From: Mesostigma viride
Lineage: Eukaryota > Streptophyta > Mesostigmatophyceae > Mesostigmatales > Mesostigmataceae
Reading direction: 5' to 3'
DNA length: 64,000 nucleotides
Assembly (NCBI GenBank): GCA_009746045.1
Contig: RPFO01000667.1
Location: 2,035,380-2,099,379, forward strand
In this document: in pieces, positions 1-64,000 of the stretch
Layout: the number at the start of each line of letters is the position of its first letter
Position numbering within the stretch: the stretch's first letter is position 1
The notes under the pieces: generated by a model
The model's database searches: none
What the model was told of the DNA's origin: nothing
What the model saw: the letters and a program-made list of their open reading frames with translations, nothing else
Made by a program: the position numbers and the translations under genes

Positions 1-1
1 G

Positions 2-3000
2 GTGCCAGACAGCGAGTATAGGGCACAGGCCGCGGAGGTCCATAACATTACACACGAGCGCTCGGCGGACGGGCCCCGACCAGCGTCCCAGATCCTGATG
101 AGTAGCAAGACGCTGGCGCGCCAGCTCCGGAAGGGCAAGGAGTACGCGATGTATCGCATAGACCTGGACAGCACTCAGGCTCTGCTTAACGAGATTGGTG
201 CTGGTTCACACCGGACGAGCTGGCGCGGTTCAATGCCGTCCTGGAGAAGCGCACTGCCCTCTTCGCGATCGCACCCCCAGTTCCCTCCCAATCGGTCGGT
301 GTTACATCGTGTCCAGCTCCAGGAGGGTTCCGGGCCTACTGTGTCTCCCATGTACCGCATGGGCCCAGTCGAGCTGGTGGAGCTCAAGAAGATCCTCATC
401 TCACTACTCGACGCTGGGCTCATTGAACCCAGCAACAGCCCCTTCTCAGCGGGCGTGCTGCTCGTTCCCAAGCCAGGAGGCAAGTGGCGTCTGGTGACTG
501 ATACCGGAAGCTGAACGCTATCACCGTCAAGTCCCGGTATCCTCTACCGCGGATCGACGACATCTTCAACCGTGTCCAGGGGGCCGTGTTTCACCGTCAT
601 CGACTGTGCGGACGGGTTTTGGCAGCTGCGCATCGCGCCAGAAGACTGCCACAAGACCGCGTTCGCTACGCCCTTCGGTCACTATCAGTTTCGGGTGGCG
701 GCAATGGGGCTGTGTAATCGCCTGCGTCCTTCCAGATGCTGATGAATGACATCCTCCGTCCGGTGATGGGCACAGCCCACTTGCCGCAGGTCTCTCAGGA
801 CCTGGCGGACCCGCAGAAGGGGCGCGCCCGCCCTGGACCTACAAGCGCACGTGCGCGCTGGCGTATCTGGACGACATCCTGGTGTACTCCAAGACGTTCG
901 AGGAGCACCTGGAGGATGTGGACGCCGTGCTGCAGATCATGGAGGATGAGCACCTTTCGGCGCGGAAGGCCAAGGTGCGCGCCGGCCGCTGCGTGCCGTT
1001 TCTGGGCATACCCTGTCCGCGGACGGCATCGCGACCGACCCTGAGAAGATCGAGTCCGTCCAGCAATGGCCTGTCCCTACGGACGTGAAAGGGTCGCAGC
1101 TTCCTGGGATTGGCATCTTACTACCGCGGTTCATCCCGCGGTTTGCCACCATCGCCGCCCCGATCAACGCTCTTCTCAAAAGGGTACCCGTTCCTTTGGG
1201 CTGAGCAGTGCCAACAGGCTTTCGAGGCGCTCAAGCGCCACCTCACCACAGCGCCAGTCCTTATCCTGCCGGACCCGGCCCTTCCTTTCGTCGTGGCTAC
1301 GGACGCCAGCAAGGTGGCCATCGGGGGTGTTCTCCTGCAGGACCACGGCAAGGGCCTTCAGCCCATCGAGTACATCTCACGAACGATGATTCCGGCGGAG
1401 CGGAATTATCCAGTGCATCAGCAGGAACTCCTGGCAGTCGTCTACAGCTGCCACACGTGGCGTCATCATCTCTTGGGGGCCCAGTTTTCGGTGGCCATCA
1501 GTGAGCAGGGGGATCTCGACCCCCATCGCCTGGTGATCCACACGGACCACCGGCCGCTCACCCACCTCCTGGTGCAGCCCAACTTGACGCCCCGCCAGGC
1601 GCGGTGGATGGAGTACCTGTCACAGTTCGCGCCGTTCAAGATCCAATATGTCAAGGGCGCGGACAATGTGGTGCCCGACGCCTCTCGCGACGGGCGACTA
1701 TGGTTCTACGAGGACATGGACGTGCTGCATACCACCTGTGTCCCAGTGGCCGCCCCGGGGACCGCCTACGGTGTGGAACCACGGTCCCCAGGCCCGCCAC
1801 TTGTTTCATCTTGGGCACACCACCATGGATGACCTGTCACCCCTCCCGGAGGAGACGGTTCACCAAGCCCACGAGGACGTGGACACCCCCGGGGAGGGGG
1901 AGGGGTCGCATGCGCGCGTGCCCCTTAGTCATGTGGTGCCGCCCCAGGGAATTTTTCAGCTTCAGCCGCTCGGCCCTCCCACAGTCTTCTCAGAATTCGT
2001 CAACCAGGCGGGTACGGATGCGGCAGAACCGGCGGCGGACGCGTTCACAGTCACGTCGGACTTGGAGATGCTGATCAGCCGTTTCACAATCACGGAGGAA
2101 GCAGCACTTGAAGCCATCCGGGCACATCCCCAGCAGATGGGGGCCTATCCTTGCAAGTTCCAGGAGGGGAAACTGTTCGTGAGTCCCCAGCCGGAGGAAT
2201 GGCGGCTGTATGTTCCTGAGCTCTGTAGGGCTGCCTTGCTTCACGAGCTCCATGATTCTCTCCTGGGCGGACATCAGGGAAGTCACCGTCTCCTTCCCCG
2301 GGCACGTAAGCACTTCTACTGGCCAGGGATGAAGGAGTATATCGAGACGTATGTGCGCCAGTGCCCCTCGTGTCAGATCATGAAGTCCAGGAACACGGGC
2401 TCTCAGGCCGTCCCTAAGACGCTGCCGGATCCTATGGGTCCTTGGGATTCTATCATGATGGACTTCATCGGCCCGTTCAAGAAGACGAAGAACGGCAACA
2501 GCATGGTCTTGGTGTTTGTGGACCGCCTGACGCGCATGTGTCACCTGGCCCCGTGTCCGGTCGACCTCACAGCGGAGGAGTGCGCCAAGATATACCTGAC
2601 GCACGTGTTTCGGTTTCATGGGCTCAGCCGGCAGTTCATCTCTGACCGCGACAAGCTCTTCACGGCCAAATTCTGGCAGGAGTTCTTCGAGCAACTGGGC
2701 ACCAAGGTGTCGCTGGGCACGGCCTATCACAGCTCGTCGTCGCACCTGGTGGAGCGGTTGAACCGCACGGTGCAAGAGACCATGCGACACTACACCGACA
2801 CGGTGGGCAGCAATTGGGAAGAACTTCTGGGCTTGGTGGAGTTTTCCCTGAACAATGCCCCCCAGGCCGCCCATGGGTTCACCCCCTTTTTCCTCAACTC
2901 CGGCCGACACCCTCTCACACCGCTCGACTTGCTTGGGAGCCACGAACTGGGAGAGGATCAGGTCAAGCTGGATACCCTGCAAGGGGTCGACCGGTTGCTG

Positions 3001-3576
3001 CAGCGGATGCACCAAGCGCATAACAGCGCGGTTCAGGGCTATCGCGCAGCGGCAGCGCGGTATCTGGAGAGGACAGCCGGCAAGCGGGATCACAGGGCGC
3101 CGTCCATCGAGGTGGGCGATTGGGTCCTGGTTGAGGGCCCGCAGATCGGGCGATTTTCGCACAAGGTGGAGAAGGAGCTGAAGACTAAGCTCCGACCCAT
3201 GTTCCTGGGACCCTACAAGGTCCTCACCAAGTTCGATGACGTCATGTTCCAGGTGGACATTCCAGTGTCATGGAACCTCACGTCCAACCGTTTCCACCGT
3301 GACCAGCTCAAGTTGTATCACCAGAACACCATTCAGGGTAGGGTCAATCCCCCAGCCCCACTGGAGTTCAATCCGGATACGGGGGAACAGGAGGACGAGG
3401 TGGCCGCAATCGTGGGTCACCGGGATGTCAAACGGGGACGAGGGGTCCAGCGACAATATCGGGTGCGATGGCGATTCGCACAACACGAGTCTGAGGACTC
3501 CTGGCGCACCGCTACCGAGTTAGCGGGGTGCGCCCGCTTACTAGAAGCATACAAGAAGACGCACCAGTTGCGTTAG
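2..3576 (+). pseudogene. Ty3/gypsy pol of element A (RT, RNase H, integrase, chromodomain), frameshifted
   Basis: The fragment starts just downstream of where protease would end and aligns along its whole length with pol of element C at 23708-27934. RT is recognisable (MYRMGPVEL near 350, YLDD near 863-874), as are RNase H (VATDASK near 1295), the integrase zinc-binding region (2230-2390), the integrase core with D near 2461, D near 2644 and E near 2752, a GPY-type module near 3208, and a C-terminal chromodomain at about 3390-3570 ending in LEAYKKTHQLR. From 1648 to 3576 the frame is unbroken. Upstream, about eight single-base or two-base losses break it (for example near 503, 718, 1008, 1095, 1130, 1182 and 1683). 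The protein would have copied element RNA to DNA and integrated it. True decay and uncorrected sequencing deletions cannot be separated here. Confidence 0.9.
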
Positions 3577-6306
3577 CAGACCACAGCCGGTAGGGTGTAG
3601 GGTGAGGGTGGTGCGTGAGCCAGGTATTTGGTACGCGTCGACTAACGCCCTGACATCTTGTGTGTGGGCTGTACAGGGGGACGCCGCGGAGGCGCTTCCC
3701 AGAGACCAGACTTCCGTCGGCGCCGTGGAGGCTGCTGACGCAGGATTCCGGGGTGCAGAGGGGAGTCCAGTGAGGGGGATTTGGTCGACATGGATATACC
3801 CGACGATCCGGAGGTCCCAGAACCGGAAGCGGGGGTAAGGACGCAGATAGCTCGCGGAGAGCCTGCGGTCCGAAGGGATGCACCAGGGGCCGGGGGCTCG
3901 AGAGATGGTGGCGGACAGACGGGGCCCTCCTCTAGTCGCGAGCGCCGGCAAGAAACCTCGTCAAGGCCTGGAGCTCCGGACGCGCGTACGTTGGAGCTGG
4001 TAAAGGAGCTGCACGAGGAGACGTTCAATCCTCGGGTGTTCTTGCGTGACTACGGTCGGAGGGGGAAGCCCTGGTGGAACGACGACGGCGTCGTCGTAAT
4101 CAAATGCCGTCGCACCTCCGCGCTGATTCTATCATGGCGCGAGTCGGTCCTGCGCAGATGGAGACTTTCCGAGGGTTCGTGAGGCGCAACGTGAGATTCC
4201 GGATCGAGACCCGCACGGCTGCGCGCAACGGTGGTGGTTGGGACCGACTGGGAGACACATGAGCGGGAATGCGCCTGTCACGGGTGCATGAACACGCTGG
4301 AGCGGGCCTGGCGTTCCCACGGCTCCTTCTCCTCTTACTTCCACCTCCAGTGCGAAAGCTGCTGGAATACCACTTCCCCCGGTATCTTCCGCCAGAAGGG
4401 GCGCTACGGGGAAATGCATGCGAGAAGGGCAGTATTCGTTGCGGCAGGCTCTGGATCGCATCGTGGCGATGGACGAGGAGGACCAGGATGATGGGAGTGG
4501 GTATGACTCCGTTCCGACGACGAATCCTCCACACCCCTCTCGTTCCCCTCCGCGGGATCCGCCTCTCGGGGTTCCCAGGGGAGCGGCGGAAGAAGCCGTC
4601 CTGTGCCTCGTTATAGGCGCCACCACCGGCGACGGGCTGGGGGCGACCTTCAGGGCGCGAGACGCGGAGTCTTCCAGGGCTACCGGATGGGGTGGGGCAG
4701 CCAAGCCGCTCCTCGACGTGTTCCGGAGGGGCCGGCACGTCGTCGCTCGCCATCCCCGCCCTCCGTTCGCGTTCCCACTCGGACTCCGGGACTGAGGTAC
4801 GCCCCGCTCGCCAAGCGTCACCACCATCGCCGACCAGAGGATCGGCAATGGGAGCGCACGTGGGGGTCGGCGGTGGAGTTGGAGCAAGAGCGGGAGAATC
4901 GGCGACGGCGAACGGATCCGACAGAGGCCGCGGTGGCCATGGCCGAACGGCCGGCTAGAGAGGAGCCGATTGATGAGGTTCCCGCTAGCAACCCGCCCGA
5001 TGCGGGCCAAGAAGAGACTACCTTTCATGTCTCCCTGGAGCCTCGCTCCCGAGTGGAAGAGGTCCCACTGGAGCCCCACTTCTTGGTCTCCTTGGAGCCT
5101 CGCCACCGGCCTGCCCAGGCTGAACCGTCGATGCCACGTCCTGCGGAGGGACCCAGCAGACCTACCACCTCGGACCGACATTCGCATCTTCCCGCGGAGG
5201 GACCGTGCTTACATACCTACCGTACGGAATGCCGCGGAGGGTCCCAGCGTGGCGGGTGTCATGGTGCCGGCGGAGCCCGTGGTTACCATTGAGACACTCG
5301 TGGCAGCGGTGCAATCAGGGCAGGGTCTCATACAGCGGATGTTGGACCAGCTCGGGCGCCAGGGCGATCATTCAGTCGCCACCTCAGTAGGCTACGAGGC
5401 CGCTTCCCGGGCAGCCTCACATGAGGAGTGGTCGTTGGGGGACTTCATACGAACCATTCCGGGGAGGACCGTAAGACACGGTGGGCCGGGGCCTCGCACG
5501 GAGAAGTTGTGTGTGGTGTTCGAGGGTCCCTTGTTCCCGGTCCCTCCTGGTATGCACCTGCCCGCCCCTTTGGTTTTTCAAGCGGGCCCTTGGTGCGCGG
5601 TTGACCGTGGTGCTTACTGGGAACAACTCGAGATCACCTTCTTCCCACAGGCGCCGCTGCCCTTGCCGCAACCTGACGACCTTCGTTTTCCCCGGACGGT
5701 GGGCAACACGGTGCGGTTCGGTACCGAGGAATGGTGGGATTGGAGGTATCAGGTGGATGGAGTGGGGCACGTGGTTACGCCGCCCAAGGTGGCCCCGGCG
5801 GAAGGGCGCGCCTTCCTGGATCGGGTGGTGCCGGACATTGTAGGGGCCCCCAGGGCAACCATCCTTGAGGATCACGTGCGCACCGAGGTTTTCATGATGG
5901 GGGTGAAGTTTGTTCGTGATCACCGCTGTGGGGTGGCGGATTGGTCGGCGCTGACCCTTCTCTTTACCCACCCCCAGTACCTCGCCGGGTTCCTGGCCAT
6001 GTGGCCCCGGGCACGTGGGTCGAGCTGTCCCGGTTGGGTCGGCAGAAGACGTCCCCATATCAGATCGCCTTCGAGGCGGACCTACGTGCGCATCCAGGGG
6101 TGATGACTCATATCATGACCCCGCGGGGCGACGGGCTCTCCTTGAGGCCCAGCAGCTGCGGCGGGCTACTAGCGGCGGACGCTAGAGTAAATAGTTTAGT
6201 TTCGGGATGGATAGCGGAGTCCAATCCCCAAGGTTTTGGCTACTACGTCAGGGTTGGGCTTGTGTATCGACCTCTAGAGGAACTGGCATTACTGACCTGC
6301 GGGTGA
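3577..6306 (+). pseudogene. Extra 3' ORF of element A (same family as 27979-30186), frameshifted
   Basis: Pieces in different frames match the extra ORF of element C in order. An N-terminal block with ETFNPRVFLRDYG lies near 4017-4060 and a Cys pair (CACHGC) near 4275. A Pro, Glu and Arg-rich middle follows. The C-terminal block runs 5420-6090, with GDFIRTIPGRTV, AGPWCAVDRGAYWE, HRCGVADWSALTLLF and a run of aromatic residues around MWP. At least four frame changes are needed. No transmembrane segment or signal peptide is evident, so an envelope role is not supported. The function is unknown; conservation among A, B, C and E is the only clue. The frame that closes the block ends at the stop at 6304-6306. 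Confidence 0.75.
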
Positions 6307-6333
6307 ACCGAGGTCGGGACATAGTACTCTCAT

Positions 6334-6338
6334 AGTAG
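6334..6338. repeat. Target-site duplication AGTAG of element B (left copy)
   Basis: AGTAG precedes the left LTR of B and recurs at 18284-18288 directly after the right LTR. Five bases is the usual length for Ty3/gypsy integrase. Confidence 0.95.
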
Positions 6339-6912
6339 TGTTACGTCGCGTAACTTTTGTTGTTGTTACGGACGTAAATTAGGTCCCTTGTTGCCTCAGC
6401 CATTCCGGAGCAGTTCGCTGACTTTCCTAGGCTTACGTGTAGTAAGGACCTTTTGGCCGGTCGGTACCGGGCCTTGTGACGTGGCACTTGTACAGTATGG
6501 TGGTTCGGTGCAGTCGCGCCGCGCTGCGTACTTTAGTAGTGGTCCTTTTATCCTGCGTGTGAACCTTGTGGACGTGCGTTGGTCCTGTGTGCGAGGGTCG
6601 ATGTCGGCCCGAGCATACACGCCTGTCGGCGATCATTTATGCAGCAGTTGTCCTTCGTGAATGGCACTCGGCGTGTGTTAAATGAATTAACACATATAGG
6701 CTTGGGTCACGGCAGTGTAGTATTGTTTCCTTCGTAGTACCCTGGTTTTATTCGGTATATGGCGTATTATAAGGGAATGCATTGAGAAGCAGCGTCGTCG
6801 CGTCCTAGGTCTTATAGCCAATATAGCTCCTCACTCCTCGGTAGGTGCCTCATCACTAGTTTAGGTAAGGTTAGGCGAGATGTTTGGGATAGAGTCGAGC
6901 CAGGACGTAACA
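6339..6912 (+). repeat. 5' LTR of element B (574 bp)
   Basis: It starts TGTTACG and ends GTAACA. The right LTR at 17710-18283 has the same length; the only difference I found by eye is T versus G in GGCTTACGTG near 6433. The ends form short inverted repeats. A third related motif (TTACGGACGTAA) lies within the first 40 bases, so the LTR head can fold on itself. Confidence 0.95.
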
Positions 6913-6913
6913 A

Positions 6914-6931
6914 TGGTAGCGGAGGTTTAGG
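6914..6931 (+). promoter_or_regulatory. Probable primer-binding site of element B
   Basis: TGGTAGCGGAGGTTTAGG begins two bases after the 5' LTR. It has the TGG start needed to pair with a tRNA CCA end and resembles the initiator-Met type TGGTATC site. The exact tRNA cannot be named without the host tRNA set. Confidence 0.6.
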
Positions 6932-8049
6932 TAGACGCGACGAAGTTCCCTTGCAACCCTATACGCCAGAGGCCTTCCGCGGCCAGGGCACAGAAGAAGA
7001 CAACCTCTTGACAGGTAATGGGCGGGTCGCCGTCAAGCTAGGGGGGTAGTGCTGCCCGATTCGGGACACGCCCTGCCTAGACGTTAGACCTGCTCAAAGC
7101 GGATGAACTCCTCACGTAGCTAGTTCCTTTTCCTTTTCCTTTTCCATCTGTGTGTGCATTTCCTTGCTGGGTGCTGTTTGACGTTAGCTAGTGGGTTTGA
7201 CGGTTCAATAGTGATGGATAGTGGGACGATTAGCGTCCCTTTAGACTACACCTCTTTTCCGTGCACGCTGCTGCGTTTTCTTATATGCTCGTTAGCTCTA
7301 GGCGAGCATCATAGATGCTTTGTGGGGGGGGAGGAGAGGTAGGACCTCCTCCACCTCAAGTGCCTCCTATCCGTTCATTAGGAATCGGCTAGAATAGGAA
7401 AGTGCCTAGGAATAGATTCGGCTAGTCGCCGATGCTAGAACGTTGTTCATCGCCTTCCACTCTCTTTTACGCTTGGATGTATATGCCTATGTTTAGACCC
7501 TTGTGGTTGGTGTTGTACCCCACAGCAGGAGTTCCTCGGCTACGGCGTTGGTCATCGACGACCATTTGGGCGCCATCTTTCAACGACTCCCATATCAGTG
7601 TCTACTATTGCCTATGAAACCTGATCGGTCTTCCCCTACCCCTGCCTTCAAGGTACAAGGTAACCCTACTGATACCCCTAAGGTTAGGGCTGCCCAGCAA
7701 CGGGCCAGTGAGCCAATACGTCCTCCCCCTGTCACTATACTTCTACCCTTCCTGCAGCCCCTACCTCTGGTGCTGTACCCCCAAGACGTTCTTTTCCTGC
7801 TCCTCTTGCTCGCCCTTCGGTAGATAGCCTTGTTTTGGTTTCACTACCTCCATCTCCCCCTCGTCCTACGGTGTCATCCTCCTCTAGTGTAGATACTCCT
7901 CTCACCTTAGAGTTTGGCTCCCTATCCATTACTGTTATTAAAAAGGATTGATTTTACTTGTTTTCCTCTCTTAGGACATTAAAAGTTTTTCCTTTTTGCT
8001 TTCCTTGCTTTAAATTAGGGCGTTGTCCTCCTCCTTATTGCAACCTTAA
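6932..8049 (+). other. Leader of element B, no recognisable gene
   Basis: About 1.1 kb between primer site and gag. It contains a TTTTCC repeat at about 7125-7146 and short ORFs without recognisable domains. No hybrid-binding ORF like that of element C was found here. Confidence 0.6.
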
Positions 8050-8136
8050 TTGTTTTTCCTCAAACTGAACATGGATCTAGTGGGTGGAGAGATGTCACCT
8101 ATACCTACCACTAATAATTCTAATAATGCCAACAAC

Positions 8137-8171
<35 letters not shown>

Positions 8172-9762
8172 TCGTCGTCCCTCTGTCACCCCTCCTACCT
8201 ATGAACAACGTATGCAAGTCAGATTTAGTGATGACCCTTCCCTTACCTTGAACCAGGCCCCTGCCCCTCTTGCAACCTTGGCTCAACCCCCCAGCAGGTC
8301 CTCACTAACTAACAATGTTTGTAGTCCTCCTTCCCACTCTGTGCCTTCCATGCCTGCTTTTAACACGGGTCGTACCTCTGCCCCTGTCGGCCCCTCTGGG
8401 CGCCCTAGTGCAGTTCCATTTTACCCACCTGCTTCCTGGTCCTACCCTGAGACGGCCTATGAGGCAGCCCAGGTCCCTACCCGTGTGGCTGATTTAGAAG
8501 TAATAGTGATTTCAGCACCATGCCCCTAGATGATAGAAATTATGATCATTTTGCCTACTCCTCTCTTCGTGAGCAATATACTGTTCCTTTCTCCTATGGG
8601 CACCAGTCTGAAACGGTGGCCCCTTCTCGACCCCTACCCAAAACCTTTCCTCTTCCTTCCTTCTATCCCGCTTATGTAGCAGTGGAAGATAGTGGCCCTA
8701 TGGGAAAAACTGACTCTTCGAATCCCCCTAAGGCTCCTGCTCTTCCCCTCTTTGCTAACCTTCCCAATTAGCTGGATGTCAAGTCTACCCCTCAACAGTT
8801 TTTCACTTTTATTATGTTGCTTACCCAGAACACAGAGTCGTGGCAGAATCATAATAGATGGCGTCTCTCTGATGCTGTTTTAGTCCCTCACTATCTTACT
8901 ACCTGTATTACCCCTGAGCTTGCCAACCTCATCCAGTGTGAATCCTTGGCCTCTCATGCCTACCCTAACTCAGTAGCAGGATTGTTTTAGCGGTTAGAGA
9001 GCCATTTAGTTCCTCCTGATGCAGATTGGCAGGATAGATTAGCCTTTGGTACTTTGCAGCAAGGTACTAAACCGTTTAAGGAATATATGAAAGAACTTGA
9101 TGCACAGATGGTACGAATTAGGGATTTGTCGGGCGCAGAAGTACGTGCTCGTTTCCTTCAAGGCCTCAGTAGACCCTTATTACGTGAGGTAAAACGCCAG
9201 TTCTCTGCCTACCGTTTCACTGATCTGCCCCTCAAGCATGTGCGACAACGTCTATTAAAGAGTAGCAGATTTCTTTACCACTCCTCTTCCTACCCATCTC
9301 CTCCGTGTTGCTGATTGCATGTATGCTCATGCTCCTTTGTGTACTAGGGTTCATAACCTTGTCCTCACTCCTGAAGAAGAATAGGCATATGTAGAAGAAT
9401 TCGATATTTGCGTTACAGATATATCTGCATTGGATGTGTCTCACATCTCGTGTTATCATTGTCATGAGGTGGGCCATCTTAAGGCGGAGTGCCCCAAGTT
9501 CCTTTCTGGTGCTCCCCCTCATCCCGATGCTCGCCCTCCTCGTACCCCTCAGCGTGCTCCTATTCGTCCCACTCCAGGACGCATTCCCTCAGCTACCCCT
9601 AGTAGGCTGAATGTTGTGCAGACAGGACCCTCAGGGTTCCCCTATGATAATCAGGCTCCTGCACCCTCTTCGCTCCCTCGCGACCCTCCAGCAGTGGCTT
9701 TTTCGCCAGGGACTTCTTCGGGGTTAGTCCCAATGGATGTGGGGGGGGAGGGGGAACAGTAG
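8050..9762 (+). pseudogene. gag of element B, interrupted by stops and shifts
   Basis: The N-terminal part has a long Asn run encoded by AAT/AAC at 8113-8170. After a shift near 8520, one frame runs to 9314 with TAG codons at 8769-8771 and near 8989. It covers a retrotransposon gag-like region (for example FKEYMKELDAQM and ARFLQGLSRPLLREV). After a second shift and a TAG near 9382 comes a CCHC zinc knuckle, CYHCHEVGHLKAEC near 9451-9492, followed by a Pro-rich tail. The final gag stop is at 9760-9762. The zinc knuckle spacing C-x2-C-x4-H-x4-C is that of nucleocapsid proteins that bind element RNA. Confidence 0.85.
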
Positions 9763-10877
9763 GCCTGTCAGCCGGGGGTAACCTGGACAGGTCCTTAGAT
9801 AGTACCCCAGATAATAATTTTTGCCTGCCTGTTTTCATAACTTCTGTAGGAGCTGAATCATCCCTACCCTTACGTGTTCGTCCTCTTATGTTTTGGAATG
9901 GTGGCTTAACCGTTCCCCACACTGTTTTAGACCCCTTCTTGCATGCTGATGAACTTTTGAATGTCTGTGTGTTAGTGGATAGCGGTGCGGCTAGCTCCTT
10001 TGTGAGCGAGGCCCTAGTTAGGCGTTTAGAACTAGTCCCTATCCCTCACACCAAGCCTGTCACTGTTCATTATGCTGACGGTCGCACCAGTCATTCCCCG
10101 GGTACGGTGTCCCTTCCCCTGGTCATACAAGGACGTACTGTCAACCTGACGGCCACTATAGGCCCTATCACTACCGCTGATGTATTACTAGGATTAGATT
10201 GGCACCAGGATAATAAGATTACCATTAATTATGTTACCATGGTCATTTGGTTTCCAGATAGCTCTTACTGGGTACCAGAACGTCATTATAAAGTAGAAAA
10301 TTTATCCTTGGTAGATATTACTCCTCCTACACCTGTTGATCCTCCTGTAAGACCTATACCTGAAGTATTAATGTCCAATGATGAGTTGCGATCTGAATTA
10401 AAGGAATATGGATATTTATTATGTATGTTCCTTCAGTTAGAAGTACAGGAGATACCTATCACTAATAATAGTGTGGATATAGATGTAAACACAGTGGATA
10501 CAATAGGAGTGGGATATACTGAAAACGAAATAGTAAGATACATGGCTGTGATAGATTCCTCCAAAGTTTTTGAAGAAAAGAGTCCTTCTTATCCTCCTCC
10601 TCGTTCTGTTTTACACCGTGTAGTTATTAAGGACGGTGCAGTTCCTACGCACTCTCCGATGTATAGAATGGGCCCTACCGAGTTAAAGGAACTAAAACAG
10701 ATTTTAGTGTCACTATTAGAAGCAGGATTGATAGAGCCTAGTAACTCCCCCTACTCAGCTGGTGTCCTGTTAGTTCCTAAGCCAAATGGCAAGTTTCGCC
10801 TAGTTACTGATTATAGGAAGTTAAATGACATTACTGTGAAGTCTAAATACCCTCTACCTCGTATTGATGATATATTT
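9763..10877 (+). pseudogene. pol of element B, first part: protease and start of RT
   Basis: The frame is -1 relative to gag and opens upstream of the gag stop. Protease shows [11 protein letters not shown] near 9970 and [11 protein letters not shown] near 10187. RT begins with [12 protein letters not shown] near 10660 and continues through VTDYRKLND to PRIDDIF at 10877, where inserted DNA cuts the frame. It resumes at 13616. The region between protease and RT is AT-rich and diverged from C. Protease would release gag and pol proteins from the polyprotein. No internal start codon precedes the protease motif closely, which fits expression by frameshifting. Confidence 0.9.
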
Positions 10878-11338
10878 TAAAAATATAATTACTTACAGCA
10901 GAGTGAAATCACTCAAACCAAAGCAAACGCCCAGCTATAAACCTATATACAGAGCCATGTCAAAGCTCTATACTACGATAAGACCAATGGAAACGCCTAA
11001 CGGGAGGAACCTAATAGCCCTGCTGCACCGCAAAATCAGCCCGCGTACGGCGGAGCATGATGTCAGCCATGGCCCGAGTCAGCGCCACCGACAAGCGCTG
11101 ACGCCAATATGACGTCCAGGTCCGCGCCGACCATGGGGCCCGCTGGCCCTCCAGGTCCAGCCGGTCCTCCCGGAGCCGGCAACACTCCTTGAAGAAGGCG
11201 GAGGTCAGGGGCCCCATGGCCCCAAACTCCTCCAGGACAAAGGGCACCACACGATGGTGCCCGACGTCGCCGTAGGCCAGGAGCTTGGCCCGCTCCGCCC
11301 GGTCCGCCGTGTAACCTGCCGTGAGGGAGGCCCCAGCC
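10878..11338 (-). mobile_element. 5'-truncated LINE 3' end inserted in RT of element B
   Basis: The insertion is flanked by a 14-bp duplication TTGATGATATATTT (10864-10877 and 11339-11352). Read on the minus strand it encodes a C-terminal piece (SLTAGYTADRAERAKLLAYG, then VVPFVLEEFGAMGPL and WTSYWRQRLSVAL), whose tone matches C-terminal tails of LINE reverse transcriptases. The frame stops near 11011, followed by about 130 bp ending in an AT-rich tail next to the left duplication. A long, variable duplication plus an AT-rich end is the signature of target-primed reverse transcription. It is a dead, 5'-truncated copy. Confidence 0.75.
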
Positions 11339-11354
11339 TTGATGATATATTTAA

Positions 11355-13611
11355 GGGGTCCGGACGGACCGGAATTATTTCGCGCCAAAAAATTCGCGCC
11401 GGTACCCGGCACGTGAAATTGTGGTGCACGATGCGCGTAACCCTTGCGCCAAGTTGGCCATGGCGACGTGCGTTAGGTAATAAATGCAGTAATATGGCAA
11501 TAAGACCGCAGAAAATTATGCAGATGCGTCAAATCAAAGTTTCATCATGATCTTGCGTAGCCGAAGATGCATTATTGACGAGATCGATGCCATTTTTCAT
11601 CCGCGTTTGCGAGGGGGTCTGGCCCGGAAATCTTGCCGCAACGAATAAGCAGCAATACATGCCTACAGCGATAATTACAAAGGTTCTTAGTCCCTAGCGA
11701 TGCAGAAAGCAACGTTCATTAACGGGGAGATTGAAAATGTTAAAGAACCTTTTATTTTATTACTTTTCCTCGTCATTTTCGGAAAGAAAACGCCAGGTCC
11801 TGCTTTATGCGCTGTCAACCCGTCCATGGGTGGCTGGCATTTCCTGCGCGCCTTGTCAGGAAAGATAGCATGCCATTGTACGTCTATTATCCAGTGGTTA
11901 CCCCCGAAGTCTATTGCGTTTAGAAATCCCTTTATTCTAAGCTTTCAGCACGGTTTCCTGGAAGGGTGCGTTGTTTTGTTCGCCACTTGCTGCATGCACG
12001 TCTCTAGTTTTCCGGCAGCTTTCAACCGATTCGCTTACGTTATGCGTGGCAAGCTCTGAAATCCTGTCTAGGATTGGGTAATATCAAGGTAAGCTGCTAC
12101 GTTAATGTAATGATATATGGAAGGATTTGGATGGCAGAGTGCTTATATTGCATATTCAACACGTACCCCGGCATGCCTCGAGGGCGGCATGCAACAAGCT
12201 GGCGAGCATATGAACCGTGCGTCTCAACGTGCTGCATGGGAAACAAGGTGGCTATACTTCTCTTGCTGGCCATGCTTTGTATATGTGTAAGCTATGCTTA
12301 CGTGTGTGTCCTCTTTAGATTTGTGGATCACAGCCACTATGCTTCACAATCAATGTGCTCTCAAGGATGCTAGCCATGCTTATGAGGATGGCTGCAAGCC
12401 ATTTCTCTTATGGCTTTGCTGTATTTCGTGTTTGCGCTTACAGTTCTGTTTTGTTGGTTGGTTTTTGAACGGGGTGATGTGAACCTGCAGGGTTAGAACA
12501 TTGTGTTATTATTGCTGGTTGATTGAGGCATCATCCTCTACTCTAAGTCAGCATAGCACGTGTAGATGAGCATGCTGTTTATGCACCTTATTGTTGAGCA
12601 TGGTTTACAACCATGGTGAGGTGTGGGGTGTGGCTAGCATGTACGAGTCACCCATCTAATCCCACATGTTTCTGTTGCTATTGAACGTTGCTTGGGCCTC
12701 TAAACATTTCTGTTATTACCAATGAAGATTGCCAACTATGCTACCATAGTGTGGTGCTGCATGCTATGAATGACCTCTCTAGTACTCAAGGCTCATGCTC
12801 AGCTTGATCCTGCATTTGGTGGCTGTTTGTATAACTCAATTGGCAGCCGTCTATGTTAGGATTCTGATGATTTGTGGTGGGCAGGTGATGAAAAGGGTTA
12901 TGTTTGAGCTCATGCCAGTCTATACTAGGGTTGAGGGGTGGCAGTTGAGGACACTAGTTTATGCCATCAGTCTAGCTCAGAATGACCTGAATTTTGATTC
13001 CAAGATAGTTTGCATGATAAATAACTTGCTGGCACCTTGTTTGCCCCACTTGGTGGTGGGCAAGGTTGTGATTGGTGCAGCCATTTGGCATAAAACCGTA
13101 TTTTCGTGCATTTTTTTTTTCATACAACAGAACATAACAGTTCACATACGTGGTCAGAATGAGCTGAAAATTGGTCCCATTGATATTCCCACCCTGTGGA
13201 AGTTATTTTTGTCTCCCTGGGCCCAACCCATGCGTATTTGATTTGATTTTTTTTTTTTAGTCACAAAAAAGACGTATTTTTCGGTAAACTGCATAAGTAT
13301 GCCCAGACGTGCGATTTTGGTGCTGCAAATTAGCTCCATTCTTTGGTCTGGGTGGGGATTTGACAAAAATGAGGTGTTTGGTCCACAAGTGTGGGGGGGT
13401 TGTCCTAGGCAATCCGTGCTTTTAGGGGGTGTGCGCGCTAAAAATAGCTCCGTGCACATGTATGGTGATGGACCTTGAACTCAAAAAGTAGCCAGATGCA
13501 TGCCCAAGGGTCATATTTATGGCCCCCCATCATAATTTGCATTGCCAGAATGGGTATTGAGTGCAAAACATGTGTATTCAATTTGGGGGGGTTCAGGTCC
13601 GTCCGGACCCC
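11355..13611. mobile_element. TTAA-flanked terminal-inverted-repeat transposon, piggyBac-like, non-autonomous
   Basis: The ends are perfect 16-bp inverted repeats, GGGGTCCGGACGGACC at 11355-11370 and its complement at 13596-13611. TTAA lies on both sides (11351-11354 and 13612-13615). Removing the element and one TTAA restores the RT frame of element B (DDIFNKVKG). TTAA duplication with G/C-rich ends is typical of piggyBac. In 2257 bp I see no transposase-length ORF; the longest frames (for example 12795-13241) carry no recognisable motif. It therefore looks like a non-autonomous derivative. The repeat is itself nearly palindromic. The interior is AT-rich with long T runs near 13106 and 13245. 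Confidence 0.85.
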
Positions 13612-15384
13612 TTAATAAGGTTAAAGGTTCCACTTGTTTCACGGTACTGGATTGTGCGGATGGTTTTTGGCAACTGCGTATAGCCCCTGAGGATTGCCAT
13701 AAAACCGCCTTTGCTACCCCTTTTTGGTCATTATCAGTTTAGAGTAGCGGCCATGAGACTCTGTAACTCTCCTGCCTCTTTTCAAATGTTAATGAATGAA
13801 GTGCTTAGACCTGTTATGGGTAATTCTCACCTTCCTCAAGTGTCATCTGATTTAAAGGATCCGTCCTTCTCCTCTGTTTCTTTATCTGAGCATGACCGTT
13901 CTTGTGCTCAAGCTTACTTAGATGATATCCTTATTTACTCTCCTGATTTTGAAACGCACCTACGTGCTTTAAAGAAAGTATTAGAGATAATGGCTGAAAA
14001 TTCCTTGTGGGCTCGCCGTGCTAAAGTTGTTCTGGTAGGAGTGTACCATTTTTAGGACATGTTTTGTCAGATGCCGGGGTCGCTACCGACCCGGATAAAA
14101 CTAAGTCAATTCAGGAATGGCCTACCCCTACCGACGTTAAAGGTGTACGTAGTTTTCTAGGGATTGCCTCTTACTATAGGCGTTTTATCCCGCGTTTCGC
14201 AACTATAGCAGCCCCTATTAATCATTTATTAAAGAAGGATATCCCCTTTGTCTGGAGTAGTGAATGTCAGTCGGCTTTTCAGTGTCTAAAATCCCTACTC
14301 CTCTCTCCTCCCGTACTCATCCTACCGGATACTACTAAACCCTTTGTGGTAGCTACAGACGCTAGTAAGGTAGCTATCGGGGGCGTCCTTCTCCAGGATC
14401 AGGGTCAGGGCTTACAGCCAATTGAGTATATCTCTAGGACAATGCTCCCTGCGGAGCGTAACTATCCCGTACACCAGCAGGAACTCTTAGCGGTGGTGTA
14501 TTGTTGCCACGCGTGGCAGCACTTTCTTAAAGGTGCTCAATTTGATGTCTGCCTGAATGAACCCTGTGAGATAGATCCTTATAGATTAGTTATTCAAACG
14601 GATCACCGTCCCCTTTCCCATCTTCTCTCCCAACCCAACCTTACCCCTCGTCAAGCGCGCTGGATGGAGTTTTTAGCACAGTTTTCCCCTTTTAAACTTC
14701 AGTATGTTCATGGTGTAGATAACATAGTACCAGATGCACTCTCCCGTCGCGCAGATTACTCCTTTTTCGAGGACCTGGATGCTCTCAATACTACTCTAGT
14801 TCCTACTACTATGGGTGTAACCCCTTATGGTGAACTACCTGATGATGAATCCTCTGCCTATCTCTTTCATACTGCTGTTCGCATGCCTGATCTCCTTTCT
14901 CACGTAGGACTCTCTCTCCCGTGTGAGGCCCTTCCTGTGGTCTCGGTGGGGGGGAGGGGAAAAATAAAATTTCCATACCGCTTAGCCATATAGCGACTAG
15001 GTCAGGAAAGTCTTATGATAACATAGTCCCTCTAGGACCTCCCCTTCTCTTTGGCAAGGCGGTAGGAGACCTCTTTAAACCTGTTCTGGATACCTCTGTA
15101 GCGATGCCTACCTCTGATCTTGAACGCCTTATTAGTAGATTTACGGCCACTGAGCCGGAAGCTTTAGCTGCCATTGCAGCCCTTCCCCAACAATTAGGCA
15201 AGCACCCTTGTAAATTTGTAGGTGGGTTTTTATATGTGCAAATAGCCGATTCTCCCCCTCAATGGCGCCTGTATGTCCCTCCTATCTGTCGCTCCTCCTT
15301 GCTCTTTGAGTTGCATGACTTAGCTGCTCATCAGGGTGGTAAACGGGTACGGGACCTAGTAGCCCGCTCTTACTACTGGAGGTG
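13612..15384 (+). pseudogene. pol of element B, second part: RT, RNase H, truncated integrase
   Basis: The frame resumes with KVKGSTCFTVLDCADGFW. A single extra T in a T-run near 13727 and a lost G near 14032 break it. RT catalytic YLDD lies near 13915, RNase H VATDASK near 14353, and the integrase zinc-binding start (ELHDLAAHQGG) near 15308. The sequence then jumps, at about 15380, from SYYWR of the zinc region straight into the extra 3' ORF. The catalytic DDE core and chromodomain are missing, so this copy cannot make its own integrase. Confidence 0.9.
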
Positions 15385-17339
15385 TTCCCCTGGCTTCCGG
15401 GCGAGGGCGAGGCAGATATAGATGACAACCCCTGTGACCTCCTACGGGCGGTCGAGTTCATGGAGATCGCGGACCAGACAGCGGGAGTAGCATTTGGCGA
15501 CCCTTCCCCTACGGACGCACCAGTCGAGGCACAGTACACGCCAGAGTATTCGGCCTCCCCTGCAGCGTCCTCCTCCTCAGTGTCGGCTCCTTCCCCTGTC
15601 CCGTCTTCACCACGGTCGACCCGGCGCGCGTCGGTGGAGCCTACCCGTTTGGGCTCGGATCGTGAGCCTGATCCTCTCTCGGCGACTGTTTCTGCGATGC
15701 AGGCACAGATCCAGTCCCTGACCGCGGCTTTCGGGGCCTTCATGGCGGCCCAGGCGCATGCTCCAGCCACGCCAGGTGGGGTGTCTTTTGTATCTGTGCC
15801 CCCTTCCCCTTCGGTTGCCTCGGCGCCTACGGTTTCGCCCGCGCTGTGCGAGCCCTCGGTAGCTGCGGTTTCTTCTGTTGCTGCGGCTCCTACGCCTCCG
15901 GCTGTCTCTGCGCCTGCTACCGACGTACCTGCGCCTCTGCGCGAGTCTTCCGCCCCAGCGGCCGCGCCCGCCGTCGTCGCTTCCGGGCCCCCCACAGCGC
16001 CAGCGCCGCCATCGCGGGGTTTCTTTAGCGACCCGGGCGGTCTTCCCAGGCTTTGGGAGGGTGGTCCTCCGCAGAGGATTCCGGTGCCCGACTGGAGCTT
16101 GGATGGTAACCAGTCGTATGCCGGATTGCCTGTCCCTACGGGCCCTGTTTTCAACATGTGGCCTGGGGGTGCGCCGCCACCGGAGACCGGAGCGCCAGCT
16201 GCGGTGGCGGGTCCGTCGCGACCCCCTCCGGCAGCAGGTCCGACGCGACCTCCTGTTGTACCGGCGCCGTCTGCGTCTGTGCCGGTTCCTATACCCCTGC
16301 TTCGGCCCCTGTCCCTTCGGCCCCGCGGTCTTTGGCTGCGGTTGTTCGGGCCAGCGGCCCTGATCCTCGCGCCACCCGCGCTGCTGATTCCCTCCGGGAG
16401 TTGTCCGAGGGCGATCAGGATCGGGTCCCTTCTGTGGTGCATGCGACGCCGGAGTCGCGCGACACGCCTGTCCTTGGGTACGGTATGTCTGCGCACGCCT
16501 GCCGACAGTGTGACCTGCCGCGCGCCTCCGCCGAGCTTGCCATTTCGCCCATGTCCCTCGGGTTCTCCCAGGTGTGTCGGGCGCCGCGGGACCGTGGCCT
16601 ACCCATTGAGACTGATCGGCCTCCTTTCGATATGGTTATTGTAGCTGATCCTGTGTTCCAGGGCGAGATCCTGGTTCGGCGCGTTCTGTATCGCTGGGCT
16701 AGGCGTCACAATGACTTGGACACCTACGGTGGGTTCCAGTGGGCTTACCCTCCGCCTCTGGGCATTATGGCCTCAGATGCCCTTACGGTAGAGTTTCCTG
16801 TGGTGCCGGGTGCTACGTACAGCACGGTTCTCCAGCCCATCCTAGAGTGGGATGCCCGTCGTCCAGCGCCCATCCCGGGCCAGGGTCTGGACTCCCGTGG
16901 CCATCCTCCTCCTCGGGCTAGCGACTACCTCGAGACGTTCGGGTCGCGACAGTGTGCCCGTCGGTGGCGCTTCCGTGAGGTTCGGCACATCCGGATGTGG
17001 CCGTCTGACGTGGAGCCCCTGGTAGATCTGTTCTTCCCGACGGGTTTGCGCTCTCGGATCCGGTATCATCGCCTACTCCTGCGGGCTCTCTGCTTGATCG
17101 CGGTAGAGCCTTTCCTACGCCTCTTTGCCTGTGGTTTCCTGGACTGGGCCCGTGGCCAGGTCGTTCTTACGCAGCATAGGTATTACTGGGCCTTCCTGGG
17201 TCTTTTTCCTGATGGCGTGTGGGCCGATGTTTTCCTCACTGTAGATAGGCATGACAATGCCGATGATGTGGCCCACTACCATGCGTATCTGGATGTTCTG
17301 CTGGCCTCGCGTGGCACTTATCAGACTGATGGCAACTAG
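15385..17339 (+). pseudogene. Extra 3' ORF of element B, one frameshift
   Basis: An Ala, Pro and Ser-rich N-terminal half (15385 to about 16400), with a short heptad-like stretch near 15690 (SAMQAQIQSLTAAF), is followed in another frame by a folded-looking C-terminal half ending at a TAG at 17337-17339. The C-terminal half carries the pattern seen in A, C and E: CGFLDWARGQVVL, then an aromatic run around RYYWAFLGLFPDGVW, then a Tyr/Leu-rich end. Similarity to C is weak but collinear. No membrane segment or known domain is recognised. The function is unknown. Confidence 0.65.
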
Positions 17340-17672
17340 ATAGAGGGCCTTAGGCCCGACCTGAGGGTGTTGTCCCTCCGGTATATAGAGTCGCCCTCAC
17401 GTTCTGGCCAGTTGACTGGTCGTTCTTGGTCCTTGGTACTGATTTGTTTACTCTGTGTGTCCTGCCCAGTGCCGTCCCCCCCGGCAAGGACTCTGTTCCA
17501 GGCAGTTAGGGGAACCTACCACCAGGCTTGGTGCTGGTTAACCCTACACCTCCCGGCGTGGTGGTGGAGACCGAGTTAATACGTTGGTGCTTTGTATCTT
17601 GGATGGCCTGCCGATTGTGTTGGTGTGTGCTGGGTGCATTAGGTTTCCTATCCCTTGGTTTCCTCCCTGTGC

Positions 17673-17709
17673 GTAGGGAGAGGGCTCCCTACCTTTGTGG
17701 GGGGGGAGG
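17673..17709 (+). promoter_or_regulatory. Stem-loop and polypurine tract of element B
   Basis: GTAGGGAG (17673-17680) pairs with CTCCCTAC (17685-17692) around a 4-base loop. The G-rich tract at about 17697-17709 abuts the 3' LTR and would prime plus-strand DNA synthesis. Confidence 0.75.
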
Positions 17710-18283
17710 TGTTACGTCGCGTAACTTTTGTTGTTGTTACGGACGTAAATTAGGTCCCTTGTTGCCTCAGCCATTCCGGAGCAGTTCGCTGACTTTCCTA
17801 GGCTGACGTGTAGTAAGGACCTTTTGGCCGGTCGGTACCGGGCCTTGTGACGTGGCACTTGTACAGTATGGTGGTTCGGTGCAGTCGCGCCGCGCTGCGT
17901 ACTTTAGTAGTGGTCCTTTTATCCTGCGTGTGAACCTTGTGGACGTGCGTTGGTCCTGTGTGCGAGGGTCGATGTCGGCCCGAGCATACACGCCTGTCGG
18001 CGATCATTTATGCAGCAGTTGTCCTTCGTGAATGGCACTCGGCGTGTGTTAAATGAATTAACACATATAGGCTTGGGTCACGGCAGTGTAGTATTGTTTC
18101 CTTCGTAGTACCCTGGTTTTATTCGGTATATGGCGTATTATAAGGGAATGCATTGAGAAGCAGCGTCGTCGCGTCCTAGGTCTTATAGCCAATATAGCTC
18201 CTCACTCCTCGGTAGGTGCCTCATCACTAGTTTAGGTAAGGTTAGGCGAGATGTTTGGGATAGAGTCGAGCCAGGACGTAACA
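17710..18283 (+). repeat. 3' LTR of element B (574 bp)
   Basis: Same length and near-identical sequence as 6339-6912. It is followed by the AGTAG duplication at 18284-18288. Confidence 0.95.
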
Positions 18284-18288
18284 AGTAG

Positions 18289-18354
18289 TCTTGTTGTGTG
18301 ATCCTATTATACCTTTGTACGGTAGGGACTACCGACCCCCGTGGGGGGGAGGAG
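18289..18354 (+). promoter_or_regulatory. End of element A 3' UTR with stem-loop and polypurine tract
   Basis: CGGTAG (18320-18325), loop GGA and CTACCG (18329-18334) form a hairpin. The purine tract GTGGGGGGGAGGAG follows at 18341-18354 and abuts the LTR. The layout is the same as in C and E. Confidence 0.8.
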
Positions 18355-18937
18355 TGTTACGTCCCGGCCCTTTAGGTCGGACGTAACAATGGAATAAATT
18401 ACTAAGGCCTTGTGGCCGTTGTACTAAGTTTTATGGACATTGGCTATTGTGTGAATCGGACTAGTTATTTTGGTCCCAGGTTGCCCTTTTAGGGACCGGT
18501 GCGGTGGCGCCGCGCCAGTTCTAAGTCTATCCGTAGCACTAGACGTGGATCCTGTAGTTGAGGGTCGATGTCGGCCCGGATCTTACGTGGATTGTTTGGC
18601 TTGGATTGGTCTAGGGAAATTGGCTTGTATCTGCGCCGCAATCAACCTAGGTTAAATTGGTCCGAGGACGAGAGTCTCGTCCTCTTGGTTTGATGAATGA
18701 TAAGTGCGAATACGCCTACACATTGAACCCGGGGCAATTATCCATTTGTAATTGGTGTTGCTAGCCAATATAAGTGTGTACTAATTAGCTTGGCATCAAG
18801 CCGTGATGCCAGATATCTCACGACTCACGTCGTGAAGCGCAACCTACTTTAGGCTACCTTGAATTATTCCTAATTCCGGCAAGAAGGGTCTTTCGCTACG
18901 TAGCTCAGGCTAGGTGTGTCTGGGCTGGGACGTAACA
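18355..18937 (+). repeat. 3' LTR of element A (583 bp)
   Basis: It starts TGTTACGTCC and ends GGGACGTAACA. A further complementary GGACGTAACA lies at about 18380-18389, so the first 35 bases can form a stem-loop. AATAAA in GGAATAAATT follows and may serve polyadenylation. The right half closely resembles the right half of LTR E (to 52134). Confidence 0.9.
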
Positions 18938-19590
18938 CCAACCTTCCCACGCGTTCATGGTCCTGAGCCTGCGTCATCCATTTTAGTTCTTCCCCCCTTG
19001 TCCCGATAATAGTTGGCCCCGGATTCACCGTTTATTATTAATGAAATAAAGACGTTGGCACGAGCCATTGCCAACTTAGTTGCAACCCATTGTCCAACGG
19101 GTTAAAGATTCTTTCCTGATACCTTGATCAGGACCCGGCCCGGGTCTGATCACAGGTCCGGACGTAACACTTATCCTTCGTGTAGATGTATAAGTGGACC
19201 AGCCTGGTTCCCACATATACGAGGGTCGGTCATGTCGGCCCGAGCATGTCTGGCCGTTGGTGGTCATAAATGCATCGACGTTCTACCCCTTGTGTTGGCA
19301 CTCGGCGTTTGTTATGGATTGTAACACATATTCATGATCAGTTAGCTTGGGTCATGGCTTGTAGGTGTCTCCTCCGTCGTAATATCCTGAATTGAAATGG
19401 TGTATATATGGCATACTGTAATCAGATGTACAAGAAGGCATTGAGTGAGAACTGAATCGTCGCGAACGTCCTCGGTCTTATCCTCAGTACAGCTAGCTCC
19501 TCATCATTGAGAACCCTCACTAGTTTAGGTAACATCCGGCGCGGATCCTGGGTAGCTAGTCGTGAGCCAGAGATAGTCAGAGGCGTAACA
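18938..19590 (+). repeat. Decayed LTR remnant between elements A and C
   Basis: From about 19200 to 19590 the text follows the B LTR at a diverged level: shared GTCGGCCCGAGCAT, GGCACTCGGCG, GCTTGGGTCA and CACTAGTTTAGGTAA, ending GGCGTAACA. The left half is not clearly alignable. No coding sequence is attached, so a solo or truncated LTR is the simplest reading. Confidence 0.55.
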
Positions 19591-19605
19591 CTGGCTTGAG
19601 CTTAT

Positions 19606-20291
19606 TGTTGCGAACCCGACCCTTGGAACGGGCGCAACAATGGAATAAATTATGTATTTTGGCTTGTTGTCATAGTCCGTAGGACTTTGGGACTCATTTC
19701 GGGACTTAATTTGGGAATTGTCCCTTGGTCAGGACTTTTGTATGGAACTATGATAGTTTGTGTGATTCGGACCGGTTATTTTGGGCCTAGGTTGATGTAC
19801 GAGATCTTCTAGAGCTAGTAGGCCGGTGCAGTCGCGCCGCGCTGCGTACTTTATAGCTGGTTGAGATATTGTACCCATGCGTGGATTCTGTAGCCTGGCG
19901 AGGGTCGATGTCGACCCGAGGATCTTGTGTGGACTGCATGTTTCGGAATTCTCTGGAAGGCCGGCGCCATGTCGGCGCCCCTTGCCAGCCTGGTGGCAGA
20001 CCTAGGTGAAATTGGTCCGAGGACGAGAGTCTCGTCCTCTTGGTTCGGAATAAAGTGTGTGTTTTCACCTGTCTGAACCTGGGGCATAATTCCAACTGCA
20101 TTTGGTAGCTCCATCCTAAATGTGGATTGTGTAGATTAATGCAATATTAATCAACGCGAGCCGTAACAGGCCTAAAGCCACGCCTGTTCCGTTAATCCCA
20201 CTCCCAGAGAGTGGTCGTGGTTAGCCAAGAAACCGGGAATAACCTACCTTAACAATAGGATCTTTCGCACGACCCAGATGGGTTCGTTACA
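19606..20291 (+). repeat. 5' LTR of element C (686 bp)
   Basis: It starts TGTTGCGAACC and ends GTTCGTTACA. The head can fold through TGTTGCG and CGCAACA. AATAAA motifs occur near 19641 and in GGAATAAAG near 20047. Every stretch I compared with 30475-31160 was identical. Confidence 0.97.
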
Positions 20292-20292
20292 C

Positions 20293-20310
20293 TGGTTATC
20301 GGAGGTTAGG
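20293..20310 (+). promoter_or_regulatory. Probable primer-binding site of element C
   Basis: TGGTTATCGGAGGTTAGG starts two bases after the LTR, with the TGG expected for pairing with a tRNA CCA end. It resembles the site of element B (TGGTAGCGGAGG). The tRNA identity is not resolved. Confidence 0.6.
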
Positions 20311-20920
20311 TTAGGGTGGTTTAACATGGCGGCCCAGAGCCGGATTTAGCTTAGCAAAGGCCCAGAGCCGACAGGGTTCATCCCGCCCAGCAAAGGCGGT
20401 TGCCAGATCCCGGTGACGCTCAGGACAGCTATAGCCACAGCCGGAACGCCATCCAAGACCTCTTAACCCGTTGAGGGGTGTCTAAGGACGCTAGACGTCC
20501 ATGCAAGTGGTAAGATTTCCCTGATTTCCCTCTTGCTCCCCCCCCTGTCTTACCCACGCGCGTAGCAACGGGGTATATGTTTTATGTCGTGTCCGATTTC
20601 ATGTTCGTGACTGTTGGTACCCACGTTGCCCCAGAGGCCAACGTTCGTGAGCCGTGGGCGGACCCCCAGAGGGCAACGCTGCCTACGGCTCGAGGGTAGT
20701 CACCGGCTGGCCGTTGCCTTACTGTGTTGCCGGTGGCTGTACCTCAACGTTCTTCGTATTGTTTGTGAACGTTTTGTTTCTGCCTTGTGCTTCTCTCTCG
20801 CTGTGAGCACGTCACCTGCACGTAGAGGTATCCTGGGTGGGCTTTCCTCCCTTTCTTTCCCCTTCCTGCATTGCATGCTTGAACACCGTGTGATATTGCT
20901 TTATACCTAATCGGTAGTTC
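20311..20920 (+). other. Leader of element C, no gene seen
   Basis: About 600 bp of untranslated leader. The only frames are short and lack recognisable domains. A packaging signal would be expected here but cannot be located by eye. Confidence 0.6.
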
Positions 20921-21274
20921 ATGGGAACCTCCCGCAGCAGACGTAATAATGAAGGAGGATATAGGCGTATTAATCAAGGAGGTAGATCCCAATACCTATA
21001 CTACGCAGTAGCACATGACGGGGCCACAGGCCAACCAGGCATTTTCTATAGTTGGGCTGCGTGTAGCAATCATATTAAGGATAAGGTCTTACACCCAGCG
21101 TCGTTAGCTAGATGGCAGGGATTTAATACATTAGCTGAGGCAGATCAGTTTATTAGGGATAATATGCCCCTCCCAGAAGGGCTGCACCAGACTAGGCGTG
21201 GCACCCAGTTACCTGCACAGGATGTGTTGCATGCACTGGAGCAGCTTCACCTGGGCCCAGCCGCTAGGGCATAA
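20921..21274 (+). CDS. Small ORF with RNase H1/viroplasmin-type hybrid-binding domain
   Basis: A 117-residue protein encoded between leader and gag. Residues 26-80 show the RNase H1 N-terminal (Cauli_VI-type) pattern: YYAV at 27-30, PGIFYSWAAC at 39-48, then W65-Q-G-F-N-T-L-A-E-A at 65-74 and a closing F-I. In RNase H1 this fold grips RNA/DNA hybrids; a related domain occurs in the caulimovirus inclusion protein. Residues 1-24 are basic (RSRR, YRR), fitting nucleic-acid binding. The C-terminal 35 residues are Gln and Leu-rich without a known motif. It starts at an ATG and lies 193 bp upstream of gag. The role is inference: an accessory factor for reverse transcription or RNA handling. An equivalent was not found in B. 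Confidence 0.8.
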   Translation: MGTSRSRRNNEGGYRRINQGGRSQYLYYAVAHDGATGQPGIFYSWAACSNHIKDKVLHPASLARWQGFNTLAEADQFIRDNMPLPEGLHQTRRGTQLPAQDVLHALEQLHLGPAARA

Positions 21275-21467
21275 GCATTACTACCGCTTCTAGATACTAG
21301 TATAGAGTGAGCCTGCTATTAGCTTAGATACCATAGTTAGTCGATAATATTAGTACTATTAGAAGCATTAGTTGTGGCTTCTGCTCTTTTCTCTCTTGCC
21401 TGCCTGTGTTTGGGGAGGTACTGTGTAAGGTACTGTGTAAGGTGCTGGTACGGTACGAGGGCCCAGA

Positions 21468-21809
21468 ATGCCCAAGAAGAAAAAGCAAGGTGGTGGTAAC
21501 ACGTCGCCCCCAGAGGGCCAGAACATTAGATCGTCCCCAGAGGACAATAGAGCAGGGCAGGAAGTATCCAGCACGTCCAGTCACGGTTCCAGAAGATCTA
21601 GCAAGTCCAGTAGGAGCTCCAGAGGCTCCCGGAGATCCGATGCAGCCGCTAGGGATACCGCAGAACGGCAGGCGACCCTGGAGTCGCAGCTAGAACAAGC
21701 TGCCTTAGGGTTTGATCAGCAACAGCAGTCGCCGCAGCGACAACAATTGTCTCAGCAGTCGCCGCAGCGACAGCCTCAGTCTCAGCAGTCTCCGCCGTCG
21801 CGACAGATG

Positions 21810-21840
<31 letters not shown>

Positions 21841-23708
21841 GACAGCAACAGCAGACGCAGCAGCAATCGCGACCGGTATTGACCCAGCATATGGGTAACT
21901 GGGACAGGGTACCTCCTACGCAGCGACCACCCTATGTGGAAGTCGTGCAGGAGGCTGATGAGGAGATAGAGGTCGCGGCTAGCCCGGTAGCTAGTTCGCC
22001 GTTTGCCCCTCCGGCTGAGTTCGTGCAATCCTCCCAATTGGGGGTAGGCCGCCCGCGCCTGACTCACCCTTGGGCAGGGCGTGGCCGCGGCGGGTCGGGG
22101 CTGGGTCATGGAAGGGATCCCCGTCGGGTCTCCTTTGGAGCGAACGAGAGCTGGTCGCGACCCCCGCCACGGGCGTTAGGGTCGGCGCACGTGCAGACCG
22201 ATCCTGAGGACGCGGACTACGATCCCCCGGGCCCCTTCCCCACGGTACCCACCTCCCTCCCCACAAGGAGCGCGCCCACCAACGCCAATTTCAGTCGGCT
22301 GCCCCTGGACGACCCCGGTTATGAGCATCCCACGTCCGTTCGCGTTCGGCGTGAGTCAGCCCCCTTTGCGTCACAGTGGGTGTCCGCTGACTACGCGCCC
22401 CGCCGAGAATCCGGCGACCTCGATCCCGAGCGTGAGGAGGACACCTTTGTGTCCCTACGTGGGCATGACCAGCCTGCAGGACGGGGCTCTCAACAGGAGA
22501 TGCGGGCGCGTCGGCACGAGCCCCTCACCTTTTCCAGCCCCGCGTACTGCAGCAAGGGCGGCCCCTTGCGTCCTGACCCTGTCAAGGCCCCGCCTATGCC
22601 AGATTTTAAGGCGGTGCCCAAGCTCCATGCGGGCATGACTCCCCGTGAGATCGACGAGTGGGCCCGTATGTGGCAACAGTTGTACACCGTCTGGTGTGAA
22701 CACCATGAGTGGCAGCTGGCCACCAAGGTTTTGATCCCCTACGTGGTGGTGAAGTGTATGGACCCATCAGTGGTCGGGATGCTTAACGTTGAGAGTGTGG
22801 CGGCCCAGTCATACCCGCAGACGGTCGAGGAACTGCACGAGCGCATCCGGCGCAAGCTCATCCCTCCCGGCTATCGACTGACCGAGCGGTTTGAGTTCGG
22901 CCGCCTACGTCAAGGCAACACTGACTTGGCGGAGTTCCTCACCACCTTTGACTCCTTTGCGGCGCGGCTGACCGGGGACCTGACGTGGACCGAGTACAAG
23001 ATTCGGTTTTTGGAGGCCATCCATCCTGACCTCCTCGCTGAGGTTAAGAAGCACTATGCCGAGGTTCCCTGGGACAAGCTTGACATCCACGCTGTCCAGC
23101 AGTACCTTCTACAGGTGGCCGACGTCGTCAAGCAGCCGCGCTACACCAGCACCCGCCGGTTCGCCTCATCCACGATGACACGCCGTGTCCACTTCACTGA
23201 GGTGGAACCCGCCCCGTCGGAGGGGGAGGAGTCCAATGACGACGAGCAGCCGGCTGCCCAACTGCACGCCATCGATGCGTCCAAGGCCCGCTGTTTCATG
23301 TGTCACGAGGTCGGGCACCTCAAGAAGGATTGTCCGCGCCTCAAGGCGCGCACCAGCACGGCGACGGAGGCCACCAAGGAGGCCCCCACGTTTTCTGGTC
23401 CCGCCTTTGAGAGGCGCCCAGCGCCGGCAGCGCGGGATGCTCGCCCGCGCAACGCAGGCGCGCGGGCTGCCAAGCTGCGCGACGCGCGCACGCAGCCCAA
23501 CCAGTTCCAGACACCCCGCTTCCCAGCGTCGTTCTCTCGGACAGTGCGCGAGCTCAATGAGATCCTGGCGCAGCAACAGGCGTCCGAGGCTGGAGGTGAC
23601 GAGTATGAGGCGCTCAACCCCGGCGACGACGACGACTCGGATGAGGGGGAAGGGGGGACCGGAAGGTCGGACGAGGCGGCCTCCCGGCCCCGCGATCCTC
23701 GCGCATAG
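21468..23708 (+). CDS. gag of element C
   Basis: A 746-residue capsid/nucleocapsid precursor. The N-terminus is basic (PKKKKQ). Residues about 80-140 are Gln-rich with CAG/CAA repeats. A long Arg and Pro-rich linker follows. The retrotransposon gag fold spans about 379-555 (from DFKAVPKLHAG through EFGRLRQGNTDLAEF). A CCHC zinc knuckle, CFMCHEVGHLKKDC, sits at 609-622. The C-terminus is Ala and Arg-rich, then acidic. It assembles the particle and packages element RNA. It ends with TAG at 23706-23708. The pol frame overlaps its last 20 codons in the -1 register, beginning after a TGA at 23642-23644. Confidence 0.93.
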
Positions 23709-26700
23709 TGCCCCTTCCCACAGGGGTAGAAGTAGGAGTAGAGTTAGTCAACCAGGTAGCACAGACGCCTGCACCAGATGTGGGCGCGGAGATAGCGTCA
23801 GTCAATAACGTAGATAGGACTGGCGGGCAGGCCCCAGAGGTCTCCCCGCTCTCTTCATATGCAGACGTGTCGGCGACCGAGGTCGACCACGTTTCAGCCA
23901 ATCATGTAGATAGATCTGGCGGGCAGGCCCCAGAGGCCCCCCCGTCCGCTGCCTCACCAAGCACCAGAACACTGCTAGTTTTCAGCGGCGGACTGGCCCT
24001 CCCTACCACCACACTTGACCCGTTTCTGAAGGAGAAGACGATCCTGGATGTTAAGTTTATGGTGGATACGGGGGCGACCACATCTTTTATCCATGAGGCC
24101 CTGGTGCGACGCGCTGGCTACACGATTCGACCGCACCCGACGCCCATCAACGTCCGGTATGCCGATGGTAACAAGCACCCGTCCCCTGGCCTCGTGGACC
24201 TCAAGGCGGTTGTCCAGGGCATACCAGTGGAGGTAACAGCCACAGTGGCGCCGCTGGGCGCAGCTGACATCATCCTGGGCGTTGATTGGCAGGACGCCCA
24301 GGACGTGACGATCAGTGTCAAGCGACGGGTGGTTTGGTTCCCTGATGGCTCCTTCTGGTGCCCACGGCACGAGTATCTGGCGCACGGCACCGAGGTGCAC
24401 AACGTTCAGCACGACGCGGGGCCCGAGAAGCCACGACGCCATGCTTCTCAGATGCTGATGAGCAGCAAGACGCTCGCGCGCAACCTGCAGAAGGGCAAGG
24501 AGTACTACATGTACCGCCTTGACTCTGTGCCCCTGCTTGAGGAGCTGCTGGAGATCGGCACCGACTTCACTGACGACGAGATCGCGCGCTACAACGCCAT
24601 CCTGGCCAAGCGGGAGAAGCTGTTCGACGAGTCTACACCGCAGTTTCCCCCGCCCCGTTCTGTGCTGCACCATATCCGCCTCAAGGAAGGCTTCGGGCCC
24701 ACCACGTCCCCGATGTACCGGATGGGGCCAGTCGAGCTGATGGAGCTCAAGAAGATCCTGATGGCCCTCCTTGAGCGTGGTCTGATTGAGCCCAGTAACA
24801 GCCCTTTCTCCGCTGGGGTACTCCTAGTGCCCAAGCCTGGGGGCAAGTGGCGGCTCGTCACCGACTACAGGAAGCTCAACGCGATCACTGTCAAGTCCAA
24901 GTACCCGCTCCCGCGCATTGATGACATCTTCAATCGAGTACAGGGCGCCACCTGCTTCACGGTGATCGACTGCGCCGATGGGTTTTGGCAGCTCCGCATC
25001 GCTGAAGAGGACTGTCACAAGACGGCCTTCAATACGCCATACGGACACTACCAGTTCCGTGTGGCGGCGATGGGGCTTTGCAACTCACCAGCCAGCTTCC
25101 AGATGCTCATGAACGACATCTTGCGGCCCGTCATGGGGACTGCACACCTGCCACAGGTATCCAGTGACCTGCGCGACCCTCGCAAGGGGGACAAGCCGCC
25201 CTGGTCCTGGAAACGCACTTGCGCTTTGGCCTATCTGGATGACATCCTGGTGTACTCCAAGACCTTCGAGGAGCACCTGGAGGACGTCGATATGGTCCTG
25301 CGCATTATGGAGGACGAGCATCTCTCGGCCCGCAGGGCTAAGGTCCGGGCGGGGCGCAGCGTCCCGTTCCTGGGCCACACGCTTTCAGCGGCAGGCGTGG
25401 CCACGGACCCGGAGAAGATCGCCTCTGTCCAACAGTGGCCAGCTCCGACCGACGTGAAGGGCGTGCGTAGCTTCCTGGGGATTGCGTCATACTATCGACG
25501 CTTCATCCCCCGGTTTGCCACGATCGCGTCGCCCATCAACGCTCTCCTCAAGAAGGGCGTATCCTTCGTCTGGTCGGCACAGTGCCAGCAGGCCTTTGAG
25601 GCCCTCAAGGCCAGTTTGACCGCGGCACCCGTGCTCGTGCTCCCAGACCCGTCCCTTCCTTTTGTGGTTGCGACGGATGCGAGCAAGGTGGCTATCGGCG
25701 GGGTCCTCTTGCAGGACCAAGGCAAGGGCTTGCAACCGGTTGAGTACATCTCCCGCACAATGATCCCCGCCGAGCGGAACTATCCGGTCCACCAGCAAGA
25801 GCTGTTGGCTGTGGTCTACTGTTGCCACACATGGCGCCACCACCTGTTGGGCGCGCAGTTTGATGTTGCAGTCAGCGAGACAGGGGACCTCGACCCCGCC
25901 CGTTTGATTATTCACACGGACCATAGGCCCCTGACCCACCTCTTGACGCAGCCAAATCTGACGCCCCGTCAGGCCAGGTGGATGGAGTACCTTTCCCAGT
26001 TTGCCCCTTTTAAGATCCAGTATGTGAAGGGTGCGGACAACGTGGTGCCCGACGCCCTCTCCCGTCGTGCTGACTACTGGTTCTATGAGGACATGGGGGT
26101 GCTCCATACCACCTGTGAGGAGGCGCCTGGCGCCCCGCTCTACGATGACCTCCCACGGTCGCCGCGGGCTCGCCACCTGTTTCACATGAGTCATACCACT
26201 CCGGATGCCTTGTCGCCCCCCGATGGCGACGACGACCAGCGCGTGGACGCGCGGTCCCCCGGGGAAGGGGAGGGGTCCCACACACGGGTTCCCCTTGGCG
26301 CTGTGGCTCAGGCTCTTTTTCATCTGGAACCTCTTGGATCCCCGGTGGTCGTGTCTGAGTACCTACACTCGGCGCTGGACCAACCGGAGGAGGAGGACGA
26401 GGCCGATGCGTATACGGTCACTTCCCCCCTGGAGATGCTGATCAGCCGCTTCACGGTTACCGAGCCGGCCGCCTTGGAGGTGATCAAGTCACACCCCAAG
26501 ATGATGGGCAGGCTCCCGTGCAAGTTCCAAGGGGGTCGCCTATACGTCATGGTGCGCCCGGACACGTGGCGCCTCTACATACCCGAGCTCTGTCGAGCAG
26601 CCTTGCTCCACGAGCTCCACGACTCCCTAGTCGGCGGTCATCAGGGCATTGGGCGGCTGCTACCAAGGGCACGTCGTCACTTCTACTGGCCTGGCATGAA

Positions 26701-27934
26701 GGACTACATTGCGGCCTATATACGCGAATGCCCGTCGTGCCAGATAGCCAAGTCCCAGAACACGGGTACTCAGGCTGTCCCAAAGACGCTACCTGATCCC
26801 CTGGGTCCCTGGGACTCGATCCAGATGGATTTCGTCGGCCCCTTTAAGAAGACCAAGAACGGCAACAGCAAGATCTTGGTGTTCGTGGACCGACTCACGC
26901 GCATGTGTCACCTGGCCCCCTGTCCGGCTGACCTCACGGCCGAGGGGTGTGCCAAACTGTACCTCAACCACGTCTTCCGGTTCCACGGGCTCAGCCGCCA
27001 GTTCATCTCGGACCGGGACACGCTCTTCACCGCCCGGTTCTGGCAGGAGTTCTTCGACTGCCTGGGAACCAAGGTGTCGCTAGGGACGGCTTATCACAGC
27101 TCGTCCTCCCATCTGGTGGAGCGACTCAACCGCACGGTACAGGAAACCATGCGCCATTACACCGACGAGGTGGGCAGCAACTGGGAGGAGTTGCTGTGCT
27201 TGGTGGAGTTCTCCCTGAACAACGCACCACAGGCAGCCCATGGCCTAACCCCGTTCTTTCTCAACACGGGAAGGCATCCGCTGACGCCGACCGACTTGCT
27301 GACGAGTCCGGCACTGGCGGAACCGGAGGTGCTGCGCACTACTCTGGCGGGCGTGAGCAGCCTGCTGGAAAAGATGCGCCAAGCTCACAACAGTGCGGTT
27401 AAAGGGTACCGGGCCGCTGCCGAGCGCAACATGGCTCGCGTGGAAGGCAAGCGGGACTCTAGAGCACCGGACATCGAGGTCGGGGACTGGGTCCTGGTAG
27501 AGGGACCCCAGCTCGGTCGATTCTCCCAGAAGGTGGAAGGGGAGCTCAAAACGAAGCTCCGGCCCATGTACCTGGGGCCCCACCAAGTGCTGGAGAAATG
27601 GGATGATGTCATGTTCAAGGTGGACGTGCCCATCTCATGGGGCACCGCAACAACCTTCCACCGCGACCAGCTCAAGCTGTACCACCAGAACTCGATCCAG
27701 GGTAGACTCAATCCCCCGGCTCCTGTGGAATACGATCCGGAGACAGGGGAACAGGAGGACGAGGTCGAGGAGATTGTCGCCCATCGCGATTTCGGGCGTG
27801 GTCGACAACGCCAATATCGGATCCGGTGGAAGTTCTCTCGATATGGGGCAGAGGCCTCTTGGCGGACGGAGAAGGAGCTCTCTGGCTGCAAGCGGTTGCT
27901 AGACGCGTACAAGAAGGTCCACAGGTTGCAATAG
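23645..27934 (+). CDS. pol of element C: protease, RT, RNase H, integrase, chromodomain
   Basis: Numbered from 23708, the frame has 1408 codons. Aspartic protease shows MVDTGATTSF at about 118-127. RT has MYRMGPVEL, then YLDD at 509-512. RNase H has VATDASK near 654-660. The integrase zinc region spans about 966-1015, and the core has D near 1040, D near 1102 and E near 1138. A GPY-like module (MYLGPHQVLEKWDD) lies near 1290 and a chromodomain at about 1347-1408. The first Met lies inside protease, so independent initiation would lose the active site. The frame is -1 to gag and open back to 23645, which favours a gag-pol frameshift in the 23645-23708 overlap. The chromodomain probably guides insertion toward particular chromatin. 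No inactivating change was seen. Confidence 0.95.
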   Translation, partial: GGRGDRKVGRGGLPAPRSSRIVPLPTGVEVGVELVNQVAQTPAPDVGAEIASVNNVDRTGGQAPEVSPLSSYADVSATEVDHVSANHVDRSGGQAPEAPPSAASPSTRTLLVFSGGLALPTTTLDPFLKEKTILDVKFMVDTGATTSFIHEALVRRAGYTIRPHPTPINVRYADGNKHPSPGLVDLKAVVQGIPVEVTATVAPLGAADIILGVDWQDAQDVTISVKRRVVWFPDGSFWCPRHEYLAHGTEVHNVQHDAGPEKPRRHASQMLMSSKTLARNLQKGKEYYMYRLDSVPLLEELLEIGTDFTDDEIARYNAILAKREKLFDESTPQFPPPRSVLHHIRLKEGFGPTTSPMYRMGPVELMELKKILMALLERGLIEPSNSPFSAGVLLVPKPGGKWRLVTDYRKLNAITVKSKYPLPRIDDIFNRVQGATCFTVIDCADGFWQLRIAEEDCHKTAFNTPYGHYQFRVAAMGLCNSPASFQMLMNDILRPVMGTAHLPQVSSDLRDPRKGDKPPWSWKRTCALAYLDDILVYSKTFEEHLEDVDMVLRIMEDEHLSARRAKVRAGRSVPFLGHTLSAAGVATDPEKIASVQQWPAPTDVKGVRSFLGIASYYRRFIPRFATIASPINALLKKGVSFVWSAQCQQAFEALKASLTAAPVLVLPDPSLPFVVATDASKVAIGGVLLQDQGKGLQPVEYISRTMIPAERNYPVHQQELLAVVYCCHTWRHHLLGAQFDVAVSETGDLDPARLIIHTDHRPLTHLLTQPNLTPRQARWMEYLSQFAPFKIQYVKGADNVVPDALSRRADYWFYEDMGVLHTTCEEAPGAPLYDDLPRSPRARHLFHMSHTTPDALSPPDGDDDQRVDARSPGEGEGSHTRVPLGAVAQALFHLEPLGSPVVVSEYLHSALDQPEEEDEADAYTVTSPLEMLISRFTVTEPAALEVIKSHPKMMGRLPCKFQGGRLYVMVRPDTWRLYIPELCRAALLHELHDSLVGGHQGIGRLLPRARRHFYWPGMKDYIAAYIRECPSCQIAKSQNTGTQAVPKTLPDPLGPWDSIQMDFVGPFKKTKNGNSKILVFVDRLTRMCHLAPCPADLTAEGCAKLYLNHVFRFHGLSRQFISDRDTLFTARFWQEFFDCLGTKVSLGTAYHSSSSHLVERLNRTVQETMRHYTDEVGSNWEELLCLVEFSLNNAPQAAHGLTPFFLNTGRHPLTPTDLLTSPALAEPEVLRTTLAGVSSLLEKMRQAHNSAVKGYRAAAERNMARVEGKRDSRAPDIEVGDWVLVEGPQLGRFSQKVEGELKTKLRPMYLGPHQVLEKWDDVMFKVDVPISWGTATTFHRDQLKLYHQNSIQGRLNPPAPVEYDPETGEQEDEVEEIVAHRDFGRGRQRQYRIRWKFSRYGAEASWRTEKELSGCKRLLDAYKKVHRLQ

Positions 27935-27988
27935 AGGTATGTACATACACTTAGAGGTATGTACATACACATAGAGGTATGTACATAC
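27932..27988 (+). repeat. Three tandem 20-bp palindromic repeats at the pol/extra-ORF junction
   Basis: TAGAGGTATGTACATACACT is repeated nearly three times, starting at the pol stop codon. Each unit contains the perfect palindrome GTATGTACATAC. The proposed start codon of the next ORF lies inside the third unit. Confidence 0.9.
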
Positions 27989-30186
27989 CACAGGTACACA
28001 GTACACTAGTCGGTATGACACACCGGTACTCACAGGTGTTGCCTCGCTGCTCGTGGTCATTCCTTGTACAACAGACGGGCTCCCCAGAGGAGACTCGATC
28101 CAGCCCCAGAGGCAGCCCCAGAGGCAGTGATTCCAGCAGTCCCTTGGTGCGGTTCACACCCCCAGCCTCCCCAGAGGAGCCGGCAGGGTTCGTGCCAACT
28201 TGGACCAGTTTTGGCAAGAGGCGACGGTCGGAAGACATGAAGGAGCAGGGGTCGGATATAGCCGCGACCGCCAACGAGAACAACCGTGAGACCTTTAATC
28301 CGCGGACGTTTCTGCCCGACTACGGCCAGGAGGGCGTGTTCTTGGCGCGTCGACGGCGCAGGCACGGCAAGGCCGATCAAGACTACCTGGCCTCCTCGGT
28401 TCTGGAGTGGCCCCGCGATCGACACGAGAAGTTCCGCAAATCCGTGCAAAGGCATTGCGGGTTCAAAGTCGAGACCCGGACGGCGATTCGAGGGAATGTG
28501 GCGGTAGGGACAGCTTGGGAGGACCACGCACCCAGCTGTGCCTGCGACCGTTGCGTGACTACGGTGTCGGCCCTCATGGCCTACCCACGCCTCATGTTCT
28601 TGCTCGTCGCACCGGCACGACGTCAGACCCTGCAGTGGGCCTACCGGGGTTTGCCGCCAGACGGGGCCTTACGGGGCCCGTTCTGCACCACCAACGGCCA
28701 GTACTCCCTTCGGCAGGCGCTGGACCGTATCGTGGAATTGGACGAGGCGGATGATCGCGGAGGGGAGGGCCCCGATGATGAGGAATACGGGAGTGAAGAC
28801 GACGACCTGTTTCCGCCGCGTCCGGCGCCCCGGGAACCTGCCCCCTCAGCCGGCAACGCCTCGCGCGACCCCCGCCGCCGTGAGAACTCGGGTGACCGCA
28901 GCTCACAGGACGCGTCCCGCTCCAGAGAGGCTTCCCAGGGTGTGGGTGTACGCCCGGGGGCGCGTGAGGAGGAAAGGTCCTTTCGGCGGACCTGGGACCA
29001 GGCAACGGCCCACCAACGACCACACTCGGGGTCGCGGTCGCCAAAGACGGCCCCAGAGGTCGTACCCTCGGCTGGTCGTGGCAAGGCGGTGGCGGACACG
29101 TCTACTGCACAGGCCCAACGTTCGACCCCAGAGGTCGCACCATCGGCTAATCGTGGCAAGTCTGTTGCGGACCCATCTACCGCGAAGACCCAACGATCGA
29201 CCCCAGAGGTCGCTCCGCCAGAAGCCAGTGGTACGGCTGTCCCCGGCCCGTCGTCCGTGCAGTCAACACGGTCGAATACTGAGGTAGAAATTGCTCAACC
29301 TGCGGGTCGCGGTCAGGTGCCAGAAGTTCAGGCGCTCGCGCCAGCAATTCCGGGCCCGCCGCCCTGTCACCAGGGGTTTGCGCCGGTTGTGCCATGGACG
29401 ATGGGGGACTACATCCGGCCGCTGCCCGGTCGCACTGTCACCTACGGGGGCAGACGCCCCCGCATGGAGATTTTATCGGTGGCTTGGCATCGGGACGCGG
29501 ACATCCAGCTGCGGGCTCCATACGAGTGTGGGGGCCATGCGCTAGCGTTTACTCCAGGGCCCTGGTGTTACAAGGACCGAGGGGCGTACATGGAATTGCT
29601 GAGAGTGGACCTGTATCCCCACATCCCCCACCGGGTGCCTCGGCAGATCACCCCTGGTGAGCCCTTTCCGTTCAGTGTGGATGGGGTGACGCGTTACGCC
29701 CCGGAGGGCGATCATTGGGATTACCATGTGGCGGGTTTCCCCCGTGTGGTGAAGCCCCCCAAGCTGGCTCCGAACGCTTTGGCGTTCCTGCACGGCGTCG
29801 CCCCCGACTTCATGGATGATCGCTTGGGCCCGCCGGCAACGGAGGTCGATCTGGGACAGGTGGCCACCGTGATGCTGGGTATGGGGGAAACATATGTGGC
29901 GGATTACCGCTGTGGGGTAGTGGACAGGAACGTCAAGTCCCTTCTGTTCACCTTCCCGGAGTACATGGCCGCCTTCCTCTCCATGTGGCCTCCCAACGCG
30001 TGGGACCGTTTGTCCCTGTCCGGACGCCGTGGCACTGGCAAGCCGGAGCAGTGGGCCTTCGAGGAGGATCTCCTGAGGTTCCCAGGGACTCGGGGCCCCC
30101 AGGCCACGGAGCACGGCGAGCGAGTCTATCGGTGGGCGTACCAGCAGCAGCAGATGGTGCGGGACAGGCGAGGCCATGGCCGCTGA
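27979..30186 (+). CDS. Extra 3' ORF of element C, unknown function
   Basis: An intact 735-codon frame 44 bp after pol. Residues 1-100 are Ser and Pro-rich. A block near 104-210 holds ETFNPRTFLPDYG, basic stretches and a Cys pair (CACDRC). Residues about 255-290 are acidic. About 340-460 hold repeats of an RSTPEVAP-type unit. The C-terminal domain (about 475-735) holds MGDYIRPLPGRTV, AFTPGPWCYKDRGAY and CGVVDRNVKSLLF near 645, then an aromatic FLSMWP run. The same blocks recur in A, B and E. No signal peptide, membrane span or viral fusion motif is visible. How it is translated is unclear: no -1 overlap with pol exists, so a spliced or internally initiated message is possible. The start could also be a later Met. 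Confidence 0.85.
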   Translation: MYIPQVHSTLVGMTHRYSQVLPRCSWSFLVQQTGSPEETRSSPRGSPRGSDSSSPLVRFTPPASPEEPAGFVPTWTSFGKRRRSEDMKEQGSDIAATANENNRETFNPRTFLPDYGQEGVFLARRRRRHGKADQDYLASSVLEWPRDRHEKFRKSVQRHCGFKVETRTAIRGNVAVGTAWEDHAPSCACDRCVTTVSALMAYPRLMFLLVAPARRQTLQWAYRGLPPDGALRGPFCTTNGQYSLRQALDRIVELDEADDRGGEGPDDEEYGSEDDDLFPPRPAPREPAPSAGNASRDPRRRENSGDRSSQDASRSREASQGVGVRPGAREEERSFRRTWDQATAHQRPHSGSRSPKTAPEVVPSAGRGKAVADTSTAQAQRSTPEVAPSANRGKSVADPSTAKTQRSTPEVAPPEASGTAVPGPSSVQSTRSNTEVEIAQPAGRGQVPEVQALAPAIPGPPPCHQGFAPVVPWTMGDYIRPLPGRTVTYGGRRPRMEILSVAWHRDADIQLRAPYECGGHALAFTPGPWCYKDRGAYMELLRVDLYPHIPHRVPRQITPGEPFPFSVDGVTRYAPEGDHWDYHVAGFPRVVKPPKLAPNALAFLHGVAPDFMDDRLGPPATEVDLGQVATVMLGMGETYVADYRCGVVDRNVKSLLFTFPEYMAAFLSMWPPNAWDRLSLSGRRGTGKPEQWAFEEDLLRFPGTRGPQATEHGERVYRWAYQQQQMVRDRRGHGR

Positions 30187-30436
30187 CCAGGAGGGTCGGC
30201 GGTGGTACGGTGATAGCTGGAAGGATTCCATTATTTGACTACGTCAAGGCTTGCCCCTGTGTGGCAAGTTCTGGGGGAATTGGTTTTACTAGTCCGATGG
30301 GTGAACATGGGCTGGGACATAGTACCCCTATGGTCAATCTGATTTTTGCCCTGCGTGGCAAGTAGAATAACCCTGTGTGGTTAGTAGCATGTTTGTTGTG
30401 TGCTTTCTCTCTTTAGTTGCTGGTCCTTATCTACAT

Positions 30437-30474
30437 GACGGTAGGGACTACCGTCCCCCGGGGAGGGGGAGGAG
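30437..30474 (+). promoter_or_regulatory. Stem-loop and polypurine tract of element C
   Basis: GACGGTAG (30437-30444), loop GGA and CTACCGTC (30448-30455) form a perfect 8-bp stem. The purine tract GGGGAGGGGGAGGAG (30460-30474) follows directly and abuts the LTR. Confidence 0.85.
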
Positions 30475-31160
30475 TGTTGCGAACCCGACCCTTGGAACGG
30501 GCGCAACAATGGAATAAATTATGTATTTTGGCTTGTTGTCATAGTCCGTAGGACTTTGGGACTCATTTCGGGACTTAATTTGGGAATTGTCCCTTGGTCA
30601 GGACTTTTGTATGGAACTATGATAGTTTGTGTGATTCGGACCGGTTATTTTGGGCCTAGGTTGATGTACGAGATCTTCTAGAGCTAGTAGGCCGGTGCAG
30701 TCGCGCCGCGCTGCGTACTTTATAGCTGGTTGAGATATTGTACCCATGCGTGGATTCTGTAGCCTGGCGAGGGTCGATGTCGACCCGAGGATCTTGTGTG
30801 GACTGCATGTTTCGGAATTCTCTGGAAGGCCGGCGCCATGTCGGCGCCCCTTGCCAGCCTGGTGGCAGACCTAGGTGAAATTGGTCCGAGGACGAGAGTC
30901 TCGTCCTCTTGGTTCGGAATAAAGTGTGTGTTTTCACCTGTCTGAACCTGGGGCATAATTCCAACTGCATTTGGTAGCTCCATCCTAAATGTGGATTGTG
31001 TAGATTAATGCAATATTAATCAACGCGAGCCGTAACAGGCCTAAAGCCACGCCTGTTCCGTTAATCCCACTCCCAGAGAGTGGTCGTGGTTAGCCAAGAA
31101 ACCGGGAATAACCTACCTTAACAATAGGATCTTTCGCACGACCCAGATGGGTTCGTTACA
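30475..31160 (+). repeat. 3' LTR of element C (686 bp)
   Basis: Same length as 19606-20291 and, by eye, the same sequence. It is followed by CTTAT at 31161-31165, matching the left flank at 19601-19605. Confidence 0.97.
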
Positions 31161-31165
31161 CTTAT

Positions 31166-31460
31166 TGTAACCCGTCCATATGCGCTGCCAACTGCTGAAT
31201 ACCAAGGGAGTCCTTCGTACGAAATAAGGGTGCAGCCCAATATTCCCGCCCCAAGTTGCCACGAGGTGCCACGGCTAGCATGGGTGGAAAGAGAGGCAAG
31301 CGTTTCACGTGAGCAAGCATGCAACCAATGTGTGTACGTTGACTCCCATAAAAACATATATCACTTGTTTATTAGCATATAGCGACCACAAACGCCACTG
31401 TCGGTGGTATGTTGTGGAGCCCAAGGCCTCTGTGCACCCATGTGACCGGTGTCTCCCCGG
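31166..31460. other. Intergenic, nothing recognised
   Basis: Mixed composition with no convincing ORF or repeat structure. Probably old non-coding flank of the insertion site of element C. Confidence 0.5.
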
Positions 31461-31554
31461 CCACACGTGCACGGCACACGGATGGATCCGTCAACAGAGA
31501 GGTGTCCTTCATGTGACCTCTCTGTTGATCCATCCGTGTGCCGTGCACGTGTGG
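31461..31554. repeat. Long near-perfect hairpin (about 40-bp arms)
   Basis: The left arm 31461-31503 and right arm 31516-31554 are complementary from CCACACGTGCACGG through CAGAGAGGT, apart from a small bulge near 31488-31491. The loop is 12 bases. It could be a fold-back mobile element, a small-RNA precursor or simply a palindrome. No flanking duplication was identified. Confidence 0.85.
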
Positions 31555-31722
31555 GAGATTAAGCCTTTCTATTTCCAAACAAAATTGCTGCCAATGCGTT
31601 GTTGTTGTTGCCCACGCAACTTAACTGGCAGTAACGGCAGTGCTGCCGGCTGGGCCCCAACTGAAATTCGGTTATACCAATTCAAGTAACGTGCCAGTGC
31701 AACTTGCCCGTTGAAACTAAAC

Positions 31723-31961
31723 GGCGGAGCCAATTTTCGGAAGAACCTCACCCTTTTGCTTGCAAATTAGGGACAAATTCGGTGGATGGATGGATGGATT
31801 GACGGATTTTATTCCTATGTCTTTTATCACGTGTACGGCCTTATAAGCTTCGCCTATTCTGGCGAAGCTAACGGTTCTTCCGAAAATTGGCTCCGCCGGC
31901 CTGATAAGCTTCGCCAATTCTGGCGAACCTAACGGTTCTTCCGAAAATAATTGGCTCCGCC
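31723..31961. repeat. Fold-back sequence with 25-bp inverted repeats and a tandem duplication
   Basis: GGCGGAGCCAATTTTCGG and seven more bases (31723-31747) have an exact inverted copy at 31873-31897, and a third copy with a 3-base insertion at 31934-31961. The last two copies sit in a tandem duplication of about 61 and 64 bp (31837-31897, 31898-31961). Each unit contains its own small hairpin (CTTCGCC/GGCGAAG in the first). It resembles a MITE or fold-back element without a known family. Confidence 0.8.
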
Positions 31962-32179
31962 CCTGCTCCGCCTGATAAACACTGAAAGAATAATTATTAA
32001 ATTGCGCACCCAGTTCAACGTTTGTTCGGTAACCAAACAAACAAACAAATAATTAAATAATTGGGCGGGCGCAGTAGCGCTTGCAACCAATAAAGTTAAA
32101 ACGCTATTGTCTAATTCCGAAGGGCCTTTCGGCTGAACCGAATTAACCCAATCACAATGCGGAGTTGCGGACGGTGTAT

Positions 32180-32270
32180 GAGTTGAGTTGAGTTTATTCC
32201 CGCGCCGGTGTATGTTGGCGGTCTATCGCCAACCCTTTCAACTCAACTCAACTCAACTCAACGCCGGCGC
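32180..32270. repeat. Compound inverted repeat with GTTGAGTTGAGT arms
   Basis: GAGTTGAGTTGAGT at 32180-32193 faces ACTCAACTCAACTCAACTCA at 32241-32260. Inside, GTTGGCG and CGCCAAC (32214-32220, 32227-32233) form a perfect hairpin. GCGCCGG and CCGGCGC (32202-32208, 32264-32270) also pair. Confidence 0.75.
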
Positions 32271-32963
32271 TTTGGTAGTTCAGATCTTACTCGTAAGTCG
32301 TCCGATTCTCACGATCGGCAGCAGTAGGACATAACGCCCAGTCAGCACCATCGGACAGTTGTTGTTGTTGTTGCAACTAACTAACTAAGCACCAATTTGC
32401 TGAGAATGGACGGTAATTAACGCCACATGGGCGTGTGACGAAGTGTGGCCACGGTTTCTCAGCATTTCCCGGCACTTTTATAAACTTTCGATCTTCTCAG
32501 CTAAACTTTTCCTAATTCTCAATAGTTTTCGCGGCATTTGGTCGCCCGAGAAGGGGCCGATGCATCGGCTGGAACTCGATTTTTGGCGGAAAATCGGCCG
32601 CAAGACCATTTAGGGGTTAAGCGAGCGGGCCCCCCAAAAGAAATGGAAAATTAGTTGTTTGTCGAGCCGACAAGGACTCGGGACTTTCGCGCACTGTGCG
32701 GTATCAATTCCTGAGCGCCAGCCTGCAGTCCAGCTCTTGCGGAATCAAATGAAGTACGTCCATTGGGAAAGTTTAGGCCATGGGAATCACACAATGGACG
32801 GTAGGAACAAAGAGTGTAGCCGTTAGGATTGCGCGATCAACCTGGGTTAGCCTCGTGGCATTCCCTTGTACGCTGACCGCTCCTAGGTCAGCGCTGACAT
32901 AGCTGCTATTCTATATGGTCAGCCACTGTCAGGCGAGTTTTTGGCAGTGGCAAGACCGGCGGA
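32271..32963. other. Intergenic, nothing recognised
   Basis: No ORF with recognisable features. It includes a short GTT repeat near 32358-32374. Confidence 0.5.
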
Positions 32964-33596
32964 TCATTTAATTTGGAAATATCCGGTCGTCTCAGCCGAC
33001 TCAGCGTAATCCGCAAAAGACGAGCTCGCCTGCGTTTCGGCACAATTTATCGTGACAACCAGCACAGTCGCATGCGCCAACGACTTCAGAATTCCACGCA
33101 AACGAATGGGCGCTCCTTCCCCAAATAACCTAGTTGCTTCTTCGTGTCTTATTACCTGCCCGCAAGTCCGCTCACGAACGTCAATGCCTCGCAACCAGGC
33201 TTGGACCGAGTTGGAGTGCATGGCCGCCTCTGTGATAGACGTGGTGAGCCGGATTGGTCGGGAAACGGGCCAGCGTCCTCTCCCTGTAAGTATGACGTGC
33301 ACTATATCTTCGTTTCTTGGGTAACAGTTCGCAGTCTCTTCTAGTAATTGCCACGGCAGGTCGGGGTTGCCAGCAATGGTCTCATCACTCTCATGCTCTT
33401 CGCCCCGAACTGCGTGCTGCCTGAATCTTTTTGCAGGCCTCTTGCGAAAGATCTGGCGTTCCCAGTCGCAGTGAGGTTGCTGAGCATGAAGTCGCTTCCG
33501 GCAAATTCTCGGCGCTGCCCCCAGCATTCCCGAACGACAGAGAACTGCAAAACAGCAGGGCATGCGCACCAGCCGAGTTCTTGGTGGACGCTTCAC
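32964..33596 (-). CDS. ORF Y, copy 1 (unknown; only the homologous core is supported)
   Basis: A 210-codon minus-strand frame. Residues about 99-164 (33105-33302) match a plus-strand frame at 53345-53575: shared V-I-x-T-x-R-x-G-R-x-x-V-S-R, then E-R-x-x-G-x-V-I-x-x-H-E-E-A and A-P-I. The N-terminal 80 residues overlap ORF X on the other strand and are probably not translated. No known family is recognised. It is divergent to ORF X (33431-33886), and the same divergent arrangement recurs at copy 2, which supports both as real. Introns are likely, so the boundaries are uncertain. Confidence 0.45.
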   Translation of the reverse strand: MKRPPRTRLVRMPCCFAVLCRSGMLGAAPRICRKRLHAQQPHCDWERQIFRKRPAKRFRQHAVRGEEHESDETIAGNPDLPWQLLEETANCYPRNEDIVHVILTGRGRWPVSRPIRLTTSITEAAMHSNSVQAWLRGIDVRERTCGQVIRHEEATRLFGEGAPIRLRGILKSLAHATVLVVTINCAETQASSSFADYAESAETTGYFQIK

Positions 33597-33886
33597 CCCA
33601 ACTCGTCAACGTCTTAGCCCTGACAAAGTCCATACTTGCCCTGGGGATGCCGGAGGTGATGCTCGCTGAAGTTATGGGCGCTCTTCTTTCAGCAATTGTT
33701 TATGTTCCAAACCCGCGACGCGCTAAATGCACCTCGCCATCTCCGTATACGTACGGCTCGCAAGGCGGCGACGTTCTTCGCGCGATGAGTCGCACGCCCT
33801 CTTGCCAGCTTGATTCCGCCGACGAAACTATGCTGGAAGACCCAGAAGTGGCGCGTTGGCTGGCTTCGTTATTCGGCCCGCTTTGA
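33431..33886 (+). CDS. ORF X, copy 1 (unknown, paralogous to 52812-53252)
   Basis: A 151-codon frame. From residue 54 it aligns with the minus-strand ORF at 52812-53252: SPQLVNVL shared exactly, then a Leu-rich helix-like stretch with S-I-V-Y-V, a variable linker, and the shared C-terminus LEDPEVARWLASLF just before the stop. Residues 1-50 differ between copies and may be intron or untranslated sequence. I do not recognise the family. Preservation of both ends while the middle varies suggests past selection on the protein. Confidence 0.55.
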   Translation: MQASCERSGVPSRSEVAEHEVASGKFSALPPAFPNDRELQNSRACAPAEFLVDASPQLVNVLALTKSILALGMPEVMLAEVMGALLSAIVYVPNPRRAKCTSPSPYTYGSQGGDVLRAMSRTPSCQLDSADETMLEDPEVARWLASLFGPL

Positions 33887-34537
33887 TGTCTTTTTTGTCT
33901 CGGTGGCCAGCATGGTCACGCCAGGAGGAGAGGCCAGCGTCCCAGTCATCACGTGGCATTAAAACAGATGAGAGGAAATCCAGCTTTGACTTCAGCTGGG
34001 TTTCTTGCATGGACATGTCCTGCGAAGTATCCGCTGTTACTTTAAGTGCACTCGCACATCTGGTTGCCCTTGATTCTGACGACAACTTTTCCTGACGAGC
34101 CAGCCATTCTTGCCGCCACCAAGGCAGCAACCATTTGCACAGAAAGCCTATGCTGGTTGTGCCATGGAAATGTACAGGAGCTTGCAAGCTCACAAATGTT
34201 CGGTCGCTCTCAAGGTTGCCATTGTCAGCTTTATGTTGAGCATCTGCTGTTTCAACCTGGGAACATCTACCCGTACTCATCTGCGTACCCATTGATACGC
34301 AGCTGCGTGGGAAAATTTTGGGTAAACTCTGAGTTTTTATTAGTTTGATGCATCCACATTGGGTGTGTTTTTACAAAGTTTTAGAAAGGCATGTGTATTA
34401 GTGATTCCAGACTTCATGTCTCCTTCATGTTTATTAAGCTGTATGAGCAGGTAAATAAATCTTATTCATTAATTACATTCTAGCGGTCCCGTTGGTGAAC
34501 CGCGGATCGAGCATTTGCCCTCGGATTGATGGGCAGT
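33887..34537. other. Downstream flank of ORF X, no gene recognised
   Basis: AT-rich toward 34300-34460, resembling 3' untranslated or intergenic DNA. Small frames show no recognisable motifs. Confidence 0.45.
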
Positions 34538-34820
34538 ATTAATTAAGTAGACTCGTGCTCCCGTTGGGGAGTCACGGAGCATTAACCCCGATGGATGGAT
34601 GGATGGGTGCAAACAGTCCTACCGGTCTAATCTATCTACATCGGCTACATACTACATCTATCTAACAGCATTCTAACTACAACATCTAGGCAGCCGCACG
34701 CTGCCCTAGGGGAGCTATCTGGCATGCCTCCCACGGGATTGCACACGCGGGCGCTTCCCCACTGGGGGGGGCTCGTTGTCCTCTATGACCTGGGCCCACT
34801 TGGCCTTGTCCATCATCTTC
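34538..34820 (-). mobile_element. LINE family alpha, 3' end fragment
   Basis: Read on the minus strand it encodes the last residues of the alpha ORF (KMMDKAKWAQ and onward), then the 3' untranslated region with TAGACCGGTAGGACTG, four GGAT units and the terminal hairpin GCTCCGTGACTCCCC/GGGAGC, ending in a TAAT-type tail at 34538-34549. It abuts an opposite-strand alpha piece at 34821. Confidence 0.85.
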
Positions 34821-35785
34821 TCTCGAGGCCCGTGCAGTGGGGCTTGAGGTCAGCAAGAAGACAGAGGCCCTGGCGGTTGGGCTCACCAACTCAGCGCCGC
34901 CCCTCTATCTCCTAGACGGAGCCCTCTCGAGTCCCGTATCGGGACCGCGTCAAGCTGCTGGGCAGCCTGCTCCCTAGCTGCGAGGTCGATGTGGACCATC
35001 GCATCTCCCTCGCCTGGCACGCTTTACGCCAGTACCGGGCCCTGTGGCGCAAGCCCCTGGGCAAGATCGAGAAACAGGACCTGTTCAAGGTCCTCGTCCT
35101 TCCTGTTCTCACGTTACTATGGCGCCGAGACGTGGACCCTCACCGCCGACCTGGCCCGCAAGCTGGACGGCGCGGTCACCAGCATGCTGCGTTCCATTTT
35201 CAGAGTAGGATATGCTGCTCATGTCCGCAATGAGGACCTGTACCAGGGCATGCCCTATATCACCAGCACCATTAAGCAACGCCGCCTGCAGCTAGTACTT
35301 AGGGCACCTAGCTCGCACCAACCAGGTAGACACCTCACGTGGCCCCCCCGCAGGACTGCGACCAGCCCAGCCTGGCCGGCACCTCCTGACGTGGGCTGGG
35401 CCCAGTGATGTTAGACGCCGCAAGGCCCGCACCTTCAAAGAACAGCTAGTAGAGGACCTGGGGGGCCTAGGCCTCTCCGTGATTTGGAAGAAGATGATGG
35501 ACAAGGCCAAGTGGGCCCAGGTCATAGAGGACAACGAGCCCCCCCCAGTGGGGAAGCGCCCGCGTGTGCAATCCCGCGGGAGGCACGCCAGATAGCTCCC
35601 CCTAGGGCAGCGTGCGGCTGCCTAGATAGATGTTGTAGTTAGAATGCTGTTAGATAGATGTAGTATGTAGCCAATGTAGATAGATTAGACCGGTAGGAAT
35701 GTTTGCACCCATCCATCCATCCATCGGGGTTAATGCTCCGTGACTCCCCAACGGGAGCACGAGTCTAATTAATTAATTAATTAAT
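34821..35785 (+). mobile_element. LINE family alpha, C-terminal part and 3' end
   Basis: It starts inside the RT-derived coding region (LEARAVGLEVSKKTEALAVG near 34822) and continues with DVDHRISLAWHALRQYR, the alpha YGAETWTL region (interrupted by a small indel near 35115) and a basic C-terminus ending at TAG 35593-35595. The 3' untranslated region carries the same CCATCC repeats and hairpin as 34550-34640 in opposite orientation. The (TAAT)n tail occupies 35765-35785. Several frameshifts make it inactive. Confidence 0.85.
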
Positions 35786-38745
35786 CATCTTCTTCCAAAT
35801 CACAGAGAGGCCTAGGCCCCCCATGTCCTCTACTAGCTGTTCTTTGAAGGTGCGGGCCTTGCGGCGTCTAACATCACTGGGCCCAGCCCACGTCAGGAGG
35901 TGCCGGCCAGGCTGGGCTGGTCGCAGTCCTGCGGGGGGGCCACGTGAGGTGTCGACCTGGTTGGTGCGAGCTAGGTGCCCTACTAGCTGCAGGCGGCGTT
36001 GCTTAATGGTGCTGGTGATATAGGGCATGCCCTGGTACAGGTCCTCATTGCGGACATGAGCAGCATATCCTACTCTGAAAATGGAACGCAGCATGCTGGT
36101 GACCGCGCCGTCCAGCTTGCGGGCCAGGTCGGCGGTGAGGGTCCACGTCTCGGCCCCATACGTGAGAACAGGAAGGACGAGGACCTTGAACAGGTCCTGT
36201 TTCTCGATCTTGCCCAGGGGCTTGCGCCACAGGGCCCGGTACTGGCGTAAAGCGTGCCAGGCGAGGGAGATGCGATGGTCCACATCAACCTCGCAGCTGG
36301 GGAGCAGGCTGCCTAGCAGCTTAACGCGGTCCCGATACAGGACTCGAGAGCCGTCTAGGAGATAGAGGGGCGGCGGTGAGTTGGTGAGCCCAACCGCCAG
36401 GGCCTCTGTCTTCTTGCTGACCTCAAGCCCCGGCTGCACGGGCCTCAAGAGCCAGGCAGTCAAGCCATGTCTGCACGTGCTCAGTGTCCTCGAAGAGGGT
36501 GGTGTCGTCTGCGTAGATGATGTCTGCCAGCCGAATCTCCGTGTCCGCACCGCCATGCCAGAATTTGTTAGCAACCTGCACTCCTGGTTCCCTGCCCACG
36601 ATGCGGGCAAATCGCTTGCGCGCCTGAATCATTACGTATTCGACAACAGTAATGAACAGGTAAGGCGACAGCACGCAGCCCTGCGACACACCCTTCTGTA
36701 AAGGGCATGGGGGCGTTGTCCCGTAAGAAGTGCGCACCGAAGTGGTGGACCCTTCATACAGGTTGCGGATGACAGCAATCAGGGGGCGGGGGATCCGGAA
36801 CAACTCGAGGATGTCCCAAAGCGCAGGCCAGAAAACCGAATCGAGGGCTTTGATGAAGTCTGGACACCAGCACAAGGTGCAAAGGGGACTCACCAGGCTG
36901 AAGGCGTTGCAGTTCCTCCACCAGTCGGCGAGTAGCGAAGAGCGCCTGTACTGCGTTGCGACCTGAACGGAAGCCGTGCTGAGTCTCGCTGAGGTGACCG
37001 TCCAGGGCCGTGCGCAGGCGCCGGTTCAGGATGAGCCGCATAAGAAGCTTGAGTGAGGGGGGCACTTTGAATGCACACCCCTCTGTAGTTGCCGGGGTCG
37101 GTGAGGCGACCCCTTGTTCTTGTACAGCATCGTGCGAAAACTGTGTTGCCAGGCCGCAGGAGGTGGTTGCGACGACAGCAGAAGGCGGTTGCAGATGTCC
37201 CGGAAGAGCAGCATAACACCTGTGTCCTCGAATTCGGCTGCAAGTTTTACAACTGCGGCCGGAATCTCGTCAGAGCCGGTGGCTGCGTCATAATGCAGGC
37301 GCTGGACCGCCTCCGTGACCTCGCGAGAGGTGAAAGGAGGCATGTCAGACGGGTCGCCAAGTGGGCCGACCAGCGGGGGGACTAGGTAGTCCGCCGCTGA
37401 CCTAGGCGGGGCCGGGGGCCCAGCGGGGCCGGCCAGGGCGGCCGGGCGGGCGGCGGCGGCTAAGAGCAGGGGTGGGGGCGGCGCAGGGGTCCCCACGACC
37501 TCGGCCGTGGCCGTGGCCCAGGTACGAAGCCGCTTGGCTGGGGCGCCGGGGACGGCATGGCGTCGGGGCCGGCCGAGGCCGTCCGGGTGGGCCGAGGCGC
37601 TTGTACCAGAACCAGGCCCCCTTGCCGTCGTGCTTCTGCTGGCAGCTGCGCAGGTCCTTGACCATCTGCTGAGCATCTGCCTTCTCAGCCTGCTCGTAGG
37701 CGGCCCTCAGAGCTGCTTGCAGCCCAGGTTTGGCGATCGGATCTCTGTTGCGGCGGAGCATCTGCCTGGCGGCGACCACTGTCGGTGCGTGACGGTGGAC
37801 AGCAAGCTGCCGGCGCGGAGGCAAGGTGGGGAGGGTGCGGGCAGCCAGGCGATACTTGGCGGCGACACCACGGAGGATCACTGAAATATCAGTCCCCCGG
37901 CGGCGGAATGGCGTGTAACTGCTGTCGGCTGCCCCGGGCGTCGAATACGGCCAGGAAATCATCCCTGTGCGACATAGCGGCCTGCTCTGCTGCTGACATC
38001 TTGTCGGCATCCTTCAGCACAATCCGGAGCACCTTCAGATCTGGCTGAGGTGCCAGCTGTCGCGACGGTTTTACCCCAGGAAACCGCAATCGGATGCGAG
38101 CGAGCACGAGACGATGATCAGATTCCACCGTTCTGACAGAATCGTGCAGGACGCGAGCATCGACAACTGAGGGGCGCTGAGCCCGACGTACGCAGACATA
38201 ATAATCAAGGCACACCACCCGATCCGACGGCCCAAAAAAGGTGGCCAGCTGCTCAGCGGGGCGTGCGAAAGAAGCATGGCATGCAACCAGCGCAGATTCT
38301 GCCAGCAGATTCGCAAATAAAGGCGTGTTACCGTTGGCTGTCGTGTTGGTTGGGGAATACTGAGCGCCCCCAGTGCCAACTGGCAGCGTGGCGTTGGCGT
38401 CGAGCAGCATAACCAGGAAGTGCCGAGCTGGGATGTTGGCCTCCTCCTTGAGGGCGTCGAAGAAGGCCTCACGTTCCGCCTGAGCTCGACCCGCATGTGG
38501 TGCATATCCCGCGATAACGGTTAGCGCGTGGTGTGAATGGCCCGGCTCAGTGGCCGAAAAAGTGGCCACTAGCACACGCGGGGACCGCAGCACGATGGAC
38601 TGGAGCTGCTCTGATGCTGCCGGCGAGCACAAGAGGCCCACACCACCTTGGCCCGGCGCGTCGCCGCCACCATAGTGGAACCGCCAGCCCGCACGCAGGT
38701 CGTCGACCAGCAGACCGTTGACCCCGTGCTGAGGCAGTATTGTCT
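35777..38745 (-). mobile_element. LINE family alpha, nearly full coding length, frameshifted
   Basis: The minus strand encodes, in order, an endonuclease/exonuclease/phosphatase-type domain (38745 down to about 37890: VNGLLVDDLRAGWRFH, LDANATLP, VESDHRLVLARI), a linker (38010-37400), and reverse transcriptase (FTSREVTEAVQRLHYDAATG near 37330, KGVSQGCVLSPYLF near 36690, YADD at 36504-36515). The alpha C-terminal region carries YGAETWTL (near 36160) and ends at KKMI next to the TTAA tract. Frame changes occur near 38000, 37450, 37100, 36900 and 36500. The usual alpha 3' untranslated region is missing, so this copy was cut or rearranged at its 3' end. An endonuclease that nicks DNA plus RT is the standard LINE machinery. 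Confidence 0.9.
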
Positions 38746-39060
38746 TACTTCATATACTGATCTAACCGTCTCTTTTCAGCGCAGCCTAGCAGAGTCTAGG
38801 GGACAAGGACCCCCCTCAGTGACCTGGTTGCTTTATTATATATGTGAGACAACATCAATGAGACAACCAGCGCAGGCCGCAAGAAATCTGGAGAATCCGG
38901 ACCATGGTAGGAGACAACATGGTTGTCGCCATGTATGAACATGGTTGTCTCCTTGATGTAGGGTGAAACACACTTTCCCTACTAGAGGCGATATGTTGGC
39001 CTAAAATAGTCACTACCTGATGCCAAGCCAGATTGTCCTGCATCCTCCTATGTATCACTG
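38746..39060. other. Spacer containing a 108-bp MITE-like palindrome
   Basis: ACATCAATGAGACAACC (38852-38868) faces GGTTGTCTCCTTGATGT (38943-38959), a 17-bp inverted repeat with one mismatch. The left arm and adjoining text are a minus-strand copy of the dispersed repeat described at 61824-61899. Confidence 0.7.
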
Positions 39061-39298
39061 CCTCACTTCAAAATATTGCTGTGAGGCCTAGGCTCCCCAT
39101 GCCGGCCTGCCACTAGTCGGTCGTGGAACGTGCGGTGTCCCTTGCGGCGTTTAGCTTTGGCTGGGCCACCCCATGTCAATAGATGGTGGGGGGCAGCTGC
39201 ATGCTGATGAGCAGACCGCAGTCCTGCACTGGGGCCACGGGACTGACGTGCCTATCCATGATAATTGGTGTGGGCCTACCCATATCTATTCATTATTG
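39061..39298 (-). mobile_element. LINE C-terminal fragment, minus strand
   Basis: The minus strand reads HHLLTWGGPAKAKRRKGHRT and onward, aligning with the alpha stretch HLLTWAGPSDVRRRKART. No 3' end is visible. The right boundary with the plus-strand gamma copy is approximate. Confidence 0.55.
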
Positions 39299-40545
39299 TC
39301 GTGGATCACGTCATGCGCCGGGCACGTGCGCGATTTACTGCTCTTAAGGGGTTCGAGCCCGGCTTGGACATCCTTAACGCGCTTGAACACGGCGGCGTTG
39401 ACCCGGTTTACCGCAGGCCTGTCCGACCTGATTTATGCGGATGACACCACCCTCATCGAGCGCCCCGAGCACATTCAGACCTGGCTGGACTCTCTGGGCT
39501 TGGAGGCGAGGGCGGTGGGGTTGGAGATTAGTGTCAAAACTGAGGCGATGGTGATTGGGGCTTCCAGTCGCCCGCCGCTGCCGCGGCTGCTAGACGGGAC
39601 GGAGGTCGACTTCCGTGAGCGCTTCAAACTGCTGGGGAGCATGCTTCCCGACACCGCCGACGATGTGTGACACCCGCATCGGCCTGGCCTGGGCTAGGCA
39701 TCGTTCGCTCAAAACCTACTGGCACTCGAAGGCCCTCGGCGAGCACCGCAAGCGCATGCTCCTCAAGGTCCTGGTCCTCACGGTGCTCACCTATGGCGCC
39801 GAGACATGGACGCTCACGGACGCACTGCATGGCCACAGGGCTGAACGGCACGGTAACTCAGGATGCTCCGTCAGGCCCTGAATGTCGGGTTTACCACGCA
39901 TTAATTAATTAATTAATAGACACGCGACTGCGTCACGTGAGCATAAGTCCTCAGTGGGAGGGGAACATGGGATGGAATGCATGGATTAATTAAGCTATCT
40001 AGGTCCTAGTTACAGGGGTGTGGGCACCGCCTCCATATTACAGACAAACCAGGAGGCTGCCCGGGGGTGAGCCCGTCACGTCTAGTGTAGCACATGTCCG
40101 GCATGCCGAGTCTATCACGAAAAGTCCACGGGTGGCGGCCCGTTTACCACGCATAGGTCTTTAGAATCTTTGTACCGGGGCATGCCTCGCATTTCGGACG
40201 AGATTAGACAGCGTAGGATAGCATTCGTAAAACATCCTGCTCGCACCAGCCAGAGTAGACACCGACCTCGGTCTGGCCGGCCCCCAGCGGCTTGGCCGGC
40301 CAGGGCGGCATATCCTGACCTGGCCTGCCCCTAAGGACATACCTAAGAAGGTAGGCAACCATTTCATGACCTACCCACAGCAGTTGCTGGTCGACCTAGT
40401 GGTCCCAGCCCCGTTTGAACATCGCATTCACTCCCTCTCTCTAGATTGGACTGCTATGCAGGACAAGAAGAGGTGGAAGACCATTCAATGTCCAGGCTCA
40501 TACGCCAGCCCCTGTGGGCAAGCCCCCTCCCCCCCCACAACGGTC
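39299..40545 (+). mobile_element. LINE family gamma, RT C-terminal half, split by a beta fragment
   Basis: The plus strand encodes an RT stretch with LIYADDTTLIERPEHIQTW near 39428, KTEAMVIGASS, RFKLLGSMLP, then after a shift VLTVLTYGAETWTLTD near 39776. Past the nested insertion (39902-40141) it resumes with SLYRGMPRISDEIRQRR near 40165 and the gamma C-terminus (LLVDLVVPAPFEHRIHSL near 40387, then WTAMQDKKRW). It is truncated at both ends, frameshifted and dead. Confidence 0.8.
39902..40141 (-). mobile_element. LINE family beta 3' end inserted in the gamma copy
   Basis: It is flanked by the 13-bp duplication GTTTACCACGCAT (39889-39901 and 40142-40154). The minus strand matches the beta 3' end at 51125-51464: the end of the ORF, 3' untranslated text, the palindrome around CACGTGACGCAGTC, and a (TTAA)n tail next to the left duplication. 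It is a 5'-truncated insertion. Confidence 0.9.
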
Positions 40546-41138
40546 CGAGCCCCGCCAAAAGCGACCATCTTATTCCGTCACCTAATTGGCGCGAGATCCC
40601 GAAAATCTGGTGTGCGGGATGGTGCCGACAAGGCCAAAAGTCACGCAGCACCCATGGCGGCCGTGAAAATCCTAGTGGCCAGCGGTTTTGAGAACACATC
40701 AAGGAAAGCGAATGCACTTTAAGCCTTCATAACTCATCTACTGAACGCAGATATTTTTTTATCCTAAAGAAATTGGCCCATTTTTTCAGGAATTAAAACA
40801 GAAAAAGGGCGGGCATTTTCGCGAGGTCGGGTCAGTCAGGTCCGCTACATTTTGCAGTGGACCCCCAAAAAGTCACACCGGAAACTTATCGAAAACGGCG
40901 ACAGATTAGCTCGAGGTAAGCCGCTCGCATGATTCTATGACTAATTCAAAAATTTTTGACCGAAAAACTTTTTGTTAAAACGACTGCCATTGTAAATGCT
41001 GCGATACCGCAAATTATGTTGCTGCTGGGAGGTGCTTGCGGGAGCGGTAATGGTGCACTTACGTAAAAATATGCCACTGTTTGGTTTCTTCGAATTTGGT
41101 CGTTCCACTTTCTCAGGCCGTTTAAATGGCTTCCAGAG
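40546..41138. other. Flank of element D, no gene recognised
   Basis: GC-rich at left, AT-rich from about 40720. The frame just before element D reads MPLFGFFEFGRSTF and onward but has no recognisable relative. The original sequence continues at 49255 after removal of element D and one CACAT. Confidence 0.45.
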
Positions 41139-41143
41139 CACAT

Positions 41144-41922
41144 TGTAACGACTAAAAATGATCATCAACATCATCCACAGTCCAATATGAAAGATCTTTT
41201 ACCTGGGTTGCTTTCCTGAGTCGCAGAACTTCAAGTATCCGAGCAACGTTGAGATGGAAATTCCACAGCACGTGATTTAGGGAATCACAACCCCTTGTAG
41301 ACACAAAGACAAGCTCGTGTATAGACGACCTCTGTGGAACTGAAGGACGTCTATAGCCAAGGGGCTCTTATGGATGGACAACAAAGACAAGCTTTATTAT
41401 ACCATGGTGAATCAAAACCAACGTAGCAACAATGGCGACCCCACGTCCTTGATATCGACGTGCTTGTCGAACTTGCTCCAACCTTAGCCTGAAGAGAACC
41501 AATCAGAACCATGGGATTCTATACAAGATCTTCGTATCCATCCTAGTCACACAGAACAGAACAACACCACACACAGCCTGGCAGAATCTTTCCATGAGAT
41601 CCTAAATCTGTCGTAAGCACTGAAGTCCCAAAGGAGCATTTAAGACTCAATAGTACCAACTAACAAACTACAACCCCACGTGGATCAGGCCACGACCAAT
41701 GAGGGCTCCTATCAGTAGTATCAGCCAACAAACTACAACCCTACGTGGATCAGGCCACGACCAATGAGGGTTCCTATCAGTTGGTTGACAAAGTATCAGC
41801 TCCAAGTACCGTCGTCTTAGAAACCTCATAACTTTCTCAATACTGATCCAAAAGTCCTCAAATAAAAGCCAAACATTCACAAAACAAAGGATGTAACAAC
41901 AAAGTCATTTTTGCTTGTTACA
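41144..41922 (-). repeat. LTR of element D (left; 3' LTR in element orientation)
   Basis: On the plus strand it begins TGTAACGACT and ends CTTGTTACA. It contains a tandem duplication with 65-bp period (41662-41726, 41727-41791). No difference from 48471-49249 was seen in the stretches compared. Confidence 0.95.
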
Positions 41923-41936
41923 TATCTCCCCCTCAA
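41923..41936 (-). promoter_or_regulatory. Polypurine tract of element D
   Basis: On the minus strand, TGAGGGGGAGATA directly precedes the 3' LTR; it is the expected plus-strand primer. Confidence 0.75.
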
Positions 41937-42281
41937 AACTGGACCTCCCAGGTCCAATAGCCAACTCTTGAAGGCAGAGGAACATTGAACAGAAATCCAC
42001 CATCTCTTGGGAAAAGCAGATGGGTTTTTACATCCCTGGAAACAGGGCCTCCTATCTCATCAACATCTAGTCACAGGTTTCTACAGCAGACAAGTCACTA
42101 CCTTATCTACTATAAATCCAGATAAACACATCTCATAATACAAGGTCTTCCATTCAGCATCCTGGAACCTGGAACTCTGGACTGGAACATCAGAACTGGA
42201 CTGGAGCCCCCCCATCATCCATCCTGGAATCCCCCCCTCACACCACAATCCAAAGCCCCCTTTCCTTCTCAGCCCTGTTCC

Positions 42282-43095
42282 TCACAGGCTATACCAATCC
42301 CCATTCAGGCCATCCTTGCCCTTGAGTCCACCCATGGGAAACTGCTCCACCATGTGGGCCAACTCTGGCCAGTCCCTGCTGACCTGCAACACCACGCAAG
42401 TCTCAGCAGCTCCTGCCACCATCTGGGCAGCATAGCGAAGGCATGCCCCTGGATAGGAGAAGAGCACCACAGACTGACTCTCAGGGTCCATCACCCAAGT
42501 AGAGGACGTCTTGTGCCTGCTCACCCATGATCTGTACGCCCACCAGAACTGCAGAAAGGTCTTGACCACCGACCACTTAGCACCTATCAGAGGCACCAGC
42601 ACCCTTAGTGGCGTCTGACGGATCTTAAGTTCCACAGTGTACTTGGGCAACCCTGGATGGCAAAAGAGGTTAGAAGTCTCCAAAGGAAAACACCTTCTGG
42701 CAGAGCTGGAGGAAGAAGGAACCAAATCAAAGGCACCCTTCTGAACTGAAAACTCCAACAGCTCCATGTAGGAAGCCTCTCCCATACTCACTGGCTGCAA
42801 CTGAGTAAATGCCTCCTTCAAGGCCTCAGGTAAGGCTGCCAGCATGACCGGCCCCTCAGCAGGCCTCATGTCAATCTCAGGTCCTGGTGACAATGCATAC
42901 ATCCTACGCAGCAGATGAGCCACAAAAAGGGGAGCCACTCTCATACAGGCTTGTGTGCAGCTGAGATAGGACCTCCTCCACATAGCCTTCAGAGCTCACC
43001 TCCCCCTCCTCTCTGTTGAGTGCAGCCAACGCCTTGGCCAAAGTCTCATAGTGGTCACAGGGGCCCGTGCAGTTCCTATGATCCACATAGGCCAC
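42282..43095 (-). pseudogene. 3'-terminal ORF of element D, one frameshift, unknown function
   Basis: Two overlapping minus-strand frames (43095-42904 and 42983-42282) make one protein of about 265 residues if a shift near 42930 is allowed. It begins MAYVDHRNCTGPCDHYET and has a Cys/His cluster, an acidic middle and an aromatic C-terminal half (for example FLQFWWAYRSWV). It lies between the pol remnant and the purine tract, a position like that of the extra ORFs of A, B and C. I see no sequence similarity to them. A real gene is suggested by length and position only. Confidence 0.5.
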
Positions 43096-43822
43096 TCAGC
43101 AGCACCAAGGTAGAAACCTCCAGGTATATACTATTGGTCTGGTACACGAAGACGTGCATGCAGAACATGACCCACGTGTCTTAATCATACCAGGAATCAA
43201 GCCCTAGGTGAACCACTCCATATGTCGAGGGTACAACACAGAAGTCACTCTCCATGTGCCATCCAAGCTCAGATCCCCTCAACCATCCTCAGAAACTGGT
43301 CACCAAAATCTGGATGTCATCTCAGCTTAGTCCAACCAAACTCCCACCAGAGTCCATCCCACTCAACTCAGATCCCCGTCGGATTCAATGAGTCCACATG
43401 AATCCAAGAAGGAGTAAACAGGATCAAGGCACCTAAGCCAAACAAGGCGAGGCCACTCCATGTTCTGGGACACCACCCTCCCTCAGCTAGAGTCCACGGG
43501 TGAAAGACAAGCCTGACATTCCCAGGATAACGGGTCATCCACAGGGATCCATGCCACGAAATACTGACAACTCTCACTGCTTGATCAGGGCAGGAAGCAG
43601 AGTGTCATGTAGCAAGGCTAACCCTCTATACAGCGAACCCCACAAAACTAACTGGGCTGCCAGGGTCCAAGGCTCATCAAAGCTAGTCACCACAGCACAC
43701 CCAAAGATTCCAGCCCTTCTCAAGGGAAGAGGTAGTCAGGGACAGATGCTGTATCACCACAACAGAGTGGCAGGTAACCGAGCCATAATAAATCCCCAAT
43801 CCATCCCAACTGGGGACCTCCC

Positions 43823-44146
43823 TCAGATCACCAACAGGTCATAGCAGGCTGGGTGGATTCCAAGAATGCTCAATCCTAACACAGGGGCTGGCGTGAGCTT
43901 CTGCTGCAGCAAGTCCAAGGCCTGCTGACACCCGTCAGTCCACGCAAACTGGAACGAGGAAACGTCAACAGCGCCCCAGGTGGAAGTGCAGTCACCAAGA
44001 GGCAGGAGCAATCCAGCAGGAAGACGTCGCCAACAGGGTCGCCTCAGGAAGATCAAGGGTATCTCAGAAGTACACCCATGATGAAGAGAGGCCGTGGACA
44101 GGGTTGTCACCAGTGGGTACCCGCCAGCAGGTTGGGGAGGTGCCAC
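43823..44146 (-). pseudogene. pol remnant of element D (RT/RNase H junction)
   Basis: The minus-strand frame contains FQFAWTDGCQQALDLLQQKL followed by TPAPVLGLS. This is the connection between RT and RNase H seen in Ty3/gypsy pol (compare FVWSAQCQQAFEALKASL in element C, then TAAPVLVLP). The rest of pol is not recognisable in the frames around it. Confidence 0.65.
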
Positions 44147-47100
44147 AAAGCACAGCCAAAATAGCCCACCGATGGCCAGCGAAACCAGGATACCACATAG
44201 TCAGGGATCTATGAGGTGAGCCCGACAGGATGAACTGAAATCCCAGGGTGAATCCACGCTATGATCCTCACAGATCTCCTCCCCACCAGAACAAAATTCC
44301 CCCCCTCCAGTCGCACCAAAGGAGTGAGAGTGAGGTAAAGCCACATCTCCTTAGTAGCTAGTACACTCAAACCCATAGCCAGTGGCCTATGATAATCACA
44401 AGGCACACTATTTCTCCATAAGATGCCTGGGAAAACTATCCACAGCCTTGAGAGGGATAGCAGAAGATCAGTAATGCCTCACCAGCATTATGAACGGTAT
44501 GCCCCAACTTGTAAATCGTAGCACACGCTACCCCCATGCAAGGGCTAGGTGCAGCCCAATCCCCTGCACGCCCTGCTCCCCACACAAATCCCCCTCAGCA
44601 TAACTGGTAAACTGGAGACTACCAGCATGCCTAATAATTCCACCCCTCTGCGTAGAATAAGCTGTAATAATCCTGGTATCAGCTTCCCAAGATTGACAGC
44701 ATGACCTAGCAGGAACAAACGCCATGGGATACGCATGAAGACAGAGGCCCAGCCAACCAGAGAAGGGTGGGGGAGGCAAGTCTCTCAGCCCACTAAACCA
44801 CTGGTGGCCTGCAGGGTCGCTCTATTAAGACGTCCTATGCACCTCATGACTAAAGATGGGGTGGGAACTACAGCATCCAAGACAGAGTTGCATACAAGGC
44901 AGCTTGAGAGCAGACTGAAAGCAATCACCAATCAGCCAACTGATGTGCCCAAGCTTGGCAGGGCCCCAGCAACAAAAATCACTCCCCGCATCCATCCAGG
45001 TGGCACTACCATGCAAGGTAATGTGGGCATTAGGATCGAAGGAGCCCAAGACAAGGTTGCACAAGTAGGGCAGCGTAAGGGTATGCTGGATGAGGCCATC
45101 AGTCATCAAACAGATACACCCTCAGCTTGGCAGGGCCCTAGCAAGTAGACTGAACCATGTCCCCCTAGTCAAAGCATGGAAAGTAGTATCCATGTCCGTG
45201 GACCACGTAGACTGCCAAATGGTATTAATGTCAGTGTACCACGGATACTGATGCACATGAGGCAGGTTGTAAGGGTGGTAGAGGGCTGAATGGGTCCCCC
45301 AACTAACCCACACCTCTAAGCCATGTGAGCCCCCGCCCAGCACCAAGTAGTCCAACTCCTCAATTAAGAGTCAACGGAGTGGGCATCATTGTCATCACTG
45401 TCATGCCAAAGATTCCATCCTGCCCCACAGTTGTAGCTCCGTTGATCCCGCCCATCATCCAACCAACAAGGACATCCTACCCACGCAAACATGATGCCAG
45501 ACCCCCCGTGCAAGCAGTCCCATTCATACAACCATCATGCTGTGCAAGCAATCAGCTCAAGGGCGGATGGTGTACTATCAAGACAACAAGCCATCCTGGC
45601 ACCATGCAAGCAAGAATAAGTCCATAGCAGGGCAAAGCAAGGGTAGGAGGTTACTCATCTGCACAAGGCTGGCTTGATGTCCACCAGCAGGCAGGACCAG
45701 CACTGCGTCAGGAGCAGGCACCAGCATTACAGATACTCGTCACTTGGGCGTCCCCAAGTCACCAGAGTCGCCAGCGGCCACCATGCAGTGCTTGCAGTCG
45801 CCACCACGAGTGCTCTCAGGCCCCACCATGAGTGCTGGTAGTCGCCACCAGGAGTGCTGGCGCTCGTCACCATGAGTGCTTGCAGTTGCCACCAACAGCA
45901 CTAGTCCACTACCAGGGTACTCTCCAACGTAGCCTCCATGCACCATGCCCGCCATAGACATGTTTCCAATCCCCCACTGGCCTCAAGCCCCCAAGAGGCT
46001 ACTGCCACCACGCCCAATCAGCGTTGGACCACCCCCACATGTGGGTATCCAACACAGCTGTTGCCTGACTGTACAACCAAGACTAGCTGCTTGCGCCGAT
46101 CACGCTATGGGGAAGTGACTAAGCTGCTTTATGGAGGCCTGGGACGGACACCAATGAGCCTGGCTCCAGAAGCTGCTTGGAAGAAGGACCACATGCTGTC
46201 AACTGCCCGGACTAAACGTCAATCAGGCTGCAGGAAGGAGCCAGCACTCTTCACTATGGCACTCAGAAAACTGCCTAGTAGGCAAGCCACAGACTGCCAA
46301 CCTATTAAGATAGCAGACTCGAACAGGGCTACTACCAAGTGCCAGGTAGCCAGAACTCCTAAGCCGGAGGAACACAAGGGCCTGAGGTTGTCCAACAGCC
46401 AGCAGAATTGCCCAAAAATCGAAAAAATGGGCCTAAAAACGCCTTGACCAGTGTCAAAAATTCTGATCTGAGAACTATATCAGATATATTCACAGATAAG
46501 AACTATGACAGCAGCCCTGGTGTCCATACTTGCTGTCCTAGTGCACCTCCTAGGCCCAACAGGGACCATCTGCCAACAAGCAGTGGTAACCATCCTGTCC
46601 TGGGAGAAGTAAATGCGTGGTCACAATGGTCTGGCGCAGGTAAGGGCCCCAACTGGCAAGTGACCCACACCCCACTTGTAAAGGGACATTGTCAAGCAAG
46701 TGGTCCACCCCCTCTGGGAACATGTGTCAAAGGACACCGTCTAGCAAGTGGGCAACCCATGCAAGAGACACCTGGCAACTCATGGGTGCACGTGTGATAC
46801 CCTCTAGGGGACAACCCACTGCAGGTATCCCGATGTCCCCTGATGTGGTGGCATCTACCATGCCATACGCCTCCATGATAGCATCTGGCACCCTTTTGGC
46901 AGACCTGGGATATCCACTCCCCCGCAGAAATTTTCTCAGGGTAACTAGACACAGCTGTCCAGTATGATAGTGGAAACCCCGTAAATGCTGTTGTTCTGCC
47001 CTGGCATGTGTGATGCCGTCTGGAAATTACATTGCAGACATCCAGGATGTCCACTCCCCCGCAAAAAATTGCTCAGGGTAACCAGACGTAGCTGCCACCA

Positions 47101-48009
47101 ATCTGGACAACTCCTAGGGAGCTCGCCCTACCCATAGTACCATGATGCTAGTGGGAACAACACAAATGCCGTTGTTCTCCTCCCCACCAAAACCAAACCA
47201 CCATACACGTGGGAGGAACCAAAGCTCAACCTAGAACGCCTCCACTGTCATGATGCTCAACAAGAAAAGGAAGAGTTTCCCCCACAACTGAAACAAATGT
47301 TTGGCGACGCGTGAATTAAGGACGTGCCACAGTCCTTAAACAGCAAGGGTAGGCTGCCCATGCACCGAAGAAAAGGATCCTGAAAGATTGTCAAGTGAGT
47401 GCAAAAGGAACCTTGCGTAAAAAAGGCAGCCATGAATCCCTACTGTCCGCTCATCCGGAGCCACCCTCAAAAGACACGAGGTGTAACCTGAGCCACACCG
47501 TAAAAATGTCGTCAAAGAAAAGCAGCACCGGGAAAAAAAAACAACCTTAGACGGCGACGTCGTCAGGCGGTCGCGGTGGTGGTCGTGCGTGCAGCCGCAA
47601 CCCGGAAACCGGGTGATAGGTGCCGTCGGCAGCAACATTGCGTCGGCTCAGCCATAACCCGTAGCGCCATGTCGGCCTGGCCGAAAACAGAGCCTGCAGG
47701 GAAAAAAGACAGCTCCTAGCAGGATTCTGGAGCCGGACCTGCTGAGCTACTGGCCCAACACTCCGCATGGCCCTGCTCGAAACGTAGCAACACTTGCGTA
47801 ATGCTAATATATAAAGATGTTTGGAGCTAGGCAGAGACTGCGGCGTCAGCAGCCACGACAGACAGGGCGGTGGTCGGACTTCAGCACGATGCGGCCAGCC
47901 AGCCGAAAGCCCGTAAGTAAGGACGCTTGTCAATGAAATATTGCACGAATTTAAAGAAAGGGACGGTGACTTAGTGGTGCGTTAATAATGGCTTATGCAA
48001 CACCCTTTT
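44147..48009 (-). other. Interior of element D without recognisable genes
   Basis: A long stretch of short frames only. It contains a 22-bp minisatellite (45787-45896) and a direct duplication of about 150 bp (about 46900-47000 and 47035-47185) with shared CCACTCCCCCGCA and CTCAGGGTAAC. Base composition is C-rich on the plus strand. Confidence 0.6.
45787..45896. repeat. 22-bp minisatellite, five copies
   Basis: Five consecutive 22-base units, each beginning AGTGCT and ending in CACCA-type sequence, diverged at 15-30 percent from one another by eye. Confidence 0.85.
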
Positions 48010-48243
48010 CTAGGGAGAGGTGAAGGAGAAGAAGGTCGCCCACACCTGGTTCCGTAGGGATGAAGGTGATTGTGTAACCCGCCTCACTTCAGTCATAGAA
48101 GTACGATTGAAATTAAGTTGACGCCGTGGAGTATGAGTAGTTGTCTCAGCACCTTCCCTAGCAATGGGTTCCAGAGATGATGACGGATCTCCCAAACCTT
48201 GATTAGTAGGGGGTAAAGGTGATTGTGTCTTCGAACTACTCAT
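48010..48243 (-). CDS. Short 5'-end ORF of element D
   Basis: A 77-codon frame beginning MSSSKTQSPLPPTNQGLGD, about 230 bases after the primer site. Ser, Pro and Thr-rich with no known domain. The position suits a gag start, but no zinc knuckle follows. A splice donor-like or frame-ending region lies downstream. Confidence 0.4.
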   Translation of the reverse strand: MSSSKTQSPLPPTNQGLGDPSSSLEPIAREGAETTTHTPRRQLNFNRTSMTEVRRVTQSPSSLRNQVWATFFSFTSP

Positions 48244-48452
48244 ACTTCCACATGGAGTCGCGATCGTCTGCCTAGTAGAGACAACGGTTACGGCTGACTT
48301 CTAGTGTTACAGAGCAAGACAGTCACATCAGGATGTGTCTCAGTCTGTAACACCGTAAGTTTTCCGCAACTCTATGAATCTTCTCGGATGACAGACATCT
48401 GATCAACGTTGTACTACCCGGAAGGTTGCGACTTCAAGAGAAACACCAAAGT

Positions 48453-48470
48453 AGAGATCCCCGATACCAA
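48453..48470 (-). promoter_or_regulatory. Primer-binding site of element D
   Basis: On the minus strand, TTGGTATCGGGGATCTCT directly follows the 5' LTR. The TGGTATC start is that of initiator-Met-type sites. Confidence 0.8.
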
Positions 48471-49249
48471 TGTAACGACTAAAAATGATCATCAACATCA
48501 TCCACAGTCCAATATGAAAGATCTTTTACCTGGGTTGCTTTCCTGAGTCGCAGAACTTCAAGTATCCGAGCAACGTTGAGATGGAAATTCCACAGCACGT
48601 GATTTAGGGAATCACAACCCCTTGTAGACACAAAGACAAGCTCGTGTATAGACGACCTCTGTGGAACTGAAGGACGTCTATAGCCAAGGGGCTCTTATGG
48701 ATGGACAACAAAGACAAGCTTTATTATACCATGGTGAATCAAAACCAACGTAGCAACAATGGCGACCCCACGTCCTTGATATCGACGTGCTTGTCGAACT
48801 TGCTCCAACCTTAGCCTGAAGAGAACCAATCAGAACCATGGGATTCTATACAAGATCTTCGTATCCATCCTAGTCACACAGAACAGAACAACACCACACA
48901 CAGCCTGGCAGAATCTTTCCATGAGATCCTAAATCTGTCGTAAGCACTGAAGTCCCAAAGGAGCATTTAAGACTCAATAGTACCAACTAACAAACTACAA
49001 CCCCACGTGGATCAGGCCACGACCAATGAGGGCTCCTATCAGTAGTATCAGCCAACAAACTACAACCCTACGTGGATCAGGCCACGACCAATGAGGGTTC
49101 CTATCAGTTGGTTGACAAAGTATCAGCTCCAAGTACCGTCGTCTTAGAAACCTCATAACTTTCTCAATACTGATCCAAAAGTCCTCAAATAAAAGCCAAA
49201 CATTCACAAAACAAAGGATGTAACAACAAAGTCATTTTTGCTTGTTACA
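48471..49249 (-). repeat. LTR of element D (right; 5' LTR in element orientation)
   Basis: 779 bp, offset by 7327 from the left copy. It is followed by the CACAT duplication at 49250-49254. Confidence 0.95.
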
Positions 49250-49541
49250 CACATCCCTCGCTACTCTCGTGCCCAAGGTGCGATGAGCGCCTGCACGCGT
49301 CGCTCAACTATGTCTGGGATTCTTGTGGCACAGACGCGAGCTGCATGCATGGCTGGAGTCGACATAAGAGAGTGGTACGCACACGTCCAGGACCGCATTT
49401 ACAGCTAAGTGAAGCCCACACCTTTCGCCAACAAGTTTTTCAGCGTGTCTCCAAGGTTTTCCTGAGCCGATTGAGCGCACCATGTTTACAAGTTGCGGGC
49501 GCCTAATAGAAAACTGGAGCCGTGAGCGTGAGGATGACTAG

Positions 49542-49700
49542 GCAGCGCCAAAGAAGCGTAAAGTGCGCCTATTGATGCTTCCTCGAGACATTCAAGATCT
49601 CTTCAAGCAGGCTGTGCCTGGGGAGAATAAATGGGAGGGAGAAGTGTTGTTTTCAGCTGGCAGTGTAGGTGTTGTGGCCCCTCCCATGGAGCTTGTTTGA
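49542..49700 (+). CDS. 52-codon open frame with PKKRKV motif, possibly a gene remnant
   Basis: The frame after a TAG at 49539-49541 reads AAPKKRKVRLLMLPRDIQ and continues to VVAPPMELV before TGA at 49698-49700. The order basic run, L-P-R-x-I-Q, N-K, then G-x-V-x-x-x-A-G-x-V loosely resembles the C-terminal part of histone H2A. That similarity is weak and partly by pattern only. A relevant exon, a pseudogene or chance are all possible. It is part of the host flank of element D. Confidence 0.3.
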   Translation, partial: AAPKKRKVRLLMLPRDIQDLFKQAVPGENKWEGEVLFSAGSVGVVAPPMELV

Positions 49701-49925
49701 TTAGACCGGTAGGACTGTTTGCACCCATCCAACCATCCATCGGGGTTAATGCTCCGTGACTCCCCAACGGGAGCACGAGTCTAGTTAATTAATTAATTAG
49801 ACTCGTGCTCCTGTTGGGGAGTCACGGAGCATTAACCCCGATGCCGATGGATGGGTGGGTGCAAACAGTCCTACCGGTCCAATCTATCTACAGCAGCTAC
49901 CTACAACATCTATCTAAACAACATC
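49701..49925. mobile_element. Two LINE alpha 3' ends joined tail to tail at a TTAA tract
   Basis: A plus-strand alpha 3' untranslated end (49701-49784, TTAGACCGGTAGGACTG through the terminal hairpin) meets a (TTAA)n tract (about 49785-49798). An inverted alpha 3' end follows (49799-49925). Confidence 0.85.
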
Positions 49926-50197
49926 ATAGTGTTCATCGTTGTGGGGTGGTGGATAAGTCGGCTTTGACCCTGATGTTCACTCACCCTCAGTACTTCGCCG
50001 GATTCATGGCCATGTGGCCCGCGGGCACGTGGGTGGAGCTCTCTCGGGTCGGCCGACAGAAGGTGTCACCCTACCAGGTGGCCTTCGAGAGAGACCTGCG
50101 CTCGCATCCCGGTAGTCTGATTCGGATTTCGGAATATGACGCCACTGGGTCGTCAGGCCCTTATCGCGGCCCAGCAACAACGGCGCACCAACAATGA
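49926..50197 (+). pseudogene. C-terminal fragment of the extra 3' ORF, element E
   Basis: HRCGVVDKSALTLMFTHPQY near 49938, then FAGFMAMWPAGTWVELSRVG, then a tail to the stop at 50195-50197. It is closest to element A and shows the intact version of the part that is frameshifted there. The upstream part of element E is lost at the junction with the LINE fragment. Confidence 0.85.
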
Positions 50198-50437
50198 CGG
50201 CGCATTAAGGTGGTTGTGAGAGTTTTATAACGGATAGCGGAATGATCCTGTCATACTGTTTCGTGCTACTACGTCAGGGTTGGTCCTGTGTATCAACCTC
50301 TAGAGGAACTGGTATTACTAACTGACCCGCGGGCGGGCCGGGGTTGGGACATAGTACTCTTATAGTAGCGCAGCATACTTGTTTCTTTTCTAACTCTTGT
50401 ACGGTAGGGACTACCGACCCCCGTGGGGGGGGAGGAG
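50198..50437 (+). other. 3' UTR, stem-loop and polypurine tract of element E
   Basis: Close to the 3' UTR of element A. CGGTAG (50402-50407), loop GGA and CTACCG (50411-50416) form the hairpin; the purine tract at about 50422-50437 abuts the LTR. Confidence 0.8.
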
Positions 50438-50593
50438 TGTTGCGTGCCGGCCCTTTAGAACGGACGCAACAATGGAATAAATTATGTATTTTGGCTTGTT
50501 GTCATAGTCCGTAGGACTTTGGGACTCATTTCGGGACCTAATTTGGGAATTGTCCCTTGGTCAGGACTTTTGTATGGAACTATGATAGTTTGT

Positions 50594-51464
50594 ACCCACA
50601 CTCCGCCTCTTAGACGATGCCGAGGTCAACTACCCTCCTTCAGGCCGCTTCAAGCTGCTCGGCAGTTGGCTTCCCGACTGCGAGGACGACATGACGACAC
50701 GCGCGGATCGGCATGGCGTGGGCGCACCTCCATATGACCACCGCCGCTGGTGGAGCAACCCCGCCCTACCCCGGATCGTCAAGCGTGGCCTCTTCAAGGT
50801 CGTCATTCTGACGATCCTGACCTACCGCGCCGAGACGTGGACACTGACGCAGGAGCTGGAGCAACGACTCGACGGCGCCGTCACCAAGATGCTGCGCAAG
50901 GCCCTTAACATCCCCTTTGGTTTGCACATTAGTAATGAGGATTTGTACGCTGATTTGCCCTATGTTTCCCACATTATTAGGCACAGGCGCCTGGGCCTAG
51001 CCGGGCACCTGGCCCGCACAGATCAGGTAGATACCTCAGATAGACTAGCTGGCACCAAGCCCGCCCAGCCTGGGCGATATGTCCTCACCTGGCGTGCCCC
51101 CGGCCGCGCGGGGCAGGGCCGCCACCCGTGGACTTTTCGTGATATACTCGGCATGGACATGTGCTACACTGGACGTGACGGGCTCACCCCCGGGCAGCCT
51201 CCTGGTTTGTCTGTAATATGGAGGCAGATGGTGCGCAAGGATAGATGGCAAGTAGTGATGAAGGAGACCACCCCCAAGCCTGTGGGGGCTCCGCGTGTGA
51301 CCAAGTATGGCATTCATAGCGATTCGGGCCGCGGTGCCCACACCCCTGTAACTAGGACCTAGATAGCTTATACCATCCATTCCATCCCATGTTCCCCTCC
51401 CACTGAGGACTTATGCTCACGTGACGCAGTCACGTGTCTATTAATTAATTAATTAATTAATTAA
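50594..51464 (+). mobile_element. LINE family beta, C-terminal part and 3' end, in LTR of element E
   Basis: The insertion is flanked by TGATAGTTTGT (50583-50593) and TGATAATTTGT (51465-51475). An open frame at 50691-51362 encodes an RT C-terminal region (VVILTILTYRAETWTLTQEL, GLHISNEDLYADLPYVSHI, LGLAGHLARTDQVDT, TFRDILGMDMCY). It is followed by a 3' untranslated end with CACGTGACGCAGTCACGTG and a (TTAA)n tail. It is 5'-truncated: no catalytic YADD is included. Confidence 0.92.
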
Positions 51465-51565
51465 TGATAATTTGTGTGATTCGGACCAGTTATTTTGGGC
51501 CTAGGTTGTTGTATGCGATTCTTCTAGGGGCCGGTGTGCACAGTCGCGCCGCGCTGCGTACTTTA

Positions 51566-51702
51566 TTCTGATCAGGCACTCCGCAAAGGTGAAAACCATT
51601 TGCGTTCAGTGCCGGGCCGCGGAAAACGCGGAAAAACGCGATCTGCAAATGAATCCGACCGGAATCGAACTGGGGACCTCTCGCACCAACTTTGCTGACT
51701 AT
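51566..51702 (-). mobile_element. tRNA-derived SINE in LTR of element E
   Basis: 137 bp between 10-bp duplications GCGTACTTTA (51556-51565 and 51703-51712). On the minus strand it begins TAGTCAGCAAAGTTGGTGCG and has the internal promoter B box AGTTCGATTCC near 51664, inside a tRNA 3'-half-like stretch. A body of about 75 bp ends TTTGCGGAGTGCCTGATC. A second copy lies at 57077-57212. Confidence 0.88.
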
Positions 51703-52134
51703 GCGTACTTTATAGCTGGTTGAGATATTGTACTCATGCGTGGATTCTGTAGGCGAGGGTCGATGTCGACCCGAGGATCTTGTGTGGACTGCATGCTTTG
51801 GAAGGTCGGCGCCATGTCAGCGCCCCTTGCCAGCTTGGTGGCAGACCTAGGTGAAATTGGTCTGAGGACGAGAGTCTCGTCCTCTTGGTTTGATGAATGT
51901 AAAGTGCGATGACGCCTTCATATTAAACCTGGGGCAACTATCCATTTGTAATTGGTATTGCTAGCCAATATAAGTGTGTAACAATTAGCTTGGCATCAAG
52001 CCACGGTGCCAGATATCTCACGACTCGCGTCGCGAAGCGCAATCTACGTTAGGCTACCTTGATTATTCCTAATTCCGGCATGGGGGATCTTTCGCTACGT
52101 AACTCAGGCTAGGAACCTGGGTTGGCACGTAACA

Positions 52135-52195
52135 TAATGCTCCGTGACTCCCCAACGGGAGCACGAGTCTGATTAATTCATTAATGAATTGCGCA
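52135..52195 (+). mobile_element. LINE alpha terminal hairpin and tail remnant
   Basis: TAATGCTCCGTGACTCCCCA and onward, immediately after the LTR of E, is the last 40 bases of the alpha 3' end, followed by a degenerate TTAA-type tail. Confidence 0.75.
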
Positions 52196-52811
52196 GCAGC
52201 TTCAACCACACTCACTTGGCTCACAAAAACTCGTCAACGTATCCTGCAAGCACTGCTTCTAACGAATCTAAAACCAGGTTACTTTGGCAATTCTAGTATA
52301 TAATGTTGAAGAATCAATTACCAAACAACGTACCTGCGGCCACTAACAGCCCTACTCTCCCAACCATTTATTAAATAGCATTACACACCATTGTACCGCG
52401 CTGCTTTATGCACCCATGACTTCATCGGCGCATAACCGGCAGCCATGTATACACAGTTTCGCCAATAAAATTGGAAATCTTGGATACTTTTCACGCAGCA
52501 GACTGCGTCCTATTCCTTTTGCACAGGGCACTGGCCATGATCACAGACCGGCCACAAAAATACTTGGTTGACAGCCGAGCTGGCCTTTCTTCCTGGTTGG
52601 ACCTGGAGGCCTCGCCAGGAATTCCGGTCAAGGAAGGCTGAACACACGAAGCTTCTGTACATGTAGGTTTCACGAGAGAATCGTTTCAAAACCCAGCTGC
52701 AAAACCCAGGAGAAACCCTAAGGCTGTCAAAACAGGTAGTTTCACAGCTGCCTTGGCCGCCCGATTTGACAATGGGCTGGGAAATGCCAGTAAGAAGTAA
52801 TATCGCCACCC
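52196..52811. other. Intergenic, no gene recognised
   Basis: A minus-strand frame at 52510-52815 is open for 101 codons but shows no recognisable motif or relative elsewhere in the window. Confidence 0.4.
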
Positions 52812-53252
52812 TCAATTGTTAAATAGTGACGCCAACCATCGCGCCACTTCGGGGTCTTCCAGCATCATCATGTCGGCAGCATCCGGTTCGCCGGGCTCAG
52901 TGCAGTTGACAACGGGAATAATGGTCTTATGTTGCGTCATATATGCAGATGAGACTGTCGACGGGCGCGCAGGCTTCGAGACGTAAACAATGGAAGACAG
53001 CACAGCATTCAGAATCATGTTTAGCACGGCCTCTGGGAGCTCCAATGCCTTTAGGGATTGCCTTAGACGCAGGACGTTGACAAGTTGCGGTGACGCCTCA
53101 AATAAACAGGCGTACGGAGTTGGTGAAGCCGCCGTCGAAAGACGGACCGGTCCTTCATTCCTGAGCATTGCCGAGCCAATATCGTGGACGGATTCACCAT
53201 TCAAGCAACGTCTGGACTCTCCAGAACCAGCCTGCGTTCCACCGTTCTGCAC
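52812..53252 (-). CDS. ORF X, copy 2 (paralogue of 33431-33886)
   Basis: A 146-codon minus-strand frame. Residues 54-146 (53093-52812) align with copy 1: SPQLVNVL, a Leu-rich helix-like segment, S-I-V-Y-V, a variable linker and the shared end LEDPEVARWLASLF. The N-terminal 50 residues differ. Family and function are unknown. It diverges from ORF Y copy 2, as in copy 1. Confidence 0.55.
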   Translation of the reverse strand: MQNGGTQAGSGESRRCLNGESVHDIGSAMLRNEGPVRLSTAASPTPYACLFEASPQLVNVLRLRQSLKALELPEAVLNMILNAVLSSIVYVSKPARPSTVSSAYMTQHKTIIPVVNCTEPGEPDAADMMMLEDPEVARWLASLFNN

Positions 53253-53344
53253 GGCACGGGATTATTTCAAGCAAAGCCGAGAAAACAGAGTAAGAATTAT
53301 ATATATTTCCCGCAAAGAAGAATGAAAGTAATTTTGCCTTCTAG

Positions 53345-53575
53345 AAGCTAGACTCATGCACGTGTCGACGGTTGATAATTACCGCGCGAAGTGGCCGTTG
53401 CGCGGTGTCCCGATCCATGCGAGCAATCGTTAAACCCTTCATTGACGCGGACAAGCACTCCGAGTACTTGCATGCCCCGCTCTGGCGTTCATTCTGGGAG
53501 AGCGAGCGAAGCTTCGGCATAGTCATAAGCGAACATGAGGAAGCGTTACCAGTACTAGCGCCCATTACGTAAACA
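53345..53575 (+). CDS. ORF Y, copy 2 (paralogue of the 33105-33302 core)
   Basis: The frame opens after a TAG at 53342-53344 and contains LIITARSGRCAVSRSM, then SERSFGIVISEHEEALPVLA, ending at TAA 53573-53575. The matching residues in copy 1 are on the minus strand, in the same divergent relation to ORF X. There is no ATG before the conserved part, so it is probably an internal or 3' exon. Confidence 0.45.
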
Positions 53576-54609
53576 GCCTGTGCGGTGTCTTTTAGTTAGC
53601 TGCACGAAGGTCACCAAGTCATATTTGTGCACGGCTGCGCGCGTGCAAGCCTGCAAGGAGTTCCCGTGTCATCAGTCACCATCCTTTGATATTTGTATGC
53701 AGCTTTGGTGCTGACTGCTGACATTTCGATCCTGAATTGCTGTCGCCCACCGAATACTAGAGTTCTGGGACCCGCCTCGCTTCCCGGTCATCGCTTCCCA
53801 TCAATACTGTACAGTAGGGCGCGTTCAACCGTCAGGTGGAAACTGCCCCGTTGTCCCTATCAGATGGTATTTTGACGCCAGCAACAGACGAATCTACTTT
53901 ACTGTTTTGCGGCGTGGGACACAACAACAACAACTCTTTGACTTTGGGGGGGAGCCGAACGGTCACATTTGGTACGGTCCTTCAGCAGCGGGCGAATCAC
54001 GTGACCAGCACTTGTGCGACCTTCGAATGGGCCCGCGGTCTGGTCTGGTCACGTTTAGTCGTGTAACCGTCTTCAAAGCGGCATCCTCCGACCGCCAACC
54101 AAGTACTTTCGGGAGGGGAAGGCCGGAGTCGCCAAAGAAATGGGTTCCCAGTCGCCAAAGGCGAATCCCTAGTCGCCAAAGGTGAAATCGGGCAGCATAA
54201 GCGGAATTTTTCACTGTTGTGTCAGCTAGAAGAATAAGCAAACCTGCTTGCAGACCGGCCAGCCTGCGTGACTGGCTTTGATCAGTCAGGAACTCAGGAT
54301 CCTTTACCTTACTGAAAGAAAAGAGAATATAAGAGAATAAGCAATAAGCAGCTGGCGAGATGGCGGCCGGTACACTTGAGTACCTCTGTATTATTTCATG
54401 AATTCATCGCGCACTCTTTAAGGCCTTTTGCCGCGTCGATGGCTGCTGTTGTGCGAGCCTTCCTGAATACTAAGAATAGCGGATTGTGACGCCAGTGAAC
54501 CGACGAAGCTCCGTAGCTTTGGCTTTTTAATGGCATTGCTGTCAGTCGGGACATTTGCGGGCTAGAATAGGAAAGCCTACAGTACAAAATGCATCATTGA
54601 TGTTATGAG
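53576..54609. other. Intergenic with a short TCGCCAAAG tandem motif
   Basis: GTCGCCAAAG recurs three times with about 21-base spacing at 54128-54182. The same motif appears inverted at 61965-62043. No gene is recognised. Confidence 0.5.
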
Positions 54610-55578
54610 ATGGACGAACATGAGCAATGGCAGCACGCAGAATTTTTGTCTGCGCTGCCTCCATTAGTGGATTATGCAACGGCCAGGGAGCGGGCTGATG
54701 CTTATTCACGCGTGGTATCCCGCAACGGCCCTATCAACAAGAGCAACAATCAGAACTGCACACTTTGCCCGCCAGGAGGCCCTTCCCACAAGATGCGGTA
54801 TGCGACGCGGACGTGCAGCTGCACCCGCTGTCTCGATGTCATCAACGAGGGCGGCCGTGAAGCCGACCTTGCTGGCGGTGACGAAATTCTCCGTGATGGC
54901 ACCGACGAACAGCTGCTTGGTGGCAGCCCCGAATCCGGCGCTGAAAAGCTGCACAGCGAGAGCCAGGATCTCGGCACTGAGGACTACCAGTGCCCGTTCC
55001 TTGTCAAGTATCTTGTGTGTCATGCCACGTTGAAGACCGGGATGTACACGCTGCGCGATGCTCCACACGCATTGCCGGATGATGCCCCAGGAGGCTCAGT
55101 GCCCACTCCTCAGAAGATTGTGAAATTCACCAAATAGCTGAAGGAGAAGCTGAAACCTTTGATGGTCAACGCAGGGCTTCAACCGAGCGCTGCTCGCAAT
55201 CTATTTTGAACCCAGAATCCCGACATGCCGCTGTCTTCGCTTGGCCAGTGTCAGAATGCGAGCAGGCGGATGCGCAGGGAGGATGGCAACAACAACAACG
55301 AGCTGGATAAAATGAGCGTGTACATTCAGGGCAAGTTATGCCGCGATGATCTGGATGATCATGCCTTTTACTTCTTCGGCGTCCCCGAGCACGAGGATGG
55401 CACGCCTAGATTAGGGCTCAGAGATGGGGTCGTGTACAGTGATGGAGACCCTGCTCGTGGCGATGACGGCGTCTTCACTCTGATGATCACCACAAAGGTA
55501 AATTGTATTGATCAGGATAACGGCATGGGAGGGAACTTTGTACATTGCTGGCATATGCTTAGGGATGATGGCTTCTAA
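54610..55578 (+). pseudogene. MULE-like transposase N-terminal region with zinc-binding domain, two in-frame stops
   Basis: One frame runs 54610-55578, broken only by TAG at 55135-55137 and TGA at 55207-55209. It begins MDEHEQWQHAEFLSALPPL. A Cys/His module follows (CTLCPP, SHKMRYATRTCSCTRC, then YQCPFLVKYLVC and a closing H), whose spacing resembles WRKY/GCM1-type zinc fingers found at the start of some MULE transposases. After that comes the typical linker: LKPLMVNAGLQPSAARN, LGQCQN, then FYFFGVPEHEDGTPRLG and FTLMITTK. The DDE catalytic part is not present downstream, so this is a fragment. The family assignment is by pattern memory and should be tested. Confidence 0.6.
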
Positions 55579-56554
55579 TGATTCAGCTCTTCCTCAGTTT
55601 ATCACCCACCTCCACCTGCCCGCCCGCCCGCCCGCCCGCCACCAACCAACCAACCACCTGCCCACCAAACAGCCAGTTAACCAGCCAATCTATCAGCCAA
55701 TAAATCAGCCAGCTATCACGCCACTCTCTATCACCCATTGCGTCTATTCATGGCACGCTGTCGGGCACAATTTTCTTTCGTTGGCCCACTGCTGAAAAGG
55801 CAATAGTGCCATGTGTGGCCGCAGCAGTGCCATGGTCATCAGGGTAACTATGGTTGTTCTGCTACCTTAGCAGCCAAAGTGTCTCTAAAATCGACCTCTG
55901 ACATGTAATATAGGACCATGGCTATGCTAATTCTGATTTATTTTCGGATAGGAAGTTGGGTTGGTTACTTTGACTGTTATTGCTGACTGTGTTGTGCTGT
56001 TGCATTTTGTGCATTTTTTAAGCGCACATGTATGTTTAGTTATTTCTATTGAATGCAGGGAAAAGCTCCACAGTGGTATCCAAGGCTTTTCCGAAGACCA
56101 TGGGCATTTTCTGTCCACTAGATAGCAAGCTTTGCACGTATTCCGAGTAGCCTTGCTTATGTGTTGCACAGGGCAGAGCTATGCTTGCACATGCGTAGTG
56201 GCAACATGTCTTGCTGTTTTCAGTTTCTGCCAAGCATAACCAGTCCCATTGTCATTGCCATATGTTACGGAGGCATCCTAGGAGTAAGATGACCAATGGC
56301 AGACTTGGAAAACAGCCGTGTCTGTTTCCTCACACAGTGTGAGATGTCATGTTAAGTGAGACAAAGTTCTATGGGTGTGGAAAATTTTAAGTCGCTCCTC
56401 CCCCCCAACCCCCCCCCCACACACACCCACCCACCCACCCCCACCCCACGGTACCCTATTTGGACAAGTTTGCTTTTGGTACCAATTGATGTAATAGATA
56501 AACGATGTTATTAAGCATTTATTTTCTCAAACATGTCATTAATGACACATCGAT
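55579..56554. other. Intergenic, simple repeats only
   Basis: Contains (CCCG)n near 55619-55638, CCAA repeats near 55641-55654, CCAGTTAACCAGCCAAT-like text near 55670, and a long C-rich tract with CCCA repeats at about 56399-56450. No gene was seen. Confidence 0.6.
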
Positions 56555-56675
56555 CCAGATTTCTGGCCTGTGCTGGTTGTCTCATTGATATTAAGTGATG
56601 TTTATATAACCCTATATGTCATAGAGCCCTCCAGATATCTGACCCGCGCCGACCAGTTTCCTCGTTGATAATCGC
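56555..56675 (+). repeat. Two copies of the short dispersed repeat, the second degenerate
   Basis: CAGATTTCTGGCCTGTGCTG and the following TTGTCTCATTGATA (56556-56589) match the core at 61864-61897. A weaker copy, CCAGATATCTGACCCGCGCC and onward, lies at 56632-56671. Confidence 0.65.
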
Positions 56676-56940
56676 CCTATCGCGGAATCTATGGCATATG
56701 TTCCAGTTGGTAGCTAGTTCGAACCCTGATTTTTCTGGCTACCATGAGTTCTCGCATATTTTCGCGTACAGGCCGTTGGCAGCATTTAGTCCATTTGCTG
56801 CCTTTCTTGAGGATAACAGTTTCTGACAACTTAATTAATTACTGATAAATACACGTAGGCTGCGTCACATGTATGAGCATAATAACCCGGAAAGGAGAAC
56901 TTTTGCAGGTGGACTGTAGGTGTCAGTTGGCGATGCCTTA

Positions 56941-57046
56941 ATTAATTAATTAATTAATTAATTAATTAATTAATTAATTAGACTCGTGCTCCCGTTGGGG
57001 AGTCACGGAGCATTAACCCCGATGGATGGATGGATGGGTGCAAACA
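56941..57046 (-). mobile_element. Very short LINE alpha insertion: tail plus terminal 3' UTR
   Basis: 106 bp between 11-bp duplications GCGATGCCTTA (56930-56940 and 57047-57057). It holds only the (TTAA)n tract (about 40 bp) and the last 65 bases of the alpha 3' end. The tract lies inside the duplication, so it belongs to the element. Confidence 0.92.
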
Positions 57047-57076
57047 GCGATGCCTTAGGATCAGGAGACGTCCGTC

Positions 57077-57212
57077 CTATAGTCAGCAAAAGTTGGTGCG
57101 AGAGGTCCCCAGTTCGATTCCGGCCTGGATTCATTTGCAGAACGCGTTTTCCGCGGACCGGCACTGAATTAACGCAAATGGTTTTCACCTTTGCGGCGTG
57201 CCAAATCAGAAA
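57077..57212 (+). mobile_element. tRNA-derived SINE, second copy
   Basis: It begins CTATAGTCAGCAAAAGTTGG, carries B box AGTTCGATTCC at 57111-57121, and continues through CATTTGCAGAACGCGTTTTC to TTTGCGGCGTGCC. About 80-85 percent alike by eye to the minus-strand copy at 51566-51702. Exact ends and target duplication were not resolved. Confidence 0.82.
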
Positions 57213-57237
57213 TTAGAATAATCCTCAGTTATTTCTC

Positions 57238-57276
57238 CCGATTTCTGGCCTGCGCTGGTTGTCTCCTTGATATAAT
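57238..57276 (+). repeat. Short dispersed repeat copy
   Basis: CCGATTTCTGGCCTGCGCTG followed by GTTGTCTCCTTGATA, the same core as at 61861-61899. Confidence 0.75.
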
Positions 57277-57416
57277 CCTCAGTCATTGATTAATAGGCAC
57301 GCCAGTGCGTCACATTAATTAATTAATTATCAACATCACTCCGTTGGGAGTAGATGTAGCACATAGCCCTGAGAAGGGGCATATGGCTTTTAATACATTC
57401 TAGGCTACTTCATGCA

Positions 57417-57730
57417 GATGTTGCTGGACGACCTAGTGGTCCCAGCCCAGTTTGAGCACCGCATCCACTCTCTCTCCCGTCTTTGGACTGCCATGCAGGA
57501 CAAGACGCGGTGGAAGAAGATTGTCAAGGCGCACACGCCCGACCCTGTGGGCAAGCCACCTCCCCCCAAGCGGAGGAGGCGTTTTGATGAGTAGTGCAGT
57601 TAGGATTTTCTAGATAGAGTTAGGATAGTTCGATCACGCGGCTTCCTCCACCCCATCCATCATGAAATATGTGCTACATGACCTCCCCACGGAGGCATGT
57701 TATAATTTAATTTAATTTTTTAATTTAATT
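57417..57730 (+). mobile_element. LINE family gamma 3' end insertion
   Basis: Flanked by 11-bp duplications TACTTCATGCA (57406-57416 and 57731-57741). It encodes LLDDLVVPAQFEHRIHSLSR, then WTAMQDKTRWKK and a basic end KRRRRFDE. The 3' untranslated region ends in a (TTTAA)n tail. A clean 5'-truncated insertion. Confidence 0.93.
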
Positions 57731-57741
57731 TACTTCATGCA

Positions 57742-58025
57742 AGGGTGGGAATGTAAGCTACCCCTGCTCTAGGTGCACCAGGGCACCCGCACCCTCATGG
57801 TCTATCACGCTATGCCCGGGTAAGGGGGGAGCATGCCTGTGAGGGGGAAGATCATCAGTGCGTCACATGGGTGCCAACAAAGGAACCTCCAACCCCCATA
57901 CATTACAAGGAGGGAGCGGGCACCCCTGACTAGCGTGCACTAGCCTAGAGCTCTCATGCTGCCATGAGTGGGCAGGCCACAGAGCGCTCTCGCCGCATCA
58001 TTAAGTAATTAATTGACTAATTAAT
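57742..58025 (-). mobile_element. LINE-like family delta 3' region
   Basis: The minus strand shares GAGCGCTCTGT, GCCTGCCCAC, GGAGGTTCCTTT and GGCACCCA-type blocks in the same order with the insertion at 58908-59224. Ends are approximate. AT-rich TTAA-type text lies at 58000-58025. Confidence 0.6.
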
Positions 58026-58056
58026 ATTCAGTTGGGCCCGACCCGCACGAAATACA

Positions 58057-58240
58057 TGCGATTCTCCGGATTTCTGGCATGCGCTGGTTGTCTCCTTGAC
58101 ATGAAATCACGGCATACATCCGGCATATTAACGTATTAAGTGCATGGTTGGGGCATGATGCAGACGATATTTGTAACTTTAATTGGTGTAATTATTTTCT
58201 AATGAGATTAGCATATAGTAGCTGGTTGTCTCCTTGATAG
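58057..58240 (+). repeat. Two further copies of the short dispersed repeat
   Basis: ATTCTCCGGATTTCTGGCAT and onward with GCGCTGGTTGTCTCCTTGA (58061-58100), and a shorter AGCTGGTTGTCTCCTTGATA (58220-58239). Confidence 0.72.
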
Positions 58241-58596
58241 TAGTCCGTGGCATGCCCATGCGCATAACATCCCCTTTGGTTTGCACATTAGCAATTAATG
58301 AGGATTTGTACGCTGATTTGCCCTATGTCTCCCACATTATTAGGCACAGGCGCCTGGGCCTAGCCGGGCACCGGCCTGGCCCGCACAGATCAGGTAGACA
58401 CATCAGATAGACTAGCTGGCACCAAGCCCGCCCAGCCTGGGCGATATGTCCTCACCTGACGTGCCCCAAGCTGCGCGCGGCAGGGCCGCCACCCGTGGAC
58501 TTTTCGTGATAGACTCGGCATGGACATGTGCTACACTAGACGTGACGGGCTCACACCCGGGCAGCCTCCTGGTTTGTCTGTAATATGGAGGCAGAT

Positions 58597-58868
58597 ATGG
58601 GGATACTCTCTCTCCCGTCTTTGGACTGCCATGCAGGACAAGACGCGGTGGAGGAAGATTGTCAAGGCGCACACGCCCGACCCTGTGGGCAAGCCCCCTC
58701 CCCCCAAGCGGAGGAGGCGTTTTGATATGAGTAGTGTAGTTAGGATTTTCTAGATAGCTTAGAGTTAGGATAGTTCGATCACGCGGCTTCCTCCACCCCA
58801 TCCCTCATGGAATATGTGCTACATGATCTCCCCACGGCGGCATGTTATAATTTAATATTTAATTTTTA
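58597..58868 (+). mobile_element. LINE gamma 3' end nested in the beta copy
   Basis: Flanked by the 12-bp duplication ATGGAGGCAGAT (58585-58596 and 58869-58880). It carries the gamma coding end (WTAMQDKTRWRK, then KRRRRFDM) and the same 3' untranslated region and AT-rich tail as 57417-57730. Confidence 0.93.
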
Positions 58869-58907
58869 ATGGAGGCAGATGGTACGCAAGGATAGATGGC
58901 AAGTAGT

Positions 58908-59224
58908 ACCTTCAATTAGCTCTGGCACCTTGTGGCCATCAGCTTGCGCCTTAATTAGCCGACGTCTTGAGCCCACCTCACATTTGTAGCATAAGCTATG
59001 CGTCAGCCTACCTATGGTATTGCACTGGTTGTATTGCACCCACAGTGTTGCGCCCCGGCACCATGCCGTGGAGAGAGCGCTCTGTCGCCTGCCCACCTGC
59101 GGCAGTGAGAGAAGCTAGGGCGCCCTCCCTCCTTGGCTCCTTCTCACTGTGTATATAGGGTTGAAGGTTCCTTTACTCTGTATTGGCACCCACGTGACGC
59201 AGTCACGTGCTTGTTAATTAATTA
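58908..59224 (+). mobile_element. LINE-like delta 3' end nested in the beta copy
   Basis: Flanked by the 12-bp duplication ATGGCAAGTAGT (58896-58907 and 59225-59236). The body differs from alpha, beta and gamma but ends with the beta-type palindrome CACGTGACGCAGTCACGTG and a TTAATTAATTA tail. Confidence 0.88.
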
Positions 59225-59627
59225 ATGGCAAGTAGTGATGAAGGAGACCACCCCCAAGTCTGTGGGGGCTCCGCGTGTGACCGCGTATGGCGTTCATAGC
59301 GATTCGGGCCGCGGTGCTCACAACCCTGTAACTAGGACGTAGATAGCTAATTCCACCGGCCATCCATTCCATCCCATATGTTCCCCTCCCACTGAGGACT
59401 TATCCTCACGTGACGCAGTCACGTGTCTATTAATTAATTAATTAAAATCATTGATTAATGACACGCAAGTACTTACGTACTTATTAAGTGCAAGACCTTG
59501 AAGTAGACTTGTCCCACTTAATTTTGAGTGATCTTGACAACTATTACTTGATAATGGATATTCATTAACGGCTCATGAATGCAACGATTTTGTTAAAATA
59601 GATTCATTGTAAAGTCCATCACTATAG

Positions 59628-59697
59628 ATACAACCAGCGGAAGAATTCGGACCATGGTAGCTCAAACCTGCCGTTATCTTGTCCACAATTCTAGAGT
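59628..59697 (-). repeat. Longer copy of the short dispersed repeat, minus strand
   Basis: Read on the minus strand: ACAAGATAACGGCAGG, then AGCTACCATGGTCCG, then CGCTGGTTGTATCTAT. It shares about 70 bp with 61824-61899 but lacks the TTTCTGGCCTG segment. Confidence 0.7.
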
Positions 59698-59862
59698 CGT
59701 TGAGGAATATGGAAGTGAGTGTCCACTCTATGTTGTACATACGAGCATACAGCCCTATTCAGGGTACATCCCAGTTGGCATCATCAAATACCATACCATG
59801 TAAACTTGTGCCCCAAAATGCAAATGACCCAATTGAGGTCGCTAAAACAAAATTGCGGCATT

Positions 59863-60132
59863 TATAAACCGGAGTAGGCAGGCACGGCCTTACCATCCGG
59901 CAAGTGCAGGCTCATCTCAGGATTCTTTGCACATGCCTTGCTGAAAAAAAAAAACGGACCTGGGTTTCTTTTTGACAGCTTATCATTAATCTTTACCCAG
60001 GTACTGCAATCAATTGCAAGGTATGTGTACCCATTCTCAAGTTTCACCTGACAATGGTGACTAGCGTTCACGCCCTTGCCGCCGCAAACCCTCTTTCTGC
60101 TGTCCATCTTCGCATTCGTCCAGCCACCCACC
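59863..60132 (-). CDS. Possible terminal exon, unknown product
   Basis: The minus strand is open from an AG acceptor-like CTGCTGCAG before 60132 to a stop at 59862-59864. It reads GGWTNAKMDSRKRVCGGKG, then HHCQVKLENGYTYLAIDCST and a Phe run. It has Cys/His residues but no domain I recognise. Chance is not excluded. Confidence 0.3.
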
Positions 60133-61248
60133 TGCAGCAGCAAACGCAATCATGACACAATCAAATTTAGACACTGATGTTCTTGTACACGACTGAATCC
60201 TAAATCAAGCCCTAAGCATCTAAAGGAAATGAGAGAGGAAATAAAAGAGGGCGGCAGCTAATGCCTGCATGGCGAAATAAGGAGGGGTGGAGGAATGGCA
60301 ATGCAAGTGGCATCATTGTGCACAAGCAAGGGCGCAAGTCAAGCGATGGACAAGACGGGTGTGGGGCACGCGAGAAAGTAGCCAATTTGTCACAAAGAAC
60401 AACACCATTATGAAACTAGACTGACATGTAACAAGAATGTCTCCCCATAACGAAGAGAAATCCAATACTGGCGCTACCGACCCATGGCAGGTGTGCACAC
60501 TTGCTTCCCCCTCCAAGTGACTCATCATTACCACAGTCCCATGTGACATCACAGCAATGCAAACCAAATTGCCCCACACCCAATAGACATCTCTGATAAA
60601 CTTCGCCAAGTGTCTGTAAACATGTAAACAGAACAAAAAACCAGCAAGTTTCCAACAGATGAAGGTGGGGTGTAAACCATGGTGCGGCATGGGCACACCC
60701 ACTTTGGGAAAACTCATCGACTCAGCCTTGATGCATACCTGCTCACTTTACATGCTCTCAGTGCCCCCCTACATTCATAATGCAGAGTGAAAATACCCGC
60801 GAACCATACTCCTTAGCAAGCGATGCGAGCATTATTGGTATGGTAAAATGCAAACTTGCCATCACACACAGAAAAAATGAACGATGTAGTTGAGATGGAC
60901 TGTAGGTGCGAATGATGGGCAACCTATTATTGAAACAGGCAGAAGAGCATTGCCTTCAAAAAAACAAGTGATGGTCATCTCTTACAAAGGCTGGCCAATC
61001 AACCCCATGTAACATTTAGCAATGCATGTGTAAATGGCTGATGCAAAGTAAACCCAATTGCAGAAAAAGCCTACAAAGACAAGCACAGTTAACCGCCCGC
61101 AAGTCACCACAATACCATCACAGCTGGCAGCTCGGTAGACGTCGCTCGGGACACCGGCGGACCACGCTCTTCCTTAACACACCAGTGCGATCCCTCAAAG
61201 GCCCTTCGAATTCTCCCTGAAGTACGAATGCCACGCAAAACAATGTCG
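60133..61248. other. Intergenic or intronic, no gene recognised
   Basis: The 134-codon minus-strand frame at 60313-60717 is hydrophobic but lacks recognisable features. Composition is AT-rich. Confidence 0.4.
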
Positions 61249-61590
61249 TTATGTTAGACGATGCTTTCCAAAAAATGCTACCGACATTAAGAATACAGGC
61301 GCAGACTCGCACTTGCTCGATCCGCCTGAAGAGGAGGCAGGGTCCTCACAAGCCGCGGCTTGCTCGCGGGGGAAGAGCGCTGAGGCGAGAAATCCAAGCA
61401 TATCGGAGAGGCCGCCGAATTCCCCGATCCTCTTTTCTTGCTTTGTTTCTTCGGTGTGGAGGGATCTGGCAACTCCGCCGAGGCCCTCCTCCAGCGTGTT
61501 GGCGTCGACATCGTGGAGTTGAGAGGGGAATGGGAATCTGTTAGAAGACGCAGAGAGCAGCGACCAAATTAACGAAACAAGCCAGAGCAC
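61249..61590 (-). CDS. Possible first exon of a host gene, unknown product
   Basis: Two overlapping minus-strand frames compete. One of 113 codons starts MLWLVSLIWSLLSASSNRF, with a signal-peptide-like start. The other (61511-61287) starts MSTPTRWRRASAELPDPSTP and is basic, Ser and Pro-rich like a nuclear protein. The local GC rise fits a gene start. No family is recognised. Confidence 0.3.
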   Translation of the reverse strand: MLWLVSLIWSLLSASSNRFPFPSQLHDVDANTLEEGLGGVARSLHTEETKQEKRIGEFGGLSDMLGFLASALFPREQAAACEDPASSSGGSSKCESAPVFLMSVAFFGKHRLT

Positions 61591-62430
61591 CGTTGCATTA
61601 TACGTTCCGTGAAAAATGGATGCTTATGATCGCACGGTCATGATCGCACAGCAGCTGGCGACGCCCAACGCAGGCTATAAAACCCAACGCAGGCTGTTTC
61701 CGGCCCCACCGTCAGGTCATCTAGTCGCTCTACACGTAAGCCAGCCATAATTTCAATGCACAGGGCTACACATTTCCATCACCATTCATCTTCATCATCC
61801 TGAACGACTCGAACACGCGGACAAGATAACGGCAGGCTCCAGCTACCATGGTCCGGATTCTCCCGATTTCTGGCCTGCGCTGGTTGTCTCCTTGATAAAA
61901 CTCCATCGCCAAGGTGCAGGAAACTAATGTTTTTGTGCTGTAACCCTCCGCCCAGCACCACAAAGTAACTTCTGGCGACCGCAATCCATCCTTTGGCGAC
62001 CGCAATCCATCCTTTGGCGACTCGGAAACCAATTCTTTGGCGAGGCCGCAACTTCACTCGGCTTTCGGCAGGTTTTCCGCGTGCAATTCCATGACCGTCG
62101 CTAGCGTCGCATCACTCGCATGTGAGCCCACCAAGTGAGCCAACGCACGTGAGACTCGCACGTGTCTCTGGCCGCCGTCAACATCCGTTGCGCGCCAAAA
62201 GAGGCCACAAATTTCGCGCCTCAAATTGATTGGCGCGGCCAGGGTGGTGAATGGCCTGTGACGTGGATGTGATCTGGATGCGGGGAGGGAGGCCGAGCTG
62301 CGTGACGGTGGACCGCACCGCGGGGGCTCGCTCTTGACGCAAAAATCTGAAGGGTGTTTCCTCGGGAGTTAGGAATTCCAGGTAAATAGGTGTACGTTTA
62401 TTCCAAATATAACCAGTAGTCAATCCCTGC
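61591..62430. other. Non-coding stretch with the dispersed repeat and TCGCCAAAG motifs
   Basis: The fullest copy of the dispersed repeat is at 61824-61899 (ACAAGATAACGGCAGG through TTGTCTCCTTGATAA). Three CTTTGGCGA units with about 21-base spacing lie at 61994-62044, with a related CTGGCGACCG at 61973. TTTCGCGCC near 62213 resembles an E2F site. No gene is assigned. Confidence 0.55.
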
Positions 62431-62568
62431 TAAACCTAGGGTATCAAGATGTCAGTGGCTAAAACGGAGCCTTACTAGACCACGGAAGCCACTGGACTTC
62501 TAATGGGTCGGTTGTCATTGGGCATGTGGGTAAAGATTCTGTTTTTGCCCATGAGGTCATGAAAGATC
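62431..62568 (-). other. 3' untranslated region of the LINE at 62569-64000
   Basis: Follows the TGA of the LINE frame on the minus strand. The true element end and duplication were not located. Confidence 0.4.
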
Positions 62569-64000
62569 TCAAGTGAGTGGGCTGGGCTTATCCTGGTCCG
62601 CGCCAGGGTCCCAGATCTTGTTTTGTTCATTTGCAACCATCCAGTAGCGTCGCACTATACCGGAGTTCCATAGGTAGATGAAGCGTGAGAGAACCCCAGC
62701 TTTGTCGAACGCTGTGCGCCTATTGAACACCACATCATTTCGCACCGTCTAGATTGTATATAACATGCATGTGCGGAGCCATATCCACGCTTGTTGTGCA
62801 AAGGTGAGCTCAAGGCCAGGGGTGCCAGTGATGCCAAAGATAATTGAGCGGGTAGACACCGGTATGATAGGCTCAGACGTCCAGGCTGCCCATAAACCAA
62901 TCAACCAGGTCCAAACTCCCTGGAGGTTACACCATAAAAATCGGTGTTCCACCGTTTCATTGGGGTTGGTACATAAACATGTAGCAGGGTGTTGAAATCG
63001 CCGGTGGAGGATCTCCCCGACCCCGATGGACCGGTGCATCAAGAGGTGTTGTACGTCAGTCGCGCGGCGGTCGATCAGCGGGTGGTCAGCGGCGAGAGTG
63101 ATGTTGCGGACCCAGGAGTGGCCAGGCCACTTAGTAGCGCCCCAACGTGTCCGTCCGGGGTGGAATTGATGGTTTTTATGCAAGAGCATTGTGTAGCCCC
63201 ACTCTGCCGTGTACTCGTAAAGGCCTTTTACAGTTCTGCTGTCACCCTGATTTAGCACCCAACCAAATTCCACTGGATCCAATGACAGCATGTCCAGGCG
63301 AGTTGATCCCACATGTAGCCAAATAATAGCAGCGTCGGGAAGGTTAGGTTTGGGTTGGTATACACATGATTGTTCAAGGGACCAAGGTATAATAACCCGA
63401 ATCCGGTGGCATAGCTGAGTGGGGAGGAACACAACTGCAGTTGTAAGTTGAGCCAGACAGCCGTTATGGCCGCTCAGCGGCGCCAGTAATTGAACGTGCA
63501 GGGTTCCATGGGGGAGTTCTGCGATCACCTTCCCCGAGCATGTTGCGGTCGTGCTGTATGGACAAAAGCAGCACCATTCACCAGCTTTATAGGGGGCACG
63601 GGGAGAAGTCATGAGTGTGTGCCAGCGGGGGGGTATGGCTTGTACTAGCGCGGCCCAGGCAGCATAGGTAGGCATGTTGGGGACCCAGGCAGCCAATTCG
63701 TTATATGTTAAGAGGCGGTAGCAGTCCCCGTGGAGAATAATATACAGGTGGAGAATAGTGGTTACAGGGTTGGGGGATGTTATGAAGCCTTCATAGGGGT
63801 TAGGGCCACTTAAGCATCCAAAGGGGCGATTAAGGGGGTTGAGGTATATATCATTAAAGAATAGGGGTTGGCGTGCAACTTCCTCACGTAGTGTGGGGAA
63901 TAGTAGGCGGTCGGGTTTAAGTGCCATAAAGCCTTGCCATACACGAGCCCAGTACCAAGGAAGACCTCTGGTGAGTTTGGGGGAGGGGAGGCGAGCAGTA
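62569..64000 (-). pseudogene. LINE reverse-transcriptase C-terminal half, one in-frame stop, runs off the window
   Basis: The minus strand is open from the window edge through TAG at 62749-62751 and on in the same frame to TGA at 62569-62571. It contains a zinc-binding RT tail: MHRSIGVGEILHRRFQ, then C-L-C, then NETVEHRFLWC and WTWLIGLW. This is the C-x-C, H, C layout of the zf-RVT domain behind plant-type LINE RTs. After the TAG the frame continues sensibly (TVRNDVVFNRRTAFDKAG, RRYWMVANEQNKIWD). TGG to TAG is a plausible single change. RT and endonuclease would lie beyond 64000. No frameshift in 1.4 kb suggests a fairly young copy. Confidence 0.8.

Follow-up and report, generated by a model that had tools for sequence, protein, structure and literature searches.

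A diverged extra gene exchanged between similar chromovirus backbones in the alga Mesostigma viride

Extra genes are a known feature of LTR retrotransposons, and many of them have no assigned function. As outlined in a review, plant LTR retrotransposons include elements with sense ORFs between pol and the LTR, some of them spliced, among them barley Bagy-2, for whose env-like gene splicing has been reported (PMC7264820). The account of Retand describes antisense aORFs with a TRP28 domain in the interval between pol and the 3′ LTR (PMC11963269). The extra ORF of Mesostigma viride described here resembles the Bagy-2-type env-like genes in lying in the sense direction between pol and the 3′ LTR, but it differs in having no clear membrane span, in its chromovirus backbone, in belonging to another protein family and in the strong exchange of its versions; moreover, its splicing is predicted, whereas that of Bagy-2 has been reported. 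With the Retand aORFs it shares the pol-3′ LTR interval, the want of an assigned function and retention within a lineage, but those ORFs are antisense and belong to a non-chromovirus, whereas the present ORF runs in the sense direction and does not match TRP28. LTR retrotransposons of bdelloid rotifers have reportedly captured additional ORFs as well, in a different host. Retroviral envelopes are likewise said to recombine, so that a 3′ gene is exchanged between related backbones, but that case concerns vertebrate envelope genes and the present one an unrelated protein in an algal retrotransposon. In open titles and abstract openings of the literature on extra ORFs and LTR recombination, we found no account of this ORF.

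The ORF belongs to element C, one of several related elements (A, B, C and E) in a window of 64,000 nucleotides, by which we mean the whole stretch of DNA analysed. The 5′ LTR (19606..20293, +) and 3′ LTR (30475..31162, +) of C are identical at 688/688 aligned bases, and the element is flanked by matching 5-mers, CTTAT. Its gag (21468..23708, +) yields weak Retrotrans_gag and zinc-knuckle matches below the Pfam cut-offs, while in pol (23708..27934, +) Pfam recognises protease, RT, RNase H, integrase zinc and core, and SH3 domains, followed by a chromodomain-like end that matches the chromodomain of Swi6 at 1.6e-5; element A gives a Pfam Chromo match at 1.1e-7. With the order PR-RT-RH-IN and a C-terminal chromodomain, as judged by domain matches, C is a young Ty3/gypsy chromovirus of M. 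viride.

The extra ORF (P0001; 27979..30186, +) lies on the gag/pol strand between pol and the 3′ LTR, beginning 44 bases past the pol stop and ending 288 bases short of the LTR. Its ATG at 27979, its stop codon at 30184-30186 and its length of 735 codons are as given in the first-pass annotation. We searched the M. viride assembly (439.9 Mb, 2243 contigs) and obtained at least 62 matches to P0001 (61 scored of 5263 candidates). Among the matches listed, 20, the window's own included, are 100% identical (rounded) over residues 1-735; one, S98, is at 98% over the same residues; 11, the S76 subfamily, are at 76%, begin at residue 12, end at 726 or 735 and each contain a single TGA; five, the S47 subfamily, are at 47%; and the remainder are partial. 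A EukProt gene model labelled Mesvir1 (P0002), present in the genome at 100% over 774 residues, retrieved at least 89 matches (58 scored of 18878 candidates); in this branch, 16 of the 17 listed matches of at least 700 residues, at 57-100% identity, have no stop, and the seventeenth contains three TGA codons. Inverted pairs of the extra ORF on contigs C1646 (1499345-1506319) and C2094 (2457-9431) look identical, with the same 2.6 kb between them, and some listed matches, such as these pairs, may reflect duplicated contigs. A rearranged copy (L015) has two N-domain stretches in opposite orientation next to a C-type C-domain. Upstream of gag, C has a leader ORF of 117 codons (20921-21271, +) that matches Pfam Cauli_VI (E 2.8e-8), the RNase H1 N-terminal/viroplasmin domain; S76 and S47 have closely similar versions of this stretch, that of S76 with a gap of one base.

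The encoded protein can be divided into three parts. An N-terminal domain of approximately residues 90-270 (28246..28788, +), delimited by alignments of C, S98, S76, S47, P0002 and pieces of A, carries an H-x3-C-x-C-x2-C motif that would be compatible with metal binding. The linker that follows (residues 271-472; 28789..29394, +) is rich in P, A, S and R and includes a period-75 tandem repeat (29051-29213), and the C-terminal domain (residues 473-735; 29395..30183, +) is the part most diverged between subfamilies. NG86 counts on codon alignments of C with S76, S47 and S98 reveal that the ORF is coding and under purifying selection, with dN/dS about 0.2 between subfamilies. For the C-domain, C and S76 (amino acid identity 0.62) give a dS of 1.38, a dN of 0.29 and a dN/dS of 0.21; C and S47 (identity 0.50) give a dN/dS of 0.21 at a dS of 2.07, close to saturation; and C and S98 give 0.32 on few changes. 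The N-domain ratios are 0.26 against S76 and 0.18 against S47, and those of the linker 0.33 and 0.36. A ratio near 1, which would have spoken against the function proposed in the first-pass annotation, appears only in the linker of C and S98 (1.0), a nearly identical pair with few changes. These ratios, together with 16 of 17 long P0002-branch copies being free of stops, thus uphold a function. A chance ORF or a pseudogene is ruled out by dN/dS and the many stop-free copies. A single-frame piece of A also displays a third-position excess against C (codon fractions 0.39, 0.40 and 0.63) and a weaker one against S47 (0.47, 0.48 and 0.58). The dN/dS values, averaged over the sequence and not site-wise, give no sign of positive selection.

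Versions of this ORF that diverged long ago sit in far more similar LTR-gag-pol backbones, a pattern for which these sequence comparisons demand recombination. The dS of the integrase-chromodomain stretch is 0.033 between C and S76 and 0.19 between C and S47, so that neighbouring genes differ from the C-domain roughly fortyfold and tenfold, respectively, and mutation alone is insufficient. LTR, gag and pol of the three subfamilies share 76-100% DNA identity per 250-base bin. Between C and S76, these bins reach 95-98% in the LTR (82% at the LTR end), 76-95% in the leader, 84-99% in gag, 90-100% in pol (97-100% from RT onward) and 94-98% in the N-domain of the ORF, fall to 63-72% in the C-domain, and return to 96% before the LTR. 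The comparison of C with S47, a composite of two different copies (5′ part from L028, 3′ part from L012), yields 95-98% in the LTR, 81-100% in leader and gag, 90-98% in pol and 56-70% in the ORF, and the borders of the divergent stretch fall near 28010 and 30200. Both comparisons put the greatest divergence in the extra ORF, though the leader and the gag N-terminus (76-90% between C and S76) also fall short of the similarity of pol. Divergence between C and S76 is graded, with a dS of 0.11 in the N-domain, 0.44 in the linker and 1.38 in the C-domain. It is mainly the C-terminal half that differs, and since the N-domains of C and S76 are 95% identical, exchange of the whole ORF is visible only with S47.

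The versions are discrete. At 12 further loci, the C-domain is of the S76 type in eight (97-100%) and of the C type in three at about 99% (one of them, L023, over 216 bases only) and in one at 88%, with no intermediate between the two types. A DNA search with the pol end of C (40 scored of 480 candidates) led to 30 loci that were cut out and that stop before the C-domain; the N-domain is present in 27 of them (22 at 98.9-100%, five at 95.7-97.9%) and absent from L047, L053 and L057. Three versions occur on the C backbone among the matches listed, which are filled by the closest copies. This cassette-like exchange, like the probable spliced start described below, is an addition to the first-pass annotation. 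L047 and L053 are element copies without about C 28380-30030, and, because their adjoining 2.7 kb are 99.7% identical, the assembly probably contains the same insertion twice; we therefore dropped them as proof that the ORF is dispensable.

The extra protein is probably translated from a spliced mRNA that joins a leader ATG to an exon at 28075, a prediction based on an in-phase donor and acceptor and on conservation of the frame from the acceptor onward. In the leader of C, two further codons separate a start codon from a site resembling a splice donor, ATG CAA GTG/GTAAGA (20501..20515, +); the same sequence recurs in S47 (L028:2906), and S76 has ATG AGC GAG/GTAAGA (L024:3188). This ATG and its donor (20501/20510) are in phase with a predicted acceptor at 28074/28075 (AG at 28073-28074), which reads CAACAG/ACGGGCTCCCC in C, CAACAG/GCGTACTCCCC in S76 and CTGTGCAG/ACGGGCTCCCC in S47, and the predicted coding exon would extend over 28075..30186 (+), from residue 33 onward. 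Between the pol stop and 28074, alignment gaps break the frame (20 and 2 bases in S76; 2, 5 and 3 in S47), multiples of three being 0/2 and 1/3, respectively. From 28075 onward, 10/10 gaps in S76 and 13/17 in S47 are multiples of three, and the four off-frame S47 gaps (35, 4, 1 and 2), drawn from a base-wise alignment, may offset each other. The single TGA of the S76 copies lies upstream of the acceptor. Therefore, the frame of 735 codons stands, but its first 32 codons, along which the frame is not kept against S76 and S47, are probably non-coding. Base shuffles of the leader of C produce a mean of 0.0155 such ATG-donor sites, to be read with the donor having been chosen post hoc among six GTRAG leader sites and with a chance of one in three for the phase match. 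The start may differ in the P0002 branch, because the P0002 gene model begins with its own M and a frame of A is opened by an ATG at 3790.

Three palindromes, GTATGTACATAC, at 27937, 27957 and 27977 (27937..27988, +) lie between the pol stop and the predicted acceptor. They are the only ones in the window, with up to one mismatch allowed and 0.04 expected, and each fetched locus with an intact junction has two or three copies (two in S76 and S47). Here the palindromes belong to three 20-base repeats.

The statement that the ORF belongs to no recognised family holds for Pfam, PHROG and PDB sequence families. P0001 has no Pfam match; the best Pfam hit of six relatives has an E of 0.008 for one member (DUF6226; others 0.19 and 0.31), their best PHROG hit is 0.19 for one member, and a PDB profile search with the family returned none up to E 10. 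Searches of about 5.8 billion proteins, in which the best 7974 and 7977 candidates by common words were scored (1064 in the region search), matched only P0002 and P0003, two Mesostigma gene models, and no relative outside Mesostigma; scans of viral and prokaryote contigs gave no confirmed relative. Among these top-scored candidates, the match to a host gene family that would point to capture of a host gene was looked for and did not appear, and such a capture is not supported. Comparison with the gag and pol of the element likewise gave no homology (best E 1.6). A model of the C-domain improved from a pLDDT of 33 with four alignment rows to 70 (pTM 0.71) with eight, once S76, S47, the piece of B and a second piece of A had been added; the remaining four models of that second run scored 54-59. 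In the model, the first half is rich in beta structure and the second is helical, and fold searches with it against solved structures gave no confident match.

We tentatively favour a reading in which the product of the ORF is an accessory protein of two domains, encoded in the env position, probably expressed from a spliced mRNA, with an exchangeable specificity domain and a trans-acting role in counter-defence against a host factor. The leader start codon would be spliced to the exon at 28075, as in retroviral env genes. RT template switching between co-packaged RNAs is a route of recombination, by which the ORF versions could have been placed onto similar backbones. The H/C-rich N-terminal domain would supply a shared activity and the C-terminal domain the specificity, and several versions would be maintained by selection. 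The likeliest target would be a host factor that varies and holds the element in check, with the protein acting against it in trans; sequence-based silencing alone would not be expected to favour alteration of the ORF only, given the much greater similarity that LTR, gag and pol retain. That this is a new family, possibly a new fold, encoded by a spliced env-position gene whose C-domain is exchanged under selection for diversity in an intracellular arms race of retroelements with a host restriction system is conceivable, if rather doubtful.

A serious rival to this counter-defence reading, albeit an unlikely one, is neutral mosaicism, in which the ORF has a constant role and a successful LTR-gag-pol backbone spread by recombination, leaving the ORF versions in place. 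The average dN/dS and the weaker similarity of leader and gag N-terminus between C and S76 suit it, and recombination between copies of one LTR family during transposition bursts has reportedly been described. Even exchange, however, does not favour borders that hug the ORF as they do between C and S47, nor a divergence that, between C and S76, is mainly in the C-terminal half, two pairs in all. It is improbable that the protein serves self-recognition or copy-number control by binding its own subfamily's RNA, DNA or Gag and limiting or licensing that subfamily, in analogy to phage immunity repressors. The discrete versions at the 12 loci would fit, and the palindromes, which sit right ahead of the ORF and at no other place in the window, would be a candidate operator, but C, S76 and S47 have one and the same palindrome despite their different proteins, and divergence of the LTRs does not follow that of the ORF.

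An envelope-like surface or cell-exit protein, whose choice of receptor would explain the variable versions, seems improbable as well. Mesostigma cells are flagellates that bear scales and have no wall, so that cell-to-cell transfer is conceivable, and the sense orientation between pol and the 3′ LTR, the predicted splicing and the strongest divergence of the element being in this gene are env-like traits. A crude hydropathy scan found no clear membrane span, its top 19-residue window (residues 192-210) being borderline at 1.63, and the C-rich motif of the N-domain looks intracellular. The earlier remark that this is not an obvious env gene agrees with the scan as far as a clear span is concerned, but the borderline window may speak against it, as do position, predicted splicing and variability. 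Very improbable is a structural or chaperone protein of the particle, such as a second nucleocapsid-like factor; it would account for H-x3-C-x-C-x2-C and the disordered basic linker, but similarity to gag or pol is missing, and such a protein should evolve with gag, whose similarity between subfamilies far exceeds that of the ORF.

One genome with many long and divergent versions, some in similar backbones, makes the function of the extra gene testable by comparison of versions. It also raises the question of whether envelope-less retroelements vary a 3′ gene in the way that retroviruses vary env. Should the protein act on a host factor, this would suggest that an early-branching streptophyte alga has a restriction system.

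Within the window, collinear relatives had been claimed in A, B and E. Those in A and E are clear by tblastn in the window: A 5429-6007 matches the extra ORF at 40% over 205 columns (E 2e-32), with additional N-terminal pieces between 3862 and 4507, and E 49934-50116 at 48% (E 1e-13). The B match (17106-17330) reaches an E of 0.054 only. Kinship of B's ORF is nevertheless supported, as the most distant and weakest of the three, by its collinear position and by a profile of six relatives against its frame (P 8.4e-5 over 60 columns, one comparison). The idea of four related copies stands, with the corrections that the relative in A (3790..6338, +) is broken in frame in several places and that in E (49928..50197, +) is only a fragment of the C-terminal end, 48% identical to C and closer to P0002 (87-91%). 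The relative in B resembles the C-terminal domain (16158..17339, +), and two open frames overlap at its position. The LTRs of B are identical at 575/576 bases, with AGTAG on both flanks; B is, by sequence, a young insertion at the 3′ end of A, where A-E similarity stops at 6338, and the remainder of A probably lies beyond 18315, although A-E identity jumps from 73% to 93% there. Element B (6338-18284) has pol in several frames and 2.7 kb without a pol match, and is without an integrase-core match; tblastn in the window found no match in it to C pol residues 999-1408. B looks like a recently moved, non-autonomous element. For the 5′ end of A, the 9.5 kb left of the window contain no gag or pol match. 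Elsewhere, the window includes a large inverted repeat (34538-36451) with arms of about 0.9 kb that are 96% alike and related pieces at 49.7 kb and 57.0 kb, and a further LTR-like pair (41141-49257) of 790 bases with 4 mismatches.
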